This document shows positions 1 to 64,000 of a stretch of DNA of 64,000 nucleotides, one piece after another. Every line of letters begins with the position of its first letter. Position 1 is the stretch's first letter. The stretch is from Bradyrhizobium sp. 186 (GTDB taxonomy: Bacteria > Pseudomonadota > Alphaproteobacteria > Rhizobiales > Xanthobacteraceae), in NCBI RefSeq assembly GCF_023101685.1, contig NZ_CP082164.1, forward strand, positions 4,650,001 to 4,714,000, in the 5' to 3' direction. Both the position numbers and the translations under genes were made by a program. The notes under the pieces are model-generated. The model was not told the DNA's origin and did not search any database. It was given only the letters and a program-made list of their open reading frames with translations.

Positions 1-1
1 T

Positions 2-298
2 GCCGGCATTCATCTCAACCTCGTGCGATATGACCGCCGCCGCATCGACAGCATCTGGATGAACGATACCGACATCACCGCGACCATCAGCAAGCTGCTC
101 GGCATGAGCTACGAGGAGCGCGCGGCCAACAGCTGTATCAGCTTCGAGCGCGCCGATCTCGTGCTCGCCGGCTGCGCCATTCTCGACGCGATCCGCCGCG
201 CCTTTCCACTGCCGCGCCTGCGCGTCGCCGACCGGGGCCTGCGCGAGGGCATGCTGGTCGAGATGATGCGCGAGGACGGCGCGCTCAGGAGCTGGTGA
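2..298 (+). CDS. Ppx/GppA family phosphatase, C-terminal part (5' end outside window)
   Basis: The reading frame is open from the window edge and ends at 298. Only the last 98 codons are present. The tail, with [13 protein letters not shown] near its start and [15 protein letters not shown] near its end, is the usual C-terminal signature of the Ppx/GppA exopolyphosphatase/pppGpp phosphatase family (actin-like ATPase fold). These enzymes hydrolyse polyphosphate or pppGpp. The gene ends one base before rlmE starts, so the two are probably cotranscribed; this pairing is common in Rhizobiales. Which of the two activities applies cannot be told from the tail. Confidence 0.8.
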
Positions 299-299
299 G

Positions 300-983
300 A
301 TGGCCAAGGACACCACCGGCCGCTTGCACGTCCAGGTCAAGACCGGCGGCAAGCGCAAATTGTCGTCAAAGCTCTGGCTGGAACGGCAGCTCAACGATCC
401 CTATGTCGTCAAGGCCAAGGCGCTGGGCTATCGCTCGCGCGCGGCGTTCAAGCTGCTCGAGATCGACGACAAGTTTCGCCTGCTGAAGCCTGGCATGGCC
501 GTGGTCGACCTCGGCGCGGCGCCCGGCGGCTGGAGCCAGATCGCGGCCAAGCGCGTCGGTTCCGTCGACGGCAAGGGCAAGGTCGTCGCGATCGATCTGT
601 TGGAGATGCCGGAGATTCCCGGCGTCGAGTTCGCGCAGCTCGATTTCATGAGCAATGACGCACCGGACAAGCTCAACGCCATGCTCGGCGGCGGCGCCGA
701 CGTCGTGATGTCCGACATGGCCGCCAACACCACCGGCCATCGCAAGACCGACCAGCTCCGCATCGTCGGCCTGATCGAGACCGCAGCTGCCTTTGCCTGC
801 GACGTGCTGAAGCCGGGCGGGGCGTTTCTGGCCAAGACTTTCCAGAGCGGCGCCGACGCCGAACTGCTCGCCCAGCTCAAGCGCGATTTTGCGACGGTGC
901 GCCACGTCAAGCCTGCCGCCAGCCGGCAGGACTCGTCGGAGCGTTACGTGCTCGCGACGGGATTCCGGGGCGGCTCGCAATGA
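300..983 (+). CDS. rlmE: 23S rRNA (uridine-2'-O-)-methyltransferase RlmE (FtsJ/RrmJ)
   Basis: A 227-residue protein of the FtsJ family, which methylates the 2'-O of U2552 (E. coli numbering) in the A loop of 23S rRNA using SAM. The SAM motif [11 protein letters not shown] lies at about 70-80. The K-D-K-E catalytic tetrad can be placed at K51 (RAAFKLL), D139 (VMSDMA), K179 (FLAKTF) and E214 (SSERY). Length and motif order match the family. The start at 300 follows the stop of the phosphatase gene by one base, which suggests translational coupling. The gene is complete. Confidence 0.96.
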
Positions 984-995
984 CGCGGTGGGGCA

Positions 996-2486
996 CTACC
1001 CCAGCCGCTGATCCCGCGCGTCCTGGGTATCCTCCGTCGCCGTCTTGACGGCGGCACTCGCCGCGCTCTTCGCCGCACCCTTGCGGCTCGCGATCTCCAC
1101 CGCCTTGCGGCCGGAGATCTCGTGGCCGGCGTCGTCCGGCATCTGCCAGAAGAACCAGCTCGATGCCGCCGAGGTCAGCGCGACCACGACGAAGGCCGGC
1201 GCGAACACGGTGGCGTTGAGCTCGCTGACGTGGCTGAGCCACATCGTCGTCTCCACCGACGCGGCGCCGACGGCGACGCCGGCGGAGACCGCGAGCTGCT
1301 GGTTGACACTGACGAGCGTGGTGGCGCGGCTCATCTGCGCGGTCTCGACCTCTGCATAGGCAACCGTATTGATCGCGGTGAACTCGAGCGAACGGAAGAA
1401 GCCGCCCACCACCAGGATGATCATGATGATGAGCAGCGGCGTCGTCACCGTGAAGAGCGCACAGGCGGCGAGGAAAACCGCGCTGATGATCGCGTTCACC
1501 GTCATCAGGTTGCGGAAGCCGAAGGCGCGGATGATGCGCGCGGCGAGCGCCTTCATGCCCATGGCGCCGAGCGAAGAGCCAAACGTGACGAGGCCGGACT
1601 TGAACGGCGACAGGCCGAAGCCGATCTGCATCAGCAGCGGCAACAGGAACGGCAGCGCGCCGATGCCGAGCCGGAACAGGAAACCGCCCAAAATGGCCGC
1701 GCGCAGTGTCGGCAGCTTCAGCAGCGTAAAGTCCAGCACTGGCGATCCCGTCCGCCGGGCGTGAAGGACATACAGCGTCATCGAGATCGATCCACCCGCG
1801 ACCAGGGCGACGATCGTGCTCCACGGCAACAGATTGAGGCCGGCAACCGACAGCCCGAACGCGATGCCGGCGAGCCCGATTCCCGCGAGCACCATGCCGT
1901 AGAGATCGAACGGCTCTCGTTCCTCGCTCTTGATCGGATCGATGAAACGGAGCGCCATGAAGATGCCGAGCAGCCCGATCGGGATGTTGATCAGGAAGAT
2001 CCAGTGCCAGGACGCGTAGGTGGTGATGAAGCCGCCGAGCGGCGGCCCGATCACGGGACCGATGAGGGCAGGGACCGTCACCCAGGCCATGGCATTGACC
2101 AGCGCGCTCTTGTCGACCGAGCGCAGCAGCACGAGGCGTCCGACCGGGGTCATCATCGCCCCGCCCATGCCCTGGAGGATGCGTGCGAACACGAAATCGG
2201 TGACCGACGTCGAGAGCGCGCAGCCGACCGAGCCGACCATGAACACGCCGACTGCGATCGCGAACACCATCCGCGCGCCGAACCTGTCGGCGGTCCAGCC
2301 GCTCGCCGGGATGAACACCGCGAGCGACAGCAGATAGGAGGTGATCGCGAGCTTGAGCGTCAGCGGACTGGTACCGATGTCGGCCGCAATCGCCGGCAGC
2401 GAGGTGGCGATCACCGTCGAGTCCATGTTCTCCATGAACAGGGCGGTGGCCACGATCAGCGGAATGACGCGTTGCTTGTCGAGCAT
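996..2486 (-). CDS. MFS transporter, DHA2 (EmrB/QacA-type) drug exporter
   Basis: A 496-residue, very hydrophobic protein. I use the start at 2486 because the protein then opens MLDKQRVIPLIVATALF, the normal entry to the first membrane helix; the frame stays open to 2639 but adds 51 residues of no family likeness. Helix 1 carries the DHA2-type stretch ending TVIATSLPAIA, and the MFS loop motif GWTADRFGARMVF follows helix 2. A GPPLGG motif typical of drug:proton antiporters lies in helix 5. It would export a hydrophobic or cationic compound by proton antiport at the inner membrane. It is convergent with rlmE. Substrate unknown. Confidence 0.88.
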   Translation of the reverse strand: MLDKQRVIPLIVATALFMENMDSTVIATSLPAIAADIGTSPLTLKLAITSYLLSLAVFIPASGWTADRFGARMVFAIAVGVFMVGSVGCALSTSVTDFVFARILQGMGGAMMTPVGRLVLLRSVDKSALVNAMAWVTVPALIGPVIGPPLGGFITTYASWHWIFLINIPIGLLGIFMALRFIDPIKSEEREPFDLYGMVLAGIGLAGIAFGLSVAGLNLLPWSTIVALVAGGSISMTLYVLHARRTGSPVLDFTLLKLPTLRAAILGGFLFRLGIGALPFLLPLLMQIGFGLSPFKSGLVTFGSSLGAMGMKALAARIIRAFGFRNLMTVNAIISAVFLAACALFTVTTPLLIIMIILVVGGFFRSLEFTAINTVAYAEVETAQMSRATTLVSVNQQLAVSAGVAVGAASVETTMWLSHVSELNATVFAPAFVVVALTSAASSWFFWQMPDDAGHEISGRKAVEIASRKGAAKSAASAAVKTATEDTQDARDQRLG

Positions 2487-2637
2487 GACAGATTGGTAAT
2501 GGAAATCAGAAGGAAGGGTGGAGTCGCGGCTTATCACCGCCACTGAGCCGGGACCATTGTGGATCGATGCATAGCACCTAAATCCTGCGTAACAACGGTG
2601 TGACCCCAAAGCGGTTGCACCGGATGCCGGAGATCCC

Positions 2638-2889
2638 ATGATGATCTACATCCTTGCCACGCTTCTGCCGCCGATCGGGCTGCTCCTGAACGGGCAGCCG
2701 TTTTCGGCGATCTTCAACCTCGCGCTGTGCGTCGTCTGTTTGATCTTCGGCCTGGTCTTCCACGTCCTGCTGCTGGTGCCGTCGGCCCATGCCCTCATCG
2801 CGGTGCACATGAAGCGGGAGGATCGGCGGCACCGGGAGGTCGTCGACGCGATCCGCCGGCACGGCCCGCCGCCGGGCTATCCGCGCTGA
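2638..2889 (+). CDS. Small YqaE/Pmp3-like membrane protein
   Basis: An 83-residue protein with two hydrophobic stretches (about 2-22 and 27-50) and a basic, charged tail (about 58-83). The opening YILATLLPPIGLLLNGQ, with LPP followed by G, resembles the Pmp3/YqaE (UPF0057) family of small two-helix stress-associated membrane proteins. The second helix and the tail are less typical, so the family assignment is tentative. It starts 151 bases from the divergent MFS gene and lies upstream of guaB. Confidence 0.6.
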   Translation: MMIYILATLLPPIGLLLNGQPFSAIFNLALCVVCLIFGLVFHVLLLVPSAHALIAVHMKREDRRHREVVDAIRRHGPPPGYPR

Positions 2890-2899
2890 ATTTGCCTAA

Positions 2900-4570
<1,671 letters not shown>

Positions 4571-4586
4571 CCCCCGCTCTCTCCTT

Positions 4587-4672
4587 CGTCATGGCCGGGC
4601 TCGACCCGGCCATCCACGTCTGGCGTCTCGCCGTTTGGCTCGTGGATGCCCGGGTCAAGCCCGGGCACGACG
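4587..4672. repeat. Palindromic intergenic repeat, 'ATGGCCGGGCTCGACCCGGCCAT' type
   Basis: Two 32-base arms (4587-4618 and 4641-4672) are near-perfect reverse complements separated by 22 bases. Each arm is itself a hairpin (CCGGGCTCGACCCGG and CCCGGGTCAAGCCCGGG). It lies just after guaB and could act as its terminator. This type is a familiar dispersed repeat of Bradyrhizobium intergenic DNA (from memory). Confidence 0.8.
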
Positions 4673-4809
4673 GTGGAGAATGAGGTGTCAGCTTTCTCAA
4701 ACTCGCCAGTCGACAAACGCGCGACAGCGCGTTCCCCCGCTTTTATATTGACGCGCTCCGCTCCCTCCGCTTCGCTCGCGCCGACGAAGAAACTCCGGAG
4801 GAAGCCATC

Positions 4810-5832
4810 ATGTCCCAAGGCAAACGCATCGTTCTCGCCGCACGTCCCGTCGGTGAGCCAAAGCCGTCTGATTTCCGTATCGAGGAATTCGCAGTGCCGA
4901 CGCCTGGGCAGGGCGAAGTCCTGCTGCGCACCATCTGGCTCTCGCTCGATCCCTATATGCGCGGTCGCATGAGCGACGGTCCGTCCTACGCGACGCCGGT
5001 GCCGGTGAACGGCGTGATGGAAGCCGGCACGGTCTGCGAGGTGATCGCCTCCAACAATCCGAACTTCGCCAAGGGCGACATCGTGCTTTCGCGCGCGGGC
5101 TGGCAGACCCATGCGATCTCGGACGGCAAGGGGCTCGCGAAGGTCGATCCGAAACTTGCGCCGATCTCGACGGCCGTTGGCGTGCTGGGCATGCCCGGCA
5201 TGACGGCGTATACGGGCCTGCTCGACATCGGCAAGCCCCAACCCGGCGAAACCGTCGTCGTTGCCGGTGCCTCCGGCGCGGTCGGTTCTGCCGTGGGCCA
5301 GATCGCCAAGATCAAGGGCGCACGCGCGGTCGGCATCGCCGGCGGCAAGGACAAGTGCGACTACGTGGTGAAGGAGCTCGGTTTCGACGCCTGTCTCGAT
5401 CACCGCGATCCCGACCTCGCGGCGAAGCTGAAGGACGCCTGTCCGAAGGGCATCGACGTCTATTTCGAGAATGTCGGCGGCGCGGTGTTCGAGGCGGTGT
5501 TCCCGCTGCTCAATCAGTTTGCGCGCGTGCCGGTCTGCGGCTTGATCGCCCATTACAACGACACCGAGGCCAAGCCGCCGAAATGGGCCGCCAGCATGAT
5601 GCGCGCGACCCTGACCAAGCGGCTGACCTTCCGCGGCTTCATCGTCTCTGACTTCGCCGCTCGCCATGGCGACTTCCTGCGCGACATGTCGGGCTGGGTC
5701 CGCGACGGCAAGGTGAAATACAAGGAGTTCGTCACCGAGGGCCTGGAGAGCGCGCCCGGTGCCTTCGTGGGCCTGTTGAAGGGCGCCAATTTCGGCAAGC
5801 AGCTGGTCCGGGTCGGGCCGGACAAGGCCTAG
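4810..5832 (+). CDS. NADP-dependent oxidoreductase, MDR/zinc-free family (CurA-like)
   Basis: A 340-residue medium-chain reductase of the leukotriene B4 12-hydroxydehydrogenase/CurA group. These enzymes use NADPH to reduce the C=C bond of enals and enones. The N-terminal GroES-like part contains SLDPYMRGRM (about 45-54), characteristic of the group. The nucleotide-binding turn VAGASGAVGSAVGQ is at about 151-164. The zinc ligands of true alcohol dehydrogenases are absent, as expected. An AACTCCGGAGGAAG ribosome site precedes the ATG. It is a single gene, with no obvious partner. Confidence 0.9.
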   Translation: MSQGKRIVLAARPVGEPKPSDFRIEEFAVPTPGQGEVLLRTIWLSLDPYMRGRMSDGPSYATPVPVNGVMEAGTVCEVIASNNPNFAKGDIVLSRAGWQTHAISDGKGLAKVDPKLAPISTAVGVLGMPGMTAYTGLLDIGKPQPGETVVVAGASGAVGSAVGQIAKIKGARAVGIAGGKDKCDYVVKELGFDACLDHRDPDLAAKLKDACPKGIDVYFENVGGAVFEAVFPLLNQFARVPVCGLIAHYNDTEAKPPKWAASMMRATLTKRLTFRGFIVSDFAARHGDFLRDMSGWVRDGKVKYKEFVTEGLESAPGAFVGLLKGANFGKQLVRVGPDKA

Positions 5833-5886
5833 TTGCACCTGGGCCACTCTCCGGACGGAGATGGTTAACAGGAGTCACCGATCGGC

Positions 5887-5915
5887 CACACCTGCCCGCA
5901 AAAGCCGCAGGTGTG
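5887..5915. terminator. Hairpin, possible transcription terminator
   Basis: CACACCTGC (5887-5895) pairs with GCAGGTGTG (5907-5915), giving a 9-bp stem and an 11-base loop, 55 bases after the oxidoreductase stop. No T-run follows, so it is at best a weak or Rho-assisted terminator. Confidence 0.4.
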
Positions 5916-5975
5916 ACCGTCGGTTCATTGACGGGCCGGCGAAGGCATTGAATCATTGCGCATATTTCAGGTGCG

Positions 5976-6245
5976 ATGATGTTTGAGATCGGTATTTTCT
6001 GCGTAATCCTGCTGGCTGCCGGCTATTGGGCGACCATGTTCGTCATGGGCCGTCGCGACGACGTCATCCATGGCAAGTTCGTTCACGCCGACGAGGGGCT
6101 CGCGGCGATGGCGGCGCCGCCGTCCTTTCCGAAGCGCCCGGTCCGTGCTGTGCAGCCCGCCAGGGAGACGGCGAAGCCCGTGGACAGCGCGGCCCTGCAA
6201 TCGTTGCTCGCAGCGATTCAGCAGGATTTGAAGAACGTCGCGTAA
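5976..6245 (+). CDS. Hypothetical small single-span membrane protein
   Basis: An 89-residue protein with one N-terminal membrane helix (about 2-24), then a basic MGRRDD turn and a Pro/Ala-rich soluble tail that ends in a short amphipathic helix (SLLAAIQQDLKNV). The topology suggests an inner-membrane anchor with a cytoplasmic tail. I do not recognise a family. It stands alone, converging on the LacI-type gene 9 bases downstream. Confidence 0.55.
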   Translation: MMFEIGIFCVILLAAGYWATMFVMGRRDDVIHGKFVHADEGLAAMAAPPSFPKRPVRAVQPARETAKPVDSAALQSLLAAIQQDLKNVA

Positions 6246-6254
6246 GCCGCACAG

Positions 6255-7319
6255 TCAGACGCTGCCGCGCTCGACAAGGAAGAGTTCGACCGCAAGCCGC
6301 TGTTCGGCCGGCGGCGCACCGGCAAGGCGCGCCAGAAGCAATTCGCCCGCTGTATGCCCCACGGCCGCCGCATCGAAGGAGATGGTGGTGAGACCGGGCG
6401 TGATCTGATCCGCCACGTCGTTGTCGCCGAAGCCGAGCAGCGCAAGGTCGCGCGGGACCGACAGGCCGCGGGCGCGGGCCTCGATCAGCGCGCCGGTCGC
6501 GAGCAGATCGTTGGCGCAGAACACGGCATCGACGCGGTCGCCGCGGTCGAGCAGCGCGGTGAAGGCGGCGCGGCCATCGACGAGCCCCGTGATTTCGCCG
6601 ACGCCGATCTCGTGGATGATCTCGAGCCCGAGCTCTGCCGCTGCCGCGCGAAAACCGTCGCGGCGCAGCGCACCGCGCCCAACGCTGCGTCCGATGAAGG
6701 CGACACGGCGATGCCCGGCGTCCGCAAGGCGGCGTGCCGCCATCGCGCCGGCATCCGCGTTGGAGAGGCCGACCAGCATGTCGATGGGGTCGCGCGGAAA
6801 CGCCCAGGTCTCGATCACGGGAATGCCGAGCTCTTCGAGCGCGGCGCGGTTCTCCTCAAGCTCGATGACGCCGGTGAACATCACCGCGGCGGGCCGGATG
6901 CCGCGCAGCGATTGGATCATCGCGACTTCCTTGGCATAGGAGTAGGAGGTCTGGCCGACCAGCACCTCGAAAGCTTGCGGCTCGAGCGTGGCGGTGAAGC
7001 TGCGCACGGCAAGCCCGAACTGCTGGCTGAGGATGTTGGAGACGAAGGCCACCACCACATTGGACCGCCCCGAGCGCAGCGCCCGCGCATGCGGGTTGGA
7101 CGCATAGCCGGTGGCCTCGATCACTTCGAGGATGCGGTCGCGGGTGTCGCGATTGACCTTCTCGGGATGGCGCAGCACCCGCGATACCGTAATCGGCGAC
7201 ACGCCCGCGCGCTCCGCCACCTCCTCGATGCGCGGCGGCCGCCCGGTCGCGCTGGTGCGGCCGGGCGGCGCCGGAATGCGCACCACGTCGTCGTAAGTCG
7301 GCTTCACCGGATCGGCCAT
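6255..7319 (-). CDS. LacI family transcriptional regulator
   Basis: A 354-residue repressor. The HTH and hinge helix are at about 31-60 (EEVAERAGVSPITVSRVL), followed by a periplasmic-binding-protein-like sensor domain. Its C-terminal region keeps the LGFGDNDVADQITPGLTTI block typical of GntR/LacI-type regulators. The 30-residue N-terminal extension before the HTH is longer than usual. It is the last gene of the minus-strand amino-acid cluster, so it is the natural candidate to bind the palindrome at 13282-13299 upstream of the first gene; that link is inference. Confidence 0.93.
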   Translation of the reverse strand: MADPVKPTYDDVVRIPAPPGRTSATGRPPRIEEVAERAGVSPITVSRVLRHPEKVNRDTRDRILEVIEATGYASNPHARALRSGRSNVVVAFVSNILSQQFGLAVRSFTATLEPQAFEVLVGQTSYSYAKEVAMIQSLRGIRPAAVMFTGVIELEENRAALEELGIPVIETWAFPRDPIDMLVGLSNADAGAMAARRLADAGHRRVAFIGRSVGRGALRRDGFRAAAAELGLEIIHEIGVGEITGLVDGRAAFTALLDRGDRVDAVFCANDLLATGALIEARARGLSVPRDLALLGFGDNDVADQITPGLTTISFDAAAVGHTAGELLLARLAGAPPAEQRLAVELFLVERGSV

Positions 7320-7394
7320 CGAATCCCTGGAGAGAGCGACGTGGGGTTAGAGCATGGTGAAATCAGATCGGATTGCAACCGCCGCGGCGGTGCG

Positions 7395-7546
7395 CTCCCT
7401 CTCCCGCTTGCGGGGGAGGGTTGGGGTGGGGGTATCTCCGCGATGAAGATACTCCCCGTATGGAGAGAGCCCCCACCCGCCGCGCTCCGGACGATGCTTC
7501 GCATCGCTCGGCGCGCGTCGATCTCTCCCGCAAGCGGGAGAGGTGC
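7395..7546. repeat. Long palindromic intergenic repeat ('CTCTCCCGCTTGCGGGAGAGG' type)
   Basis: The left arm (7395-7432) holds CTCCCGCTTGCGGGGGAGGG followed by a G-rich run. The right arm (7470-7545) holds CCCCCACCCGCC and CTCTCCCGCAAGCGGGAGAG in inverted order. It fills the gap between the deacylase and the LacI-type gene, so it may attenuate read-through to the regulator. Repeats of this type are widespread in Rhizobiales. Confidence 0.8.
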
Positions 7547-7566
7547 AGCGAGTGTGCGGCGCGAGT

Positions 7567-8595
7567 TCATCGCGCCGACACCTCGTCGCGGGATAGCGCG
7601 CGGCCGACCTGGACCAGGCAGTCGCCGCTCTGGCTGTCGGTGTGCAGGCGTTGCGAGATCACGATGCCGTCGGCCGGGAAGCGCAGCACCTCTTCCGTCA
7701 GCTCCGGGCGCTCGAAATCATGATACCAGCCGGCGACATCGCCGGCCTTGACCCGCGCGCCGACCATGACCGCCGGCTCGAACCAGCCGCGCCGCGTCGC
7801 GAACACCGCCTGCGCATGGCTTTGCAGCGCCAGCAACTCGGTGGCGCGTTCGACCGGCGCGTGAGGCCCCAGCACCGGTGCCTGGACGACGCCGAGCGCG
7901 AGCAGCAGCCGATCGACGGCGCGTGCCGTGAGCGCCATCGTCTGCGGCGTGACGGTGCCGCCGCCGCCGAATTCGCCTGACAACCCGATCGCGCCCGCGC
8001 GCGCGGCGGCCGCCATCGAGGTTGGCGCGGATGCACCATTCTCGGCGACGAAGGCGAAGGGCATGCCCAGTCCCTCCATCAGGCGTAGCGCTTGGCCGAA
8101 CATTTCGGGCGTGCCCTGCCGCTCGATCAGCGCGCAAGGCACATGCGCCATCGAGGTGCCGCCGGAGTGAATGTCGAAGACGATTTCGTGACGCGGAAAC
8201 AGCTCATGCTCGAGAAAGTGCGCCAGACGAAACGTCGGCGTTCCCCCGGCATCGCCGGGGAAGGCGCGGTTGAGATTGCCCTCGTCGAGCGGCGAGCGGC
8301 GGCGGGCCGCCATCACCGCCGGCAGATTGGCGAAGGGCAGGATCGTGATCTCGCCCTTGACCGCCGCCGCATCGAGCCGGCGATACAGACGCGTCAGCGT
8401 GATCTCGCCCTCATATTCGTCGCCGTGATTGCCCGCCATCAAGAGAAGTTTTGGGCCGGCGCCGTTCTTGATCCGGAAGATCGGAATCTTGAGCTGGTAG
8501 TAGGGGGAGCGATCGATCGAGAAGGGAATACCGAGATGGCCGGACCATTTCTGGTCCTTCTCGAAATCGATCTCGTGGAAAAGTCCGGTATGCAT
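7567..8595 (-). CDS. Zinc-dependent deacylase, succinylglutamate desuccinylase/aspartoacylase family
   Basis: A 342-residue M14-like amidohydrolase of the AstE/AspA family, which removes acyl groups from N-acylated amino acids. Zinc ligands are visible as H57 and E60 (GNHGDEYEGE) and H143 (DIHSGG); the substrate-binding NR pair is in LNRAFPG at about 109-110. The N-terminal opening resembles DoeB, the N-acetyl-diaminobutyrate deacetylase of ectoine breakdown, but no other ectoine gene is nearby. Its place in an ABC importer/RidA/PLP-enzyme operon suggests it deacylates the imported compound. Confidence 0.85.
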   Translation of the reverse strand: MHTGLFHEIDFEKDQKWSGHLGIPFSIDRSPYYQLKIPIFRIKNGAGPKLLLMAGNHGDEYEGEITLTRLYRRLDAAAVKGEITILPFANLPAVMAARRRSPLDEGNLNRAFPGDAGGTPTFRLAHFLEHELFPRHEIVFDIHSGGTSMAHVPCALIERQGTPEMFGQALRLMEGLGMPFAFVAENGASAPTSMAAAARAGAIGLSGEFGGGGTVTPQTMALTARAVDRLLLALGVVQAPVLGPHAPVERATELLALQSHAQAVFATRRGWFEPAVMVGARVKAGDVAGWYHDFERPELTEEVLRFPADGIVISQRLHTDSQSGDCLVQVGRALSRDEVSAR

Positions 8596-8657
8596 GGCTT
8601 GCCTCGGGGCCGCGTCGTTGTCGACGCCGGCCGAAGGTTGAAAGGATGGCGGCGCCT

Positions 8658-9002
8658 TTAGAGCAGGGCGACCGCGGTCATCTCGACGCGAAGGTCGGGA
8701 TCGGCGAGGCGGGCTTCGACGCAGGCGCGCGCCGGCGGATTGGCCGGATCGATCCAGGCGTCATAGACCGAGTTCATGGTGTCGAAGTCGGTGATGTGCG
8801 GCAGGAAGACGTTGACCGCGACCAGCCTGGAGCGGTCGGAGCCGGCTTCCTTCAACAGCGCATCGATCTTGGCGAGCACCTGCTGGGTCTGCGAAACAAT
8901 GCCCGCCTTGCGGTCGTCCGGGACCTGGCCGGCGATGTGCACCATGCCGCCGCCGGCGACGGCCTGGCTCATACGTGGGCCGACGACGTAACGTTTGATC
9001 AT
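8658..9002 (-). CDS. RidA family enamine/imine deaminase
   Basis: A 114-residue RidA/YER057c/UK114 protein. Such proteins hydrolyse the reactive enamine/imine intermediates released by PLP enzymes acting on serine or threonine. The arginine that binds the substrate carboxylate is R92 in NPPARACVEAR, and the C-terminal VEMTAVAL strand is typical. It lies between the deacylase and the importer genes on the same strand. Its presence with a PLP deaminase-like enzyme (11938-13233) supports a deamination route. Confidence 0.9.
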   Translation of the reverse strand: MIKRYVVGPRMSQAVAGGGMVHIAGQVPDDRKAGIVSQTQQVLAKIDALLKEAGSDRSRLVAVNVFLPHITDFDTMNSVYDAWIDPANPPARACVEARLADPDLRVEMTAVALL

Positions 9003-9056
9003 TCGAATTCTCCTTGTGAAGGTGGCTCCCGCGTGACGCGGGGGCCTGTCTGAAAC

Positions 9057-9854
9057 TCACAGCGTCGGCAGCGACTGCTCTTCCTTGAACCACTTCAATT
9101 GCAGCGCGCCGAGCTTGCCGTTGAGCTTGTTGGTAAAGACGTCGGTGTTGATCCAGTTGAGCAGGTTCTGCTCACCCTGGCGTACGCCGACATGGGCCGG
9201 CGACTGACGGATCAGGAATTTCAGCTCGACCTCCTTGGTCGGGTTCTGCTCCTGCACCTTCAGCGCGATCGCGCTGTTCTCCGCAAACGTGTCGGCCTGG
9301 CCGGCCAGATAGGCGGCGAGGGCCGCCGGTGTGTCCTCGAAACGCACCAGCTTCACCTTCGGTGCGTTGTCGGTGAGCCAGATGTCCAGCGTCGAGCCCT
9401 TCGCGACGGCGACGCTGCGTCCATCGAGATTGTCGGGCTTCTTGCCGGTGGCGGCGGGAAGCGATTTCGCGCCGTAGACGCCGAGATTCACCACCGCATA
9501 GGGCTGCGAGAACATCACCTGCTGGGCGCGCTCCGGCGTGGCGCCGAGACCCGCGATCAGCAGGTCGATCTTGTCCGAGAGCAGGCTCGGGATGCGCGCC
9601 GCGCCCGTCACCGGCACGAGCTCGAGCTTCACGCCCATGTCGGCGGCGATCAGCCGGGCGAGATCGGCGTCGAGACCTGCGATCTCGCCCTTGTCGTCCT
9701 TGAAACCCCACGGCGCGGCATCGGTGAGGATGCCGACGCGCAGCTTGCCCGAGCCGAGCACGTCCTGGAGCTTGTCGGCCTTGGCGAGGTTCGGTGCGGC
9801 GAGAACGGCAAGCGCCGCGGCTGCGATGGTGAAGAGGGACTTCAACTTTCTCAT
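9057..9854 (-). CDS. ABC transporter substrate-binding protein, polar amino acid (PAAT) type
   Basis: A 265-residue periplasmic solute-binding protein with a clear Sec signal peptide (MRKLKSLF, then a hydrophobic Ala-rich core, cleavage near residue 26 after AKA). The mature part begins with the family pattern LRVGILTDAAPWGFKDDKGEIAG, where the D-P-G-F-D-like contact segment lies. I take the ATG at 9854 because the longer frame lacks a signal peptide. It would capture an amino acid for the two permeases and the ATPase encoded upstream. Confidence 0.93.
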   Translation of the reverse strand: MRKLKSLFTIAAAALAVLAAPNLAKADKLQDVLGSGKLRVGILTDAAPWGFKDDKGEIAGLDADLARLIAADMGVKLELVPVTGAARIPSLLSDKIDLLIAGLGATPERAQQVMFSQPYAVVNLGVYGAKSLPAATGKKPDNLDGRSVAVAKGSTLDIWLTDNAPKVKLVRFEDTPAALAAYLAGQADTFAENSAIALKVQEQNPTKEVELKFLIRQSPAHVGVRQGEQNLLNWINTDVFTNKLNGKLGALQLKWFKEEQSLPTL

Positions 9855-9889
9855 GGCTCTCTCCTGGTGGCGGATTTGGTGGACGATGT

Positions 9890-10618
9890 TCATTTCGAGG
9901 ACGCGATGAAGTTTGCGAGCTCCGGCGTCTCGGGGCTTGCGAACAGTTTTGCCGGCGGGCCCTGTTCCCAGACGCGGCCCTGGTGCATGAAGACGATGCG
10001 GTTGGCGACGTTGCGGGCAAAGCCCATCTCGTGGGTGACCAGGATCATGGTCATGCCCTGCTTCGCCATTGCCTCCATCACCTTCAACACTTCGCCGACG
10101 AGCTCGGGGTCGAGTGCGGAGGTTACTTCGTCGAACAGCATCAGGTGAGGTGCCATCGCGAGACAACGCGCGATTGCGACGCGCTGCTGCTGACCGCCGG
10201 AGAGCTGCTCCGGCCAGGCGTCGATCTTGTCGGCGAGGCCGACGCGGGTGAGCACGTCCTCTGCGAGTGCGCGCGCCTTCGCCTTGTCGACGCGGCCGGT
10301 GAGGAGCGGGGCGAGCGTGATGTTGCGCTCGACCTTCAGATGCGGAAACAGGTTGAAGGCCTGGAACACGATGCCGACGCGCTGACGGAATTGCTTGAGG
10401 TTGGGCATCCCGGCGTGGACCCTCTCGCCCTCGACGCGGATCTCGCCGGAATCGACGCTCTCCAGCGCATTGATGCAGCGGAGCAGCGTCGACTTGCCCG
10501 AGCCGGAGCGGCCGATGATGGTGACGATCTCGCCTTCCTCGACGTCGAGCGAGACGCCCTTGAGCACCTCGACCCGGCCGAATGTCTTGTGCACGTCGCG
10601 GATTTCAACGAGAGCCAT
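9890..10618 (-). CDS. ABC transporter ATP-binding protein, polar amino acid type
   Basis: A 242-residue GlnQ-like ATPase. Walker A is GRSGSGKST (about 36-44), the signature is LSGGQQQRVAIAR, and Walker B with the D-loop is LMLFDEVTSALDPE. The switch histidine is in LVTHEMGFA. I use the ATG at 10618, which opens MALVEIRDVHKTFG; the longer frame is the overlap with the upstream permease. It overlaps the permease gene end by 14 bases, which indicates translational coupling within the operon. Confidence 0.95.
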   Translation of the reverse strand: MALVEIRDVHKTFGRVEVLKGVSLDVEEGEIVTIIGRSGSGKSTLLRCINALESVDSGEIRVEGERVHAGMPNLKQFRQRVGIVFQAFNLFPHLKVERNITLAPLLTGRVDKAKARALAEDVLTRVGLADKIDAWPEQLSGGQQQRVAIARCLAMAPHLMLFDEVTSALDPELVGEVLKVMEAMAKQGMTMILVTHEMGFARNVANRIVFMHQGRVWEQGPPAKLFASPETPELANFIASSK

Positions 10619-11255
10619 CGAGGCGGGCCTCCAGGGAACGGGACCAGAGCGTGAGCGGCAGGCACAGCGCGAAATAGATCGCGGCGACGAGCGCATAGGT
10701 GAGGAGCGGCTGGAACGTCGCCGCGCTCACCACCTGGCCCGCGCGGGCAAGCTCGACGAAGCCGAGGATCGAGGCGAGCGAGGTGCCCTTGATGAGCTGC
10801 ACCAGGAAGCCGACCGTCGGCGGCAGCGACAGGCGCAGCGCCTGTGGCGCAATGATGTGACGAAATTGCTGCCAGCCCGACAGCCCGAGGCAGGCGCCGG
10901 CTTCCCATTGCGTCTGCTTCACGGCTTCCAGGCCGCCGCGCCAGATCTCACCGAGAAAGGCGGCCGTGTAGAGCGTGTAGGCCGCAGTCACCGCGACGGT
11001 CGCGGGCACCTGGATGCCCAAAAACACCGGCATGCCGAAATAGAAGAAGAACAGCAACCCGAGCAGCGGCACGCTTTGAACGACCTGGATGCTTGCGGCC
11101 ATCGCCCAGCGCAAGCCCGCTAAGCGGCTGATGCGGCCCATGGCAAGCCCAAGCGCCAGCGGCGCACCGAAGGCGAGCGCGAGCACGACGAGCGCAATGG
11201 TCCAGCGCAGCGCCGCGACGAGCGAGACGAGATCGATGAAGGAGAAGGATCGCAT
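10605..11255 (-). CDS. ABC transporter permease, His/Glu/Gln type (HisM/GlnP-like), second permease
   Basis: A 216-residue permease with about five membrane segments and the EAA loop (GAGACL-type: EAGACLGLSGWQQFRHIIAPQ) that docks on the ATPase. I set the start at 11255 (MRSFSFIDLVSLVAALRW), 11 bases after the stop of the first permease; the frame remains open far upstream but there it runs antisense to or out of phase with other genes. It forms a heteromeric channel with the 11267-11926 product. Confidence 0.92.
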   Translation of the reverse strand: MRSFSFIDLVSLVAALRWTIALVVLALAFGAPLALGLAMGRISRLAGLRWAMAASIQVVQSVPLLGLLFFFYFGMPVFLGIQVPATVAVTAAYTLYTAAFLGEIWRGGLEAVKQTQWEAGACLGLSGWQQFRHIIAPQALRLSLPPTVGFLVQLIKGTSLASILGFVELARAGQVVSAATFQPLLTYALVAAIYFALCLPLTLWSRSLEARLDGSR

Positions 11256-11266
11256 CGCTTTCTCCC

Positions 11267-11926
11267 TCAGCGCCGGCGCGGCCAGCGGAAGGCCGCGGCA
11301 CCAACGATGGCGAACAGCGCCTTGAACGACATCGCCATCGCGAAGTAGACGGCGCAGATCACCGCGTAGACTTCGAAGCTGCGATAGGTGCGGCTCTCGA
11401 TGAAGCCCGCGACGTGGAAGAGTTCGTCGGCCGCGACCTGCGAGGCGAGCGAGGTGCCGAGCAGCAGGAGGACGAACTGGCTGGTCACGGCCGGATAGAC
11501 GTTGCGCAGCGCCGGCGGCAGCACGATGTGGCGAAAAACCTGCCAGCCGGACAGGCCGAGGCACTGGCCGGCCTCGACCTGGCTTCGCGGAATGGAATCC
11601 AGGCCCGCGCGGATGATCTCGACCGAATAGGCTCCGAAGTAGAGCGAGAGGGCGACGGCGGCGGCCTCGAAGGCCGGCAGCTTCAGGCCGAAATTCGGCA
11701 GCACGAAGAAGACGATGAAGATCTGGATCAGCGACGGCGTGTTGCGGAACAGCTCGATGTAGGCGCGCACGAGCCAGCGCAGCGGCGTGATGCGGCCCTT
11801 CAGCGCGACCGCGCCGGCGACGCCGATCAGAAGCCCGAACAGTGCTGCGATCACGGTCAGTTTGAGCGTGACGATGGCCCCGTCGATGAGCTGGTTCTGA
11901 TAGCGCCACAGCGGCAGAAAATTCAT
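11267..11926 (-). CDS. ABC transporter permease, His/Glu/Gln type, first permease
   Basis: A 219-residue permease. Opening MNFLPLWRYQNQLIDGAIVTLKL is the standard entry of amino-acid ABC permeases. The EAA loop VEAGQCLGLSGWQVFRHIVLPPA is near the middle. Start at 11926, 11 bases after the stop codon of the deaminase-like gene. It is paralogous to the next gene, the usual two-permease arrangement for this importer family. Confidence 0.92.
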   Translation of the reverse strand: MNFLPLWRYQNQLIDGAIVTLKLTVIAALFGLLIGVAGAVALKGRITPLRWLVRAYIELFRNTPSLIQIFIVFFVLPNFGLKLPAFEAAAVALSLYFGAYSVEIIRAGLDSIPRSQVEAGQCLGLSGWQVFRHIVLPPALRNVYPAVTSQFVLLLLGTSLASQVAADELFHVAGFIESRTYRSFEVYAVICAVYFAMAMSFKALFAIVGAAAFRWPRRR

Positions 11927-11937
11927 GGTGCCCACTC

Positions 11938-13233
11938 TCAGCCGAACTGGGTGGGGAGGGCGCGCGTGACGATGCCACCGGCGTCGAGGCCGAGGATCAC
12001 GCGCCAGCGATCGAGACACGTGCAGGGATGCGAGATGCCGAAGGCGATGATGTCGCCGACCGCAAGCGCGCTATCGGGCGCGAGCGACAGGAACGCGTGC
12101 TGGTCGTTGAGGCGCGTCACCGACAGTGTCGCTACGAGGCCCTGCTGCTCGACGCCGTCGCGGAAAACGCGCAAGGGCACCGGCAGTCCCTGGTCGAAGG
12201 AGGCATCGCGCATGCCGAAGCCTGCGATCGCAAGCCCGGTCTCGGGCCGCGACAGCACCTCGGCCCACAGTGTCAGCGCGGGGCGGAAGCTTTCGGCCGC
12301 GGAGTGTCGCGTTCCGTTGATGACGAGACCGCCGCGCCGGTCGATCTCGGCGAAGGCGCGCGCATAGATGCCGTGATCGGCAAAGAACAGCGCGCCGGAG
12401 CGCAGAATCACGCTGGCATTGCGGTCAGCCTGCGCGACCGGCGTGAGCGCCCGCGCCACGACATCGAAATAGGCCGATCCGCCCGCGCTGATGATCAGCT
12501 TGCGGCGCGGGGCAGCAGTGCGCACCAGCGCAAAAGTCTCGATGGTGCGTTCCATCAGCGCCGCGATCGCCCGCATGGTCTCGTCGGTATCGGGTGTTGC
12601 GGCTGCGCCCTCGTAGGTGGCGACGCCGCCGAGCTCCAGCCGATCGGCGGCGCGCACGGCTGCGATGGTCGCCTCAATCGCGGCGCGATCGCGCGCGCCG
12701 GCCCGGCCTGCGCCGAGCTCGACCAGCACGGACAATTCGTTGCGGCCCGCAACCCGCGCCGCCTCCGCCAGTGCTGCGACCGCGGCCGGCGAATCCGCGA
12801 AGGCGTGAAATTCGACATCGGGGCACGCGCCGAGGAGCGTGCCGAGCCGCCGGCCGGCCGCAAGCCCGCCGATCTCGTTGGCCAGCAGCAAGCGACGCTC
12901 GCCATGGCTAAGCAGCACCGCGGCCTGCTGGACGTTGGCGACCGTTGTGCCCCAGGCGCCGGCCGCGCGCAGCGAACGCGCGAGCTCCGGCGACATCGGC
13001 GTCTTGGCATGGGGCGCGACGGTGACGCCGGCGCTCTCGCACCATTGCAGGAAAAGGTCGCGATTGGCCGCGAAAACGGCTTCGTCGAGGGTGAGGGCGG
13101 GGAGGGCAAGATCGCCCTGCGCCGGTGACCAGCGCTGGTTGCCGATTTCCTCGGCAGGCAGGCCGTCGACCAGGGGGATGCCGCGAATGGTCGTCGACAG
13201 GCGTTGGCTATCCCACGCGGACAAGGACTGCAT
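11938..13233 (-). CDS. PLP-dependent amino-acid deaminase / D-serine dehydratase-like (fold type III)
   Basis: A 431-residue protein of the alanine-racemase-fold group that includes eukaryote-type D-serine dehydratases and D-threonine aldolases. The PLP lysine is K77 in TVAPHAKT. The C-terminal D-ser_dehydrat domain ends with GISHPCTCLDRWRV, whose His and Cys form the zinc site in this group. I use the ATG at 13233 rather than the longer frame to 13326, because the longer frame would run through the palindrome at 13282-13299. It is the first gene of the importer/RidA/deacylase operon. The substrate is not known; a D- or beta-hydroxy amino acid is most likely. Confidence 0.85.
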   Translation of the reverse strand: MQSLSAWDSQRLSTTIRGIPLVDGLPAEEIGNQRWSPAQGDLALPALTLDEAVFAANRDLFLQWCESAGVTVAPHAKTPMSPELARSLRAAGAWGTTVANVQQAAVLLSHGERRLLLANEIGGLAAGRRLGTLLGACPDVEFHAFADSPAAVAALAEAARVAGRNELSVLVELGAGRAGARDRAAIEATIAAVRAADRLELGGVATYEGAAATPDTDETMRAIAALMERTIETFALVRTAAPRRKLIISAGGSAYFDVVARALTPVAQADRNASVILRSGALFFADHGIYARAFAEIDRRGGLVINGTRHSAAESFRPALTLWAEVLSRPETGLAIAGFGMRDASFDQGLPVPLRVFRDGVEQQGLVATLSVTRLNDQHAFLSLAPDSALAVGDIIAFGISHPCTCLDRWRVILGLDAGGIVTRALPTQFG

Positions 13234-13281
13234 CGTCGCTCCACCTGCGGCCCTCGACCGCCAGCAGCGAGGATATGGGGA

Positions 13282-13299
13282 AATGACAACGTTGTCATT
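13282..13299. promoter_or_regulatory. 18-bp perfect palindrome, probable LacI-family operator
   Basis: AATGACAACGTTGTCATT is its own reverse complement and has the central CG of LacI/GalR-type operators. It sits 49 bases upstream of the deaminase-like ATG, at the head of the operon whose last gene encodes a LacI-type regulator. No second copy was seen in the cluster. Confidence 0.75.
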
Positions 13300-13375
13300 A
13301 GCGTCTATTAGCCACTCATGGCCCAAAATCGATGCATTCAGGTATCAAGGTAAGGACGAGTGCCCGTGGACGAGG

Positions 13376-14215
13376 CTAATGCGCGCCCATCTGGGCGAGC
13401 AGCTCTTCGATATCGATATCGATCTGGCCGGCCGCCCGGACGTGGCGAACCTCCAAACTGTCAGGCTGGAAACAGTACTCGACGAGACCCGTCTCCTTGA
13501 TCGCGATCCGGTCCTGGCGCTTGTCGTTGATGACGAAGCCGGCCGATGGTGCCCAGATGTGCCGGGTATGGTGGAACGTGAAGTCACGCCGCTGGTGCAC
13601 GTGACCGCTGGCGATCAGGCGCAGATCGACGTTCCCGAACATCTCGATCAGCCGCGCCCGCGCCGGCTGCGGCACGTAGCGGATCGAGGTTTCGGGAAGT
13701 TCGGGATCGTCAGGCAGGTTGAGAAACATCGGCTTGTGCACGAACAGCGCGACCGGCCTGCCGTTCGTGCGCGCGATTTCCGAGGCCAGCCAGTCGAACT
13801 GCTCGGCCTCGAAAGCCAGCCCTGAATTCATCACCAGCGAATTCAGACCGATGAAGCGCCAGCCCGCCGCCTCGAACGACCAATGGTCTTCGCCGATGAT
13901 GTCGCAAAACCGCTGGCGGTGCGCTTCCTCGACCGGCGGCGTCGGCGCCGGCCCGATCGCGGTGGGATTATCGCCGATGTCGTGATTGCCCGGAAGGTAG
14001 CGGCAGCCGACGGGCAGGGCGTCGTGCAGGCTCTTGGCGAACGCGACGTCGTCACGGCTGGTCGGCCCGTCAAAGGAGACGTCGCCGGTGTTGACGACGA
14101 GATCAGGCCTTGAGGCGTCGATGTGCTCGCTGATCGCCTGAAAATTCGCGATCAGGCCGGGAAAGTGCCGGCCGAGATGGGTGTCGGAAATCTGGGTCAG
14201 GCGGAATTCGAGCAT
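13376..14215 (-). CDS. Metallophosphoesterase (calcineurin-like, CpdA-type)
   Basis: A 279-residue phosphodiesterase-like enzyme. The dimetal motifs are in order: DTHLG (D-x-H, about 11-15), GDVSFDGP (GD, about 44), GNHDIGD (GNHD, about 76), and a late GHVHQRRD (GHxH, about 200). These fit class III cyclic-nucleotide phosphodiesterases and related enzymes. Substrate unknown. The start MLEFRLTQISDTHLG matches family starts. The gene is on its own, tail to head with the operon upstream of the palindrome. Confidence 0.9.
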   Translation of the reverse strand: MLEFRLTQISDTHLGRHFPGLIANFQAISEHIDASRPDLVVNTGDVSFDGPTSRDDVAFAKSLHDALPVGCRYLPGNHDIGDNPTAIGPAPTPPVEEAHRQRFCDIIGEDHWSFEAAGWRFIGLNSLVMNSGLAFEAEQFDWLASEIARTNGRPVALFVHKPMFLNLPDDPELPETSIRYVPQPARARLIEMFGNVDLRLIASGHVHQRRDFTFHHTRHIWAPSAGFVINDKRQDRIAIKETGLVEYCFQPDSLEVRHVRAAGQIDIDIEELLAQMGAH

Positions 14216-14257
14216 GGTGCAAGCATACCCTGATCAGGCGTCGGAACGATGACGCAG

Positions 14258-14881
14258 CTACAGCACGCGATAGCGGATCGTGTAGGCGTCCTGCGGCGCG
14301 ACGCTGCCGGCCAGCGGCGTGGCGATGCGGTCGGCGAGGTGCCAGGGCCCGAACTGTTCGGAGCGATGGGGTTCGGCGGGCAGGCGAAGGCGGAATTCGA
14401 AGGTACCTTTTCCGGGCAGGTTGACGACCAGCACCCGGTCCGCGGTGCGGTAGTTGAGCGCCACCGCGCCGCGCAGCAGCGCGCGTCCGTCGGCGAGGTC
14501 ACTGACGCTGTCGACCAGCGCCAGCGTCTGGTTGCGGTCGGTGTGCAGCTCGATCTGGGTATCCGCAACGGCCGTGAGGGTCTCCTTGGGCATGCGGATC
14601 TCGAACTCGACCGCGGGCTTGGACGGGTTGAGCCCGAGATAGGCAAGCGCGGCGTGACGCATGTCGTAGGCGACGAAGACGAACAGGACGGCCGCGGCGA
14701 GCGCGGCCAGGCCATGCCTGAGCACGTCGCGCCGGGTCCGGTAGCCGGTGCGGACATAGACGGTCATCGTCAGCGCGACCGCAAGCGCGGCGGCGATGCC
14801 GGCCAGTGCCGACATCAGGATGCCGAGGCGGCCGTCGGGCGATTCGATGAAGAGGTTGACCAGGTTGGACAGGGTGTTCAT
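14258..14881 (-). CDS. Hypothetical membrane protein with C-terminal soluble domain
   Basis: A 207-residue protein with two predicted membrane helices (about 17-41 and 55-75) around a basic loop (GYRTRRDVLRHG), then a roughly 125-residue beta-rich soluble domain. I do not recognise a family. It lies 42 bases upstream of the phosphoesterase gene on the same strand and may be cotranscribed with it. Confidence 0.6.
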   Translation of the reverse strand: MNTLSNLVNLFIESPDGRLGILMSALAGIAAALAVALTMTVYVRTGYRTRRDVLRHGLAALAAAVLFVFVAYDMRHAALAYLGLNPSKPAVEFEIRMPKETLTAVADTQIELHTDRNQTLALVDSVSDLADGRALLRGAVALNYRTADRVLVVNLPGKGTFEFRLRLPAEPHRSEQFGPWHLADRIATPLAGSVAPQDAYTIRYRVL

Positions 14882-15037
14882 GGCGGTATCTCGCCCGGGC
14901 CTGCGGAAGGCCGAAATCGCTTTAACTATCGACGGTTAGTCGCCGGATCGGGAACGGTGGTTCAACTCGTTCATTGTCAGCGTCAATAGTCGCGGCTAAT
15001 GACGGTCAGCGGCATTTCGCCTTGCGGGAAAGTACCG

Positions 15038-15460
15038 ATGTCCGTTCAAATGGTTTTGCTGCCGGTCTTCGTGCAGGTCGGGCTTACCTTCGCGCTCCTG
15101 ATCGGGATGGCGCTGGCGCGCCGGCGCTCGCTGGTCTCGGGTGAGACCAAGAGCCGCGACGTTGCGCTGGGCGAGCCGAACTGGCCGGACGGCGCCACGC
15201 AATTCGCCAATTGCTACCGCAACCAGTTCGAGCTGCCGGTGCTGTTCTACGCCCTGATCGCGCTGGCGCTGCCGCTCCGCCATGCCGACCTCTTCATCGT
15301 GCTGATGTCCTGGGTGTTCGTGGTGACGCGCTTTGCCCATGCCGGCGTCTTCGTCTCCTCGAACGATCTCGGCCGGCGCTCCATGATCTGGCTTGCCGGC
15401 GTGCTCGTGCTGCTGGCGATGTGGATCTACTTCGCGCTGAAGATGTTTTTGCTGATCTGA
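15038..15460 (+). CDS. MAPEG family membrane protein
   Basis: A 140-residue four-helix membrane protein. The FANCYRNQFELPVLFYALIA segment carries the conserved N-x-x-E-x-x-P pattern of MAPEG proteins (membrane-associated proteins in eicosanoid and glutathione metabolism), and RFAHAGVF is the second family block. Start at 15038 (MSVQMVLLPVFVQVG); the earlier in-frame start adds 13 polar residues. It ends 10 bases before rsmB. Bacterial members may have GST-like activity, but nothing here shows a substrate. Confidence 0.85.
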   Translation: MSVQMVLLPVFVQVGLTFALLIGMALARRRSLVSGETKSRDVALGEPNWPDGATQFANCYRNQFELPVLFYALIALALPLRHADLFIVLMSWVFVVTRFAHAGVFVSSNDLGRRSMIWLAGVLVLLAMWIYFALKMFLLI

Positions 15461-15470
15461 AAGATTTGAA

Positions 15471-16772
15471 ATGACCCCCGCTGCCCGGCTGTCCGCGGCC
15501 ATCGAACTGATCGACACCATCGAGAAAGACCGCGTGCCCGCGGCCAAGGCGCTGAAGGAGTGGGGCACCGCGCACCGCTTTGCCGGTTCCGGCGATCGCG
15601 CCGCCATTGCCGGTCTCGTCTGGGACGTGCTGCGCCGCTATGCCTCGAGTGCGTTCCTGATGGACGCCGACACCGCGCGCGCCCGGCTGATCGGCATGCT
15701 CCGCCTCGAGCGCAACATGGATGCGGCGACCATGGCCGCACTGTTCGATGGCAGCCGGTTCGCGCCCGCGCCCCTGACGGAGGCCGAGCAGGCCGCACTC
15801 GCCTCCCGTTCCCTGAAGGACGCACCCGCCGCGGTCGCCGGTGACTATCCGGAATGGCTCGATTCCCATCTGGCAAAAGCGTTCGGCGAGGACCGCGCGG
15901 CGGAGGCGGCCGCGATGGCGAGCCGGGCCCCGCTCGATCTGCGCGTCAACACGCTAAAATCCAATCGCGACAAGGTGCTGCGCGCGTTGGCTCATCTTCA
16001 TGCGAAACCGACGCCGTGGTCGGCAACCGGCCTGCGCATCGAGCTTTCGGCCGATGCGCGCAATCCCGGCATCCAGGCCGAAGAGGATTTCATCAAGGGC
16101 GGCGTTGAAGTGCAGGATGAAGGATCGCAGCTTGCAGCCAGCTTCACCGCGGCAAAACCCGGCGAGCAGGTGATCGATCTCTGCGCCGGCGCCGGCGGCA
16201 AGACGCTGGCGCTCGCCGCCATGATGCAGGGCAAGGGCCGGCTGATCGCGACCGACAGCGACAAGCGCATGCTCGCGCCGATCCACGAGCGGCTGTCGCG
16301 CGCCGGCGTCCACAATGCCGATGTCCGCACGCCCAAGGGCGAGGCCGATCCGCTCCAGGACATCCACGCCTCGGCCGATCTCGTCGTCATCGACGCCCCC
16401 TGCACGGGCACCGGCACCTGGCGCCGCAATCCCGACGCCAAATGGCGTATGCGTCCCGGCGCGTTGGAGATCCGCCTGAAAGACCAGGCCGAGGTGCTGG
16501 AGCGCGCCGTGCCGCTGGTGAAGCCGGGCGGCCGCATCGCCTACATCACCTGCTCGGTGCTGCCGGAGGAGAATGGCGAGCAGGTGAGGGCGTTCGTCGC
16601 GCGGCATCCCGAATTCTCGGTCGTCCCGCCCGGGCAGACCGCGAGCGTGCTCTGGGACAAGGCCGAGGATTTCGCGCAGGCCGCGCTGCAATCCGACGAG
16701 GGCTGGCTGATGACCCCGCGGCGGACCGCCACGGACGGGTTTTTCGTCTCGGTGCTGAAGAAGACTGGCTGA
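15471..16772 (+). CDS. rsmB: 16S rRNA (cytosine-5-)-methyltransferase, RsmB/NOL1/NOP2/sun family
   Basis: A 433-residue SAM-dependent RNA m5C methyltransferase. An N-terminal NusB-like RNA-binding region is followed by the catalytic domain: DLCAGAGGKTLALA (about 236-249) binds SAM, DAPCTGTGTWRRNPD holds C311, and ITCSVLPEENGEQV holds C361, the two catalytic cysteines. This fits RsmB (C967 of 16S rRNA), though the family is large and other m5C sites are possible. It is 10 bases after the MAPEG gene. Confidence 0.88.
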   Translation: MTPAARLSAAIELIDTIEKDRVPAAKALKEWGTAHRFAGSGDRAAIAGLVWDVLRRYASSAFLMDADTARARLIGMLRLERNMDAATMAALFDGSRFAPAPLTEAEQAALASRSLKDAPAAVAGDYPEWLDSHLAKAFGEDRAAEAAAMASRAPLDLRVNTLKSNRDKVLRALAHLHAKPTPWSATGLRIELSADARNPGIQAEEDFIKGGVEVQDEGSQLAASFTAAKPGEQVIDLCAGAGGKTLALAAMMQGKGRLIATDSDKRMLAPIHERLSRAGVHNADVRTPKGEADPLQDIHASADLVVIDAPCTGTGTWRRNPDAKWRMRPGALEIRLKDQAEVLERAVPLVKPGGRIAYITCSVLPEENGEQVRAFVARHPEFSVVPPGQTASVLWDKAEDFAQAALQSDEGWLMTPRRTATDGFFVSVLKKTG

Positions 16773-16790
16773 CCCCAGCTGTCATTCCGG

Positions 16791-16882
16791 GACGCCCGGA
16801 GGGCGAGCCCGGAATCCATTGCGCGGCGTTCTCTGTGGTTCCATGGATTCCGGGCTCTCGCTGCGCGAGCCCCGGAATGACG
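16791..16882. repeat. Palindromic intergenic repeat ('GTCATTCCGGG ... CCCGGAATGAC' type)
   Basis: Arms GTCATTCCGGGAC...CCCGGAATCCA (16791-16818) and TGGATTCCGGG...CCCCGGAATGAC (16843-16881) are inverted copies. It lies between rsmB and the cspA terminator. This is a third structural family of repeat in the window, distinct from those at 4587 and 7395. Confidence 0.75.
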
Positions 16883-16908
16883 ACCTCATCCACCATCCCG
16901 CGCAAACA

Positions 16909-16942
16909 AAGCCCCGCGCACCGAAATTCGGTGGCGGGGCTT
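16909..16942 (-). terminator. Rho-independent terminator of the cold-shock gene
   Basis: Read on the minus strand, AAGCCCCGC, then CACCGAA/TTCGGTG, then GCGGGGCTT form a long, almost uninterrupted GC-rich stem, followed by TTGTTTG. It lies about 57 bases past the cspA stop codon. Confidence 0.8.
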
Positions 16943-16999
16943 GGATAGTCCTACGATCTGCCGGTACGTCCGTGGTCAGATCGCGAGATGCGCGACGAA

Positions 17000-17215
17000 C
17001 TAGCCGGCGCGGAGGTTGTCAGCCGAGGACTTGCCGCTGCGGCGGTCCGCGACGATGTCGAAGGAAACCTTCTGACCCTCGTTGAGGGTGCTCAGACCAG
17101 CGCGTTCAACCGCGCTGATGTGGACGAAAACGTCCTTGTCGCCGTTATCCGGCTGGATGAAACCAAAACCCTTTTGGTTGTTGAACCACTTCACTGTGCC
17201 CATTGCCATAGTCAT
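17000..17215 (-). CDS. cspA: Cold-shock protein, CspA family
   Basis: A 71-residue single cold-shock domain (OB fold) that binds single-stranded RNA/DNA. RNP-1 is KGFGFIQP (about 15-22) and RNP-2 is VFVHISAV. The start is [11 protein letters not shown], with a second ATG two codons in; GGGAAATGAC precedes it. A 259-base gene-free stretch upstream (17216-17474) likely holds its promoter and a long 5' leader, as usual for cold-shock genes, but I see no specific leader motif. Confidence 0.95.
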
Positions 17216-17474
17216 TTCCCTTCATTGAGGATGCATTCAGGGGGACTAGAACGCAATGTTTTGCGCCCATCGTCCCGATTGGTCGATTTTGGAGAAATAC
17301 CTGAAACGTGCTCACCCATTGGAAATGAGGCGGAGCGGCCCAGTCGTTCGGCCAAGGATCGATGATCACAATCTAGCGAATTATTGGGGCAACTTCAAGA
17401 CGGCACGCGCTGGTCGCGAACCCCGCGGACTTTGCTATTTTGCGGTGCACACAGCCCCCGCCCCCAGGGGGCCC

Positions 17475-17807
17475 TCAATCCACGATGAACAGCGTCGCCC
17501 CCGTCGCCGTCGAGGAGCGATGCGCGGCGTCGCCAAAGTCCGAGACCTGGTAGCTCATCCCGGCCGTGAGCTTGAACTTGCGCCCGTCGCGCAGCTCGCT
17601 GTCGAGCTCACCCTGCAGCACATAGAGCACGTGGCCGCGGTCGCACCAGTGATCGGCGAGGTAGCCGGCCGAATACTCCACCATCCGCACCCGGAGATCG
17701 CCGATGTTCAGCGTGCGCCACAACGCCTGCCCGGTCTCGCCCGGATGCACCGTCGGTTCAACCTGGCTCCAGTCGGTGACGGTGAAGGGGGAGGTGGGGA
17801 GTTTCAT
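17475..17807 (-). CDS. DHCW-motif cupin protein
   Basis: A 110-residue single cupin. The eponymous DHCW-type motif appears as ADHWCDRGHVLYVLQGEL (about 51-68), so here the order reads D-H-W-C. A second cupin block is near SYQVSDFGDAAHRSS. The family is widespread and its function is not known; a metal site is likely from the clustered H, C and D. Single gene, divergent from guaA. Confidence 0.8.
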   Translation of the reverse strand: MKLPTSPFTVTDWSQVEPTVHPGETGQALWRTLNIGDLRVRMVEYSAGYLADHWCDRGHVLYVLQGELDSELRDGRKFKLTAGMSYQVSDFGDAAHRSSTATGATLFIVD

Positions 17808-17980
17808 GGGGTGATCCTGTTCGGCGCCGACCTCGAGGGATAGCGGACTGAACAGCTAGCTGGTCGCGCCATATTATGTCAATGATACTTACCTATATCG
17901 ATTTGTCCATGCCCAAAGAAGGATGTGGGCGCGCGGCCCGCGCGGTTGCGGGGAGGGACGGCGTCGCGTATTTGCTTGCC

Positions 17981-19579
17981 ATGACAGCAGCACAGAACGA
18001 CCGCTCCGCGTCGACGCTCTCCGTGGCCTCGGCGCACGACAAGATTCTCATCGTCGACTTCGGCAGCCAGGTGACGCAGCTGATTGCGCGTCGCGTGCGC
18101 GAGGACGGCGTCTATTGCGAGATCGTCCCGTTCAATAAGGCCGAAGAGGCCTTCAAGGAGTTGAAGCCGAAAGCGGTGATCCTCTCCGGCGGGCCGGAGT
18201 CGGTGCACGAGGCGGGCTCGCCCCGCGCGCCGCAAGCGATCTTCGATTCCGGCGTGCCGGTGATGGGCATCTGCTACGGCCAGATGACGATGGCGGCGCA
18301 GCTCGGCGGCCACGTCGAGGGCGGCCATCACCGCGAGTTCGGCCGCGCCGACGTCGAGGTGAAGGCCGGGAGCAAGCTGTTCGAGGACACCTGGTCGCTC
18401 GGCGGCAAGCATCAGGTCTGGATGAGCCATGGCGACCGCATCACCAAGATGCCGCCGGGCTTTTCCGTCGCCGGCACCTCGCCGAATGCGCCGTTCGCGA
18501 TCATCCAGGACGAGACGCGCAGATACTATGGCCTGATGTTCCACCCCGAGGTGGTGCACACGCCTGACGGCGCAAAACTGATTCGCAATTTCGTGCGCAA
18601 GATCGCAGGCCTCTCCGGCGACTGGACCATGCGCGCCTTCCGCGAGGAGGAGATCGCGAAGATCCGCGCCCAGGTCGGCAAGGGCAAGGTGATCTGCGGT
18701 CTTTCCGGCGGCGTCGATTCGGCTGTCGCCGCCGTGCTGATCCACGAAGCCATCGGCGAGCAGCTGACCTGCGTGTTCGTCGACCACGGCATGCTCCGCC
18801 TCGACGAGGCGAAGACGGTGGTCGACCTGTTCCGCCACCACTACAACATCCCGCTCGTGCACGTGGATGCCTCGAAACAATTCTTGGGCGAGCTCGAAGG
18901 CGTCACCGATCCCGAGACCAAGCGCAAGACCATCGGCCGCCTCTTCATCGAGGTGTTCGAGCAGGAGGCGAAGAAGATCGGTGGCGCCGATTTCCTCGCG
19001 CAAGGCACGCTCTATCCCGACGTGATCGAGAGCGTCTCCTTCACCGGCGGTCCCTCGGTGACGATCAAGTCGCACCACAATGTCGGCGGCCTCCCTGAGC
19101 GCATGAACATGAAGCTCGTCGAGCCCTTGCGCGAGCTGTTCAAGGACGAGGTGCGCAAGCTCGGCCGCGAGCTCGGCCTTCCCGAAATCTTCGTCGGCCG
19201 CCACCCGTTCCCGGGGCCCGGCCTTGCCATCCGCTGCCCCGGCGACATCACCCGCGAAAAACTCGACATCCTGCGCAAGGCCGATGCCGTCTACATCGAC
19301 CAGATCCGCAAGCACGGCCTCTACGACGACATCTGGCAGGCCTTTGCCGTGCTGCTTCCGGTGAAGACCGTCGGCGTCATGGGTGACGGCCGCACGTATG
19401 ATTTCGTCGTGGGCTTGCGCGCCGTCACCTCCACCGACGGCATGACCGCGGACTTCTACCAGTTCGACATGAAGTTCCTAGGCGAGACCGCCACGCGCAT
19501 CATCAACGAGGTGAAGGGCGTGAACCGGGTGGTGTATGACGTGACCAGCAAGCCGCCGGGGACGATTGAGTGGGAGTAG
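17981..19579 (+). CDS. guaA: GMP synthase (glutamine-hydrolysing)
   Basis: A 532-residue enzyme that aminates XMP to GMP using glutamine and ATP. The glutamine amidotransferase nucleophile is C98 (GICYGQM) with H188 and E190 (HPEVVH). The ATP-pyrophosphatase P-loop is SGGVDS at 242-247. The C-terminal dimerisation domain ends PPGTIEWE, the universal GuaA ending. I use the ATG at 17981; the frame is open to 17876 but the extra 35 residues are not family-like. Its last bases are an integration site: the end recurs at 24418 and 27613, and a 324-bp 3' fragment recurs at 24106. Confidence 0.97.
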
Positions 19580-19583
19580 GGGG
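19564..19583. repeat. guaA 3'-end attachment site (att, left boundary)
   Basis: GATTGAGTGGGAGTAGGGGG spans the last guaA codons and the stop. The 16 bases GAGTGGGAGTAGGGGG (19568-19583) recur exactly at 27613-27628, and GATTGAGTGGGAGT recurs at 24414-24427. The 3' end of guaA is a recognised chromosomal target of island integrases. Confidence 0.8.
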
Positions 19584-19653
19584 CGTGCTCCTGCGGTAAG
19601 TCGCATTGTTCGAATTGGGGAGATCGAAGTTGAGGGGCTGCGCCGAATAAGTC

Positions 19654-20553
19654 ATGGGATTCGGGGTCTTCATCCATCGCTTGGATTCGATCTATGATGA
19701 CAGTCCCGCTGAACGATATCAGTTTCCCGCTCAGTACTTGCGTCGCGTTGAAGCCTGCGTCGGAGACTGGATTATCTACTATGAACCGAGCAAGGTCGCT
19801 GAAACGCGAGGCTACTTTGCGATTGCAAGGGTTCAGCAAGTTATTCCCGACCCCGGAACTTCCGGGATGTATCTCGCGCTTGTCGAGCCGGGAAGCTATC
19901 TCGATTTCGCCAGTCCCGTTCCGTTCAACGGAGTGACCGGGCCGGTAGAGCGCGGCGTCCTAAATGAGCAAGGCCGAATTTCGGGACGGGCTCAATCAGC
20001 AGTCCGCCCAATCTCTGCCGACGATTTCAGTAGAATAGTCGAACTTGGTTTTGCGGAAGGGGCACCTTTGTTGCCCCGGCTCGATGATGACGTTCAGTCG
20101 CCTCATTTTGATGAGGAGCAGACACCGTTCAGGTTCGACCAGCAGCGCGACCGCGTTAGCCTCACAGTATCGAGGGTTTTGCGCGATCGCGTTTTTCGTC
20201 GGATTGTACTGCGTGCCTATGATGAGCGTTGCGCAATCACGGGACTGAAGCTCATCAATGGAAAGGGGCGGGCAGAGGTAGCGGCGGCTCACATACGGCC
20301 AGTGGAGGCGAGCGGGCCGGATATCATTAGCAATGGGATCGCTCTGTCGGGCACCGCGCATTGGATGTTTGATCGAGGTCTCATCAGCTTGGCGGACGAT
20401 TTGGAAATCTTGATCTCGCGTCAAACCAACGATTTGGAAGGAGTGCGATCAATCATCAACAAGACCGGTCGCGCGCTTGAACCGCGGCGCATATCGGATC
20501 GTCCACATCCGTATTTTCTAAGGCGGCATCGCGATCATTGTTTCAAGCAATAG
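19654..20553 (+). CDS. HNH endonuclease with N-terminal PUA/EVE-like domain
   Basis: A 299-residue protein with two parts. The C-terminal part (about 170-299) is an HNH_2-type nuclease: C193 (RCAITG), H213 (AAAHIRP), N227 (SNGIALS) and H236 (AHWMFDRGL). The N-terminal part (about 1-125), with GDWIIYYEP, GYFAIARVQQVIPDP and a LALVEPGSYLDF strand, looks like a PUA/EVE/ASCH-type fold that reads modified bases or RNA. This layout fits modification-dependent restriction. It is the first gene inside the guaA island and its base composition is visibly less GC-rich than its neighbours. No methyltransferase partner is nearby. Domain fold at the N-terminus is inference. Confidence 0.75.
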   Translation: MGFGVFIHRLDSIYDDSPAERYQFPAQYLRRVEACVGDWIIYYEPSKVAETRGYFAIARVQQVIPDPGTSGMYLALVEPGSYLDFASPVPFNGVTGPVERGVLNEQGRISGRAQSAVRPISADDFSRIVELGFAEGAPLLPRLDDDVQSPHFDEEQTPFRFDQQRDRVSLTVSRVLRDRVFRRIVLRAYDERCAITGLKLINGKGRAEVAAAHIRPVEASGPDIISNGIALSGTAHWMFDRGLISLADDLEILISRQTNDLEGVRSIINKTGRALEPRRISDRPHPYFLRRHRDHCFKQ

Positions 20554-20637
20554 CCGACGGCGATCTCCCGCACAGTTGCGACGATTGCGGAGAGTATTGA
20601 ACGTCGGTCGATCATTCGTCTTTTCCTTCCGCTGTTA

Positions 20638-21570
20638 GTGTCTGTCCGGGAACATCTTGAATCATCGGAATCATTTATGATTCAAGGGTGGCGGTCCGAT
20701 TCGAAGGGGCGCCCATGTGGACGAAGGAGAACCGCGGTCGTTACGACCGAAGCCGGCTACGCTATCCAAGCGATTTGACTGATGAGGAATGGGCGTTGGT
20801 GGAGCCGCTGATTGCGCCAGCCAAGCGAGGCGGCAACAAGCGCACGGTCGATGTGCGCGAGGTGATCAATGGCCTGATGTATGTGCTGAGCACCGGTTGC
20901 CAATGGCGAGCGATCCCGAAGGACCTGCCGCCACGCAGCACGGTGCACGACTATTTTGACTTGTGGGCTTGGAACGGCACGCTCGATCGCATCCATCACG
21001 CGCTCTATGTACAATGTCGAGAATTGGCCAACCGAGAACCCAGCCCGAGCGCCGCCATCATCGACAGTCAAAGCGTCAAGAGCGCGGAAAAAGGGGGGCG
21101 TGGATCGACCCGCATGGCTACGATGCGGGCAAGAAGATCAAGGGCAAGAAGCGCCACATCCTAGTCGATACTCAAGGCTTGCTGCTCCACGCCCTCGTGC
21201 ATTCGGCGGACATCCAGGATCGTGACGGTGGGGTGCTGGTGATGGCCACGCTGTTTGGCCTGCATCCATTCCTGCTGAAGCTCTATGCTGACGGCGGCTA
21301 TCAGGGGCCGATCTTTCAGTCCGCCGTTCGCAAAATCCTCCGGCAAATCGACGTCGAGATCGTCAAGCGCTCCGATACAGCAAAGAGTTTTGCGATCTTG
21401 CCCAAGCGATGGATCGTCGAACGCACCATCGCCTGGCTCAACCGCTGCCGCCGTTTGGCCAAGGATTGGGAGTGCCTCAACCGAAAGGCATTGGCGTTCT
21501 TGCGCCTCGCCTCAATCCGCCTCATGCTGCGAAAGCTCTGCCAAAAAACAGCATGATCCCGGACAGACTC
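20638..21570 (+). mobile_element. IS5-family (IS427-like group) insertion sequence, complete, 933 bp
   Basis: Terminal inverted repeats are GTGTCTGTCCGGGA (20638-20651) and its reverse complement form ending at 21570 (GAGTCTGTCCGGGA), 13 of 14 matching. The element is flanked by a TTA target duplication (20635-20637 and 21571-21573). It encodes one transposase in two overlapping frames. Confidence 0.88.
20715..21556 (+). CDS. IS5/IS427-type transposase, made by -1 frameshift
   Basis: Two frames together encode about 280 residues. The first frame (from ATG 20715, ending 21164) has the N-terminal DUF4096-like part (RYPSDLTDEEWALVEPLI) and the first catalytic Asp in IIDSQSVKSAEKGG. The second (to 21556) has DPHGYDAGKKIKGKKRH, the second Asp in YADGGYQG, and the E region WIVERTIAWLNRCRRLAKDWE. 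The frames meet at A5G6 (21088-21098), a slippery run where a -1 slip joins them, as in other IS427-group elements. All DDE residues are present, so it may be active. Confidence 0.88.
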
Positions 21571-22791
21571 TTAGGCAGATTGGTCGCGTTTGGCGAACTC
21601 TTCCGCAGCGATACGGATCGCCTGCTGTGTCGCGGGATAACCGCTGTAGGCTATGAGATTGATCAGCGTTTCGACGATCTCTTCGTGGCTTGCACCGACG
21701 TTCAAGGCGGCGTTGATGTGCACGCGCAAAGGAGTTTCCGTCGTCGCGGAACCGATGGCTGCCAAAGCCGCGCAGGCGGTGAGCTCACGAGTCTTCAGAT
21801 CGATTCCTTTGCGCGAGAACACCTCACCATAGGAATGCTCGACGATCATGCGCCCTAGGTCCGGCGCGATGTCGTCAAAACTACGGACCACGGCATCGCC
21901 TGACGATGCCGAGGTTTTCGCAAGCAGAACCTTCCCCCGCTCTAGTCGATCCGAGCGGCTCTCTGTATCGACGGGCGTGGGGATATCGACCTTAAGCGGC
22001 AGGACTCCGAGCGCGAAGACATTCTGAGCGATAGAGAATGCGTTCAGAGCTGACGGGAAGCCACGGTAAACGCTGAGCTGGATCAGAAGCTCGATGATCT
22101 CTTCGCGTATCACGCCATTTGCAAAGGCGCCGGCCAGATGAAGGCGAAGCGCGTCGTTGCGGTTACCGCTCGCGGCTAGCATCGCGATAATTGCGAGCAG
22201 CTTGGCCTGATGGTCGAGTCCCTCACGGGCCAGCGCCTCTCCGAACGCGAAATCGATCGAAAGCTGCGCGAGGTCGGGCGCGGTGCCAGCAAAGCGGTCG
22301 AAATAGTCCTGCGCATCGCCGCTTACGAGCCGGTCCAGCATGTCCTGTCCGGTCCATCCGCGCCCCACTCCATCACCTGTCTTAGGTTCGATGGGTTGAA
22401 ACGATAGCTCTCGTTCGGCGAACACCGACCGAACGATTCCTACGGCATTGACGGTGGCCGGGAAGCCCAGGATTGCAACCGATACGAAGAGCAATTCAAC
22501 GATCGCGTTAGGCTCACCGCCAGCATTGAGAAAGCCGGCTATATGAAATTTCAGTTGCGGCTGGGCGCTTCCATCGGCCAGCAGCATGGAGATGGTGCAT
22601 AGCTGCCTTAGCGGGAGATCAAGGCCCGGGCGGGATAGCACATCGCCGTACGGGTATTCGACGGTGAAGCGCGAAAGATCGGCGGAGGTTTCCGCGAGAG
22701 CATTGATCGGCCCGTCAAAATTTTCCCCGCCGATCTGGCGAAGTATCTCCAGACCGCGCGAAAATCGATCCCCACGAGATTCCGACGCCAT
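21571..22791 (-). CDS. Triple-domain carboxymuconolactone decarboxylase (AhpD-fold) family protein
   Basis: A 406-residue protein made of three tandem CMD-like units (about 1-135, 140-275, 280-406). Each has the pattern Y/F-G-(D/E)-(V/A)-(L/F)-(S/A)-R-x-G-(L/I)-D, then an H-(I/L)-x-(A/G) helix, then a GFP/GYP-(A/S)-x-x-(A/Q) helix. The CxxC of AhpD peroxidases is absent from all three. CMD enzymes act on lactones in aromatic breakdown, but most family members have unknown roles. Its stop codon is the TTA duplicated by the adjacent IS. It is divergent from the LysR gene at 23005, the likely regulator. Confidence 0.8.
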   Translation of the reverse strand: MASESRGDRFSRGLEILRQIGGENFDGPINALAETSADLSRFTVEYPYGDVLSRPGLDLPLRQLCTISMLLADGSAQPQLKFHIAGFLNAGGEPNAIVELLFVSVAILGFPATVNAVGIVRSVFAERELSFQPIEPKTGDGVGRGWTGQDMLDRLVSGDAQDYFDRFAGTAPDLAQLSIDFAFGEALAREGLDHQAKLLAIIAMLAASGNRNDALRLHLAGAFANGVIREEIIELLIQLSVYRGFPSALNAFSIAQNVFALGVLPLKVDIPTPVDTESRSDRLERGKVLLAKTSASSGDAVVRSFDDIAPDLGRMIVEHSYGEVFSRKGIDLKTRELTACAALAAIGSATTETPLRVHINAALNVGASHEEIVETLINLIAYSGYPATQQAIRIAAEEFAKRDQSA

Positions 22792-23004
22792 GGCATAGTT
22801 ACTCCTACTGATGACGAAAGAGCTTGTTGCAGCAAAGAAAGCTGTCTCAATGAGGCGCCGCCGCGACGCATTTCTTCTTTCGCAACGGCATCCGAACCTG
22901 ACATCCCAAACTCTCCAGCTCTGCCTTCCGTCCCCACTTCACTTTCGTTCGAAACTCTGCTGCGGCGATTGCGATAAATCCAATGCATAATTACTATAAT
23001 CGTC

Positions 23005-23919
23005 ATGAAGCGCGTTCATCTCGCAAATATCGACCTCAACCTTCTCGTGGTGTTCGACGCTCTGGTCTCCGAGGGCCATGCAACCCGGGCCGCCGAGCGC
23101 ATCGGTCTTACCCAGCCGGCCGTTAGCCACGCGCTCAATCGTCTCCGGGTGCTTTTCGGCGATCCACTCTTTATTCGATCTCCGCGCGGCATGGTGCCGA
23201 CCCCGGCGGCACTGGAGGCGGCGCCCGCAATCCGATCGATTCTTGAACAGGTCGAGAGTGTGCTTCGGGGTGGCCGCGCTTTCGATCCACCGGAGAGCAC
23301 CCGACAATTCGTCCTCGGGCTTTCAGACTACGCTGCGCTTGTCTTGCTGCCGCGACTTACGGCCCGCCTCGATCGTGAAGCGCCCGGCGTATCGCTCACG
23401 ATCCGCAATACCAGCCGCAGCGTCGGCCTGGCGATGTTGGACGACGGTGCGGTCGAGCTCATTGCCGGCAATTTTCCGGAGCCGCCGACACACATGCGGG
23501 AAGAACTCCTCTACGAGGAGGACTTCGTCTGCGCGGCCCGGGGCGATCATCCTAGCCTCGACGGTTCCCTTGACCTCGACCGCTATTTGTCCCTTCGACA
23601 CCTGCAGGTCTCGATGAAAGGAAATCCCCACGGCTATGTCGACGCGGTTCTGGCGGAAAGGGGGGTGAAGCGTAATGTTGCCGTTACGGTCGGACACTTC
23701 CTGATGGCGCCGATGCTTGTTGATGCATCCGATCTTGTCGCGACCGAGCCGCGCCGTCTCTTCGGATCGCTTGCGGGTCGGCTACCGCTCACGCTCCTCC
23801 CTCCGCCGATTGAGATACCGCCCTTCCGGGTCGTTCAAACTTGGCACGCCCGATACGATACCGACCCCGGTCATCAATGGGTCCGGCAGGTGATACGTGA
23901 AGTGGGCCAGTGGGCCTGA
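23005..23919 (+). CDS. LysR family transcriptional regulator
   Basis: A 304-residue LTTR. The wHTH is at about 8-65 (DLNLLVVFDALVSEGHATRAAERIG, LTQPAVSHALNRLR). The effector domain follows, with YEEDFVCAARGDHP typical of the NodD/NahR-like branch. It is divergent from the triple CMD gene across a 213-base gap, the classical LTTR arrangement. The likely inducer is an aromatic or lactone compound, by context only. It lies inside the guaA island. Confidence 0.92.
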   Translation: MKRVHLANIDLNLLVVFDALVSEGHATRAAERIGLTQPAVSHALNRLRVLFGDPLFIRSPRGMVPTPAALEAAPAIRSILEQVESVLRGGRAFDPPESTRQFVLGLSDYAALVLLPRLTARLDREAPGVSLTIRNTSRSVGLAMLDDGAVELIAGNFPEPPTHMREELLYEEDFVCAARGDHPSLDGSLDLDRYLSLRHLQVSMKGNPHGYVDAVLAERGVKRNVAVTVGHFLMAPMLVDASDLVATEPRRLFGSLAGRLPLTLLPPPIEIPPFRVVQTWHARYDTDPGHQWVRQVIREVGQWA

Positions 23920-24036
23920 TCAGTCACAAGGCCAATCCCCTTGGGCGCCCCAACTGCCACGATACCGATCCACCTTGGACGATTCCCGTCACCTCTTTGC
24001 CAAGCTGGCGGTCGATCACCGGCCGCCATGGGACCA

Positions 24037-24050
24037 GAATTACGGTGACA
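24037..24050. repeat. Direct repeat copy 1, GAATTACGGTGACA
   Basis: The 14-base word recurs exactly at 31014-31027. It stands just upstream of the guaA fragment. It resembles the head of REP-type sequences linked to RAYT transposases (from memory), but no hairpin is clear here. Confidence 0.5.
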
Positions 24051-24105
24051 GTGCATAAAACTTGCAATGCCTGACCCAGGCCCCACCAGGTCCAGGCGCC
24101 TGCCT

Positions 24106-24429
24106 GACAAGCTCGATATCCTGCGCAAGGCCGACGCCGTCTACATCGACCGGATCCGCAAGCACGGCCTCTACGACGACATCTGGCAGGCCTTTGCGGT
24201 GCTGCTGCCTGTGAAGACGGTCGGCGTCATGGGCGACGGCCGCACGTATGATTTCGTAGTGGGCCTGCGCGCCTTGACCTCCACCGACGGCATGACCGCG
24301 GACTTCTACCAGTTCGACATGAAGTTTTTGGGCGAGACCGCGACGCGCATCATCAACGAGGTGAAGGGCGTGAACCGGGTGGTGTACGATGTGACCAGCA
24401 AGCCGCCGGGGACGATTGAGTGGGAGTGA
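24106..24429 (+). pseudogene. guaA: Displaced 3' fragment of guaA
   Basis: The frame from 24106 encodes the last ~108 residues of GMP synthase ([15 protein letters not shown] ... PPGTIEWE). By hand alignment it matches 19255-19579 with about 19 base differences in 324, and only two or three change an amino acid (for example Q to R in IDRIRKHG and V to L in RALTS). It lacks the amidotransferase and ATPase domains, so it cannot be functional. An upstream ATG at 24067 opens the same frame but the added residues are unrelated. It marks an island boundary: it is either the original gene end displaced by integration, or an end brought in from a related strain. Confidence 0.88.
24414..24427. repeat. 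guaA-end attachment-like site, internal copy
   Basis: GATTGAGTGGGAGT ends the guaA fragment and matches the end of intact guaA exactly. After GAGTGGGAGT the sequence departs from the other two copies (GAACGG instead of AGGGGG), so this is the copy where the junction differs. Confidence 0.7.
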
Positions 24430-24692
24430 ACGGGAGTACCGTGGAGTCGTATCGGATAGCAGAGGACACTCGAGCGAATCCCAGGCCATCGATAGCAGTC
24501 GATAGATTCTAGGCGACCCGCAGATCTGCCGCTCTGTCGGGCGTCTCCCCGCTCTTCGAACGGCGCCCATACGCCGTCAGGCCCACCCCAACCTTCGCGA
24601 CTTTGTGGCCTTCAAATATCCGGTCGCGCGCTGCTCGAAACAGTTAGCGCGCGCGACCAGTTCTCGGCGTCGATCACACGGTCGTAGATCGA

Positions 24693-25292
24693 TTACTGCT
24701 CCTGCTTGAACAAATCCTGGAAGATGAGCGGGCCCCAAACGCGGCCGCGTGCGTGCACCAGCGCGCCACCCTCGTTGAGCTTTCCCAGCTTGACGGGTGC
24801 GAACCCGAGTTGTTTGGCCAAGGCCGCCACGGGAGCGATCGCGTCCTCGTCGTCACCAGACAGAAAGACGACCCGGTGGCCGCCGTCGACGACCGGATCG
24901 GTAGCCAGGGTGGCTGCAATCAGATGATTGAAACCTTTCACGAGCTTGCCGCCGGTGAACGACTTCGCAACGAAGGCGGAGGACGGGAGGCCGTCCAGCT
25001 CTTCAGGGACTGGAAACGCGTTCATCGCGTCGATGACTGTCTTGCCTTTCCAGCTCGGCAGGGCCTTCGCAACCTCGCGATGCTCCCCGAAAGGGACCGC
25101 CAAGATGATTGTGTCGGCCTCGACTGCGTCCCGCAGCGACTTGGCGACGACGGTGGGTCCAATCGCCCGAGCCTGCGGCGCCAACGCCTCGGGCGGCCGG
25201 CGGCTCGCGACGGCCACCTTGATGTTCTTACGGGCGAAGGCCCGGGCGAGAGCCTGGCCTACCGCACCGAATCCTACAATCGCATAGCTCAT
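24693..25292 (-). CDS. NADP-binding oxidoreductase, F420-dependent NADP reductase-like
   Basis: A 199-residue Rossmann protein. The dinucleotide turn VGFGAVGQALA is at about 5-15, followed by a basic SRRPPE after strand 2, which favours NADPH. The AKSFTGGKLVKGFNHL block is typical of NADPH:F420 oxidoreductase-like (COG2085) proteins, which in proteobacteria are annotated as NAD(P)-binding reductases with unknown substrates. It follows the SDR gene by 41 bases on the same strand, so the two probably form an operon controlled by the divergent LysR gene. Confidence 0.82.
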   Translation of the reverse strand: MSYAIVGFGAVGQALARAFARKNIKVAVASRRPPEALAPQARAIGPTVVAKSLRDAVEADTIILAVPFGEHREVAKALPSWKGKTVIDAMNAFPVPEELDGLPSSAFVAKSFTGGKLVKGFNHLIAATLATDPVVDGGHRVVFLSGDDEDAIAPVAALAKQLGFAPVKLGKLNEGGALVHARGRVWGPLIFQDLFKQEQ

Positions 25293-25333
25293 AATACTTC
25301 TCCGATCCGTCTTGATATTGATTCCCCGGCCCT

Positions 25334-26068
25334 TCAGATGGCCGAGAAGCCGCCGTCGACAGACAACTCCACCCCATTCACGAAGCTCGAATCGTCTGAA
25401 GCAAGAAACAGCGCGACCGCCGCAATTTCCTCAGGACGCCCCATCTTTCCCCGCGGGATCAGGGATTCGAACATCCGCTTCGCCTCCTCGGTGAGAACTT
25501 GGTCCTGCATCGGTGTGGCGATCGGCCCCGGGCTCAGCACGTTCACCCGGATATTCCTGCCCTTCAGTTCGTTGAGCCAAGTGCGTGCGAATGAGCGCAA
25601 CGCCGCCTTGCTCGCCGAATACACGCCGTAACCAGGAAAACCTTTCACCGAGGCAACTGACCCGGTCATGAAGATCGATCCGCCATCGTTGAACAGCGGC
25701 AACGCCTTCTGAACCGTAAACAGCGTGCCGCGCGTATTCAGGTTGAAGGCCGCATCGAAATGCTGCTCGGTAATCTCGCCCAGTGGGACGGCTTCGCCCA
25801 TGCCTGCGCTCGCGTACAGGACGTCGATCTTGCCCTTTTCCCGCTTGACCGTATCGAACAGGCGGTCGAGGTCGTCGAGATTGGCCGCGTCGCCGCGCAC
25901 GCCGGTCACGTTCCGGCCAATCAGCTTGACGGCCTCGTCCAGCGCCTCCTGCCTCCGGCCCGTGATGAAAACATAGGCGCCTTCTTCAACGAACCGCTTG
26001 GCGCTCGCCAGCGCCATACCGCTCGATCCACCCGTGATGACTGCAACCTTACCCTCAAGCTTTCTCAT
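25334..26068 (-). CDS. Short-chain dehydrogenase/reductase
   Basis: A 244-residue classical SDR. The cofactor turn is TGGSSGMALA (about 12-21; the usual GIG is GMA here). NNAG is replaced by YASAG (about 85-89). The catalytic set is S137, Y150 and K154 (YGVYSASKAAL). PGPIATPM and the C-terminal SVDGGFSAI are standard. Start at 26068 (MRKLEGKVAVITGG); the longer frame to 26815 is antisense to the LysR gene. Substrate unknown. It is divergent from the LysR gene at 26345 and leads a two-gene operon. Confidence 0.9.
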   Translation of the reverse strand: MRKLEGKVAVITGGSSGMALASAKRFVEEGAYVFITGRRQEALDEAVKLIGRNVTGVRGDAANLDDLDRLFDTVKREKGKIDVLYASAGMGEAVPLGEITEQHFDAAFNLNTRGTLFTVQKALPLFNDGGSIFMTGSVASVKGFPGYGVYSASKAALRSFARTWLNELKGRNIRVNVLSPGPIATPMQDQVLTEEAKRMFESLIPRGKMGRPEEIAAVALFLASDDSSFVNGVELSVDGGFSAI

Positions 26069-26344
26069 GATTTCTCTTTCAGACTCCGTCTTTGGTTGTT
26101 CGGGGATGCTCCCGAGAACCTCAACATGGGTCCGCCGGCGCCAGGCGTTGAGTGCGGAAACGCGCACATCGGTGGTGCGAAATCGATCCGGCTGGACGAC
26201 TGACGCCAGCCCCGCGATGATCGGTATCCGCCGTTCGGAATTGGGCCGTGCTTGTCGGCATAGGCTATGATGACCGCGCGTACTGCTGTTCGATGTGTTA
26301 GATACGGGCTTTGGAAGGCGCACCGCGCGGTGCGGGATTGCACC

Positions 26345-27235
26345 ATGATCGACTGGGATGACGTTCGCTACTTTCTTGCCGTCGCGCGCGGAGGCTCGGT
26401 GCGGGCTGCCGCCGAGCGCCTCGGTGTGAACCACGCGACCGTGCTGCGACGCATCGCCCAGCTCGAGGAACGCCTCGGGGTGCACATGTTTGAAAAGCTG
26501 CCTTCGGGCTACCGCCTGACGGCTGCGGGCGAGGAGGTCCTCGAGTTCGCGGACCAGATGGAAGCGTCGTCGCACCTGCTGGAGACGCGCGTCTTCGGGC
26601 GCGACCAGAGCGTGCGCGGGCTTCTGCGGGTGACGCTGGCGCCGCCCCTCGCGACACATCTGCTCATGCCGGACTTCGCCGATTTCGCGCATCTGCATCC
26701 GGACATCGAGATGGAAATCTTGTCGTCCGGCGAGCTGGCAAATCTGACCAACCGAGAGGCCGACGTCGCGATCCGCGTCGTCTACGACCGCAAAACCCTG
26801 CCGCTCAATCTTCACGGCCTGAAGGGACCGGAGTTGTTCGGAGGCGTCTACATGTCCCGGGATCGACTAACCGCGTGGCGTGCGGCCGCGCCTGATCCCA
26901 TCCGGTGGATTGTCATAAGCAGTCATGGAATCCCGGATTGGGCCCGCGAGGTTCGCACCACGGGGGTTCCATTCAGGACCACGGACGGCGAGGCGCAGAT
27001 CGTTGCTGTACGGCAAGGGCTCGGGATGACGACACTGCCGTGTTTCGTCGGAGATGCCGACCCCCTACTGGTGAGGGTGCCGGGTACAGACCTGCACATG
27101 CACGGAACGGTTTGGCTTCTCACACAGGGCGAGACACGCAAGACGAAGCGCGTGCGGCTCTTCACCGAGTTCGTATCCCGCAGGCTCTCCGCGTACGCTC
27201 CGCTTCTCGCGGGGCTGTCCATATCGCGCGACTGA
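26345..27235 (+). CDS. LysR family transcriptional regulator
   Basis: A 296-residue LTTR of the CrgA/YafC-like branch. The wHTH is at the very start (MIDWDDVRYFLAVARGGSV, VNHATVLRRIAQLEERLG). The effector domain has READVAIRVVY and QGLGMTTLPCFVGD, typical of this branch. I use the ATG at 26345; the upstream in-frame ATG at 26267 adds 26 residues without likeness. It is divergent from the SDR/reductase pair, which it probably regulates. Confidence 0.92.
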   Translation: MIDWDDVRYFLAVARGGSVRAAAERLGVNHATVLRRIAQLEERLGVHMFEKLPSGYRLTAAGEEVLEFADQMEASSHLLETRVFGRDQSVRGLLRVTLAPPLATHLLMPDFADFAHLHPDIEMEILSSGELANLTNREADVAIRVVYDRKTLPLNLHGLKGPELFGGVYMSRDRLTAWRAAAPDPIRWIVISSHGIPDWAREVRTTGVPFRTTDGEAQIVAVRQGLGMTTLPCFVGDADPLLVRVPGTDLHMHGTVWLLTQGETRKTKRVRLFTEFVSRRLSAYAPLLAGLSISRD

Positions 27236-27612
27236 CGCCCGGCAGGTCGCCGGCGACGCTTGCCGTAATCCGGTCGGAAGCCGAGCTGTGATCGCTTGAA
27301 GCGGCGTCGTTCAATCCGCGAATGTTGCGCCGTATCGCAACCGGCGCGAGGGGCCACACCACTGACGGCGACGGACTTCACCATCGCTGACGGTCTTTTT
27401 GGCAGGCTGGAGACGCCGCTTTTGCGGAGAACTCCGAGGAAAATAGACCAACCGATATCGATAGTCTTTGAAACCGAGCAAATCGCGGATCGCCGAAATT
27501 CTCCTTTGAATTCAAGAGCAAGAATTTCTGACGGATCCGGGATACGGTTCTTCGTCGTCAGCGGAAAGATTTTCCTCGATGGATCAATGCGTTATGATGC
27601 TTCAGAACAATC

Positions 27613-27628
27613 GAGTGGGAGTAGGGGG
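27613..27628. repeat. guaA-end attachment-like site, right copy
   Basis: GAGTGGGAGTAGGGGG is identical to 19568-19583 at the guaA stop. There is no guaA coding sequence in front of it, so this is a bare att-type core as left at the far end of an integrated element. The two bases before it read TC where guaA has TT. Confidence 0.78.
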
Positions 27629-27713
27629 AAGACATAGCCTGTCGCAGTCCAGCTACGACATAAAGATTTGGACCAAGCTGTCCTGCCTGCGCTTGCCACA
27701 ATCGGCTTCCGGT

Positions 27714-27734
27714 TATAACCTGATGTAGGTTATA
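27714..27734. promoter_or_regulatory. Inverted repeat upstream of vapBC, likely autoregulatory operator
   Basis: TATAACCT, five bases, then AGGTTATA form a perfect 8-bp dyad ending 22 bases before the antitoxin start codon. It overlaps the -10-like GTTATACT. RHH antitoxins normally bind such dyads with their toxin to repress their own promoter. Confidence 0.7.
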
Positions 27735-27756
27735 CTTCACTCTCGGGTGATTTCTC

Positions 27757-27999
27757 GTGAACTTCAACCTCTATCTCGATGATCAAACCGCCAAGGAATT
27801 GGACCAAACGGCCAAGAAGCTGGGCGAGACGCGCAGTGGGTTGATCCGCAAGGCGCTGCGCGAATGGCTGGACAAGAAGACACTCGGCAGTCCCGGCTGG
27901 CCATCGCTGATCCTGGAGTGGCAGGGCGTTCCCGACGTGCCACCATTCGAATCGTATCGCGGCGAATTGCTGTCACCGCTTGAAGACGACTTTTCGTGA
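27757..27999 (+). CDS. Ribbon-helix-helix antitoxin (VapB-type, CopG-like)
   Basis: An 80-residue antitoxin. The RHH domain is at about 1-43 (FNLYLDDQTAKELDQTAKKLGETRSGLIRKALREWL). The tail (about 44-80) is Pro/Trp-rich and acidic at the end, as expected for a toxin-neutralising arm. The start codon is GTG. Its stop codon overlaps the toxin start (GTGA), which couples their translation. It binds DNA at the dyad upstream and masks the toxin. Confidence 0.85.
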   Translation: MNFNLYLDDQTAKELDQTAKKLGETRSGLIRKALREWLDKKTLGSPGWPSLILEWQGVPDVPPFESYRGELLSPLEDDFS

Positions 28000-28400
28000 A
28001 GTATCTCCTCGACACCAATGTGCTGAGCGACTTCGCGCGCGGCGAACGAGCCGTAACGGCGCGGCTCCGTCAGGAAGCGCCGCAGCAATTGGCCGCTTCG
28101 GTGATCACGGAGTTGGAAGTCGAGTATGGTTTGGCGCGCAATCCCAATCTGACACCTCGCGTGCGAGAAGCCATGCGGATGCTTCTGAACACGATCTCCG
28201 TTTTGCCGTTCGAGCGCGAAGATGCCCGTGTAGCGGCGCAATTGCGTGCAAGCTTGAACAGCCAGGGGACGCCCATCGGAGCGTATGACCTGCTCCTTGC
28301 GGCCTGTGCCTTGCGGCGGGGGCTCAAGATCGTGACGCACAATGCGCGGGAATTCGTTCGCGTCGGCGGGCTCGGGCTTGAGGATTGGCATAGCCCGTAA
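27996..28400 (+). CDS. PIN-domain ribonuclease toxin, VapC-type
   Basis: A 134-residue PIN protein. The acidic centre is visible as D6 (LLDTNVLSD), E39 (VITELEVEYG) and D98 (IGAYDLLLAACA), with the THNAREF block at 114-120. VapC toxins cleave tRNA or rRNA at specific sites and stop translation. The start is GTG, overlapping the antitoxin stop by 4 bases. The pair lies just outside the right guaA-like site and may help retain the accessory DNA. Confidence 0.92.
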   Translation: MKYLLDTNVLSDFARGERAVTARLRQEAPQQLAASVITELEVEYGLARNPNLTPRVREAMRMLLNTISVLPFEREDARVAAQLRASLNSQGTPIGAYDLLLAACALRRGLKIVTHNAREFVRVGGLGLEDWHSP

Positions 28401-28471
28401 TCTCCGCCCCGCAATCTGCCTTGGAAGGGTCGCTCTCTCCCGAGACCCTTTTGTGAACGGAATGAGTCTCG

Positions 28472-30976
28472 ATGAAATCCACGCACCGAAAACCGAATCT
28501 CGTTGCCAAGCCGAACAGGGAACCCAAGCTCTCCCGCACCCATGCTCCAGCGGATCTGTCGCCGCTGGACTGGCAACGCGGTTTGCGCCGACAGTTTGGC
28601 CGCGAGCAGACCTTCGGGCTTGAAAATCTGACCGGCGAACCGTTTTTCTCCGAGTTTCGGGTCAGCAATCCAGCGTCGAAATCCAGCTATCGCGTCGCGA
28701 TTCGAGGCTTGGGGCCGGGCGGCAATTTCTGTTCTTGCCCCGATTATGCCACGAGCGAGCTGGGGACCTGCAAGCACCTCGAATTCACGCTTGCGCGGTT
28801 GGAGAAAAAGCGCGGCGCAAAGGCGGCGTTCACGCGCGGCTATCAGCCTGCATTTTCTGAACTGTATTTGCGCAATGAAGGCAAACGCTGCGTGCATTTT
28901 CGCGCAGGAACGGATTGCCCGCCGGCGGTAAAGGAGGCCGCCGCCGGCCTGTTCGACGCCGAACGCGGCGGGATGCTGTCGGAGGGGCGTTTCGGCGAGT
29001 TGGAACGCTTCATGGCCATGGCGTCGAAGTGCGGTCATGAGCTGCGCGCTTATGACGACGCGCTCGATTTTGTCGCGGGAAGACGGGACGCGGATCGCCG
29101 GGCCTCGAAGCTGGAGCAGCTATTCCCGCGCGGCGCAGCCGATGCAAAGCTGCGGGCGCTTCTGAAGGTCCCGCTTTATACCTATCAAGCCGAGGGCGCG
29201 CTGTTTGCGGTGCGGGCCGGTCGGGCGTTGATCGGCGACGACATGGGACTTGGCAAGACCATACAGGCAATCGCCGCGACGGAAATACTGGCACGGCATT
29301 TTGGCGTCTCGAAAGTTCTGGTGATCTGCCCGACCTCCCTCAAATATCAGTGGCAAAGCGAGATTGCGCGCTTCTCGGGACGGAAGAGCAAGAATGCGGC
29401 ACGCGTTATCGGCGGCGGCCGCGCGCAGCGGCAGAAGGACTATGCCCTGGACGACTTCTGCAAGATAACAAACTACGAGAAGCTCAAGCCCGATCTCGAC
29501 CTGATCGCCGCATGGTCGCCCGAACTGGTTATCGTCGATGAAGCGCAACGGGTGAAGAACTGGAACACTATTGCGGCACGCGCCTTGAAACGTATCGATA
29601 GCCCCTATGCGATCGTGCTGACCGGTACGCCCCTGGAAAACAAGCTCGAGGAACTGATCTCCATCGTCCAGTTCGTCGATCAGCATCGGCTGGGACCAAC
29701 CTGGAAGCTGCTGCACGAGCATCAGGTCAAGGACGAAGCCGGGCGCGTCACCGGCTATACCGGGCTGGATAAGATCGGCCAAACGCTAGCGCCGGTTATG
29801 ATCCGCCGCCGCAAATCCGAGGTGCTGCGCCAATTGCCCGCCCGGACCGACCAGAACCTGCTGGTGCCGATGACCCAAATGCAAATGGACTACCATCAGG
29901 AAAACGCCGACGAGGTGGCGAAAATCGTTCGGCGCTGGCGCAAGACCAGGTTTCTGTCGGAGATGGATCAGCGGCGACTGATGATTGCCCTGCAGAACAT
30001 GCGCATGTCGTGCAACAGCACCTATCTGCTGGACCAGGAAACCGACCATGGCGTCAAGGCCGACGAACTGGCGGCACTGCTCGACGAATTGTTCGCCGAT
30101 CCCGAGGCCAAGGCGGTGGTGTTTTCGCAGTGGACGCGGACCCATGACATCGTCATCCGCCGTCTCGAAGCGCATGGACACGGCTATGTCAGCTTCCACG
30201 GCGGTGTACCGTCAGAGAAGCGGCCGGCACTGATCGAGCGGTTTCGCGACGACCCCGCTTGCCGGGTGTTCCTGTCCACCGATGCCGGCAGCACGGGCCT
30301 CAATCTGCAGCACGCTTCGACGCTGGTGAACATGGACCTGCCGTGGAATCCGGCAATCCTCGAACAGCGCATCGCACGCATCCATCGCATGAGCCAGGCG
30401 CGGCCGGTGCGGGTCATCAATTTCGTGGCAAAGGGCACCATCGAGGAGGGCATGCTTTCGGTGCTGGCGTTCAAGCGATCGTTGTCGGCAGGAATTCTCG
30501 ACGGTGGCAGTGGTGAGATTTCGCTCGGCGGTTCGCGCCTCAACCGCTTCATGAAGGACGTGGAAAGCGTCACCGGAAGCATGGGTGAGAGCGAGGCCGT
30601 GACGCCGGCTGAGGAAATCAGGAATATCGTCACTGCTGATGACACCGGGTCCGGGGAAGATATAAATGTGGATGTGAACGATGGCGCTGGCGAGACGGCG
30701 ATCGCGCAGGCTGATGGGGCTGGAGCTTCATCGCGCGATACGGCTTCCGATCCGTGGCAAGCCCTGGTGCAGGTCGGTGCGCAGTTTGTTGCCGCACTGG
30801 TGGCTGCCAACGACCCCAAGGCTGACCCCAAGACTGTGGCTCATCCCTGGATCGAGCGCGATCCGGCAACTGGCGCGCAAAGCCTCAAAATGCCGCTGCC
30901 CTCACCGGAGACCGCGCGACAACTTGCCAATGCACTTTCTGCACTCGCGGACGGCCTGCGCGGCAAGATTGCGTGA
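28472..30976 (+). CDS. SNF2-family helicase with N-terminal SWIM zinc finger (834 aa)
   Basis: The SWIM finger is C87-x-C89 ... C100-x-H102 (FCSCPDYATSELGTCKH). The SNF2 motor follows: GDDMGLGKTIQAIA (Walker A, GLGKT at 259-263), VIVDEAQRVKN (DEAQ at 356-359), LTGTPLENKLEELISI (motif III), and the second lobe FLSTDAGSTGLNLQ and RIARIHRMSQ (motifs V-VI). A ~150-residue acidic, low-complexity tail ends in a short helical region. SNF2 proteins translocate on double-stranded DNA. The specific role is unknown; its accessory position next to vapBC makes DNA defence or island maintenance possible. It differs from the larger core copy at 40906. Confidence 0.9.
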   Translation: MKSTHRKPNLVAKPNREPKLSRTHAPADLSPLDWQRGLRRQFGREQTFGLENLTGEPFFSEFRVSNPASKSSYRVAIRGLGPGGNFCSCPDYATSELGTCKHLEFTLARLEKKRGAKAAFTRGYQPAFSELYLRNEGKRCVHFRAGTDCPPAVKEAAAGLFDAERGGMLSEGRFGELERFMAMASKCGHELRAYDDALDFVAGRRDADRRASKLEQLFPRGAADAKLRALLKVPLYTYQAEGALFAVRAGRALIGDDMGLGKTIQAIAATEILARHFGVSKVLVICPTSLKYQWQSEIARFSGRKSKNAARVIGGGRAQRQKDYALDDFCKITNYEKLKPDLDLIAAWSPELVIVDEAQRVKNWNTIAARALKRIDSPYAIVLTGTPLENKLEELISIVQFVDQHRLGPTWKLLHEHQVKDEAGRVTGYTGLDKIGQTLAPVMIRRRKSEVLRQLPARTDQNLLVPMTQMQMDYHQENADEVAKIVRRWRKTRFLSEMDQRRLMIALQNMRMSCNSTYLLDQETDHGVKADELAALLDELFADPEAKAVVFSQWTRTHDIVIRRLEAHGHGYVSFHGGVPSEKRPALIERFRDDPACRVFLSTDAGSTGLNLQHASTLVNMDLPWNPAILEQRIARIHRMSQARPVRVINFVAKGTIEEGMLSVLAFKRSLSAGILDGGSGEISLGGSRLNRFMKDVESVTGSMGESEAVTPAEEIRNIVTADDTGSGEDINVDVNDGAGETAIAQADGAGASSRDTASDPWQALVQVGAQFVAALVAANDPKADPKTVAHPWIERDPATGAQSLKMPLPSPETARQLANALSALADGLRGKIA

Positions 30977-31013
30977 CGATGCGTCGTTTCGCCAACATCT
31001 TGGGAATTACGGG

Positions 31014-31027
31014 GAATTACGGTGACA
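31014..31027. repeat. Direct repeat copy 2, GAATTACGGTGACA
   Basis: Exact copy of the word at 24037-24050. Here it follows a tandem GGGAATTACGG. It lies 37 bases after the helicase stop, where the accessory segment gives way to ordinary genes. Confidence 0.5.
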
Positions 31028-31171
31028 CTCAATACCATAAGGCCAATCGCTGGTTGAGAACGGCCAGCCAATGCCGTCGTCCCGACCGGCGCAGGTACCC
31101 GGCGCAAACGCGGGATGTCGGCCGTGCGACGTCATGATACGACCTCCGCATCGCCCCTTCGGAGCCGCCCC

Positions 31172-32431
31172 ATGTCCGCTGCTACCTCCCCCAGCCAACC
31201 ACCCGCAACCGCCACCGAGACCGATCCGGAAGCGCTTGGTTGGATGAGGGGCTTCCCCCCGGCACCCGATCGCACCATCACCTTCCAGAACGGCTCCTTC
31301 CGCAGCTTCCCCGAGTTGCGCTGGGCCTGGAGCAACATCCGCCAGCTGGTGCCGACCGTGAACGTTTGGCGCGGGGCAGGGCCCGCGTCGGTGCTGCAGC
31401 GTGAAGACCATGACATCGGCGCGTCGGCCTCGATCACCATGGATGGCCGTCCCATGACGTTCGCGAAAATGCTGGAGGAGACCTATGCGGACGGCATCGC
31501 CGTGCTGCATCGGGGCAAGCTGATCTACGAACGCTATTTCGGTGCGCTGAAGCCGCACAAGCCGCATATCGCGATGTCGGTCACGAAATCCTTCACCGGC
31601 GTGCTCGCCGGCATTCTGGTTACGGAGGGCAGGATCGATCCGCAGGCACAGGTGGCGGACTATGTGCCGGAGCTGAAGGCCAGCGCGTTCGGCGATGCGC
31701 GCGTGCACGAGGTCATGGATATGACTACGGGGCTCGAATACACCGAAGTCTACACCGACAAGAACTCGCACGTGTGGGGCCTGCGGCGTGCCAATGGCAT
31801 GGCGCCGATTCCGCCTGATTATGACGGCCCGACCACCATCTTCGATTTCCTCATGGCGCAGACGAAGCAGGGCGAGCACGGCAAGGCCTTTGCCTACAAG
31901 ACCGTCAACACCGACGTGCTTGCCTGGATCTGCCGGCGCGCGAGCGGGATGACGCTGTCCGACCTTCTCTCGGAACGCATCTGGGCCCCGATGGGTGCGG
32001 AGGAGGACGCGCATTATCATGTCGACCGCATCGGCACCGAAAGCGGCGGTGGCGGCCTGTCCACCAGCTTGCGCGATCTTGCCCGCTTCGGCGAGACGAT
32101 GCGCAATCACGGCCGGTTCAACGGCCGCCAGATCGTGCCGTCATCTGTTGTCGAGGACATCGCGCGCGGCGGCGATCCCCAGAAGTTCAAGCCGGCCGGC
32201 TACACCACGTTGCCCGGCGCCTCCTACCGCAATCAATGGTGGGTCACGCACAATGCGCACGGCGCCTACATGGCGCGCGGCGTTCATGGCCAGGGCATCT
32301 ATGTCGATCCCAAAGCCGAGATGGTGATCGCACGCTACGCCTCGCATCCGGTTGCCGGGAACGCCGCCAACGACCCCGTGACGTTGCCGGCCTACATGGC
32401 GCTGGCGAGGGAGCTGACGGCTGGCGGGTAA
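31172..32431 (+). CDS. Beta-lactamase-related serine hydrolase
   Basis: A 419-residue class C beta-lactamase-fold hydrolase (includes esterases and 6-aminohexanoate-dimer hydrolases). The nucleophile motif SVTK is at 136-139 (MSVTKSFTG), the Y-x-N-like block is YKTVNTDVL, and GSGGG-type (ESGGGGLSTSLRDLARFG) and HGQGIYVDP follow. No signal peptide is seen, so it is probably cytoplasmic. I use the ATG at 31172 (MSAATSPSQPPA); the frame opens further upstream but without a ribosome site. Natural substrate unknown. Confidence 0.85.
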   Translation: MSAATSPSQPPATATETDPEALGWMRGFPPAPDRTITFQNGSFRSFPELRWAWSNIRQLVPTVNVWRGAGPASVLQREDHDIGASASITMDGRPMTFAKMLEETYADGIAVLHRGKLIYERYFGALKPHKPHIAMSVTKSFTGVLAGILVTEGRIDPQAQVADYVPELKASAFGDARVHEVMDMTTGLEYTEVYTDKNSHVWGLRRANGMAPIPPDYDGPTTIFDFLMAQTKQGEHGKAFAYKTVNTDVLAWICRRASGMTLSDLLSERIWAPMGAEEDAHYHVDRIGTESGGGGLSTSLRDLARFGETMRNHGRFNGRQIVPSSVVEDIARGGDPQKFKPAGYTTLPGASYRNQWWVTHNAHGAYMARGVHGQGIYVDPKAEMVIARYASHPVAGNAANDPVTLPAYMALARELTAGG

Positions 32432-32466
32432 ACGCGTGGGGTGCCCGGCGATCACCTGGCATCCTC

Positions 32467-32569
32467 GTAGCCCGGATGGAGCGCAGCGCAATCCGGGACG
32501 GACCAACCGCATCGCGCAACTGCCTGCGTGGTACGAATCCCGGATTACGCTATGCTCCATCCGGGCTAC
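32467..32569. repeat. Palindromic intergenic repeat ('GTAGCCCGGATGGAGC ... ATCCGGGCTAC' type)
   Basis: Arm 1 (32467-32497, GTAGCCCGGATGGAGCGCAG... ) and arm 2 (32539-32569) are near-perfect inverted copies, 41 bases apart. It lies between the serine hydrolase and the AraC-type gene. Confidence 0.8.
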
Positions 32570-32693
32570 GGATTCTGCATGGATGCAAACAGACATGCCT
32601 GAAAGCGGTCGTGGTCGATCCATGCCAAACCGCAAGATCGGTCGAGCAAATTATCGCCGTCCGCGACTATCTGGAGCCGCCACGGAGGGGACG

Positions 32694-33572
32694 ATGAAGG
32701 CGGCGTTGCAAAACTATCAGGACAGGATGCGGCGGGTGCTGGACCATATCGACCGGCATCTTGACAGTGATCTGGACCTGGAAACGGTGAGCGGTGTTGC
32801 GGCCTTCTCGAAGTTTCATTTCCACCGGCAGTTTACGGCGACCTTCGGGTTGTCAGTGCATCGCGATGTCCAGCTTGCCCGGTTGAAGCGCGCTTCGCAC
32901 CGGCTGGCCTACAGTGACGCCCAAAGCGTCACGGACATAGCGATGGATGCCGGTTACGATGCACCCGACGCCTTCGCCCGCGCCTTTCGGCAACGGTTCG
33001 GGCAATCGCCTTCGTCATTCCGGAAATCTCCCGACTGGGAGCCGTGGCTTGCGGCCTTCGGGCCTCTCGACAACGCGAGGAGCAAGCTCATGAAGACGTT
33101 TACCACTGACGACGTGACGATACGCGATGTGCCACCCACGAAGGTCGCGATCATGGAGCATCGGGGGAGCCCTGCGACGCTCGGCGCCACCATTCAGCGA
33201 TTCATCGCCTGGCGCAGGGCCGCTGGCCTGCACCCCAGGACAAGTCCGACCTTCAATGTCTGGCGTTCCGAGCGGCGCCCTGCATCGCCTGCCGATTACA
33301 GCACGGACCTCTGCGTTGGGACCGACCAGCCGATCGAGGCAAACGGCGACGAGATCAAGGCCGGCGAGATCCCTGGCGGACGCTGTGCGGTGCTGCGCGT
33401 CGTCGGCAATACCGACAATCTGGAGCCCGCCGCGCTCTACTTTTATCGCGACTGGCTTCCGGCCAGCGGCGAGGAAGCCCGCGACTTCCCGATCTATTGC
33501 CAGCGGCTGAGCTTGTTCCCGGAGGTGCCGGAGCATGAGGCGGTCGCGGACGTTTTCTTGCCGCTGAAATGA
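32694..33572 (+). CDS. AraC family regulator with GyrI-like effector domain
   Basis: A 292-residue protein. Two AraC HTHs occupy about 5-108 (LETVSGVAAFSKFHFHRQF and SVTDIAMDAGYDAPDAFARAFRQRFG). The C-terminal half (about 132-292) is a GyrI/SOUL-like ligand-binding domain, as in Rob and BmrR-like multidrug sensors. Start at 32694, with GGAGGGG six bases upstream; the longer frame runs into the repeat. It probably senses a hydrophobic compound. No obvious target is adjacent. Confidence 0.9.
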   Translation: MKAALQNYQDRMRRVLDHIDRHLDSDLDLETVSGVAAFSKFHFHRQFTATFGLSVHRDVQLARLKRASHRLAYSDAQSVTDIAMDAGYDAPDAFARAFRQRFGQSPSSFRKSPDWEPWLAAFGPLDNARSKLMKTFTTDDVTIRDVPPTKVAIMEHRGSPATLGATIQRFIAWRRAAGLHPRTSPTFNVWRSERRPASPADYSTDLCVGTDQPIEANGDEIKAGEIPGGRCAVLRVVGNTDNLEPAALYFYRDWLPASGEEARDFPIYCQRLSLFPEVPEHEAVADVFLPLK

Positions 33573-33576
33573 TGTG

Positions 33577-33664
33577 GGGCGGATGAGCCGCAAGGCGTAA
33601 TCCGCCACCTCTCTCGCCGTGCCGCGCTGATAGATGGCGGATTAGCGTCCCTAGTCCGCCCTAT
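33577..33664. repeat. Palindromic intergenic repeat ('GCGTAATCCGCC' type)
   Basis: GGGCGGATGAGC...GCGTAATCCGCC (33577-33606) is followed by GGCGGATTAGCG...AGTCCGCCC (33632-33662), an inverted, imperfect copy. It directly follows the AraC-type gene stop. Confidence 0.65.
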
Positions 33665-33787
33665 AGGGTCTGCGCTCAAACCGCGCGTGTCAGTGAAAGT
33701 CGTTTACAACTTCAGGGTGATATGTCAGAATAAAGCACGTCTCCGGCAGGTCTTCATTGCGACTTGCTGCACTCAATTAGAGTCCTC

Positions 33788-34984
33788 ATGGAGGGCTGTC
33801 GCCTGACCAGATTGTTTTCAGTTGTTCTCGTCCAGCTTGCCGTCGCTGTTCTCGGGTTGGTATCAGTCCACGCGCAGAGTCCGGTTATCGTCGCGGAGCC
33901 CGCCAGGGGCGGCGCGGTCGATGGCGTCAGTGAGAACTCCGACGCGTTCATCTGGCGCCTGCTCACGCAATTCGCCGCGCCCGTCTCAAGCACGCAAGCC
34001 TCGCCCGTCGTCTTTGAAACCTGGGCGTCGGATGCCGACACCTTCTCGAAGACGCCGCATTGGCCTGAAGCGGGCACCCCGATGCGGCTGCACGCGAGCG
34101 CGCTTGCCACCTTCAAGGCGGTGACTCCGGATGCTGCGAACGCTCATCTCCCAATTGACGTTCCCTGCGCCACGCCCGGCAATGCGCCGGTCGGCGGCTT
34201 CCCGACCAGTGGCAACCCAAAACCCTGCATCGGCGAGCAGACCAAGCGAAACCGGCCGATGTTCGATTACATCGTCACCAACGGTCTGAACACGCAGGCG
34301 GGGCTCGCCGACGCATTCGCCAAATCGTTCAAGGTGGAAATGCCGCCGGAGTCGATCGCGGTGAAGGGCGACTGGGTTCCGGTGCCGACATTGCTGCAAT
34401 GGATCCCGAGCATCGGCGGCGCCGGCAACGTCGCGAGACTCTATCACACGGCGACGGTCGATTCCGTCGAGTACGCGCTGGTGTCGCTACATGTCAGCAG
34501 CCGGCAGAATCCGAACTGGGTCTGGGGCACGTTCGAGCACCACCTCAATCCCGGCCGCTGCGACTTCATGGGATGTTTCGACAGTTTCGGCGCTGAGATT
34601 CCCGCCGTCCTGCCCAACAAGACCGCGTTCAACTCGCAGTATGGTACGTGTCTCAAGACGCCGGCCCTGAAGGCGTTGATGGCGGGCGCGCATCTGTCGC
34701 CGGTCTGGGAGAACTACTGCCTGAAATCGACCCAGGTCGACTACACGACGGCCGACGGAACGCCTTATGTGCTGGGCAATTCGGTGATCGAGGGCATCGT
34801 GGGCAACGGGACGATCGCCGCATCGTCCTGCATCACCTGCCACGCCTATGCCTCGTTCGGGCCTGCGGGAAAACCCACCGTCACCCCCATGCTTCCGTTC
34901 AATCCGACGGGAAAGCCGATCTCGGCCGTCCTGGCGGGATCGCAGACATTCGCGTTCATGTGGGGCGTGCTACTCGCACCGTGA
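33788..34984 (+). CDS. Secreted protein with one CxxCH haem-c motif, function unknown
   Basis: A 398-residue protein with a Sec signal peptide (basic MEGCRLTR, then a hydrophobic core, likely cleavage after VHA-Q near residue 30). Near the C-terminus, SSCITCHAYASFG contains a CxxCH haem-attachment motif. Other cysteines come in several pairs (PCATPG, CDFMGC, CLKTPA). This suggests a periplasmic single-haem or disulfide-rich redox protein. I do not recognise a named family. Start at 33788 (ATG); an upstream TTG at 33764 is possible but lengthens the n-region. A stretch of about 120 bases before it has no other feature. Confidence 0.7.
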   Translation: MEGCRLTRLFSVVLVQLAVAVLGLVSVHAQSPVIVAEPARGGAVDGVSENSDAFIWRLLTQFAAPVSSTQASPVVFETWASDADTFSKTPHWPEAGTPMRLHASALATFKAVTPDAANAHLPIDVPCATPGNAPVGGFPTSGNPKPCIGEQTKRNRPMFDYIVTNGLNTQAGLADAFAKSFKVEMPPESIAVKGDWVPVPTLLQWIPSIGGAGNVARLYHTATVDSVEYALVSLHVSSRQNPNWVWGTFEHHLNPGRCDFMGCFDSFGAEIPAVLPNKTAFNSQYGTCLKTPALKALMAGAHLSPVWENYCLKSTQVDYTTADGTPYVLGNSVIEGIVGNGTIAASSCITCHAYASFGPAGKPTVTPMLPFNPTGKPISAVLAGSQTFAFMWGVLLAP

Positions 34985-34988
34985 GCGG

Positions 34989-35486
34989 TCACCCCCGCGA
35001 CATCTTCTCGAACTTCTTCACCAGCCGCTCGCGCTTCAGCCGCGACAGCCGGTTGATCCAGAACATTCCGTCGAGCTGATCGATCTCGTGCTGGTGGCAG
35101 ACGGCGCGTAAACCATCCGACTCCTCCGTCTGCATGTTGCCGTCGATATCCTGATAGCTGATCCGCACGCGCGCGTGGCGCTGGACCTCGTCGTTGACGC
35201 CGGGCATCGAGACGCTGCCTTCGCGGTGCATGATCATCTCGGGTGAGGCCCATTCGATCTGCGGATTGACGTAGGTGCGAGCGCCGTCCCTGGCGTCGAG
35301 CTCGAGCACCACGACCCGCAAGGGCACGCCGATATGCGGCGCGGTGATGCCGATCCCGGGCGCCGCGCGCATGGTCTCGAGCAGATCCGTCGCCAGCCCT
35401 CGCAGCGTGTCGTCGAATTTGGCGACGGGGCGCGCCGGCATCGCGAGCCGGCGGTCGGGATAGCGGACGATGGGGCGAATGGTCAT
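34989..35486 (-). CDS. Peptide deformylase homologue with substituted metal ligands
   Basis: A 165-residue PDF-fold protein. All three PDF motifs can be placed but are altered: motif 1 reads GIGITAPHIG (H51 where Gln is normal), motif 2 reads EGSVSMPG (S91 where the metal-binding Cys is normal), and motif 3 reads HEIDQ (Q137 where the second metal-binding His is normal). Only H133 and E134 remain. Normal PDF removes the formyl group from new proteins; this one probably cannot bind Fe/Zn in the usual way. It is not next to fmt, as the housekeeping gene normally is. Start at 35486. Confidence 0.85.
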   Translation of the reverse strand: MTIRPIVRYPDRRLAMPARPVAKFDDTLRGLATDLLETMRAAPGIGITAPHIGVPLRVVVLELDARDGARTYVNPQIEWASPEMIMHREGSVSMPGVNDEVQRHARVRISYQDIDGNMQTEESDGLRAVCHQHEIDQLDGMFWINRLSRLKRERLVKKFEKMSRG

Positions 35487-35536
35487 GCAGGCTCCTACCA
35501 CTCACGGGCTGTTGAAGCATCTCGTTGTTGACGGCC

Positions 35537-35552
35537 TACCAACTGGAAGGTA
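35537..35552. promoter_or_regulatory. TetR-type operator upstream of its own gene
   Basis: TACCAACTGGAAGGTA, within CTACC-N8-GGTAG (35536-35553), lies 11 bases before the TetR gene start. It shares TACCAACT and GGTA in the same spacing with the site at 36203. Confidence 0.7.
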
Positions 35553-35563
35553 GTTGTTGGCTT

Positions 35564-36148
35564 ATGAGCAACGTTTCCTCGACCGCCGACGACATTCTGG
35601 CCTGCGCGCGCACGCTGATCATTGCTGGCGGCTACAACGGCTTCAGTTACGCCGACGTGGCCGAGATCATCGGAATACGCAAACCGAGTATCCACCACCA
35701 TTTCGCCAGCAAGGTCGACCTGGTCCGCACCCTCGTGTCGCGGTACCGCGAAGAAGCCCAGGCGGGACTGGCGGCGCTCGAGCGCAATATCTCGGACCCA
35801 GGCGAACAACTCAGAAACTATGTCGCGTATTGGGAGTCGTGCATCAAGGACGCGACGGCTCCCTTCTGCGTTTGCGCCCTTCTTGCCAGCGAGCTTCCGA
35901 TCTTGCCTGAGGACGTGGCGCTTGAAGTCCGGGCCCACTTCCGCTCCCTGGCCTCCTGGCTGACCTCGGTGATGGAGCGCGGGAAGCGGCAGGGGAGGCT
36001 GCAACTCTCCAGCACCGCTCGGGTCGAGGCGGAAGGCTTCATGGCGACCGTTCATGGCGCAATGCTGTCGGCGCGCGCCTACGGCGATCCAAAAATGTTC
36101 GGTGTGATCACCCGGCCGCTACTGGATCGGCTTTCTCCCAGGCACTGA
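35564..36148 (+). CDS. TetR family transcriptional regulator
   Basis: A 194-residue regulator. The HTH is at about 8-55 (ADDILACARTLIIAGGYNGFSYADVAEIIGIRKPSIHHHF), a strong TetR signature. The C-terminal ligand domain has FCVCALLASELPILP, like the TetR_C group next to NemR/YcdC types; the Cys pair in it could sense electrophiles, by analogy only. Start at 35564 (ATG after GGCTT). Matching operators in front of this gene and the next suggest it represses itself and the DUF308-like membrane gene. Confidence 0.92.
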   Translation: MSNVSSTADDILACARTLIIAGGYNGFSYADVAEIIGIRKPSIHHHFASKVDLVRTLVSRYREEAQAGLAALERNISDPGEQLRNYVAYWESCIKDATAPFCVCALLASELPILPEDVALEVRAHFRSLASWLTSVMERGKRQGRLQLSSTARVEAEGFMATVHGAMLSARAYGDPKMFGVITRPLLDRLSPRH

Positions 36149-36202
36149 GACACATCGGCAAGCAATCTGCGTGTCGAGGCGAGTTTGCTTCGCGCGATAG
36201 AC

Positions 36203-36218
36203 TACCAACTAGTAGGTA
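36203..36218. promoter_or_regulatory. TetR-type operator upstream of the DUF308-like gene
   Basis: TACCAACTAGTAGGTA is a near-perfect palindrome (TACC-N-ACTAGT-N-GGTA), 12 bases before the next gene start. It is the more symmetric of the two sites. Confidence 0.72.
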
Positions 36219-36229
36219 AAGGAGTGACT

Positions 36230-36811
36230 ATGAAGGATCGTCAGTTGGACATGGCGCGCGCTGAACAGGAACAATGGCTGACGCTTTACTACTTCCTTCG
36301 CGCGGCGGTTTCGGTCGTCTGGGTCGTCGCTGCGTTCGCCGTCGGCCAGTCTTCTGCGGTGATCGCCGGATTTTTGCTCGTCGTCTATCCGGCATGGGAC
36401 GCCGCGGCCAACCTGCTGGACGCATTGCGCAGCGGCGGGTTGAATCAAAATCGCACGCAGGCTCTGAACGTCCTGGTAAGTCTGGCGACCACGGTTGCGG
36501 TCGTTGTTGGCTTGCAGATGAGCATGAACCGGGTGCTCGGCGTTTTCGGTGCATGGGCGATCCTGTCCGGATTGCTCCAGCTCGGAACTGCGGTCCGGCG
36601 CCCGAGAAGTTTTGGTGCGCAGTGGGCCATGGTGCTCAGTGGTGGCCAGTCAGCCCTGGCAGGCGGCTTCTTCATCGTTCAAGCCGCGATGCCTGCGCCT
36701 CCGTCGATCACGAATGTTGCAGGCTATGCCGCGGTCGGCGCGCTCTACTTCCTGGTCTCGGCGCTCTGGCTCACGGTAAGCGAATGGAGGCGTCGTGCTG
36801 AGCGGGCTTAG
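36230..36811 (+). CDS. DUF308-like integral membrane protein
   Basis: A 193-residue protein with about six membrane helices in three hairpins (starting at about 18, 45, 76, 101, 128 and 158), the layout of DUF308/HdeD-like proteins. The soluble ends are charged (MKDRQLDMARAEQEQ; SEWRRRAERA). Function unknown. It is probably controlled by the adjacent TetR regulator. Start ATG 36230 with AAAGGAG upstream. Confidence 0.78.
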   Translation: MKDRQLDMARAEQEQWLTLYYFLRAAVSVVWVVAAFAVGQSSAVIAGFLLVVYPAWDAAANLLDALRSGGLNQNRTQALNVLVSLATTVAVVVGLQMSMNRVLGVFGAWAILSGLLQLGTAVRRPRSFGAQWAMVLSGGQSALAGGFFIVQAAMPAPPSITNVAGYAAVGALYFLVSALWLTVSEWRRRAERA

Positions 36812-36859
36812 CGGCGTGCGCCTGGAGAGTGATGCGATTGCGTTGGCGGGATGATGACA

Positions 36860-36985
36860 TGGTGCCGGTGTTTTGCCCGACGAGTCAAATCGCGGCTTGG
36901 TAATGTCACAGGCATCGTAAGTCATTGATCCAGCTGCCGCCGGCTACTTTGCATGGGGTTGTTTTCGATATTTTTGTTGGAGACT
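36860..36985. repeat. Probable dispersed intergenic sequence ('TTTTGCCCGACGAGTCAAA ... CTACTTTGCATGGGG')
   Basis: This gene-free stretch contains two blocks, TTTTGCCCGACGAGTCAAA (36872-36890) and CTACTTTGCATGGGGTTG, that I recall as recurring between Bradyrhizobium genes. There is no clear hairpin in it. The call rests on memory, not on a second copy in this window. Confidence 0.4.
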
Positions 36986-37064
36986 GCTTCCGAAATTGCC
37001 CCGCATCGACGCATCGCATAACAATGCCGCCAACAAGAAGCGTCGACAACGGAGGAAGCAACTC

Positions 37065-38081
37065 ATGCGCACGATCCTGATCGCACTGGCGGCGGCCATG
37101 ACAGCGGCAACGCCGGCCGCGGCCGACTATCTGGTCAAGGAGGTCGGCAGCTTCCACATTGGCGGACACACGGAAACGCTGAACGGACTTCCGTCCAAGG
37201 AGATCGTGTTCTCTCCCGGCGCCCCGCCGATCAAGGTCGATCCGAACGGCGAGTTCGAGGTCGAGCAGATGTATGTCCAGTTCGTCAAGCTCGCGCAACC
37301 GAAGTCAAAATTGCCGCTGCTGCTCTGGCATGGCGGCGGCCTTTCCGGCGTCACCTGGGAGACCAAGCCCGACGGCAAGCCGGGCTGGCAGCAGTACTTC
37401 CTCAATGCGGGCTATGACGTCTACGTCTCGGATGCGGTCGAGCGCGGCCGTGCCTCCTGGGCGCGCTATCCCGAGATCTTCAAGAGCGAGCCGTTCTTCC
37501 GCCCCAAGAAGGAAGCCTGGGAGCTGTTCCGGATCGGGCCGAGCTATGAGGTCGGCGCCAAACGCGAGGCGTTCGACGGTGAGCAATTCCCGGTCGAGGC
37601 GTTCGACCAGTTCGCCAAGCAGGGTATCCCGCGCTGGGCCACGAATGACACTGCGACGCAAAAAGCCTATGACGCGCTGGTGCAGAAAGTGTGCCCGTGC
37701 ATCATCCTGGTGCACAGCCAAGGCGGCAATTTCGGCTTCACCGCCGCGCTCAACGCGCCGGACAAGGTGAAGGCGCTGATCACCATCGAGCCGTCCGGTG
37801 CGCCGGATCCCGCCAAGGCTGATGCCGCCCGCCTCAAGGGCGTGCCGCATTTGATCGTATGGGGCGATTTCCTCGACCGGGTCCCGGTCTGGTCGAAGCT
37901 CGTGGTCAATCCGACCAAATGGAGTCAGGCGATCGCGGCTGCCGGCGGCAAGGTCGATACGTTCGAGCTGCCCAGGATGGGGATCAAGGGCAACACCCAC
38001 ATGATGATGATGGACCGCAACTCGGACGACATCGCCAGGCTGGTCAACGACTGGATTGAAAAGCAGGGATTGGCGAACTAG
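37065..38081 (+). CDS. Secreted alpha/beta hydrolase (esterase)
   Basis: A 338-residue protein with a Sec signal peptide (MRTILIALAAAMTAATPAAA, cleavage before DY). The oxyanion region is LLLWHGGGLSG, the nucleophile elbow is VHSQGGNFG, and a late acid/His set is in WGDFLDR and GNTHMMMMDRN, so the catalytic triad is complete. Similar periplasmic esterases have no known natural substrate. Start at 37065, with GGAGGAAG nine bases upstream. Divergent context: none. It is followed by an MFS gene on the same strand 160 bases on. Confidence 0.85.
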   Translation: MRTILIALAAAMTAATPAAADYLVKEVGSFHIGGHTETLNGLPSKEIVFSPGAPPIKVDPNGEFEVEQMYVQFVKLAQPKSKLPLLLWHGGGLSGVTWETKPDGKPGWQQYFLNAGYDVYVSDAVERGRASWARYPEIFKSEPFFRPKKEAWELFRIGPSYEVGAKREAFDGEQFPVEAFDQFAKQGIPRWATNDTATQKAYDALVQKVCPCIILVHSQGGNFGFTAALNAPDKVKALITIEPSGAPDPAKADAARLKGVPHLIVWGDFLDRVPVWSKLVVNPTKWSQAIAAAGGKVDTFELPRMGIKGNTHMMMMDRNSDDIARLVNDWIEKQGLAN

Positions 38082-38241
38082 CCGCGGGAGAACGATGCAA
38101 GGCTGCCGACGTCGTGACGGTCCGCCTTGCAGATGAGTCAGAACAGCTCGTCAGAAAATTTGTGGAACACGCTGGTCTCGATGTCGGCCCCCGCGGTTCC
38201 CGTTCGTCTTCCACCCAGAGAGACCTGACGGGAGACCAAAA

Positions 38242-39462
38242 ATGACCCCTTCCAACTATCGCTGGGTGATCGTCGCCGCCGGCGGCTTGCTCGGCTGCGT
38301 CGCGATCGGCGGCATGTTTTCGCTGCCGGTGTTCCTGCAGCCGATCGCCAAGGACACCGGCTGGTCGGTGACCGGCATCTCCAGCGCGATGACGATCGGC
38401 TTTTTGGCGATGGCCTTCACCAGCATGGCCTGGGGTACACTGACCGACCGGTTCGGGCCGCTGCCGGTGGTGCTGACGGGATCGACGGTGTTGGCGCTGA
38501 GCCTGTTTGCCGCGAGCCACGCCACCTCGCTGCTGGCGTTCCAGTTCGTGTTCGGCCTGCTGGTCGGCGCCTCCTGCGCCGCGATCTTCGCGCCGATGAT
38601 GGCGACTGTGACCGGCTGGTTCGACACCCATCGCAGCCTGGCGGTGTCGCTGGTCTCGGCCGGCATGGGCATGGCGCCGATGACGATGTCGCCGCTCGCG
38701 GCCTGGCTCGTCTCGAACCATGACTGGCGCACCTCGATGCAGATCGTGGCGCTGGTGGTCGGCGCCATCATGATCCCGCTCTCGCTGCTGGTCCGCCGCC
38801 CGCCGGCGCTCGCGCACGCGCCGGCCGCGCGGTCGGGCGGGGGCGCCCCGCACAACGAGATGTCGATGGGCGAGGCGCTGCGCTCGCCGCAATTCCTCAT
38901 CCTGCTCGCCACCAATTTCTTCTGCTGCGCCACCCATTCCGGCCCGATCATCCACACCGTCAGCTATGCAGTGAGCTGCGGCATTCCGCTGATCGCGGCG
39001 GTGACAATCTACAGCGTCGAGGGTTTTGCAGGCATGGGCGGCCGCATCGCCTTCGGCCTGATGGGCGATCGCTTCGGCGCCAAGCGCGTGCTGGTCTCCG
39101 GCCTCCTGTTGCAGGCCTTCGGCGCGCTCGCCTACGTCTTCGCGCATCAGCTCGCGACGTTCTATGTTGTCGGCGCCATCTTCGGCTTCATCTATGCCGG
39201 CACCATGCCGCTCTATGCCGTGCTCGCGCGTGAAAACTTTCCGCTCAAGATGATGGGCACGGTGATCGGCGGCACGGCGATGGCCGGTAGCCTCGGCATG
39301 GCGACGGGTCCGCTCGCCGGCGGCCTGATCTACGACGCGTTCTCGAGCTACGCCTGGCTCTATATCGGCTCCTGGGCGATGGGTCTCGGCGCGTTCCTGA
39401 TGGCGATGACGTTCCGCCCGTTCGCAAAGCCGCAAGGCGAGGCGGCGCCGGCGACCGCGTAA
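38242..39462 (+). CDS. MFS transporter, monocarboxylate/oxalate-formate-like
   Basis: A 406-residue protein with twelve membrane helices. The N-half has the pattern GMFSLPVFLQPIAKDTGWSVTGIS, typical of the MCT/OFA branch, and the loop motif GTLTDRFGPLPVVL. The middle loop is short and polar (APAARSGGGAPHNEM). It would carry an organic acid across the inner membrane. It follows the esterase and could take up its product, but that is only inference from order. Confidence 0.87.
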   Translation: MTPSNYRWVIVAAGGLLGCVAIGGMFSLPVFLQPIAKDTGWSVTGISSAMTIGFLAMAFTSMAWGTLTDRFGPLPVVLTGSTVLALSLFAASHATSLLAFQFVFGLLVGASCAAIFAPMMATVTGWFDTHRSLAVSLVSAGMGMAPMTMSPLAAWLVSNHDWRTSMQIVALVVGAIMIPLSLLVRRPPALAHAPAARSGGGAPHNEMSMGEALRSPQFLILLATNFFCCATHSGPIIHTVSYAVSCGIPLIAAVTIYSVEGFAGMGGRIAFGLMGDRFGAKRVLVSGLLLQAFGALAYVFAHQLATFYVVGAIFGFIYAGTMPLYAVLARENFPLKMMGTVIGGTAMAGSLGMATGPLAGGLIYDAFSSYAWLYIGSWAMGLGAFLMAMTFRPFAKPQGEAAPATA

Positions 39463-39484
39463 GCAGGTTCATCGAGGCGTCGCG

Positions 39485-39871
39485 CTAGAGCTGCGCCTCG
39501 ATTGCGGCCTTGTCGAGCACGGACCACACTTGCCGGATTTTTCCGTCGCGGAACTCATAGAAGACATTCTCGCAGAAGGAGACCCGCTTGCCGTTCACAT
39601 CGAGCCCCAGGAATTTTCCAACCGGCCTGCAATCGAATGTCAGTCGGGAGGCGAGGTGGGGCGGATCGCAGATCAGCAGCTCGATGTTGAAATGCAGGTC
39701 CGGAATCTCGCGAAAATCCTGCTCCAGCATCGCGCGATAGCCTGCCAGCCCGAGCGGTCGCGCGTTGTGGGCAACGTTGTCATGAACGAACTTGCCGAGC
39801 GTCGGCCAGTCCTGCCGGTTCAGGCAGGCGATGTAGTTGCGATAGATATCGGCGAGGTCGGCTTTGGTCAT
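39485..39871 (-). CDS. NTF2/SnoaL-like protein (ester cyclase type)
   Basis: A 128-residue single alpha+beta barrel domain. The N-terminal helix has the family pattern YRNYIACLNRQDW, then GLAGYRAMLEQDFREIPDLHFNIELL. The family includes polyketide cyclases and many proteins of unknown role. It is convergent with the MFS gene and lies between it and the MarR-GNAT gene. Possible ligand unknown. Confidence 0.8.
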   Translation of the reverse strand: MTKADLADIYRNYIACLNRQDWPTLGKFVHDNVAHNARPLGLAGYRAMLEQDFREIPDLHFNIELLICDPPHLASRLTFDCRPVGKFLGLDVNGKRVSFCENVFYEFRDGKIRQVWSVLDKAAIEAQL

Positions 39872-39928
39872 AGCAACGCTCCTGCGGCCACGGCCACCAA
39901 CGCGGCAGGAGCGGTTTCGACGCCCCGC

Positions 39929-40801
39929 TCAGAGACGTTTTTCGAAGAACAGGTCAGGGTAGGGGTCGTCGTTGAAACGCGAAATCTCGCTCCAGCCGCT
40001 TCGGCGGTAGAGCTGGCCCGCTTCCGCCAGCGCGCTGTTGGTGTCGAGCCGCAAGAGCGCGATGCCGAGATCGCGCGCTGCGCTCTCGGCCGCGTCCATC
40101 AGGCGCCGGCCGAGCCGCAGTCCGCGCGCGGCGGGTGCGACCCACAGCCGCTTGATCTCGGCGTAGCCGTGATCCGTTCCCTTCAGGCCGACGCAGCCGA
40201 TCGGCAGCATGTCCGACATCGCGACGACGAACGTGCCGCGCGGGCGAACCATGTCCGCGGCATCGGGATCGCGCGACAGCGAGACGTCGAATCCTTGTTT
40301 GAAGCGGCGGCCGAGCTCGGCATAGTACTCGCCGAGGCAGTAGCGCGACGCGTCGCTGCGCGGGTCGATCTCGTCCAGCGCGATCCGGTCGCGCGTCAGC
40401 GCGGAGGCGATCAAGTCCATCGCCGCCAGCAACGCCTCCCGTTGCGAATGGCGGCCGAGAAAGTCTTCGGCCTGCGTGTTCGACAGCGCCTCGTAGGCCG
40501 CGAACTCGCGCCGGCCCGCGCGCGTCAGCTTCGCGACGCGGCGGCGCGCATCGTCCTCCTGCGCCGTGGTCTCGATCAGTCCTTCGTCCTCGAGGCTGCG
40601 CAAGAGACGGCTCATCAGCCCGGAATCGAGCCCGAGATAGTCGCGGATCTCGGCCACGTCCGAACGCCCATGCCCGATCGCGTTGAGCACCCGCGCCGCG
40701 CCAAGCGGGCGGCCGCGCCCGAGAAACGAGGTATCGAGCGCGCCGACCGCGGAGGTGACGGCGCGGTTGAACCGGCGGACGCGGGAGACGGGATCGAGCA
40801 T
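39929..40801 (-). CDS. MarR-GNAT fusion: HTH regulator with acetyltransferase domain
   Basis: A 290-residue protein. The N-terminal half (about 1-135) is a MarR winged helix (NAIGHGRSDVAEIRDYLGLDSGLMSRLLRSLEDEGL). The C-terminal half (about 145-290) is a GNAT domain with the acetyl-CoA loop VAPAARGLRLGRRLMDAAE. These fusions are common in soil bacteria; the acetyltransferase substrate is unknown. A palindrome directly upstream (40804-40823) is its likely operator. It is divergent from the large helicase gene. Confidence 0.92.
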   Translation of the reverse strand: MLDPVSRVRRFNRAVTSAVGALDTSFLGRGRPLGAARVLNAIGHGRSDVAEIRDYLGLDSGLMSRLLRSLEDEGLIETTAQEDDARRRVAKLTRAGRREFAAYEALSNTQAEDFLGRHSQREALLAAMDLIASALTRDRIALDEIDPRSDASRYCLGEYYAELGRRFKQGFDVSLSRDPDAADMVRPRGTFVVAMSDMLPIGCVGLKGTDHGYAEIKRLWVAPAARGLRLGRRLMDAAESAARDLGIALLRLDTNSALAEAGQLYRRSGWSEISRFNDDPYPDLFFEKRL

Positions 40802-40803
40802 GA

Positions 40804-40823
40804 TATCTGACTTTAGTCAGATA
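40804..40823. promoter_or_regulatory. 20-bp perfect palindrome, probable MarR operator
   Basis: TATCTGAC, TTTA, GTCAGATA form a perfect dyad two bases upstream of the MarR-GNAT start codon. The gap to the divergent helicase gene is short (about 100 bases), so binding could affect both promoters. Confidence 0.75.
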
Positions 40824-40905
40824 ATGATTTCTGTCAATAAAAAGGCAGATCTTTCGTCCCTGGTTCCTGCGGTCATTTCCTGTTGGATAGCGCGCATTCG
40901 CGGCT

Positions 40906-43900
40906 TTGTTCGCGCCGCGGACGGGAGTATGTCTGGACGACGGTCCGTCCATACTGGAATCTGCTCGCGTGCTCGCCAACGTCGTCAAGCGCAAGGATCT
41001 CTATAATTATTTCACCCGCTCGGCGTTCGAGAAGGGCCATGCCTATCAGCTCCAGGCGCGCGTTTCGGGATTGGAAATCAGCGACGACCTGACGCGCGTC
41101 GAGGCGGACGTCGAGGGCAGCGAGGTCGACGATTACGCCGTCGATATCCAATTGAAGTTCAAGGACGCGCAGCTCGTCGGTCTTCGCGGCAATTGCAGTT
41201 GCCCGATGGCGTCCAATTGCAAGCATGTGGTGGCGACGCTGCTCGAGGCTATCAGCGAAGGGCAACCCTCTGCTGGGCTGCGTCTGCCGCCGCGGTCAAC
41301 CGCCCCGGCGCGGCCGCCCGGCGTTCTGCCCTACGAAATCAACAGCTGGCTCGAAAAGCTCGGCAGTGCGGTCCGCGGCGACGACTATCCTGCCGAGTTG
41401 AATCAGCGGCTGCTGTATCGTCTGTATCCCTCCGACGAACGCGCTCCGATGCCTGTCCTGGCGATAAGCCTGCTCTCGGTGCGGATCCTGAAGAACGGCG
41501 ATTTTTCGGCCAACTACACGCAGCCCCACGTGGTGGATTTCTCTCCCGACCGCGCGGCCAAATATTATCGCGACTCCGACCTCGACATCCTGTCGCAGCT
41601 CCACGCCCGCGCCCGAGGGCAGTCGTTCGGAGCTGTCCCACAGTCTGCCGGATTGTTGCAAATGATCGTTGCCACCGGCCGTGCCTTCTGGCTCGACCAT
41701 GAGCGAGCGCCGTTGCGCTGGGGTGAAGAGCGTGAAGGCCGCATCGAGTGGCGTCAGGTCGGTACGCGAGCGGTCGCGCCCCACCTGATCGTGCCGGACG
41801 TGGTCGCACTTAATGCCGAGCCTCCGGTCTATGTCGACGAGAGCACCGGGACGATCGGGCCGGTTGCCCTGGACATGCCGCCGCGGCTTGCCGGTCATTT
41901 ACTCTCCGCGCCGTCGATTCCGCGGGCCGAACTCGATGAGGTGTCGCGCCAACTCGGTCGAAGATTGCCTGTACGGCATCACGATCTGCTGCCGTCCAAG
42001 CCGGCGCAGGCAACGAAGATCGACGCGCCGCCGGTTCCCGTTCTGCGCTTGATGCCCGGCAAGGAGAGCCCAATCGCGTTCTACTATCGCAGCCGTGAGC
42101 AGAAGAGCGATCCCATCGGCATTGCGCAGCTGCATTTCCGCTACGGCCCGGTTGAGATCGAATCGACCAAGCGGGGGGCCCGGCTGGAGGCGTTTCACGC
42201 CGGACAGGTTTATGAGATCGTGCGACGCCAGCCAAAGGAGAAACAGGCGCGCAAGCGGCTGACCGATCTCGGTTTGATCGCGGCGAGGTCCCGATTTCAA
42301 TACCTGGACCACCGCCACGACGGGGATCTGACGCTGGCGGACCCGGGTGACTGGTTTGATTTCCTCAACCTTGACGTTGCGCAGCTGCAGACTGAAGGCT
42401 TCGAGATCATCGTCGATGATCAGTTTCCGTTTCGGCTGGCCCAGACCTCGGGCGACTTCGATGCCGAATTCGAGTCGAGCGGCATCGACTGGTTCGAATT
42501 GGCGCTGGGCGTCGATATCGATGGCGAACGCCACGATCTGGCGCCCCTGATCGCGGAGTTGGTGTCGACGCCCGACTTCACTCCCGACTTGATCCGAGAA
42601 CGGGCCGAAGCTGGTGACTCCTTCTTTTTACCGCTGGCGGATGGACGCTATCTGGCGTTGGCGGCCAATCGCTTTCTCCCGCTGGTTCTGGCGCTTCACA
42701 GTCTGAGGCTGAGCGGCTTTGACGCGTCGGGCAAGATCAGGCTGTCGCGCGCCGATTTGGTCCCGCTGCTCGGACTGGAGAACGAGCATTTCGCATTCCG
42801 GGGAGCCGATAATATTCGTCGTCTCGCCGGGTTGCTTCAGACGCGTGGGCTAGTCCCGCCGCCTTTGCCGGACAGTTTCCGCGCCGAACTTCGACCTTAC
42901 CAGGCCCAGGGCCTCGCATGGTTTGAGCTCCTTCGCGAAAGTGGCCTCGGAGGTGTGCTGGCCGACGATATGGGGCTCGGCAAGACGATCCAGCTTCTGG
43001 CCCTGCTCGCGCTCGAGAAAGCGCGCGGCAATCTCGCGCCGCCCGCGCTGATCGTCGCGCCGACCAGTCTGATGACCAACTGGTTCAACGAGGCGCAGAG
43101 GTTCGCACCCGATCTGAAGGTGCTCGTCCTCCACGGGCCCGATCGCAAGCAGAACTTCGAGGCGATCCCGGATCACGACGTGATCGTGACAACCTATCCC
43201 TTGATTGCGCGGGATCGCGAGGTGTTGTTGTCGCGCGAGTGGCACATTGCGGTGCTGGATGAGGCCCAGACCGTGAAGAATCCCGATGCCGCAACGACGA
43301 GGTGGCTCCGTGACGTCAAGGCGCAGCACCGCTTCTGCCTGACCGGAACGCCGATGGAAAATCATCTGGGCGAGCTTTGGTCGATCATGAGTTTCGTCAA
43401 TCCGGGCTATCTCGGCGACAAGGCGGCCTTCTCGCGGCAGTGGCGAACCCCGATCGAGAAGCGTGCCGACAAAGCACGCTCCGCCGCATTGGCGCAGCGT
43501 GTGAAACCCTTCCTGCTGCGCCGGACCAAGACGGAGGTGGCGACGGAGTTGCCGGCCAAAACCGAGATCATCGAAACCATCGTGCTCGAGGGCGCGCAAC
43601 GCGATGTCTACGATTCGATCCGGCTCTCGATGTCGCGCAAGGTCCGCAAGGCGATCGAGGAGCGCGGTCTGGCGAAAAGTCATATCGTTGTCCTGGAAGC
43701 CTTGCTCAGGATGCGGCAGGCGTGTTGCGATCCGGCGCTCCTGAAACTCGATGACGGGCTGGACCGGCCATCCGCCAAGCTCGACCGGTTGATGGAAATG
43801 GTGCTTGAGCTGCTCAGTGAGGGCAGGAAGATCATCGTCTTCTCGCAATTCACGTCCATGCTCGATCTGGTCCGGAAACGCTTCGATGCCGAACGGCTGC

Positions 43901-44277
43901 GCTACAGCACGCTCACCGGAGATACCAAGGACCGCAAGAAACCGATCGAAGCCTTTCAGGGCGGTGCGACCGACGTTTTTCTGATCAGCCTGAAGGCCGG
44001 CGGCGTCGGCCTCAATCTCACCGCGGCAGATACCGTGATTATTTTCGATCCCTGGTGGAATCCCGCCGTGGAGGAACAGGCGATCGATCGGGCCCATCGC
44101 ATCGGACAGGACAAGGCCGTTTTCGTCTACAGGCTCGTCGCCTCCGGCACGATCGAGGAGAAGATGGACGAACTCAAGGCCCGGAAGCGCGCTCTCGCTG
44201 ACGGTCTGTTCGATCGTGAAGGCCGGATGGCGTCAACGCTCACCGAGGATGACGTCAAGGCCTTGTTCGACGCGTGA
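40906..44277 (+). CDS. SNF2-family helicase with N-terminal SWIM zinc finger (about 1100 aa)
   Basis: With the TTG at 40906 it has 1123 residues; a GTG at 40969 would give 1102 and is equally plausible, as neither has a strong ribosome site. The SWIM finger is C97-x-C99 ... C105-x-H107 (CSCPMASNCKH). A long middle region (about 120-650) is the SNF2-associated (bacterial_SNF2) domain. The motor is GVLADDMGLGKTIQ (GLGKT near 690), VLDEAQTVKN (near 785), LTGTPMENHLGELWSI, then SLKAGGVGLNLTAAD and RAHRIGQD. Typical of the bacterial HepA-like DEAD/SNF2 group; role in DNA or RNA metabolism not defined. It lies in core-like sequence, unlike the 28472 copy. Confidence 0.93.
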   Translation: MFAPRTGVCLDDGPSILESARVLANVVKRKDLYNYFTRSAFEKGHAYQLQARVSGLEISDDLTRVEADVEGSEVDDYAVDIQLKFKDAQLVGLRGNCSCPMASNCKHVVATLLEAISEGQPSAGLRLPPRSTAPARPPGVLPYEINSWLEKLGSAVRGDDYPAELNQRLLYRLYPSDERAPMPVLAISLLSVRILKNGDFSANYTQPHVVDFSPDRAAKYYRDSDLDILSQLHARARGQSFGAVPQSAGLLQMIVATGRAFWLDHERAPLRWGEEREGRIEWRQVGTRAVAPHLIVPDVVALNAEPPVYVDESTGTIGPVALDMPPRLAGHLLSAPSIPRAELDEVSRQLGRRLPVRHHDLLPSKPAQATKIDAPPVPVLRLMPGKESPIAFYYRSREQKSDPIGIAQLHFRYGPVEIESTKRGARLEAFHAGQVYEIVRRQPKEKQARKRLTDLGLIAARSRFQYLDHRHDGDLTLADPGDWFDFLNLDVAQLQTEGFEIIVDDQFPFRLAQTSGDFDAEFESSGIDWFELALGVDIDGERHDLAPLIAELVSTPDFTPDLIRERAEAGDSFFLPLADGRYLALAANRFLPLVLALHSLRLSGFDASGKIRLSRADLVPLLGLENEHFAFRGADNIRRLAGLLQTRGLVPPPLPDSFRAELRPYQAQGLAWFELLRESGLGGVLADDMGLGKTIQLLALLALEKARGNLAPPALIVAPTSLMTNWFNEAQRFAPDLKVLVLHGPDRKQNFEAIPDHDVIVTTYPLIARDREVLLSREWHIAVLDEAQTVKNPDAATTRWLRDVKAQHRFCLTGTPMENHLGELWSIMSFVNPGYLGDKAAFSRQWRTPIEKRADKARSAALAQRVKPFLLRRTKTEVATELPAKTEIIETIVLEGAQRDVYDSIRLSMSRKVRKAIEERGLAKSHIVVLEALLRMRQACCDPALLKLDDGLDRPSAKLDRLMEMVLELLSEGRKIIVFSQFTSMLDLVRKRFDAERLRYSTLTGDTKDRKKPIEAFQGGATDVFLISLKAGGVGLNLTAADTVIIFDPWWNPAVEEQAIDRAHRIGQDKAVFVYRLVASGTIEEKMDELKARKRALADGLFDREGRMASTLTEDDVKALFDA

Positions 44278-44317
44278 TGGCATGAGGCCCGGCAAAGCCC
44301 GAGCCTGCGCGCATGCC

Positions 44318-44404
44318 TCACTTCACCGGCGTCAGCGGCGGCTTGCCCTTCTCGACGATGTACGTCGCAAGTTCACTCGCGGTCACCGTGCCGACGTTCC
44401 GCAA
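44318..44404 (-). pseudogene. C-terminal remnant of a cupin-like protein
   Basis: On the minus strand the last 28 codons before the stop at 44318 read LRNVGTVTASELATYIVEKGKPPLTPVK in two pieces that resemble the end of small cupin proteins (LRN-G-T-x-A, then TYIVEKGKP). No cupin core is found upstream: beyond 44405 the frame runs antisense to the LysR gene. I take it as a gene end left by deletion. Confidence 0.45.
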
Positions 44405-44554
44405 CGCAAGCCGACGGCGAGAGGAAGCGATAACCAAATCGCAGAAGATATCCAGCCTCAGTTCTTCGCCTTCCGTGCAGGACGTAGCCGATCGCGCGGA
44501 GCGGATAATCCGGCCGCACTTGCCATCACCTGTCGGCTGTGTTGAACAATCGGC

Positions 44555-45448
44555 ATGGATCGCTTCGACACCATGCGCCTGTTCGTCCGCCTCGTCGAAA
44601 GGCGCAGCTTTACGGCCGCCGCAGCCGATCTGGGACTGCCGCGTTCGACGGCGAGCGAGGTGCTGCGGAGCCTGGAGGCACATCTCGGCGTGCGTCTGCT
44701 CGAGCGCACCACGCGGCATGTCATGCCGACGCTCGACGGCGACGAATATTATCGCCGCTGCGTCGCGATCCTGTCTGACGTCGAGGAGGCGGAGGCCGCG
44801 ATGCGCGACGCGCAACCGCGCGGCCTGTTGCGCGTCGATGCGCATCCGCTGCTGACGCGCACCTTCATCCTGCCGAAGCTGCCGGACTTCCTGGCGCGCC
44901 ATCCGCTGATGGAGTTGCAGATCGGGCAGGGCGACCGTCTGGTCGATCTCGTGCGTGAAGGCGTCGATTGCGTCATCCGCGCCGGCCAGCCCGAGGACAG
45001 TGGCATGATCCAGCGCCGCCTCGGCACCATCGCTGAGATCACGGTGGCAAGTCCGGCCTATCTCGCGAAGCACGGCATGCCGTCATCGCCGGATGCACTC
45101 GACGGGCATCAGATGGTCGGCTTCATCTCGTCGCGGACCGGCGAAGTGCTGCCGTTGGAGTTTTCGATCGGTGGCGCCTTGCGCGAAGTCGTGCTACCGA
45201 GCCGGATCAGGGTGAACAATTCCGACACCATGGCCGACCTCGCGCGGCTCGGCTTCGGCCTTGTACAAGCCCCGCGCTATCGCTTCGTGGACGATCTCGC
45301 GAGCGGCACACTGGTCGAGGTGCTCTCCGGCCATCCACCATCGCCGACGCCGCTGTCGGCGCTCTATCCGCAAAACCGCCAGCTCACGCTGCGCCTGCGC
45401 GTGTTCCTCGACTGGATCGGCCGCATCTTTGGTGAGGCTAGACTCTAG
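44555..45448 (+). CDS. LysR family transcriptional regulator
   Basis: A 297-residue LTTR of the CrgA/DsdC-like branch. The wHTH is at about 1-60 (MDRFDTMRLFVRLVERRSFTAAAADLGLPRSTASEVLRSLEAHLG), and the effector domain has VREGVDCVIRAGQPED, typical of the branch. The upstream region holds the cupin remnant, which may be a trace of its former target. The 3' end overlaps the convergent YjbR gene by 4 bases. Confidence 0.92.
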   Translation: MDRFDTMRLFVRLVERRSFTAAAADLGLPRSTASEVLRSLEAHLGVRLLERTTRHVMPTLDGDEYYRRCVAILSDVEEAEAAMRDAQPRGLLRVDAHPLLTRTFILPKLPDFLARHPLMELQIGQGDRLVDLVREGVDCVIRAGQPEDSGMIQRRLGTIAEITVASPAYLAKHGMPSSPDALDGHQMVGFISSRTGEVLPLEFSIGGALREVVLPSRIRVNNSDTMADLARLGFGLVQAPRYRFVDDLASGTLVEVLSGHPPSPTPLSALYPQNRQLTLRLRVFLDWIGRIFGEARL

Positions 45449-45798
45449 TCCAGCCCCAGCGCCTTGCGCGATTTGCGCGTGAGCCTTGCGACGATCAGGG
45501 CATGCGCCTGCGCGAGATAGGCCGTGAGTTCTGCCTCGGGCAGGGCGTTGTTGCTTACGAGCTGCACCCATTTGGCGCGTGCGAGATACGGCGCCGGGCG
45601 CGCCATGCCGTGCTCGATCAGCATCGCATAGGCCATGTTCGAGGTCTTGAACATGTAGCCGCCGGAACGCGCGGCAAAGCCGCCGCCGAGCGCGAACATC
45701 TTGCCGCCGACCTTGAACACCGACGTGCCCTCCCACTGTACCACCTTGGTGACGGCGGCCAGGCGCAGGCAGCGTGCTTCGAAGGCTCTTGGAGTCAT
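45445..45798 (-). CDS. MmcQ/YjbR family DNA-binding-fold protein
   Basis: A 117-residue protein. The block VTKVVQWEGTSVFKVGGKMFALGG followed by FKTSNMAYAMLIEHGMARPAPYLARAKWVQL is the YjbR signature (CyaY-like/double-wing fold). Family members may bind DNA, but a role is not established. It overlaps the LysR gene end by 4 bases, tail to tail. Confidence 0.88.
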   Translation of the reverse strand: MTPRAFEARCLRLAAVTKVVQWEGTSVFKVGGKMFALGGGFAARSGGYMFKTSNMAYAMLIEHGMARPAPYLARAKWVQLVSNNALPEAELTAYLAQAHALIVARLTRKSRKALGLD

Positions 45799-45837
45799 GG
45801 CGGGAGCGATAGCACGGCGCGCGGGGCTTGCAACGCC

Positions 45838-46878
45838 CTAGCGGCCGAGTGCGGCGAAGGCGGCGATGGTGCGGTCGACCGCGCTGTCGTCGATATGGCG
45901 GTGGGTGACGAGCCGAAGCTGGTTGGCGGCGCTCGCCTGCACGAGAACGCCATGCTCTTTCAGAGCCGAGGCCCAGGAGGGCGCCTTACGCGCGCCGGCG
46001 GAGAGGTCGATGCGCAGGATATTGGTCTGGACCCGCGCGGGTTCGGTGAGCGAAGGATCGAGCCAGCTCAATCCCGTCGCAAGCCGCTTTGCCCTGGCAT
46101 GATCGTCCCGCAGCCGTTCGATCATCGTCTCCAGTGCCACGAGGCCCGCGGCCGCGACGACACCGGCCTGGCGCATGTTGCCGCCGACGAGCTTGCGGAA
46201 GCCTCGCGCCTTCGCGATGAAATCGCCGGAGCCGCACAGCAGGCTGCCGACCGGTGCGCTCAGCCCCTTGGACAGGCAGAACATGATGCTGTCGGCATGC
46301 ACGGCGATGTCGCGGGCCCCGACGCCGAGTGCGACGGCGGCATTGAACACCCGTGCGCCGTCGAGATGCACGGGAACGCGATGCGATCGGCCGAGCGCCT
46401 GGATGCGCTCCATGTGGGACAGGGAGAGCACCATCCCGCCGGCGCCGTTGTGCGTCGTCTCCATCGCGATCAACCCGACCCGGGTCGAGGCGAGCGACAG
46501 CCGGACCGTCTCCTCGAGCGCCGCTTCATCCATCGCGCCCTGGTGGCTCGGCACGGGCGTCGGCACCAGTCCCGCGATCCGCGTGACGCTGCCGATCTCC
46601 GAGTTGAGGAGATGCGCGCCGCCATCGGCAAGAATGACCGCGCCGGGCTCGGCATGGACGAGCATTGCGAGGAGATTTCCCATCGTGCCGCTCGGCACGA
46701 AGAGGGCAGCCTCCTTGCCCGTCAACCCCGCGCCGCGCGCTTCGAGCTTACGGACAGTGGGATCACCCTCGCGGCCGTCGTCGCCGAGCGGCGCGCACTG
46801 CATGCGTTCCAGCATCGCCTCGGTGGGATGCGTGACGGTGTCGCTGCGCAGGTCGACACAGGACTGCTCGGCGGCCAT
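45838..46878 (-). CDS. ltaE: Low-specificity L-threonine aldolase
   Basis: A 346-residue fold-type I PLP enzyme that splits L-threonine or allo-threonine to glycine and acetaldehyde. The N-terminal DLRSDTVTHPTEAM is the family opening, HLDGARVFNAAVALG is the middle block, and the PLP lysine is in FCLSKGLSAPVGSLL. The ATG at 46878 overlaps the symporter stop (TGATG); an in-frame GTG lies one codon upstream. It is the third gene of a gntR-symporter-ltaE operon, so the symporter may import a hydroxy amino acid or its product. Confidence 0.9.
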   Translation of the reverse strand: MAAEQSCVDLRSDTVTHPTEAMLERMQCAPLGDDGREGDPTVRKLEARGAGLTGKEAALFVPSGTMGNLLAMLVHAEPGAVILADGGAHLLNSEIGSVTRIAGLVPTPVPSHQGAMDEAALEETVRLSLASTRVGLIAMETTHNGAGGMVLSLSHMERIQALGRSHRVPVHLDGARVFNAAVALGVGARDIAVHADSIMFCLSKGLSAPVGSLLCGSGDFIAKARGFRKLVGGNMRQAGVVAAAGLVALETMIERLRDDHARAKRLATGLSWLDPSLTEPARVQTNILRIDLSAGARKAPSWASALKEHGVLVQASAANQLRLVTHRHIDDSAVDRTIAAFAALGR

Positions 46879-48139
46879 CACGCGTCCTGCACTTGCAGTG
46901 CGGTCGTCGCGGGCCGTGTCTCATCCACCGGCTCGCCGTCTGCGAACCGCTCGACCAGCTTCACCGCGACCGTATTGCCGAACACGTTGATCGCGGTGCG
47001 GCCCATGTCGAGGAAGGCATCGACGCCGGCGATGATCGCGAGGGCCTCGATCGGCAGCCCGATCGCCGACAGCACCATGGCGATGGCGACGAGCCCGCCG
47101 GAGGGGACATTGGCGCTGCCCTTGCTCGCGATGGTCGTGACCATGACGATGGTGAACAGCGTCGACCAACTCAGCGTCACGCCATAGGCTTCCGCCAGGA
47201 AGGTGACGGCGAGCGCGAAATACATGATGGCGCCGTCGCGGTTGAAGGCATAGCCGAGCGGCAGCACGACCGAGACGATGCGCTCGGAGACGCCCATGGC
47301 CCGCAGCTTTTCCATGTGCAGCGGCAGCGTCACTTCCGATGAACGGGTGGAGAACGCCAGGATCATCGGCTCCATCACCGCCCGCGTGACGGCAAGCGGC
47401 CTTTCACCGATCGCGAGCAGCATCAGCCAGAAGATCACGACCATGATCGCGAGCCCGAGATACATCACGGCGACCAGCTTTGCGAGCGCGACCACGGTGG
47501 CAAGCCCCTGGGTCGCGAACAGCCAGGCCATCACCGCGAAGATGGCGATCGGCGCGAGGTTGGTGATCCATCTGGTGATCTTGAACATCGCCGCGATCAC
47601 CGCTTCGAGCACGGCGATCATGGGCTCGCCGACCTTGCCGACCGAAGCCAGCGCGAGACCGAACAGGATGGCGAAGACGAGTGTCGGCAGGATCTTCTGC
47701 TCGGCCATCGCCGCGACGATGTTGGAGGGAATCTGTCCATGAAGAACTTGATCCAGTCGACCGACACCGCCAGATTCTGCGGCACCTTGCCGGTTGCGGC
47801 CAGCGGCGCGCCGGCGCCGGGATGAAAGGCGGCGTTGAGGAGAAGGCCGATGACGATCGAGATCACGGTCGCGACGTAGAAATAGCCGAGGCTGATCGCA
47901 GCGACGCGGCCGAGAACGTTCAGCTCGCTCCCCATCCGGTAGATGCCGAGCGTGACCGAGGTGAACACGACGGGGATGACGATCATCTTCACGCCCTCGA
48001 CGAAGGCGGTGCCGACGGGGCGCAGGCTTGCGCCGACATCCGGCCAGATCAGTCCGACGCCGAGGCCGAGGGCGAGGCCGACCAGCATTTGAAACACGAG
48101 CGGCAGTCTGAACAACGGCCGGATCATTCGCCAACTCAT
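46878..48139 (-). pseudogene. Dicarboxylate/amino acid:cation symporter (DAACS), frameshifted
   Basis: Two frames together encode about 420 residues of a DctA/GltP-type symporter. The first (48139 to 47735) opens MSWRMIRPLFRLPLVFQML and ends VSVDWIKFFMD. The second (47732 to 46881) continues IPSNIVAAMAEQKILPTLVF, includes FSTRSSEVTLPLHM (the serine-rich re-entrant loop) and GYAFNRDGAIMY, and ends TTALQVQDA. Two bases, not three, separate the parts at 47733-47734, so one base is missing. Apart from this all family segments are present. It is either a recent loss or a sequencing error. The start overlaps the gntR stop. Confidence 0.85.
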
Positions 48140-48831
48140 GCTTGATGGTCTCCTTGTCCGGGATATTGCGCGCGGATCGCGCCCAGCGCCGTGAGGCGCG
48201 CGTCGAAGGCCGACGACAGATGTCGCCACATGCGCTGCTGCGCGGCGTCGGGGGTGCCGGTTTCGATCGCGGCATAGATGTCGAGGTGTTCGCCGACCGC
48301 CTGACGCGTCCGTTCGACGCTGTATTGCCGCATCTTCTGAAGCGCCAGGCCGCTCTGGGCGCGCAGATTGTCGTAGGCCTGCGCCAGCCGGTCATTGCCG
48401 GTCGCGCGGAACATTTCGTCGTGGAAGGCCCAGCCGGCATGCTGCGCGTCCTCGACATCGAGAGTCGTGCTCTGCTGGATCCTGCGCAGCTCGCTCGCAC
48501 AGTGCCGCAAGGCGTCGGTCGGTCCATGCGTCGCCGCGAGATAGGCCGCCATGCCTTCCAGCGCGAGCCGCAATTCGTGGATCTCGCGCAGATCGTCGAA
48601 CGACATATGCCGCACGAACGTGCCGCGCATCGGATGGATGGTGAGCAGGCCGTCCTTGGCGAGCGCCTTCAGCGCCTCGCGGATCGGCGTCCGTCCCAGC
48701 GTCAGCCGGGTCGACAGGCTGCGTTCGGAGAGCGGCTCGTCCGGGGCGAACTCGCCGGAGATAACGAGGTCGCGAAGCAGGGCATAGGCGCGGTCGCGGT
48801 CGAGGGAGGCGGAGGACCAGCGACATGTCAG
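48136..48831 (-). CDS. GntR family regulator (FadR/FCD type), start codon unclear
   Basis: The frame encodes a wHTH (RAYALLRDLVISGEF, PLSERSLSTRL, GRTPIREALKALAKDGL) and an FCD ligand domain (DLREIHELRLALEG; metal ligands in the WAFHDEMFRAT and EHLDIYAAI segments). No ATG, GTG or TTG exists in frame before the HTH: the frame opens after a stop at about 48861, and its only candidate is a CTG at 48831. A nearby ATG (48824-48826) is in another frame, one base out of phase. So either CTG is used or a single base was gained near the start. It overlaps the symporter by 4 bases and should regulate it. Confidence 0.75.
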   Translation of the reverse strand: MTCRWSSASLDRDRAYALLRDLVISGEFAPDEPLSERSLSTRLTLGRTPIREALKALAKDGLLTIHPMRGTFVRHMSFDDLREIHELRLALEGMAAYLAATHGPTDALRHCASELRRIQQSTTLDVEDAQHAGWAFHDEMFRATGNDRLAQAYDNLRAQSGLALQKMRQYSVERTRQAVGEHLDIYAAIETGTPDAAQQRMWRHLSSAFDARLTALGAIRAQYPGQGDHQA

Positions 48832-48909
48832 TGTGATGTCAAGCCCGTCGCCCGGATTTCACCGCCTGAGCGAGGTCTTGAGGGACAATCACGGAGCGCG
48901 GAGCCGCCC

Positions 48910-49012
48910 TAAAGCGCGATGAGATGAGGATGAATCATCATCGCGCTTTAGGTTGTTGTTTGAGCATGATCTTTTCGGAAAACCGCTTCGCACTTTTCCG
49001 GATCATGCCCTA
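48910..49012. repeat. Palindromic intergenic repeat ('AAAGCGCGATGA ... TCATCGCGCTTT' plus 'GCATGATC ... GATCATGC')
   Basis: Two consecutive dyads: TAAAGCGCGATGA/TCATCATCGCGCTTTA (48910-48950) and GCATGATCTTTTCGGAAAA/TTTTCCGGATCATGC (48964-49008). This double-hairpin unit is a very common Bradyrhizobium intergenic repeat (from memory). It lies between the gntR start region and the end of the candidate secretion cargo gene, and its right end (to 49012) reaches that gene's stop codon at 49010. Confidence 0.8.
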
Positions 49013-49942
49013 GAAATGATGCACGCCGAGGGCCGAAAACGCGCCGTCATGGATTTCGTGACCATCACTCGTCGGCTGGCCGAGAAAGCCGAGATGCAAC
49101 GTCAGTGGCGGCAAGGCGGCCATCGGCACGGCGCCGGCGGTATCGAGCGCGCCAATTTCATGTGCCGGTGCGCCGTCATGCGGTGCCGCAAGCGGTGAAC
49201 TGACGATATCGGTGACCAGCGCGTCGAACAGGTGAGTGGCCGGCGCCTCATGTGTCAGGGTTTCGGCGGACTGCACGATGCCGCCGAGGAGGCCGGTGAC
49301 ATTGTCCGCGAGCTGGCCGATCGTGCCGGTTACCGAGGACGTCAACTGCGCAACGGTTGTGCCCAGGCTCTCCAGCGTATGCGACACCACCGCAAGCGAT
49401 GTGTCCACAAGGTGAGTGATCGTCGTTCCGAGCTGGAGAATTGACGCAGCCGGATCGACCGCGGAGGACGTGGCTGCCTCGGCATGCGTGGAGCCGTCTC
49501 CGGCCGCCATGAGGTGATCAGTTGGGACGGGGGCGCTCGCCGCAGCCGGCCCGCCAGCGGGGACAGATGCGGTGACATGGCTTTCTGTCGCGGCTGCGAC
49601 GTTAGCGCTCCCGCCGGAATCCGGGATGTCACCGACGATCGCGGCGTCGGCGTGGCGCGCCGCTGAAACCTCGTCCGATGATGGCGCGACTGCATCGCTA
49701 TGCTGAACGCCGGGAGCCGGCTGGTGCTCGCCCGGCGCCGCCTCTACAGGCGTCGAGTCGGGTGCGGAGGGCGAGTCCGTCGAGGGCGGTTGAGCCTCGA
49801 TGGCATCATGATGCCGGGTCGTGTGGGCCTCGTTCAGGAAGGCGACCAGCGCGGTCATGAACGCGACTGTCTCGTCGGTCGCGATGTGACGTGCAAGCTC
49901 CGCCTTCTCTGCGCGACGGTTGTTCCGATCGGACGCGGTCAT
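49010..49942 (-). CDS. Low-complexity Ala/Thr/Ser-rich protein, candidate type I secretion cargo
   Basis: A 310-residue protein without a Sec signal peptide, transmembrane core or RTX (GGxGxD) repeats. Residues about 1-45 are a charged helix (AEKAELARHIATDETVAFM). About 48-165 is Pro/Ala/Ser-rich and disordered. About 166-235 is a long amphipathic segment rich in T, S, L, V and G (LGTTITHLVDTSL, VTGTIGQLADNVTGLLGGIV). The end is HDGAFSALGVHHF. It starts 16 bases downstream of the adaptor gene, on the same strand. The GLLG-type motif is shared with the small protein at 53178. I infer export by the adjacent system. Confidence 0.65.
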   Translation of the reverse strand: MTASDRNNRRAEKAELARHIATDETVAFMTALVAFLNEAHTTRHHDAIEAQPPSTDSPSAPDSTPVEAAPGEHQPAPGVQHSDAVAPSSDEVSAARHADAAIVGDIPDSGGSANVAAATESHVTASVPAGGPAAASAPVPTDHLMAAGDGSTHAEAATSSAVDPAASILQLGTTITHLVDTSLAVVSHTLESLGTTVAQLTSSVTGTIGQLADNVTGLLGGIVQSAETLTHEAPATHLFDALVTDIVSSPLAAPHDGAPAHEIGALDTAGAVPMAALPPLTLHLGFLGQPTSDGHEIHDGAFSALGVHHF

Positions 49943-49957
49943 AGGCCCTTCTCCTCG

Positions 49958-51289
49958 TCAGCGTTCGCGGAAGGCGCGGGTCAGTTCGTCGCGCAAGGGG
50001 CCGAAGAGGTATTCGAACAGCGTGCGCGGGCGCGTCGGCACGATCACCTCCGCCGGCATGCCCGACTGCAATTCGACGCGCGACTTCTTCACGTCCTCCG
50101 GCTCGAGCGAGACTTCGACCGCGTAGTAGCCGGGCCCGGACTTGTCGTTGTTGGTGACGCGGTCGGCCGAAACCGTTCTCACGGTGCCGTAGAGGCGGGG
50201 ACGTTCCGCATAGTTGACGCCGGTCAGCCGGATTTCGGCACGGCGGCCGACCGTCACGTCGTTGATGTCGGAGAGCTTCAACTGCGCGTCGACGATCAGC
50301 GGATTGTCGGAAGGCACGATGTCCATGAGCTTTGCGCCCGGCTGGATCACGCCCCCTTCCGTGAACACGTCGAGCCCGACGACCGAACCGGTCGCCGGAG
50401 CCCTGATTTGCGTGCGGGCCACCACGTCGGTCGCGGCATCAACCTTCGGCGCGAGCTCGGCGAGCTTGTTTTCGGTCGAGCGGAGTTGATCGGTGATTTC
50501 GCTCATCCTTGCGCGTTCGGCCTTGGCGATCTCAAGCTCGTTTTGCGAAATCTGCTGCTGCATGCCGGCGATGGTGGCGCGTTGCGCGCCGATGTCGGCC
50601 TGCAGCTTGGCGTCCTCGCGCTGCAGCGCCAGGATCCGGGTTTTCGGCGTGTAACCCTGTTCGTACAGGTGCTGCGCGCCATTCATCTCGTCGGACAACA
50701 GCTCGCGCTGCTTCTCGGTGCCGGCGAGCTGGGCCTGCGTGCCGCCGATCTGGGCGGTCAGTTCGGCTATCTTGCCGTTGACCACGGCTATCTCCGCGTC
50801 GAACTGGTGCTTGCGTGCGGCCATCATCGAGATCTCGTTTGCCATCGCCTGGCGCAGCGCGGGCTTTGTGTTCGCGCCTTGCGGATCGACGCCGAAGTCC
50901 GGCGCATCGCGGCCGTCGCGCTCGGCGATCAGCCGGGCTTCCGCAGCACGGGCCGCATCGCGATCGGCAACCAGCACCTCGAGCCTGGCGCGCGGATCGC
51001 TGTCGTCGAGCGCGACCAGGAGCTGTCCCTTCTCGACACGAGCCCCGTCGCGGACCAGAAGCTGGCGGATGACGCCGCCATAGGGATGCTGCACGCTCTG
51101 GCGCCGACCCTCGACCTGGAGATTGCCGCTGGCAATGGCGGCCCCCGAGATCGGGGCAAGCGTTCCCCACAGCAGCATCGCGGATGCGAACGCACCGGCC
51201 ACGATGGCGCCGACGAACGCCGGCCGCCCTGGTCGCGCATAGGCGGTGCGCTCGCGATCGGCGACATAGGTCCCGCCGAGCGTACTCAT
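49958..51289 (-). CDS. Type I secretion membrane-fusion protein, HlyD/PrtE family
   Basis: A 443-residue adaptor. One N-terminal membrane helix (about 27-48) is followed by a lipoyl-like half motif (GGVIRQLLVRDGARVEKGQLLVALDD), a long coiled coil (about 125-285), and the returning half (IRAPATGSVVGLDVFTEGGVI), ending RTLFEYLFGPLRDELTRAF, the usual PrtE/HlyD tail. It bridges the ATPase to an outer-membrane TolC, which must be encoded elsewhere. Its start overlaps the ATPase stop by 4 bases. Confidence 0.95.
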   Translation of the reverse strand: MSTLGGTYVADRERTAYARPGRPAFVGAIVAGAFASAMLLWGTLAPISGAAIASGNLQVEGRRQSVQHPYGGVIRQLLVRDGARVEKGQLLVALDDSDPRARLEVLVADRDAARAAEARLIAERDGRDAPDFGVDPQGANTKPALRQAMANEISMMAARKHQFDAEIAVVNGKIAELTAQIGGTQAQLAGTEKQRELLSDEMNGAQHLYEQGYTPKTRILALQREDAKLQADIGAQRATIAGMQQQISQNELEIAKAERARMSEITDQLRSTENKLAELAPKVDAATDVVARTQIRAPATGSVVGLDVFTEGGVIQPGAKLMDIVPSDNPLIVDAQLKLSDINDVTVGRRAEIRLTGVNYAERPRLYGTVRTVSADRVTNNDKSGPGYYAVEVSLEPEDVKKSRVELQSGMPAEVIVPTRPRTLFEYLFGPLRDELTRAFRER

Positions 51290-53025
51290 GATGCGGCGGC
51301 TCGTGCGGTGGCCTGCTGCTGCAAGGCCTGATAGACCTCGCCGGGCGGGCCGAGCATGTCGAGCATCCCATTGCGCAGAACCATCATGATGTCGACGATG
51401 TCGAGGATCGTGGTGCGGTGGGTGATGACGATCACAGCGGCACCGTCGGTCTTGGCCTGGAGGAGCGCGACTTTCAACGCTTCCTCGCCGGGACCGTCGA
51501 GATTGGCGTTGGGTTCATCCAGCACGAGAAGCGGCGGACGGCCGAGCAGTGCTCGTGCCAGGCCCAGCCGCTGGCGTTGGCCGCCGGACAGTCCGACGCC
51601 GCCGACGCCGAGCCGCGTGTCGTACTGCCGGGGGAGATCGAGCACCATCTCGTGGATTCCGGCACGTATGGCCGCCTCGATGATCTCCTCGGTCGAGGCA
51701 TCGCCAAAGCGCGCGATATTCTCGCGGACGGTGCCGGCGAACAGGCCGACGTCCTGCGGCAGATAGCCGACATGACGGCCGAATTCGACCGGATCCCAAT
51801 GACCATAGTCGAGACCGCCGAAACGCAGCCGTCCCGCGGCGGGCGCCATTGCGCCGACCAGCAGGCGTGCCAGCGTGCTTTTTCCGGATCCGCTCGGACC
51901 GACGATGCCGAGCGCCTGGCCGCCCGCGAGCGCAAACGAAAGGCCTTTGATCACCGGCTCCTTTCGCGTCGGCAACTCGCAAACGAGCTCCTGTACCTCG
52001 ATGGTGTTGCGCAGCTTCGGCACGATGGTCTGCGGCGGGATCAGGTCGATAGTCGCGAGCAGATCGCGCACCTGTGTGTAGCCATCGCGCGCACCGATGA
52101 ACTGCTTCCAGGTGCCGACGGCCTGTTCGACCGGCACCAGCGCCCGGCCCATGACGATGCTGGCGGCGAAAATGGTCGCGGGCGTGATGGCGTGGTCGAT
52201 GGCGAGCCAGGCTCCGGTGCCGAGCATCAACGATTGCAGCAAGAGGCGAAAGAAACGGATCGACGACGTCATGACCGCATTCTTGTCGCTGGCAGCCGCC
52301 TGCTGCACCAGCATCGCGGAGCGCTGGCTCTGCCAGTTGCGCTCAACGGCCGGCTGCATGCCCATGGCGCGGATGACATCGGCATGGCGCAGTACATTCT
52401 CGGTGAAGACGTAGGACTGGTTGCCGGCCGCCTCGGCCTGTTTCATCGGAGCGCGGGTCAGCACCTCGTTCACGCCGGCAAGCCCCAGCAGCAGCAGGGC
52501 GCCGATGCTGGCCACGATGCCGAGCAGGGGATGGATGAAGAACAGCAGCAGCAGGTAGATCGGAATCCACGGCAAGTCGAAAGCGAAATAGATGCCGGGC
52601 CCTGTCACAAAGGTCCGGAACTGGTCGAGCTCGCGCAGCTGCTGCGCGCCACGCGAGGCGCCGCGCTCGGCCGATCGTACCACCAGCGCCTCGAACACAC
52701 GTGTCGATAGCTCCATGTCGAGCCGGATGCCGCAGCGGATCAGGATCCAGGCGCGTACTGCGTCCAGGCCCGCCATGGTCAGGAGTGCAACGGCGAGGAT
52801 CAGGGTGAGAAGGACGAGCGTGGAGATGTTTTCGTTGAGCAGGACGCGGTTGTAGACCTGCATCAGATACAGCGGGGAGCTGAGATAGAGCAGGTTGATC
52901 GCGCTCGAGAACAATCCGGCCCAGAGGAAGTGTGGCCAGAGTTTCAACAACGCCTCGCGAACGTCGTCGCCCCGATACGACGACCCTGCCGCTTCGTCCG
53001 CGACCGTCGAAAGCCCTGCCGCCAT
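51286..53025 (-). CDS. Type I secretion ABC permease/ATPase, PrtD family
   Basis: A 579-residue exporter with an N-terminal six-helix membrane domain (starting about 30) and a C-terminal ATPase. Walker A is VGPSGSGKSTLARL, the signature is LSGGQRQRLGLARALLG, Walker B is LLVLDEPNANLD and the switch is VITHRT. There is no N-terminal C39 peptidase domain, so it does not cut double-glycine leaders; cargo should carry an uncleaved C-terminal signal, as in PrtD-type systems. It is flanked by two candidate cargos (49010 and 53178). Confidence 0.95.
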   Translation of the reverse strand: MAAGLSTVADEAAGSSYRGDDVREALLKLWPHFLWAGLFSSAINLLYLSSPLYLMQVYNRVLLNENISTLVLLTLILAVALLTMAGLDAVRAWILIRCGIRLDMELSTRVFEALVVRSAERGASRGAQQLRELDQFRTFVTGPGIYFAFDLPWIPIYLLLLFFIHPLLGIVASIGALLLLGLAGVNEVLTRAPMKQAEAAGNQSYVFTENVLRHADVIRAMGMQPAVERNWQSQRSAMLVQQAAASDKNAVMTSSIRFFRLLLQSLMLGTGAWLAIDHAITPATIFAASIVMGRALVPVEQAVGTWKQFIGARDGYTQVRDLLATIDLIPPQTIVPKLRNTIEVQELVCELPTRKEPVIKGLSFALAGGQALGIVGPSGSGKSTLARLLVGAMAPAAGRLRFGGLDYGHWDPVEFGRHVGYLPQDVGLFAGTVRENIARFGDASTEEIIEAAIRAGIHEMVLDLPRQYDTRLGVGGVGLSGGQRQRLGLARALLGRPPLLVLDEPNANLDGPGEEALKVALLQAKTDGAAVIVITHRTTILDIVDIMMVLRNGMLDMLGPPGEVYQALQQQATARAAAS

Positions 53026-53177
53026 CTGCGATATCCTCGAAAGTGAAGTTGCTGCGCCGATTGCCTCGGCTGGCTGAGAAGGGGCCTGCGGCAGACGCTG
53101 GCGGGCTCACGCAATGAATGACGTGGGGCTTGACGCCCCACGCCAAGGATTGGTCCGCGAATGTGCGGAATTGCGAC

Positions 53178-53480
53178 TCAAACGAGGCCGTGAAGGAGGC
53201 CCCCGACGTCGAGATGGCCGACGTCTGCACTGACGCCAATCGCGGTCGGGGCGGAGATCGAAGCATCGATGCCGCCGGTTCCCGCAAGGCCCGACGCGGA
53301 TACGTCAACGCTGGGATTGGTTTCGATCAGCGCTCCGACGTCAAGCGTGTGCGACAGATCGACGGCGCCGCTGGCACCGGCCGCTGCACTTCCACCTGCG
53401 CTGGCACTGCCAGACAGCGTATCCGTTGCTGTTCCGAGCAGACCGTCGACAGTACCGAGCAGGTTTCCGAGTAGAGCCAT
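53178..53480 (-). CDS. Small glycine-zipper, Gly/Ala/Ser-rich protein, candidate type I secretion cargo
   Basis: A 100-residue protein with only a few charged residues. The start carries a GxxxGxxxG zipper (G5, G9, G13; LLGNLLGTVDGLLG), then a Gly/Ser/Ala stretch (about 23-40), a Val/Asp/Ser repeat-like middle (ALIETNPSVDVSASGLAG), and a C-terminal VGHLDVGGLLHGLV. There is no Sec signal and no RTX repeats. A good ribosome site (AAAGGAG) precedes the ATG. It lies 152 bases upstream of the exporter genes on the same strand. I infer that it is exported; its function (surface, biofilm or inhibitory protein) is open. Confidence 0.65.
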   Translation of the reverse strand: MALLGNLLGTVDGLLGTATDTLSGSASAGGSAAAGASGAVDLSHTLDVGALIETNPSVDVSASGLAGTGGIDASISAPTAIGVSADVGHLDVGGLLHGLV

Positions 53481-53991
53481 GTGTACTCCTTTTGGTTGGT
53501 TGGCAGTTCAGATCGCGACGAAGAGTCGCTGCCCAAGAAGTCGCCGCGCCGTGAAAGGTTGCTGACTCACATGAGGCCATTTGATGCTGATTTTTTGGGC
53601 GCGGAACTCTCGTCGTGCATCGGGCGCCTGACTCCGTCGTCCGGCAGAAACGATCCGGAGCTTGATAATTTATCCCGGACTACAACCTCGTGCGTTGCCT
53701 GACAGGAAAAACATCCCAGAGCTGGATCGATCGCCGGCGCAAAATATTTGACTTTGTCGAAATTCGGAAATCGCGCACAGGCCACGCCTCCCCTAACAAA
53801 AGCCGCGGACAAGCGCACGTAGTGCGCGCCAAATCCATGACCCGTCGGGCTTCGCCGGACGACGTTGTCGAACGACCTACGTCCAATCCAGACAGGAATG
53901 CCTCTTTGTGAGTTGTGCCGGAGCGCTGGGCGGCTACCATACGTTCGAAGCTTCCCCGGAACGGGAAGCGGAACTGCGAGCGGGAGGCGAC
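53481..53991. other. Gene-free segment upstream of the secretion locus
   Basis: About 510 bases with no convincing gene. Short open frames here (for example 53567-53818 minus) have no family likeness or ribosome sites. It must hold the promoter for the minus-strand secretion genes and that of the plus-strand TPP enzyme; I see no clear palindrome. Confidence 0.5.
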
Positions 53992-55647
53992 ATGGGCGAT
54001 CAGGCGCGGATGGTGAAGGGATCGGACCTGTTTGTCGCAGCGCTGGAGAATGAAGGCGTCGATCGCATATTCGGTGTCCCCGGCGAGGAAAATCTCGACC
54101 TGGTCGAATCGCTGCGCACGTCCAAGATCGAGCTGATCCTGACCCGCCACGAGCAGGCCGCCGCCTTCATGGCCGCGACCCATGGGCGGTTGACCGGCAA
54201 GCCCGGCATTTGTCTCTCGACGCTTGGCCCGGGCGCGCTCAATTTGTCGACGGGGGCGGCCTACGCGCATCTCGGCGCGATGCCGATGATTTTGATCACC
54301 GGCCAGAAGCCGATCATGAGCAGCCGGCAGGCGCGCTTCCAGATCGTGGATGTGGTTGCGACCATGAAGCCGCTGACGAAATTGTCGCGGCAGATCATCA
54401 GCGCCTCCAGTATCCCGACCGTGGTCCGCGACGCCTTTCGCGTGGCGATGGAGGAGCGGCCGGGGCCGGTGCATCTCGAATTGCCCGAGGACATCGCGGG
54501 CGATGAAGTGCCCGCAGTCCCGGTGATCCCGACCCATCCGATCGAAATCCCGGTTGCTCATCGCGCCGCGCTCGACCGCGCGGCCGAGATGATCCTGGCC
54601 GCGAAACATCCGCTGGTGATGATGGGCGCCGCAACCAGCCGGCCGCGCGCGACCCACGGCATTGCGAGTTTCGTGCGGCGGACGGGGATCCCGTTCTTCA
54701 CCACGCAGATGGGCAAGGGCACGGTGCCCGGCGGCACCAATCTCTATATGGGCACGGCGGCACTGTCCGAGCGCGACTATGTTCACGAGGCCATCGATGC
54801 CGCCGATCTGATCGTCGCGATCGGCCACGATCCGATCGAGAAGCCGCCCTTCATCATGGGTCCCTCGGGGCCGAAGGTCATTCACGTCAGCTACACGTCG
54901 GCCAGCGTCGAGCAGGTCTATTTCCCGGACGCGGAAGTCGTCGGCGACGTCGGCCCAAGCCTGGAATTGCTCGCCGACCGTGTCGAAGGCAAGCTGCCGC
55001 AGGCGGCGGCGCTATTGCCGCTGCGCGAAAAGATCCTCAGCCATATTGCCGACCGCGCCACCGAGGCGCGCTGGCCGCCGACGCCGCAGCGCATCGTGCA
55101 CGATATCAGGCAGGTGATGCCGGAGAACGGCATCGTCGCGCTCGACAACGGCATGTACAAGATCTGGTTCGCGCGCAACTACCGCACCCGCGTCGCCAAC
55201 ACGCTGCTGCTCGACAATGCGCTGGCGACGATGGGCGCCGGCCTGCCGTCGGCAATGATGGCCGCGATGCTCAATCCCGACCGCCGCGTGCTCGCGGTCG
55301 CCGGCGACGGCGGCTTCATGATGAACAGCCAGGAGATGGAAACGGCCGTCCGCCTCAAGCTCAACCTGGTCGTGCTGGTGCTGGAGGACAACGCTTACGG
55401 CATGATCCGCTGGAAGCAGGCCGTCGATCATTTCGCCGATTTCGGCATGACCTTTGGCAATCCCGATTTCGTCCTGTACGCGAAGGCCTATGGCGCGAAG
55501 GGGCATCGCATCCAGTCGATCGACAGGTTTGCCCCGACGCTCGACGCCGCGTTCGAGGAAGGCGGCGTGCACCTGGTCTCGATCCCGATCGATTATTCGG
55601 AGAACGTGCGGGTGCTCGTCGACGAGCTGCGGGCGCGGGAGAGGTAA
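53992..55647 (+). CDS. Thiamine-pyrophosphate enzyme, acetolactate synthase large-subunit-like
   Basis: A 551-residue protein of the acetohydroxyacid synthase/benzoylformate decarboxylase superfamily. The N-terminal domain holds the catalytic Glu in LTRHEQAAAFMA, and CLSTLGPGALNL is family-typical. The C-terminal TPP motif is VAGDGGFMMNSQEMETAVRLKLN ending in a DN pair. I use the ATG at 53992 with GGGAGGCG upstream. No small regulatory subunit (ilvH) is adjacent, so it may not be the biosynthetic enzyme; many such stand-alone genes act in other keto-acid reactions. Confidence 0.87.
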   Translation: MGDQARMVKGSDLFVAALENEGVDRIFGVPGEENLDLVESLRTSKIELILTRHEQAAAFMAATHGRLTGKPGICLSTLGPGALNLSTGAAYAHLGAMPMILITGQKPIMSSRQARFQIVDVVATMKPLTKLSRQIISASSIPTVVRDAFRVAMEERPGPVHLELPEDIAGDEVPAVPVIPTHPIEIPVAHRAALDRAAEMILAAKHPLVMMGAATSRPRATHGIASFVRRTGIPFFTTQMGKGTVPGGTNLYMGTAALSERDYVHEAIDAADLIVAIGHDPIEKPPFIMGPSGPKVIHVSYTSASVEQVYFPDAEVVGDVGPSLELLADRVEGKLPQAAALLPLREKILSHIADRATEARWPPTPQRIVHDIRQVMPENGIVALDNGMYKIWFARNYRTRVANTLLLDNALATMGAGLPSAMMAAMLNPDRRVLAVAGDGGFMMNSQEMETAVRLKLNLVVLVLEDNAYGMIRWKQAVDHFADFGMTFGNPDFVLYAKAYGAKGHRIQSIDRFAPTLDAAFEEGGVHLVSIPIDYSENVRVLVDELRARER

Positions 55648-55680
55648 CGCAGGTAGTTTGATGCACAGCCATTCCCACCT

Positions 55681-55760
55681 CGTCATTGCGAACGCAGCGA
55701 AGCAATCCAGAATCTCACCGCGGCGGCAGTCTGGATTGCTTCGTTGGGCTCGCAATGACG
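55681..55760. repeat. Palindromic intergenic repeat ('CGTCATTGCGA ... TCGCAATGACG' type)
   Basis: Two 30-base arms (55681-55710 and 55731-55760) are inverted copies around a 20-base centre: CGTCATTGCGAACGCAGCGA and TCGTTGGGCTCGCAATGACG ends. It follows the TPP-enzyme gene and may serve as its terminator. Confidence 0.8.
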
Positions 55761-55853
55761 GGGTGTGTTGCCGGCCGGAATACGTTAACAACTTGTGTCG
55801 CCATCATTGATCTCCGACACTCCCAACCATCCAACCAACCACAGGACTAAGAA

Positions 55854-56195
55854 ATGACGCGCGTTCGCTGTATCACCGAGATGGGCATGGGCGTCGACGT
55901 CCACGGCAAGGACGCCACCAAGGCCGCGAAGCGCGCGGTGTCGGATGCGATCAGGCATTCGAGCCTCGGCTTCTTCCGGATGATCGGGAAAACCGCGAAC
56001 GACATGTTCGTCGATGTCACCATCGCGGTGCCCAATCCCGAAGCCGTCGACAAGGAAGCGGTCGCCAAGGAGCTGCCTTACGGCACGGTGACCGTCAACG
56101 CGGTCAACGGCGGGCTTGAGATTCCGGCGGAGCAGGGCAATGACTCTATCCTCATCGCCAATGCCGCCGTCATCGTCAGCTTCGACAAGGAATAG
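55854..56195 (+). CDS. Lin0512 family protein
   Basis: A 113-residue protein. TEMGMGVDVHGKDATKAAKRAVSDAI at the start and GIEVPAEQGD-like GLEIPAEQGNDSILIANAAVIV at the end are hallmarks of the Lin0512 (fungal-type/bacterial) family. Function is not known. The gene ends 6 bases before the GNAT gene, so the two are likely cotranscribed. Confidence 0.85.
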   Translation: MTRVRCITEMGMGVDVHGKDATKAAKRAVSDAIRHSSLGFFRMIGKTANDMFVDVTIAVPNPEAVDKEAVAKELPYGTVTVNAVNGGLEIPAEQGNDSILIANAAVIVSFDKE

Positions 56196-56201
56196 GGGCC
56201 G

Positions 56202-56894
56202 ATGCCCGATTCCGATCTGACATTGCTGGACCGCCCGATCTGGAGCGCGCTGACGACCCGCCAGAAGGCATTGGCGGAAGGCGGCCCGCGCGCGCTGCGC
56301 TATCCCGTGGCGATGACGCCCTTCGCCGACATGGTCGACATGTCGGCGGCAAGCTTCGCCGCGCTCGGTGACCTCCTGTCGGACTCGCAGGTCGCCGCTC
56401 TGTTCACGCCGGAGGCCGTCGACGTTCCCGCCGGCTTCAAGGTCGTGCTCGCCGAAAGCGGCGAGCAGATGATCGGCTCGCCCGCTGACAGCCCATTGCG
56501 CGACGCCGCGATCGTCAGGCTCGGCGTTGCCGATGTTCCCGCCATGATGGCGTTGACAGAGCTGACCAAGCCCGGCCCGTTTGCCGCTCGCACGCACGAG
56601 CTCGGCACGTTCCTCGGCATCCGCGCCGGCGACGAGCTGGTCGCGATGGCGGGCGAGCGGATGAAGCCGGGCAATTTCACCGAAATGACCGCGGTCTGCG
56701 TGCATCCCGAACATCGCGGCCGCGGCTACGCGCAGGCGTTGCTCGCGGCCGTCGCGCGCCAGATCGAGGCGCGCGGCGAAATTCCGTTCCTGCACGTGTT
56801 CTCGAGCAACGCGTCGGCGATTGCGCTCTATCAGCGGCAGGGGATGGCAATCCGGCGCCGCCTGCACGTCACCGCACTGATGAAGCAGGGATAA
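56202..56894 (+). CDS. GNAT family N-acetyltransferase (FR47-like)
   Basis: A 230-residue protein. The C-terminal half (about 125-225) is a GNAT fold with motif A VCVHPEHRGRGYAQALLAAVA and the FLHVFSSNASAIALYQRQGM block. The N-terminal ~100 residues are an accessory region. Substrate unknown. It follows the Lin0512 gene by 6 bases. Confidence 0.88.
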   Translation: MPDSDLTLLDRPIWSALTTRQKALAEGGPRALRYPVAMTPFADMVDMSAASFAALGDLLSDSQVAALFTPEAVDVPAGFKVVLAESGEQMIGSPADSPLRDAAIVRLGVADVPAMMALTELTKPGPFAARTHELGTFLGIRAGDELVAMAGERMKPGNFTEMTAVCVHPEHRGRGYAQALLAAVARQIEARGEIPFLHVFSSNASAIALYQRQGMAIRRRLHVTALMKQG

Positions 56895-56971
56895 GCGGCG
56901 CCGTTGTTCGGGTGGGCTTCATATCCGACGAATTCAGGCTATATCCATCCCAACCACAATTGGGGGAATAC

Positions 56972-58156
56972 ATGGACGCCAGGACAACCGATTTTTCCAC
57001 GGCACGGACGGCGATGCAGCGCTACGTCGATCAGGAGATCATCCCCGGTGTGTCCTGGGCGGTGCTGCGTGGCCGCGAAATCGTCGATCAGCAATGCGTC
57101 GGCTTTGCCGACCGCGAGGCCAGCACCGCGCTCCGGCCTGACCACATCTTTCGCGCGTTCTCCAACACCAAGATATTCGTCACCTGCGCGATCATGCTGC
57201 TGGTGGAGGAGGGCCACATCGGGCTCGATGATTTGCTCGAAAAATTCCTGCCGCAGCTCGGCAATCGCAAGGTGCTGAAACAGGGCGCGGCGAGCCTTGC
57301 CGATGTCGAGCCGGCGAAGGGCCCGATCACGATCCGCCAGCTTCTGACTCACACGTCGGGCCTCAGCTACGGCATCTTCGATCCCGGCACCGTGCTGTTC
57401 AAGGGTTACAACGAGGCGCGCATCCTCAATCCGCTAACGCTGCTGACCGACATGATCGACGGCCTTGCCGATCTGCCGCTGTCCTATCATCCCGGCACGG
57501 GCTGGGAATATTCGGTGGCGACCGACGTGCTCGGACGCGTCGCAGAGGTCGTCTCGGGCAAGGCCCTCGATGCCTTCTTCAAGACGCGCATCTTCGATCC
57601 GCTCGGCATGGTCGATACCGGATTCTACGTCCCGCAGGCGCAACAGGGCAGGCTGGTCGCGCTCTACACCGGCGCGGACGTGCTCGACCCGATGAAGCCC
57701 GGACTCACGCGGGCGGACAATCTGCCGTTTCCACAGGCTTATCGGCGGCAATTTCCGCGGCTGTCGGGCGGCGGCGGTCTGGTTTCGACTTTGCCGGACA
57801 TGCTCGCGCTGCTGCGCGCGCTGTTGCCCGGTTCGGATGTGCTGCTGAAGCCGGAGACGCTGCGGCAGATGATGACGAACCAGTTGCCCGCAGGGCAAAC
57901 CATTCGCTTCGCCAATCTCGGCCCCATCCCCGGCAAGGGCTTTGGCCTCGGCGGCGCCGTCACCTTCGCGCCGACGCCCTTTGATCCCGCGAATTCCACC
58001 GGCGAATTCCAGTGGGGTGGGCTCGCCGGCACCCATTGGTGGATTTGCCCGCAGGCCAATTCCGCCGGCGTGCTGATGGCCCAACGCTACATGGGCTTCT
58101 GGAATCCGTTCTTCTTCGAGTTCAAGCGGCTGGCCTATCAGGCGGTTGGAGGCTGA
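56972..58156 (+). CDS. Beta-lactamase-related serine hydrolase
   Basis: A 394-residue class C beta-lactamase-fold protein. The nucleophile motif is SNTK at 64-67 (FRAFSNTKIFVT), followed by LLTHTSGLSYG, the Y-S-V block WEYSVATDVLG, and a late LSGGGGLVSTLPDM. There is no signal peptide, so it is probably a cytoplasmic esterase. I chose the ATG at 56972 with TTGGGGGAA upstream. It is not closely alike to the other serine hydrolase at 31172. Confidence 0.88.
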   Translation: MDARTTDFSTARTAMQRYVDQEIIPGVSWAVLRGREIVDQQCVGFADREASTALRPDHIFRAFSNTKIFVTCAIMLLVEEGHIGLDDLLEKFLPQLGNRKVLKQGAASLADVEPAKGPITIRQLLTHTSGLSYGIFDPGTVLFKGYNEARILNPLTLLTDMIDGLADLPLSYHPGTGWEYSVATDVLGRVAEVVSGKALDAFFKTRIFDPLGMVDTGFYVPQAQQGRLVALYTGADVLDPMKPGLTRADNLPFPQAYRRQFPRLSGGGGLVSTLPDMLALLRALLPGSDVLLKPETLRQMMTNQLPAGQTIRFANLGPIPGKGFGLGGAVTFAPTPFDPANSTGEFQWGGLAGTHWWICPQANSAGVLMAQRYMGFWNPFFFEFKRLAYQAVGG

Positions 58157-58252
58157 TCGCGAAAAAATTTGCAGGCTCCCGCGAATCCTTTGCGGTTATT
58201 GCGTCCTCTTGTTGGTCGGGGCAGTTCGCCTCGGCTCAACTCGGAGGATGCG

Positions 58253-58462
58253 ATGGCATTTTACAGAAAGAACATCGGCGGCTTGCACCAGGTGGCGCGG
58301 ATTGCCGTTGGAATAGCGGTGGCGGTCGCGGCGTTCGCCTATCTCGCCGGTGCTGCCGCGTGGCTCATCGTGCTCGGCGGCGTGGGCTTTGCGCTGACGG
58401 GGCTGGTCGGCTATTGCCCGATGTGCGCGATGGCCGGGATCGGAAGAGGGGACATGTCGTGA
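58253..58462 (+). CDS. DUF2892 family membrane protein
   Basis: A 69-residue protein with two short membrane helices (about 12-31 and 35-55). The start AFYRKNIGGLHQVARIAVG and end GYCPMCAMAGI (a CxxC) fit DUF2892/YgaP-like inner-membrane domains. I use the ATG at 58253 with CGGAGG upstream. Its stop codon overlaps the sigma-factor start (GTGA), so they are coupled. Confidence 0.82.
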   Translation: MAFYRKNIGGLHQVARIAVGIAVAVAAFAYLAGAAAWLIVLGGVGFALTGLVGYCPMCAMAGIGRGDMS

Positions 58463-58980
58463 GCGCGGCCGCAATCTCGCCAAACCTGTTTGACGCGGCG
58501 CGGCTCGGCGACCAACATGCAATCGCCCGCCTGCTCGAGACGGCGCAGCCGGACATCCGCCGCTATGCGCGTGCAACCTGCCGCAGCTCGGCCGACGCCG
58601 AGGATGCGACGCAGGAGGCGTTGTGGATCCTGTTCCGGCATGTCGGCACGATCCGGTCGCTGCTGGCGTTTTCCGGCTGGCTGTTCAGCGTGGTCCGTCG
58701 CGAATGTCTGCGGCTCGCGCGCAAAGCCGGCCTTGCGCCGGCGATCGACGACAGCAAGGCGGAGGCGCTGCTGCTGTCGCGCTCCGAATCCGATCTGCGG
58801 CTCGACGTGGCCGCCGCCTTCGAGGCGCTGCCGCCGCACTACCGCGATGTCGCGCTGATGCGGGACGTCAAGGAAATGACCATCGACGAAATCGCCGCCG
58901 CGCTCGGTGCCTCCCGGCAGACCGTGAAGGCACGCCTGCATCGCGCCCGCGCCCTGATGCGCGAATATCTGACGAGATGA
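58459..58980 (+). CDS. RNA polymerase sigma factor, ECF-like sigma-70
   Basis: A 173-residue sigma factor. Region 2 is about 20-85 (YARATCRSSADAEDATQEALWILFRHV ... GWLFSVVRRECLRLAR), and region 4 is about 115-170 (LPPHYRDVALMRDVKEMTIDEIAAALGASRQTVKARLHRARALM). The start is GTG at 58459, overlapping the DUF2892 stop. There is no anti-sigma gene alongside; the neighbours are a CxxC membrane protein and an AhpD-like protein, so regulation may be redox-linked, which is inference. Confidence 0.9.
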   Translation: MSAAAISPNLFDAARLGDQHAIARLLETAQPDIRRYARATCRSSADAEDATQEALWILFRHVGTIRSLLAFSGWLFSVVRRECLRLARKAGLAPAIDDSKAEALLLSRSESDLRLDVAAAFEALPPHYRDVALMRDVKEMTIDEIAAALGASRQTVKARLHRARALMREYLTR

Positions 58981-58983
58981 GAC

Positions 58984-59331
58984 ATGACCGATTATCAAAC
59001 CCCTGACGATCTGAAATCGATTCCCTCCTTTGTCGCGCTGGCGCCGGTCGAGGCCAACGCGTTCCTGGCGTTCAATCATGCCGTCGAACGCAAGGATGGA
59101 CTGATCCCGCCAAAATATCGCGAACTGATCTCGCTCGCGGTCGCGCTCACCACGCAGTGCGCTTATTGCCTCGACGTGCATACGGCGCAAGCCGCGAAGG
59201 CGGGTGCTACGCGCGAGGAAGTGGCGGAAGCTGCGTTGATTGCGGCGGCGGTGCGCGCCGGCGGTACCCTCGGCCATGCGTTGTTGGCGCAGCGCCTGTT
59301 CGAGCAACATCGAGGTGACGGAGAAAAGTAG
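58984..59331 (+). CDS. Carboxymuconolactone decarboxylase/AhpD-like protein
   Basis: A 115-residue CMD domain. The redox motif is CAYC with a following His (QCAYCLDVHTAQAAKAG, E-x-x-A later), as in AhpD peroxidases. It starts 3 bases after the sigma-factor stop, so the pair is cotranscribed. Unlike the triple CMD protein at 21571 it keeps the CxxC. It probably detoxifies peroxides or senses redox state for the sigma factor. Confidence 0.88.
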   Translation: MTDYQTPDDLKSIPSFVALAPVEANAFLAFNHAVERKDGLIPPKYRELISLAVALTTQCAYCLDVHTAQAAKAGATREEVAEAALIAAAVRAGGTLGHALLAQRLFEQHRGDGEK

Positions 59332-59359
59332 GTGCCTTGCAGACATCTGGACACGTAGT

Positions 59360-60025
59360 TTGCCAAACTATCTGGGCCTCGACGGATTTCGCTTTGGCTG
59401 GGTGGCGGCCTGGATCGACGATCGCGGTGATCAAGGTTTTGATTATTCGCCGGGCCTCACGCGTCTCCTTGCAATGCCGCATGCACGCGCGATGGTCGAC
59501 ATGCCGATCGGATTGAATCCGAGCGGCTATCGAGCGTGCGACTTGCGTGCACGCGAACTGGTCGGCGCCGCCGTGTTTCTCGGTGCGCGCCGGGACCTCT
59601 GGAGGTTTCCCGACATGGCCGCGGCCAATCGGCATTATTGGGAGCACGAGGGCAAGGGCAGGGGTGTGTCGGCGCAGCTCTGGAATATCAGGGACAAGAT
59701 CAGGGACCTCGACGAGATCATGACGCCGGCACGGCAAGAGATCGTCGGCGAAGCGCATCCGGAATTGATCTTCTGGAATCTTGCGGGCCGCGTGCACCTC
59801 GACAGCAAGACGTCGGCGCGCGGCCGCGAGCAGCGCATCGCGCTCCTGGAGCAACGCGGCTTCACGCGCCTGCCGAAATGGCTGACCCAGCGTCATGGCA
59901 CCGGCATCGGCCGCGACGATCTCATCGATGCCTGTGCCTGCGCGGTCGCGGCACGCGACGGCTCGCAGCGCGTCGGCGGTGAGGAGGTCGATCCGCGGGG
60001 CTTGCGGATGGAGATCAATTATTGA
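59360..60025 (+). CDS. DUF429 domain protein
   Basis: A 221-residue protein. LGLDGFRFGWVAAWID at the start, then MVDMPIGL and the GEAHPELIFWNLAG block are DUF429 (RNase-H-like fold) features. Function unknown; the fold suggests a nuclease. I take TTG at 59360, since the protein then begins at the first strand; an in-frame ATG at 59240 would overlap the CMD gene. No ribosome site is strong. Confidence 0.75.
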   Translation: MPNYLGLDGFRFGWVAAWIDDRGDQGFDYSPGLTRLLAMPHARAMVDMPIGLNPSGYRACDLRARELVGAAVFLGARRDLWRFPDMAAANRHYWEHEGKGRGVSAQLWNIRDKIRDLDEIMTPARQEIVGEAHPELIFWNLAGRVHLDSKTSARGREQRIALLEQRGFTRLPKWLTQRHGTGIGRDDLIDACACAVAARDGSQRVGGEEVDPRGLRMEINY

Positions 60026-60141
60026 GGCTGCCTACCGCGCGGCCACGGACCGGGAAAAACTGGCAATTTATTTCAGATGTGCAGGAACTGCCGGTGATCG
60101 GCCGGCGTTTCCCGTGCGAACCTGACACCGAGTAGCTCGCG

Positions 60142-60285
60142 ATGAATGATGCCAGTCAATTCGCGACCGCGATACTCACGCTCGCTTTCGCCGTTGCACT
60201 GCTCGTCACCGGGCAGCTCTTCATCGAGCAACGCGCGCAACGCGATATCGCATACGCCACGACCCATTTGCTGCGGCCGCTCTGA
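60142..60285 (+). CDS. Small hypothetical single-span membrane protein (47 aa)
   Basis: A short frame opens ATG 60142, with one membrane helix (about 9-29, FATAILTLAFAVALLVTGQLF) and a basic, polar tail (EQRAQRDIAYATTHLLRPL). It ends before a gap to the GST gene. There is no clear ribosome site. It is plausible but unproven; conservation in relatives would decide. Confidence 0.4.
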   Translation: MNDASQFATAILTLAFAVALLVTGQLFIEQRAQRDIAYATTHLLRPL

Positions 60286-60380
60286 TACGACCTGGGTACG
60301 CGTGCGATGGTGGAGGGCCTTGCGTCATTCGTCCGCTCGCCTAGATTGGGCTGCATCTCACGCATGCAGCCGGGGTCTCG

Positions 60381-61085
60381 ATGTCCGATCTCTCCACCTT
60401 TCCCATCACCAAGCGCTGGCCGGCCAAGCATCCTGAGTTGCTTCAGCTCTATTCCTTGCCGACGCCGAACGGCGTCAAGGTCTCGATCATGCTGGAAGAG
60501 ATCGGACTGCCTTACGAGGTGCATCTGGTCGACTTCGGCAAGGACGACCAGAAGACGCGGGAATTCCTCTCGCTCAATCCGAACGGCAAGATCCCGGCGA
60601 TCCTCGATCCCAACGGTCCCGGCGGCCGGCCGGTGCCGCTGTTCGAGTCCGGTGCGATCCTGCAATATCTTGCCGAGAAGACCGGCAAGCTGTTGCCGCA
60701 GGATGCCGCGCGCCGCTACCAGACCTTTCAATGGGTGCATTTCCAGATGGGCGGCATCGGTCCCATGTTCGGCCAGGTCGGCTTCTTCCACAAATTCGCC
60801 GGCAAGGATTTTGAGGACAAGCGGCCGCTCGAGCGCTACGTCAACGAGTCCAAGCGCCTGCTCGGTGTGATGGAGAGCCATCTTTCCGGCCGGCAATGGT
60901 TCATGGATGACGACTACACCATCGCCGACATCTCCATGCTCGGCTGGGTGCGTAATCTCGTTGGTTTCTACGGCGCCGGCGATCTCGTCGAATTCAGCCA
61001 GTTCAAATCGGTCGGCGCCTGGCTCGAGCGGGGCGTGGCGCGACCGGCGGTGCAGCGCGGGCTGAACATTCCAAAGCGGCCGTGA
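60381..61085 (+). CDS. Glutathione S-transferase family protein (YfcG/Ure2-like)
   Basis: A 234-residue GST. The N-terminal thioredoxin-like domain has LYSLPTPNGVKVSIMLEEIGLPYEVHLVDFGK and the cis-Pro region NPNGKIPAILDPNG, ending with FESGAILQYLAEKTG (glutathione site). The C-terminal helical domain follows, with the DDDYTIADISMLGW block. T and N in the PTPNG loop suit the YfcG/YghU (Nu-class) disulfide-reductase group rather than conjugating GSTs. Confidence 0.9.
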   Translation: MSDLSTFPITKRWPAKHPELLQLYSLPTPNGVKVSIMLEEIGLPYEVHLVDFGKDDQKTREFLSLNPNGKIPAILDPNGPGGRPVPLFESGAILQYLAEKTGKLLPQDAARRYQTFQWVHFQMGGIGPMFGQVGFFHKFAGKDFEDKRPLERYVNESKRLLGVMESHLSGRQWFMDDDYTIADISMLGWVRNLVGFYGAGDLVEFSQFKSVGAWLERGVARPAVQRGLNIPKRP

Positions 61086-61087
61086 AA

Positions 61088-61459
61088 CTAGAACAGCCGC
61101 CCGCCGTTCGGCACGGGCTTGCTCGGCTGCACCAGCACGACCTTGCCGTCGGCATCGGGAAAGCCGAGCGTCAACACCTCTGAGACGACCGGCCCGATCT
61201 GGCGTGGCGGGAAATTGACGACTGCCGCGACCTGCTGTCCCACGAGCGTCTCGATCGGGTGATTTTCCGTGATCTGCGCCGAGCTCTTGCGCACGCCGAT
61301 GGAGGGGCCGAAGTCAATCCAGAGACGCCAGGCCGGCTTGCGCGCCTCCGGAAAAGGCTTGGCGTCGACGATCGTGCCGATGCGGATATCGACCGCGAGG
61401 AAGGCGTTGAAGTCGATGGTCGGCGACACGGCGGCGGCGGGATCGTAGGTGACGTGCAT
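61088..61459 (-). CDS. csaA: CsaA-type tRNA-binding domain protein
   Basis: A 123-residue OB-fold protein. The tRNA-binding (tRNA_bind) pattern is DIRIGTIVDAKPFPEARKPAWRLWIDFG, with GVRKSSAQITENH and the VNFPPRQIGPVVSEVLTLGF block. It is the bacterial CsaA/Arc1p-C domain, reported as an export-related chaperone that binds tRNA-like surfaces. The ATG at 61459 gives a slightly longer N-terminus than the typical 110 residues. It is convergent with the GST gene. Confidence 0.87.
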   Translation of the reverse strand: MHVTYDPAAAVSPTIDFNAFLAVDIRIGTIVDAKPFPEARKPAWRLWIDFGPSIGVRKSSAQITENHPIETLVGQQVAAVVNFPPRQIGPVVSEVLTLGFPDADGKVVLVQPSKPVPNGGRLF

Positions 61460-61573
61460 GGGGTTTCCGTTTGGAGAGTCCACAAGTTCGTTCGCAATAT
61501 TGTCGCGTGAACCGGAGTTTCGTACAACGGCCACAGCCGAAGCGTCACGCGACGCATGTCCGAGGAATGAGCA

Positions 61574-61969
61574 TTGCCCAATATCATCTATGGCATCAAG
61601 AACTGCGACACCATGAAGAAGGCGCGCGCGTGGCTCGACACCCATGGTGTCGCCTACGAGTTCCACGACTACAAGTCGGCCGGCGTAGAGCAGGATAAGC
61701 TCAAGGAGTGGAGCGACAAGCTCGGCTGGGAGACGCTGCTCAATCGCGCCGGCACGACCTTCAAGAAGCTGCCCGAGGCCGACAAGGGAGGGTTGTCCGA
61801 GAAGAAGGCGCTGGCGTTGATGCTAGCGCAACCATCGATGATCAAGCGGCCGGTGCTTGAAATCGGCGGTAAGCTCCTGGTCGGCTTCAAGCCGGATATC
61901 TATGCGAAGGAAGTCGGCGCCAAAGAATCAGCGCCGAGGAAGTCGGCACAAAGTCGCGCTGATGGCTAA
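61574..61969 (+). CDS. ArsC/Spx-like (YffB) thioredoxin-fold protein
   Basis: A 131-residue protein. IIYGIKNCDTMKKARAWLDTHG is the ArsC/Spx opening, with a single active Cys (C-x-T-M), and PSMIKRPVLEIGGKLLVGFKPD is the closing block with the RPV turn. YffB-type proteins are glutathione-dependent thiol reductases by structure; true arsenate reductase function is not supported. The start is TTG 61574. It overlaps the convergent PAS gene end by 4 bases. Confidence 0.87.
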   Translation: MPNIIYGIKNCDTMKKARAWLDTHGVAYEFHDYKSAGVEQDKLKEWSDKLGWETLLNRAGTTFKKLPEADKGGLSEKKALALMLAQPSMIKRPVLEIGGKLLVGFKPDIYAKEVGAKESAPRKSAQSRADG

Positions 61970-62643
61970 TTCAGCTCGATGATCTCGGTGGTGACGTTGG
62001 GGCCGGACTGGTCGGCGAACTCGACCAATTCGGCAGCCGCGATACGGCCCGGTGCGCGATGAAAGAGATCGCGGTCGATCACGGCGCGCGATTTCGGGCG
62101 CGGCAGCGCGTCATTTCCGCGCATCAGATTCTTGATCTCGAAGCCGCCGTCCTCGCAGAAGGTCTTGAGCGATGCGATGACGTGGCAGATCTTGCCGTCG
62201 GCCTGGAACGGCAGCAACAACCGTTCATAGGCGACGATACGCCCGTAGATGTCGTCGACGTCAGCAACGCTGTAGACCGGAAGCCCGCGCGCCACGCATT
62301 CATAATAAACCGGCATCACGAAAGGCACGAGTCGGGGGCCGATATACTCATCCAGCAGAACGCCCTTGCCGGTATGTCCATAGGCGCGCGAAATGCGCGT
62401 GCCTTCGCTCTGGATCGTCAGGCGCGGTGTCGGCGTCGAGGCGTCCACCGTATAATAGATGAGATCGGACAGCTCTTCCTCCAGCCGCGCCGGCTGATAC
62501 TCCCAGATTGCCGGTGCGATCTGCTGGCGCGCATAAAGTCTCAGCCACGTGTTCAGGAGATCACGCTGCCTGATCGACTTGACTGCGGAGGGAGCGGCGC
62601 TTGCGAAATCCAAAACAATATTCCCAGCGATAAAAACCCGCAC
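61966..62643 (-). CDS. PAS_5 domain protein, function unknown
   Basis: A 225-residue protein. Residues about 25-165 fit a PAS_5 (alphaproteobacterial PAS-like, DUF1488/UPF-type) domain: LNTWLRLYARQQIAPAIWEYQPARLEEELSDLIYYTV, LTIQSEGTRISRAYGHTGKGVLL, and VAYERLLLPFQADGKICHVIASL. No kinase, GGDEF or HTH domain follows. It may sense or scaffold. Ends at 61966. Confidence 0.68.
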   Translation of the reverse strand: MRVFIAGNIVLDFASAAPSAVKSIRQRDLLNTWLRLYARQQIAPAIWEYQPARLEEELSDLIYYTVDASTPTPRLTIQSEGTRISRAYGHTGKGVLLDEYIGPRLVPFVMPVYYECVARGLPVYSVADVDDIYGRIVAYERLLLPFQADGKICHVIASLKTFCEDGGFEIKNLMRGNDALPRPKSRAVIDRDLFHRAPGRIAAAELVEFADQSGPNVTTEIIELN

Positions 62644-62964
62644 ATGATCCCAGTTGCGGGAAAATTTTCTATGAAGGCTGGCGCGCGGAACGAAAGACCG
62701 TTAACGACGACTTGATGACCGGTGCCTTGCGAACCGGGAGGCCGGGCAGGCGCGACATCGAAACACCTCCGACTAAGGGAGCATTTGTATCCCAGCCGGA
62801 GGCCTGATCTGCTCAGCTTTCCGCCTTGCCTAACCCCCGTCACCTCCGGCATATTCCGCGCCCGGAGGCGGCGTTCCGGATAGGCTCTAAAGGCCTCCGG
62901 AAAGCCGAAGCAACAAGGACAGCCACGCGCGGCCAGCGCGTCGTGCGGGCAGGGGGAAATCTGT
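62644..62964. other. Gene-free segment upstream of livG
   Basis: About 320 bases without a gene. It must contain the divergent promoters of the PAS gene and livG. Imperfect GC dyads (for example AGCCGGAGGCCT and GGCCTCCGG) are seen, but nothing I can name. Confidence 0.5.
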
Positions 62965-63720
62965 TTGGCCGATGAGTTCATTCTCGAAACGGAAGGCTTG
63001 ACCAAGGAGTTCGCGGGCTTCTTTGCCGTCCGCGACGTTGCGCTCAAGGTTCGTCGTGGGAGCATTCACGCGTTGATTGGCCCGAACGGGGCCGGCAAGA
63101 CGACGTGCTTTAATCTCTTGACCAAGTTCCTCAAGCCGTCAGCCGGGAAAATCCTGTACAAGGGGCAGGATATCACCGCGATGGCGCCGGCCGACGTGGC
63201 GCGCATGGGACTGGTACGTTCGTTCCAGATTTCGGCGGTGTTTCCGCATCTCACCGCGCTTGAAAACGTTCGCGTCGCGCTCCAGCGCCAGCACGGCAGC
63301 TCGTTTGATTTCTGGCGCTCCAAGTCCGTGCTCAATGGCTTCAACGATCGCGCGCGTGAACTGTTGAACGATGTTGGCCTCAGCGAGTTTGCCAATACGC
63401 CCGCGGTCGAAATGCCCTATGGGCGCAAGCGGGCACTTGAGATCGCAACCACGCTCGCGCTCGACCCGGAGATGATGCTGCTGGACGAGCCGATGGCCGG
63501 CATGGGCCACGAGGATATCGACAAGATCGCGGCGCTGATCAAGCGCATCTCGGCGAAGTACACCATCCTGATGGTCGAGCACAATCTGAGCGTCGTGGCC
63601 AATCTCTCCGACATCATCACCGTGCTGACGCGCGGGCAGGTGCTTGCGCAGGGCCATTACAGCGAACTCACCAAGGACGAGCGCGTCAAGGAAGCCTATC
63701 TGGGAGCGGGTCATGCCTGA
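62965..63720 (+). CDS. livG: Branched-chain amino acid ABC transporter ATPase LivG
   Basis: A 251-residue ATPase of the HAAT family. Walker A is GPNGAGKTTCFNLL (about 34-47), with MAPADVARMGLVRSFQISAVFPHLTALENVRVA, the family opening, then the signature region MPYGRKRALEIATTLAL and Walker B MLLDEPMAGM. The C-terminal EAYLGAGHA is the LivG ending. The start is TTG at 62965 with AGGGGG upstream. The next gene, livF, overlaps it by 8 bases; the binding protein and permeases are probably beyond the window. Confidence 0.92.
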   Translation: MADEFILETEGLTKEFAGFFAVRDVALKVRRGSIHALIGPNGAGKTTCFNLLTKFLKPSAGKILYKGQDITAMAPADVARMGLVRSFQISAVFPHLTALENVRVALQRQHGSSFDFWRSKSVLNGFNDRARELLNDVGLSEFANTPAVEMPYGRKRALEIATTLALDPEMMLLDEPMAGMGHEDIDKIAALIKRISAKYTILMVEHNLSVVANLSDIITVLTRGQVLAQGHYSELTKDERVKEAYLGAGHA

Positions 63721-64000
63721 GACTGCGATTGCGGAAGCTCCGGCAAAGGCTGCGACCGGCGGCAACATCCTTCAGGTCCGCAACCTGGAAGCCTGGTACG
63801 GCGAATCCCACATCCTGCACGGGATCAATTTCGACGTGAATGCAGGGGAGGTCGTTACCCTGCTCGGGCGTAACGGCGCCGGCAAGACGACCACGCTGAA
63901 GTCGATCATGGGCATCATCGGCAAGCGCACCGGCTCGGTGAAGTTCAACAACCAGGACATCATCCGCACGACCTCGGACAAGATCGCGCGGATGGGTATC
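63713..64000 (+). CDS. livF: Branched-chain amino acid ABC transporter ATPase LivF (3' end outside window)
   Basis: The first 96 codons are present. After a 17-residue Ala-rich leader, LQVRNLEAWYGESHILHGINFDV is the LivF opening, and Walker A is GRNGAGKTTTLKSIMG. It starts at 63713 inside the end of livG (8-base overlap), the usual livG-livF coupling. It is truncated by the window edge, not by mutation. Confidence 0.93.
   Translation, partial: MPETAIAEAPAKAATGGNILQVRNLEAWYGESHILHGINFDVNAGEVVTLLGRNGAGKTTTLKSIMGIIGKRTGSVKFNNQDIIRTTSDKIARMGI

Follow-up and report, generated by a model that had tools for sequence, protein, structure and literature searches.

In gammaproteobacteria, GIsul2 and the CR2-sul2 unit target the 3′ end of guaA through the core GAGTGGGA, and the GIsul2 integrase mobilises a unit that lies between extra cores and lacks an integrase of its own (PMC9376610). 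In Streptococcus, the ICESt1-related CIMEs are integrase-less segments with att sites that undergo tandem accretion (PMC5704250), and in Dehalococcoides one gene-end hotspot at ssrA holds tandem islands, 15 of them without an integration module (PMC3146451). The guaA gene is also the integration site of ICEs in Mesorhizobium, as for IntG of the tripartite ICEs (PMC8627217, a paper covering ICEs and IMEs).

Here we describe the region downstream of guaA in Bradyrhizobium sp. 186, within a 64-kb stretch of DNA that was analysed as a whole (the window). The target, the guaA 3′ end, and the core GAGTGGGA are the same as those of GIsul2 (PMC9376610). The guaA integrase of Bradyrhizobium, which has an AlpA-like neighbour, shares 57% identity with one encoded on an IncC plasmid, where the neighbouring genes encode AlpA, RepA, RepC and a stabilisation protein; these neighbours fit GIsul2, and we infer that the plasmid integrase is that of GIsul2. 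In contrast to GIsul2, Bradyrhizobium has many unrelated cargo modules, tandem arrays and a conserved right arm, modules of its type are spread across families of the Hyphomicrobiales, and module B, described below, has no transposase gene among its ORFs or Pfam matches. The own integrase and backbone of GIsul2 are also missing, with no AlpA or Rep among the 9 genes of the 19.6-31 kb region run against Pfam. The stacking of integrase-less, att-flanked segments in tandem is shared with the ICESt1-related CIMEs (PMC5704250), but the core-bounded guaA modules that were read are mostly 0.8-3.5 kb long (three are of 7-8 kb) and several have a common left arm of their own. The Dehalococcoides islands use a serine recombinase and the tmRNA gene, in contrast to the tyrosine integrase and guaA found here (PMC3146451), and the Mesorhizobium ICEs share guaA as integration site in a related member of the order (PMC8627217). 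No description of the Bradyrhizobium guaA modules was found among the titles and abstracts listed by a literature search, in whose coverage subscription papers were few. The best reading, to which we assign a probability of about 0.8, is that these are non-autonomous modules that guaA integrases have stacked, either acting in trans or through accretion.

Attachment cores at the guaA stop

The guaA gene (GMP synthase; 17876..19579, + strand) is complete in its longest frame, and its last codons carry the attachment core on the attL side; a guaA 3′ end is present in 143 of 146 genomes of the genus, this one included. An earlier note on this DNA had reported that a 16-base core at the guaA stop recurs downstream, and the recurrence is exact at 19568-19583 and 27613-27628. 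With flanking matches, the repeat extends to GATTGAGTGGGAGTAGGGGG at 19564-19583 and AATCGAGTGGGAGTAGGGGG at 27609-27628, the only 2 matches in the 64-kb window when up to 3 mismatches were allowed, and matches appeared in 0 of 100 shuffles. GATTGAGTGGGAGT is present at 24414-24427. Across the whole genome, the 16-base core pattern with ≤2 mismatches has 9 matches, of which only the three at 19568, 24414 and 27613 are clustered on the same strand. Such attL/attR direct repeats, at the guaA stop and the island end, are those by which a genomic island is recognised.

Comparisons of occupied with unoccupied sites place the crossover at GAGTGGGA, an 8-letter site at 19568..19575 (+ strand) in the guaA stop region that is identical to the published GIsul2 core (PMC9376610). 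The right core (attR side; 27609..27628, + strand) is of the element type, AATCGAGTGGGA followed by the downstream sequence, with GAGTGGGA at 27613-27620.

Gene content between guaA and E1

The HNH nuclease, the IS and the two LysR genes that had been placed between the repeats were all recovered, by Pfam matches, a two-frame transposase and inverted ends. The HNH gene (19654..20553, + strand; PF13391, E 2e-8) lies directly 3′ of guaA in 18 of 80 related loci, and is possibly an old occupant. It is followed by an IS (20635..21573, + strand), whose transposase is encoded in two overlapping frames and whose inverted ends match at 15 of 17 bases, by a gene with three carboxymuconolactone-decarboxylase domains (CMD; 21571..22791, - strand; PF02627 in 3 stretches), and by a LysR-family regulator (23005..23919, + strand; PF00126/PF03466). 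A homologue of the CMD gene (74% DNA identity; locus L059, 12058-13311) is the sole ORF >100 aa in a core-bounded 2-kb module. A junction sequence with a REP-like part (24040..24105, + strand) then leads into a displaced guaA 3′ end (guaA′; 24106..24429, + strand; 322 bp, 94% identical to guaA) with a core at 24418-24425. The repeat reported at 24414 is thus present, not as a bare core, however, but as the tail of guaA′.

Module B (24430-27628) begins with a left arm (24430..24690, + strand; GGGAGTACCGTGGAGT..TATCGGATAG). Its cargo consists of a F420/NADP oxidoreductase-like gene (24693..25292, - strand; PF03807, E 3e-20), a short-chain dehydrogenase gene (25334..26068, - strand; PF13561, E 1e-60) and a LysR-family regulator gene (26348..27235, + strand; PF00126). 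The right, P′-like arm (27550..27609, + strand) carries ATCAATG at 27583, 27 bp before ATCGAG at 27610. In other genomes the module, from the left arm on, begins directly at the guaA stop. These include six genomes of other families, outside Bradyrhizobium, in which module B is 85-91% identical at the DNA level and guaA 76-80%; the identities indicate that module B was transferred between families. The core pattern found no right core after module B in the B-bearing genomes of other families, and 9 of the 20 regions examined showed no B-like DNA close to guaA.

Beyond module B lie a ribbon-helix-helix antitoxin and VapC-type PIN toxin pair (27757..28400, + strand; PF01402, PF01850), which in G075 lies immediately 5′ of E1 and in G055 immediately 5′ of a remnant of E1, and a SNF2-type helicase gene (28472..30976, + strand). 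Given that the guaA regions of both G031 and G054 contain the latter, at 91% DNA identity, it is probably variable cargo, too. E1 (31098..32431, + strand), putatively beta-lactamase-like by its sequence, is the conserved right-hand anchor.

A hypervariable junction in Bradyrhizobium

The guaA-E1 interval is a hypervariable junction in the genus: E1 was found 0.8-173 kb downstream of guaA, on the same strand, in 76 of 86 genomes compared. The earlier note had ended the island at 27628; the variable interval instead reaches E1 at ~31.1 kb. Beyond guaA, the core pattern occurs in 31 copies on the guaA strand and 0 on the other, in 24 of 80 loci, and 12 of the 31 sit in displaced guaA tails. For 22 of 51 internal cores, another genome has the post-core sequence directly abutting guaA, compared to none of 254 random pieces and none of 61 shifted ones; a strict counterpart was absent for the other 29. 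Unoccupied and occupied sites were paired in G040/G080 (1406 bp, 95%), G004/G167 (3764 bp, 88%) and G047/G166 (243 bp, 91%). For elements of 9.9, 62.7 and 79 kb, alignment through the core shows unoccupied counterparts in other genomes. The expected unoccupied sites are seen in relatives for equivalent cores. The particular strain predicted, joining guaA directly to the sequence after 27628, did not appear among the genomes tested; the 836-bp stretch after 27628 is itself present in just 6 of 257 genomes, this one included.

In G062, a core remote from guaA shares its strand with the anchor E1, ~7 kb away, and the sequence flanking this core abuts guaA in G092; a rearrangement is therefore the likely cause of its remoteness. 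G025 also has a core far from guaA.

Integrases, conserved arms and the origin of the modules

That the guaA 3′ end is an integrase target, and that relatives carry guaA-site integrases, held well: of the 14 full-length tyrosine integrases in one family, 12 are located at guaA. In at least 7 of 16 integrase-bearing genomes a good core follows 10-84 kb downstream on the same contig and strand; among the matches listed for the other 9, no such core occurs. The guaA region of G167 contains an integrase-bearing element as well as module B. An HMM built from 29 integrase frames detected no integrase in stop-to-stop frames of ≥50 aa in the window, as had been stated for the segment between the repeats. 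The best relative that this genome has of the guaA integrase is 34% identical and on another contig, and no integrase of the guaA family remains. Serine recombinases were sought by a simple motif within the 80 related loci. As in CIMEs, integrase and transfer genes are lacking (the latter among 9 window genes run against Pfam) and the cores and right arm are kept; the own integrase of an autonomous ICE or IME is absent from the window.

The right arm of module B is common to integrase-bearing elements. Of 38 right ends, 30 carry ATCA(A/G) precisely 27 bp upstream of the core, against a background of 1.2%. When a matrix was trained on the 6 right ends that lie downstream of intact integrases, it recognised 25 of 32 others at p≤0.01 (23 of 29 when further cores of the training genomes were left out), and the right end in the window scores above all of ~20,000 controls. 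Arm plus core, with ≤2 mismatches, was found in 30 of 397 genomes of the order and 23 of 141 genera (reversed-pattern control 0); guaA was seen in 0 of 30 short loci (1.5-kb flanks) and 0 of 3 longer stretches around these matches. On the left, GGAYAG at +15 to +50 occurs in 18 of 118 post-core stretches (control 1.15%), 9 of the 18 being module B itself. A left arm is common to module B and several modules with other cargo, and it is unlike the left ends of integrase-bearing elements.

This left arm is a point against the strongest alternative, that the modules are CIMEs by decay, i.e., old ICEs or IMEs that kept their ends while integrase and transfer genes were deleted. Tandem CIMEs are a known outcome (PMC5704250), and integrase remnants (E 4e-15 to 1e-4) are found in 5 of 80 related loci (L111, L119, L120, L139 and L153), directly after a core in L120 and after a guaA′ in L139, while the same HMM detected none in module B. 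We consider such decay somewhat less probable than not. Since their left arm is unlike that of integrase-bearing elements, module B and some modules with other cargo may have been non-autonomous from the start. The earlier proposal of two stacked acquisitions that lost their recombination genes is thus upheld for the stacking at guaA, given the post-core joins, but module B, with its distinct left arm, may never have had such genes.

Displaced guaA ends

Alternatively, an incoming guaA 3′ end could have recombined homologously at guaA, leaving displaced ends, with the short cores being eroded guaA ends. Downstream, 19 of 80 related loci indeed have another stretch that matches the guaA 3′ end, over about 28-320 bp (<50 bp in six), and similar sequence precedes guaA′ in the window and in G082. 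However, element-type cores (ACAATCGAG...) differ from guaA (ACGATTGAG / ACGATCGAG), the conserved arm at fixed spacing is not guaA sequence, and the boundaries coincide with the core. These contradict homologous recombination for the element-type right ends, and we regard it as improbable overall; it may nevertheless have caused the guaA′ event at 24106. Displaced guaA tails begin at many different positions, which simple core recombination does not explain, and erosion, or homologous plus illegitimate joining, is a possible origin.

Two further candidates were rejected. A fixed second crossover site inside guaA does not fit the scattered 5′ ends of the tails, only the window and G082 sharing one. 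The HNH protein as a homing enzyme spreading guaA tails was rejected as a general cause because displaced tails are no commoner beside the HNH gene (4 of 18 loci) than elsewhere (15 of 62).

Chance repeats with ordinary vertical gene order, in which the HNH gene 3′ of guaA in 18 of 80 loci could be ancestral, have a negligible probability in view of the shuffles and the 0.8-173 kb range of the guaA-E1 gap in 76 genomes.

Proposed mechanism and implications

Packages that lack an insertion enzyme but bear its landing marks look like passengers of another element's enzyme. In the stacking of non-autonomous modules that we favor, tyrosine integrases would target the guaA 3′ end and exchange strands at GAGTGGGA. 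At least one complete non-autonomous module, B, would have entered the guaA site of this genome, flanked on the left by a host-type core, now on guaA′, and on the right by its own arm and core. A later acquisition would have placed the HNH-IS-CMD-LysR DNA next to intact guaA, separating it from the old guaA end, so that guaA′ now precedes module B. An element that resides at guaA, or arrives there, would supply the integrase, which would recognise the core and the right arm with its ATCA(A/G) at -27. Mobilised in trans, or in cis by accretion, a module would be excised as a circle or jointly with a neighbouring element, and insertion into the guaA core or that of a module would create tandem arrays.

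Integron cassette arrays line up small cargo units without recombinase genes at a single site. The guaA modules form similar strings, although unlike integron cassettes they retain a phage-type arm and core. We tentatively suggest, at a little under even odds, that they are a dedicated family of small non-autonomous guaA cassettes rather than decayed islands, with a left arm of GGGAGTACC..GTGGAGTAG..GGATAG or related sequence, few cargo genes, often for redox or detoxification functions, and a right arm and core like those of integrase-bearing elements. They would be captured, reordered and spread across Hyphomicrobiales families by whichever guaA integrase is present, forming an integron-like platform on a phage-type integrase and the end of a housekeeping gene.

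If true, the stacking of such modules would mean that a well-known integration site also hosts a passenger class of gene packages, and it would account for some of the differences in gene content between Bradyrhizobium strains downstream of guaA. The arm and core signature could be used to search for integrase-less modules across the order, and the finding would let one ask whether one integrase moves modules that never had one.

Core Repeats and the Displaced guaA End in the Window

The GMP synthase gene guaA (17876-19579, + strand) ends at 19579, and the 16 bases that an earlier note had described at its stop (19568-19583) do recur exactly at 27613-27628; the 14-base repeat at 24414-24427 is also present. 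The latter copy terminates a 322-bp fragment of the guaA 3' end (guaA', 24106-24429) with 94% identity to guaA. The genome (10.77 Mb, 2 contigs), whose closest named relatives by guaA are Bradyrhizobium, was searched in full at two or fewer mismatches with a 16-base core pattern, the core being the 8-base crossover site in the guaA stop region; nine matches were found, among which the window's copies were the only clustered same-strand ones.

A REP-like sequence, GGTGACAGTGCATAAAA..CTTGCAATGC (24040-24070 in the window; also in locus L136), lies directly or just before displaced guaA ends that differ in their start positions. In genome G082, a stretch of ~65 bp before its own guaA' resembles that of the window, and an integrase remnant follows this guaA' of G082. 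In its C-terminal part, the HNH protein (19654-20553) is similar to restriction enzymes that target phosphorothioate DNA, with a score under the curated cut-off.

The guaA-E1 Interval in Bradyrhizobium

The 364-bp guaA end was present in 143 of 146 genomes, own genome included, and the right-hand anchor gene E1 (31098-32431, + strand) was detected in 93. In 86 of these 93 genomes, own genome excluded, the positions of the two genes were compared: in 76, E1 lay past guaA and on its strand. Among the other 10, E1 was on a separate contig in five, on the opposite strand in one, and on the guaA strand without being downstream in one; for the last three, no position of guaA was entered. The guaA-to-E1 distance varied from 0.8 to 173 kb and is 11.5 kb in the window. 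Thus, the variable interval extends from guaA to E1, beyond the end at 27628 originally proposed. A SNF2-type helicase gene (28472-30976 in the window) has counterparts with 91% identity in G031 and G054, also in the guaA region but placed differently with respect to the cores.

From 80 of the 142 other genomes, picked by similarity and contig extent, ~20 kb downstream of guaA was fetched (three loci were shorter, at contig ends). The core pattern (≤1 mismatch) occurred beyond guaA in 24 of the 80 loci, with 31 copies on the guaA strand and none on the opposite strand. Twelve copies lay within displaced guaA ends, a further guaA match being found downstream in 19 of the 80 loci; the other 19 were short ends, mostly ACAATCGAGTGGGAGT or close variants, whose upstream sequence is unlike guaA.

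The Crossover Site

For 51 internal cores (these 31, two of the window and 18 from other loci), the post-core sequence began directly at the guaA core of another genome in 22 cases by a strict and 25 by a loose criterion, compared to 0/254 and 1/254, respectively, for random pieces and 0/61 for shifted pieces. Some counterparts were the same module at guaA and others an unoccupied site. The clearest occupied/unoccupied pairs were G080 vs. G040 (a 9.9-kb integrase-bearing element; 1406 bp aligned at 95%), G167 vs. G004 (62.7 kb; 3764 bp at 88%) and G166 vs. G047 (79 kb; 243 bp at 91%). Because the left half of the core remained with guaA or the element and the right half was swapped, these alignments place the crossover within GAGTGGGA, which is given as the GIsul2 core in the published text (PMC9376610). 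The strain anticipated by the earlier note, with guaA joined directly to the sequence after 27628, was not found among the genomes tested.

Two cores were remote from guaA. The one in G025 (C1:5677205; L283 at 7208) is of the element type, has a right arm and lies ~431 kb from guaA, neither guaA nor E1 being present in the 14 kb read around it. That of G062 (C1:677854; L284) is ~7 kb from E1, its flank joins guaA in G092, and it probably reflects a chromosome rearrangement that split the guaA locus.

guaA Integrases

One family of integrases, with domains PF13356, PF22022 and PF00589, was found at guaA, as in G007, ~290 bp past the gene. A full-length or nearly full-length copy (≥77% identity) occurred in 14 of 265 genomes. 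Positions were established for 12 of the 14 copies (all but those of G261 and G256): by coordinates or fetched DNA, 11 were beside guaA, and the G170 copy adjoins a guaA-type core. G073 and G080 carry at guaA a second form of the integrase, with 46-47% identity. The best relative in the window's own genome has 34% identity and is on another contig. In at least 7 of 16 integrase-bearing genomes, some of which are fragmented, a good core was present 10-84 kb further downstream and shared the contig and strand; G247 had three such cores, with an integrase fragment after the last.

In most integrase-bearing genomes read (e.g., L135 and L274), the last guaA codons were GAA TAA or GAA TGA, vs. GAG TAG or GAG TGA, and this silent GAA change may mark occupied sites; G080, with the divergent integrase, retains GAG TAA.

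The Right Arm

Of 38 right ends compared, 30 have the motif ATCA(A/G), allowing A, G or T in position 1 and T or C in position 2, with its first base exactly 27 bp upstream of the core (background, 1.2%). The 38 comprised every one of the 19 cores in the 80 loci that are not of guaA type, the right end of the window, and 18 ends taken from other loci. Trained only on six ends downstream of intact integrases, a weight matrix covering the 60 bp upstream of the core picked 25 of the 32 other ends at p ≤ 0.01 (23/29 when three more cores from the training genomes were omitted), and the window's right end outscored each of ~20,000 control positions. G080, which has the divergent integrase, is among the seven ends that the matrix missed.

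Across the order, the arm plus core at ≤2 mismatches was found in 30 of 397 genomes and 23 of 141 genera (control, 0), and cores recurred in tandem in three stretches read further. guaA was absent from the DNA obtained for these three stretches and from all 30 short arm-plus-core loci. One genome of another family (L354 and G489:C48) had five arm-plus-core copies, three of them inside 23 kb.

The Left Arm and Module Cargo

GGAYAG was found at +15 to +50 past the core in 18 of 118 post-core stretches, vs. 1.15% of control positions. Module B, the integrase-less unit at 24430-27628, accounts for nine of the 18; the other nine appear, in our reading, to be followed by different sequence. The left ends of integrase-bearing elements are unlike this arm.

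The module of L059 carries a carboxymuconolactone-decarboxylase-domain (CMD) gene related to that of the window (21571-22791, - strand), and B comes after this module in L059, just as it comes after the CMD gene in the window. Among the genes carried by other modules were one resembling beta-lactamases, one for a sigma factor alongside an NmrA-like gene, one for an FAD oxidoreductase alongside a TetR gene, and GMC oxidoreductase, epoxide hydrolase, luciferase-like monooxygenase or CHAT-domain genes. In L123, a core-bounded 8-kb module (550-7518, oriented, from the guaA query start) encodes a CHAT-domain protein of 1122 aa and a second protein, of 1050 aa, that lacks a Pfam match; the two may be a defence pair.

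Module B and a Probable History of the Window

Module B extends between the guaA' stop (24430) and the core at 27609; its genes encode an oxidoreductase of the F420/NADP type, a short-chain dehydrogenase and a LysR regulator. Its left arm directly follows guaA in six Bradyrhizobium genomes (G025, G031, G053, G125, G138 and G015), whose identity to the window is 87-97% in left-arm pieces, 91-95% in the main part of B and 84-89% at the guaA end.

Across the order, B-like DNA occurred in 31 of 397 genomes, at identities from 64% upward. Among 20 such regions fetched, guaA was upstream in 11, G368 included, and was not found within the DNA read in nine. Six genomes from other genera (G350, G411, G457, G348, G565 and the MAG L070) have the start of B no more than ~110 bp from the guaA stop; identity is 85-91% in the main pieces of B, vs. 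76-80% for guaA (only 199 aligned bp for G350), and in left-arm pieces 88% for G350 and 79% for G411. B follows another module's core in G646 and lies 3 kb from guaA in G494.

Because the guaA'-B order of the window repeats the guaA-B arrangement of other genomes, guaA' probably represents the former end of the gene. The HNH-IS-CMD-LysR segment would then have come to lie between the complete guaA and guaA' through a later event.
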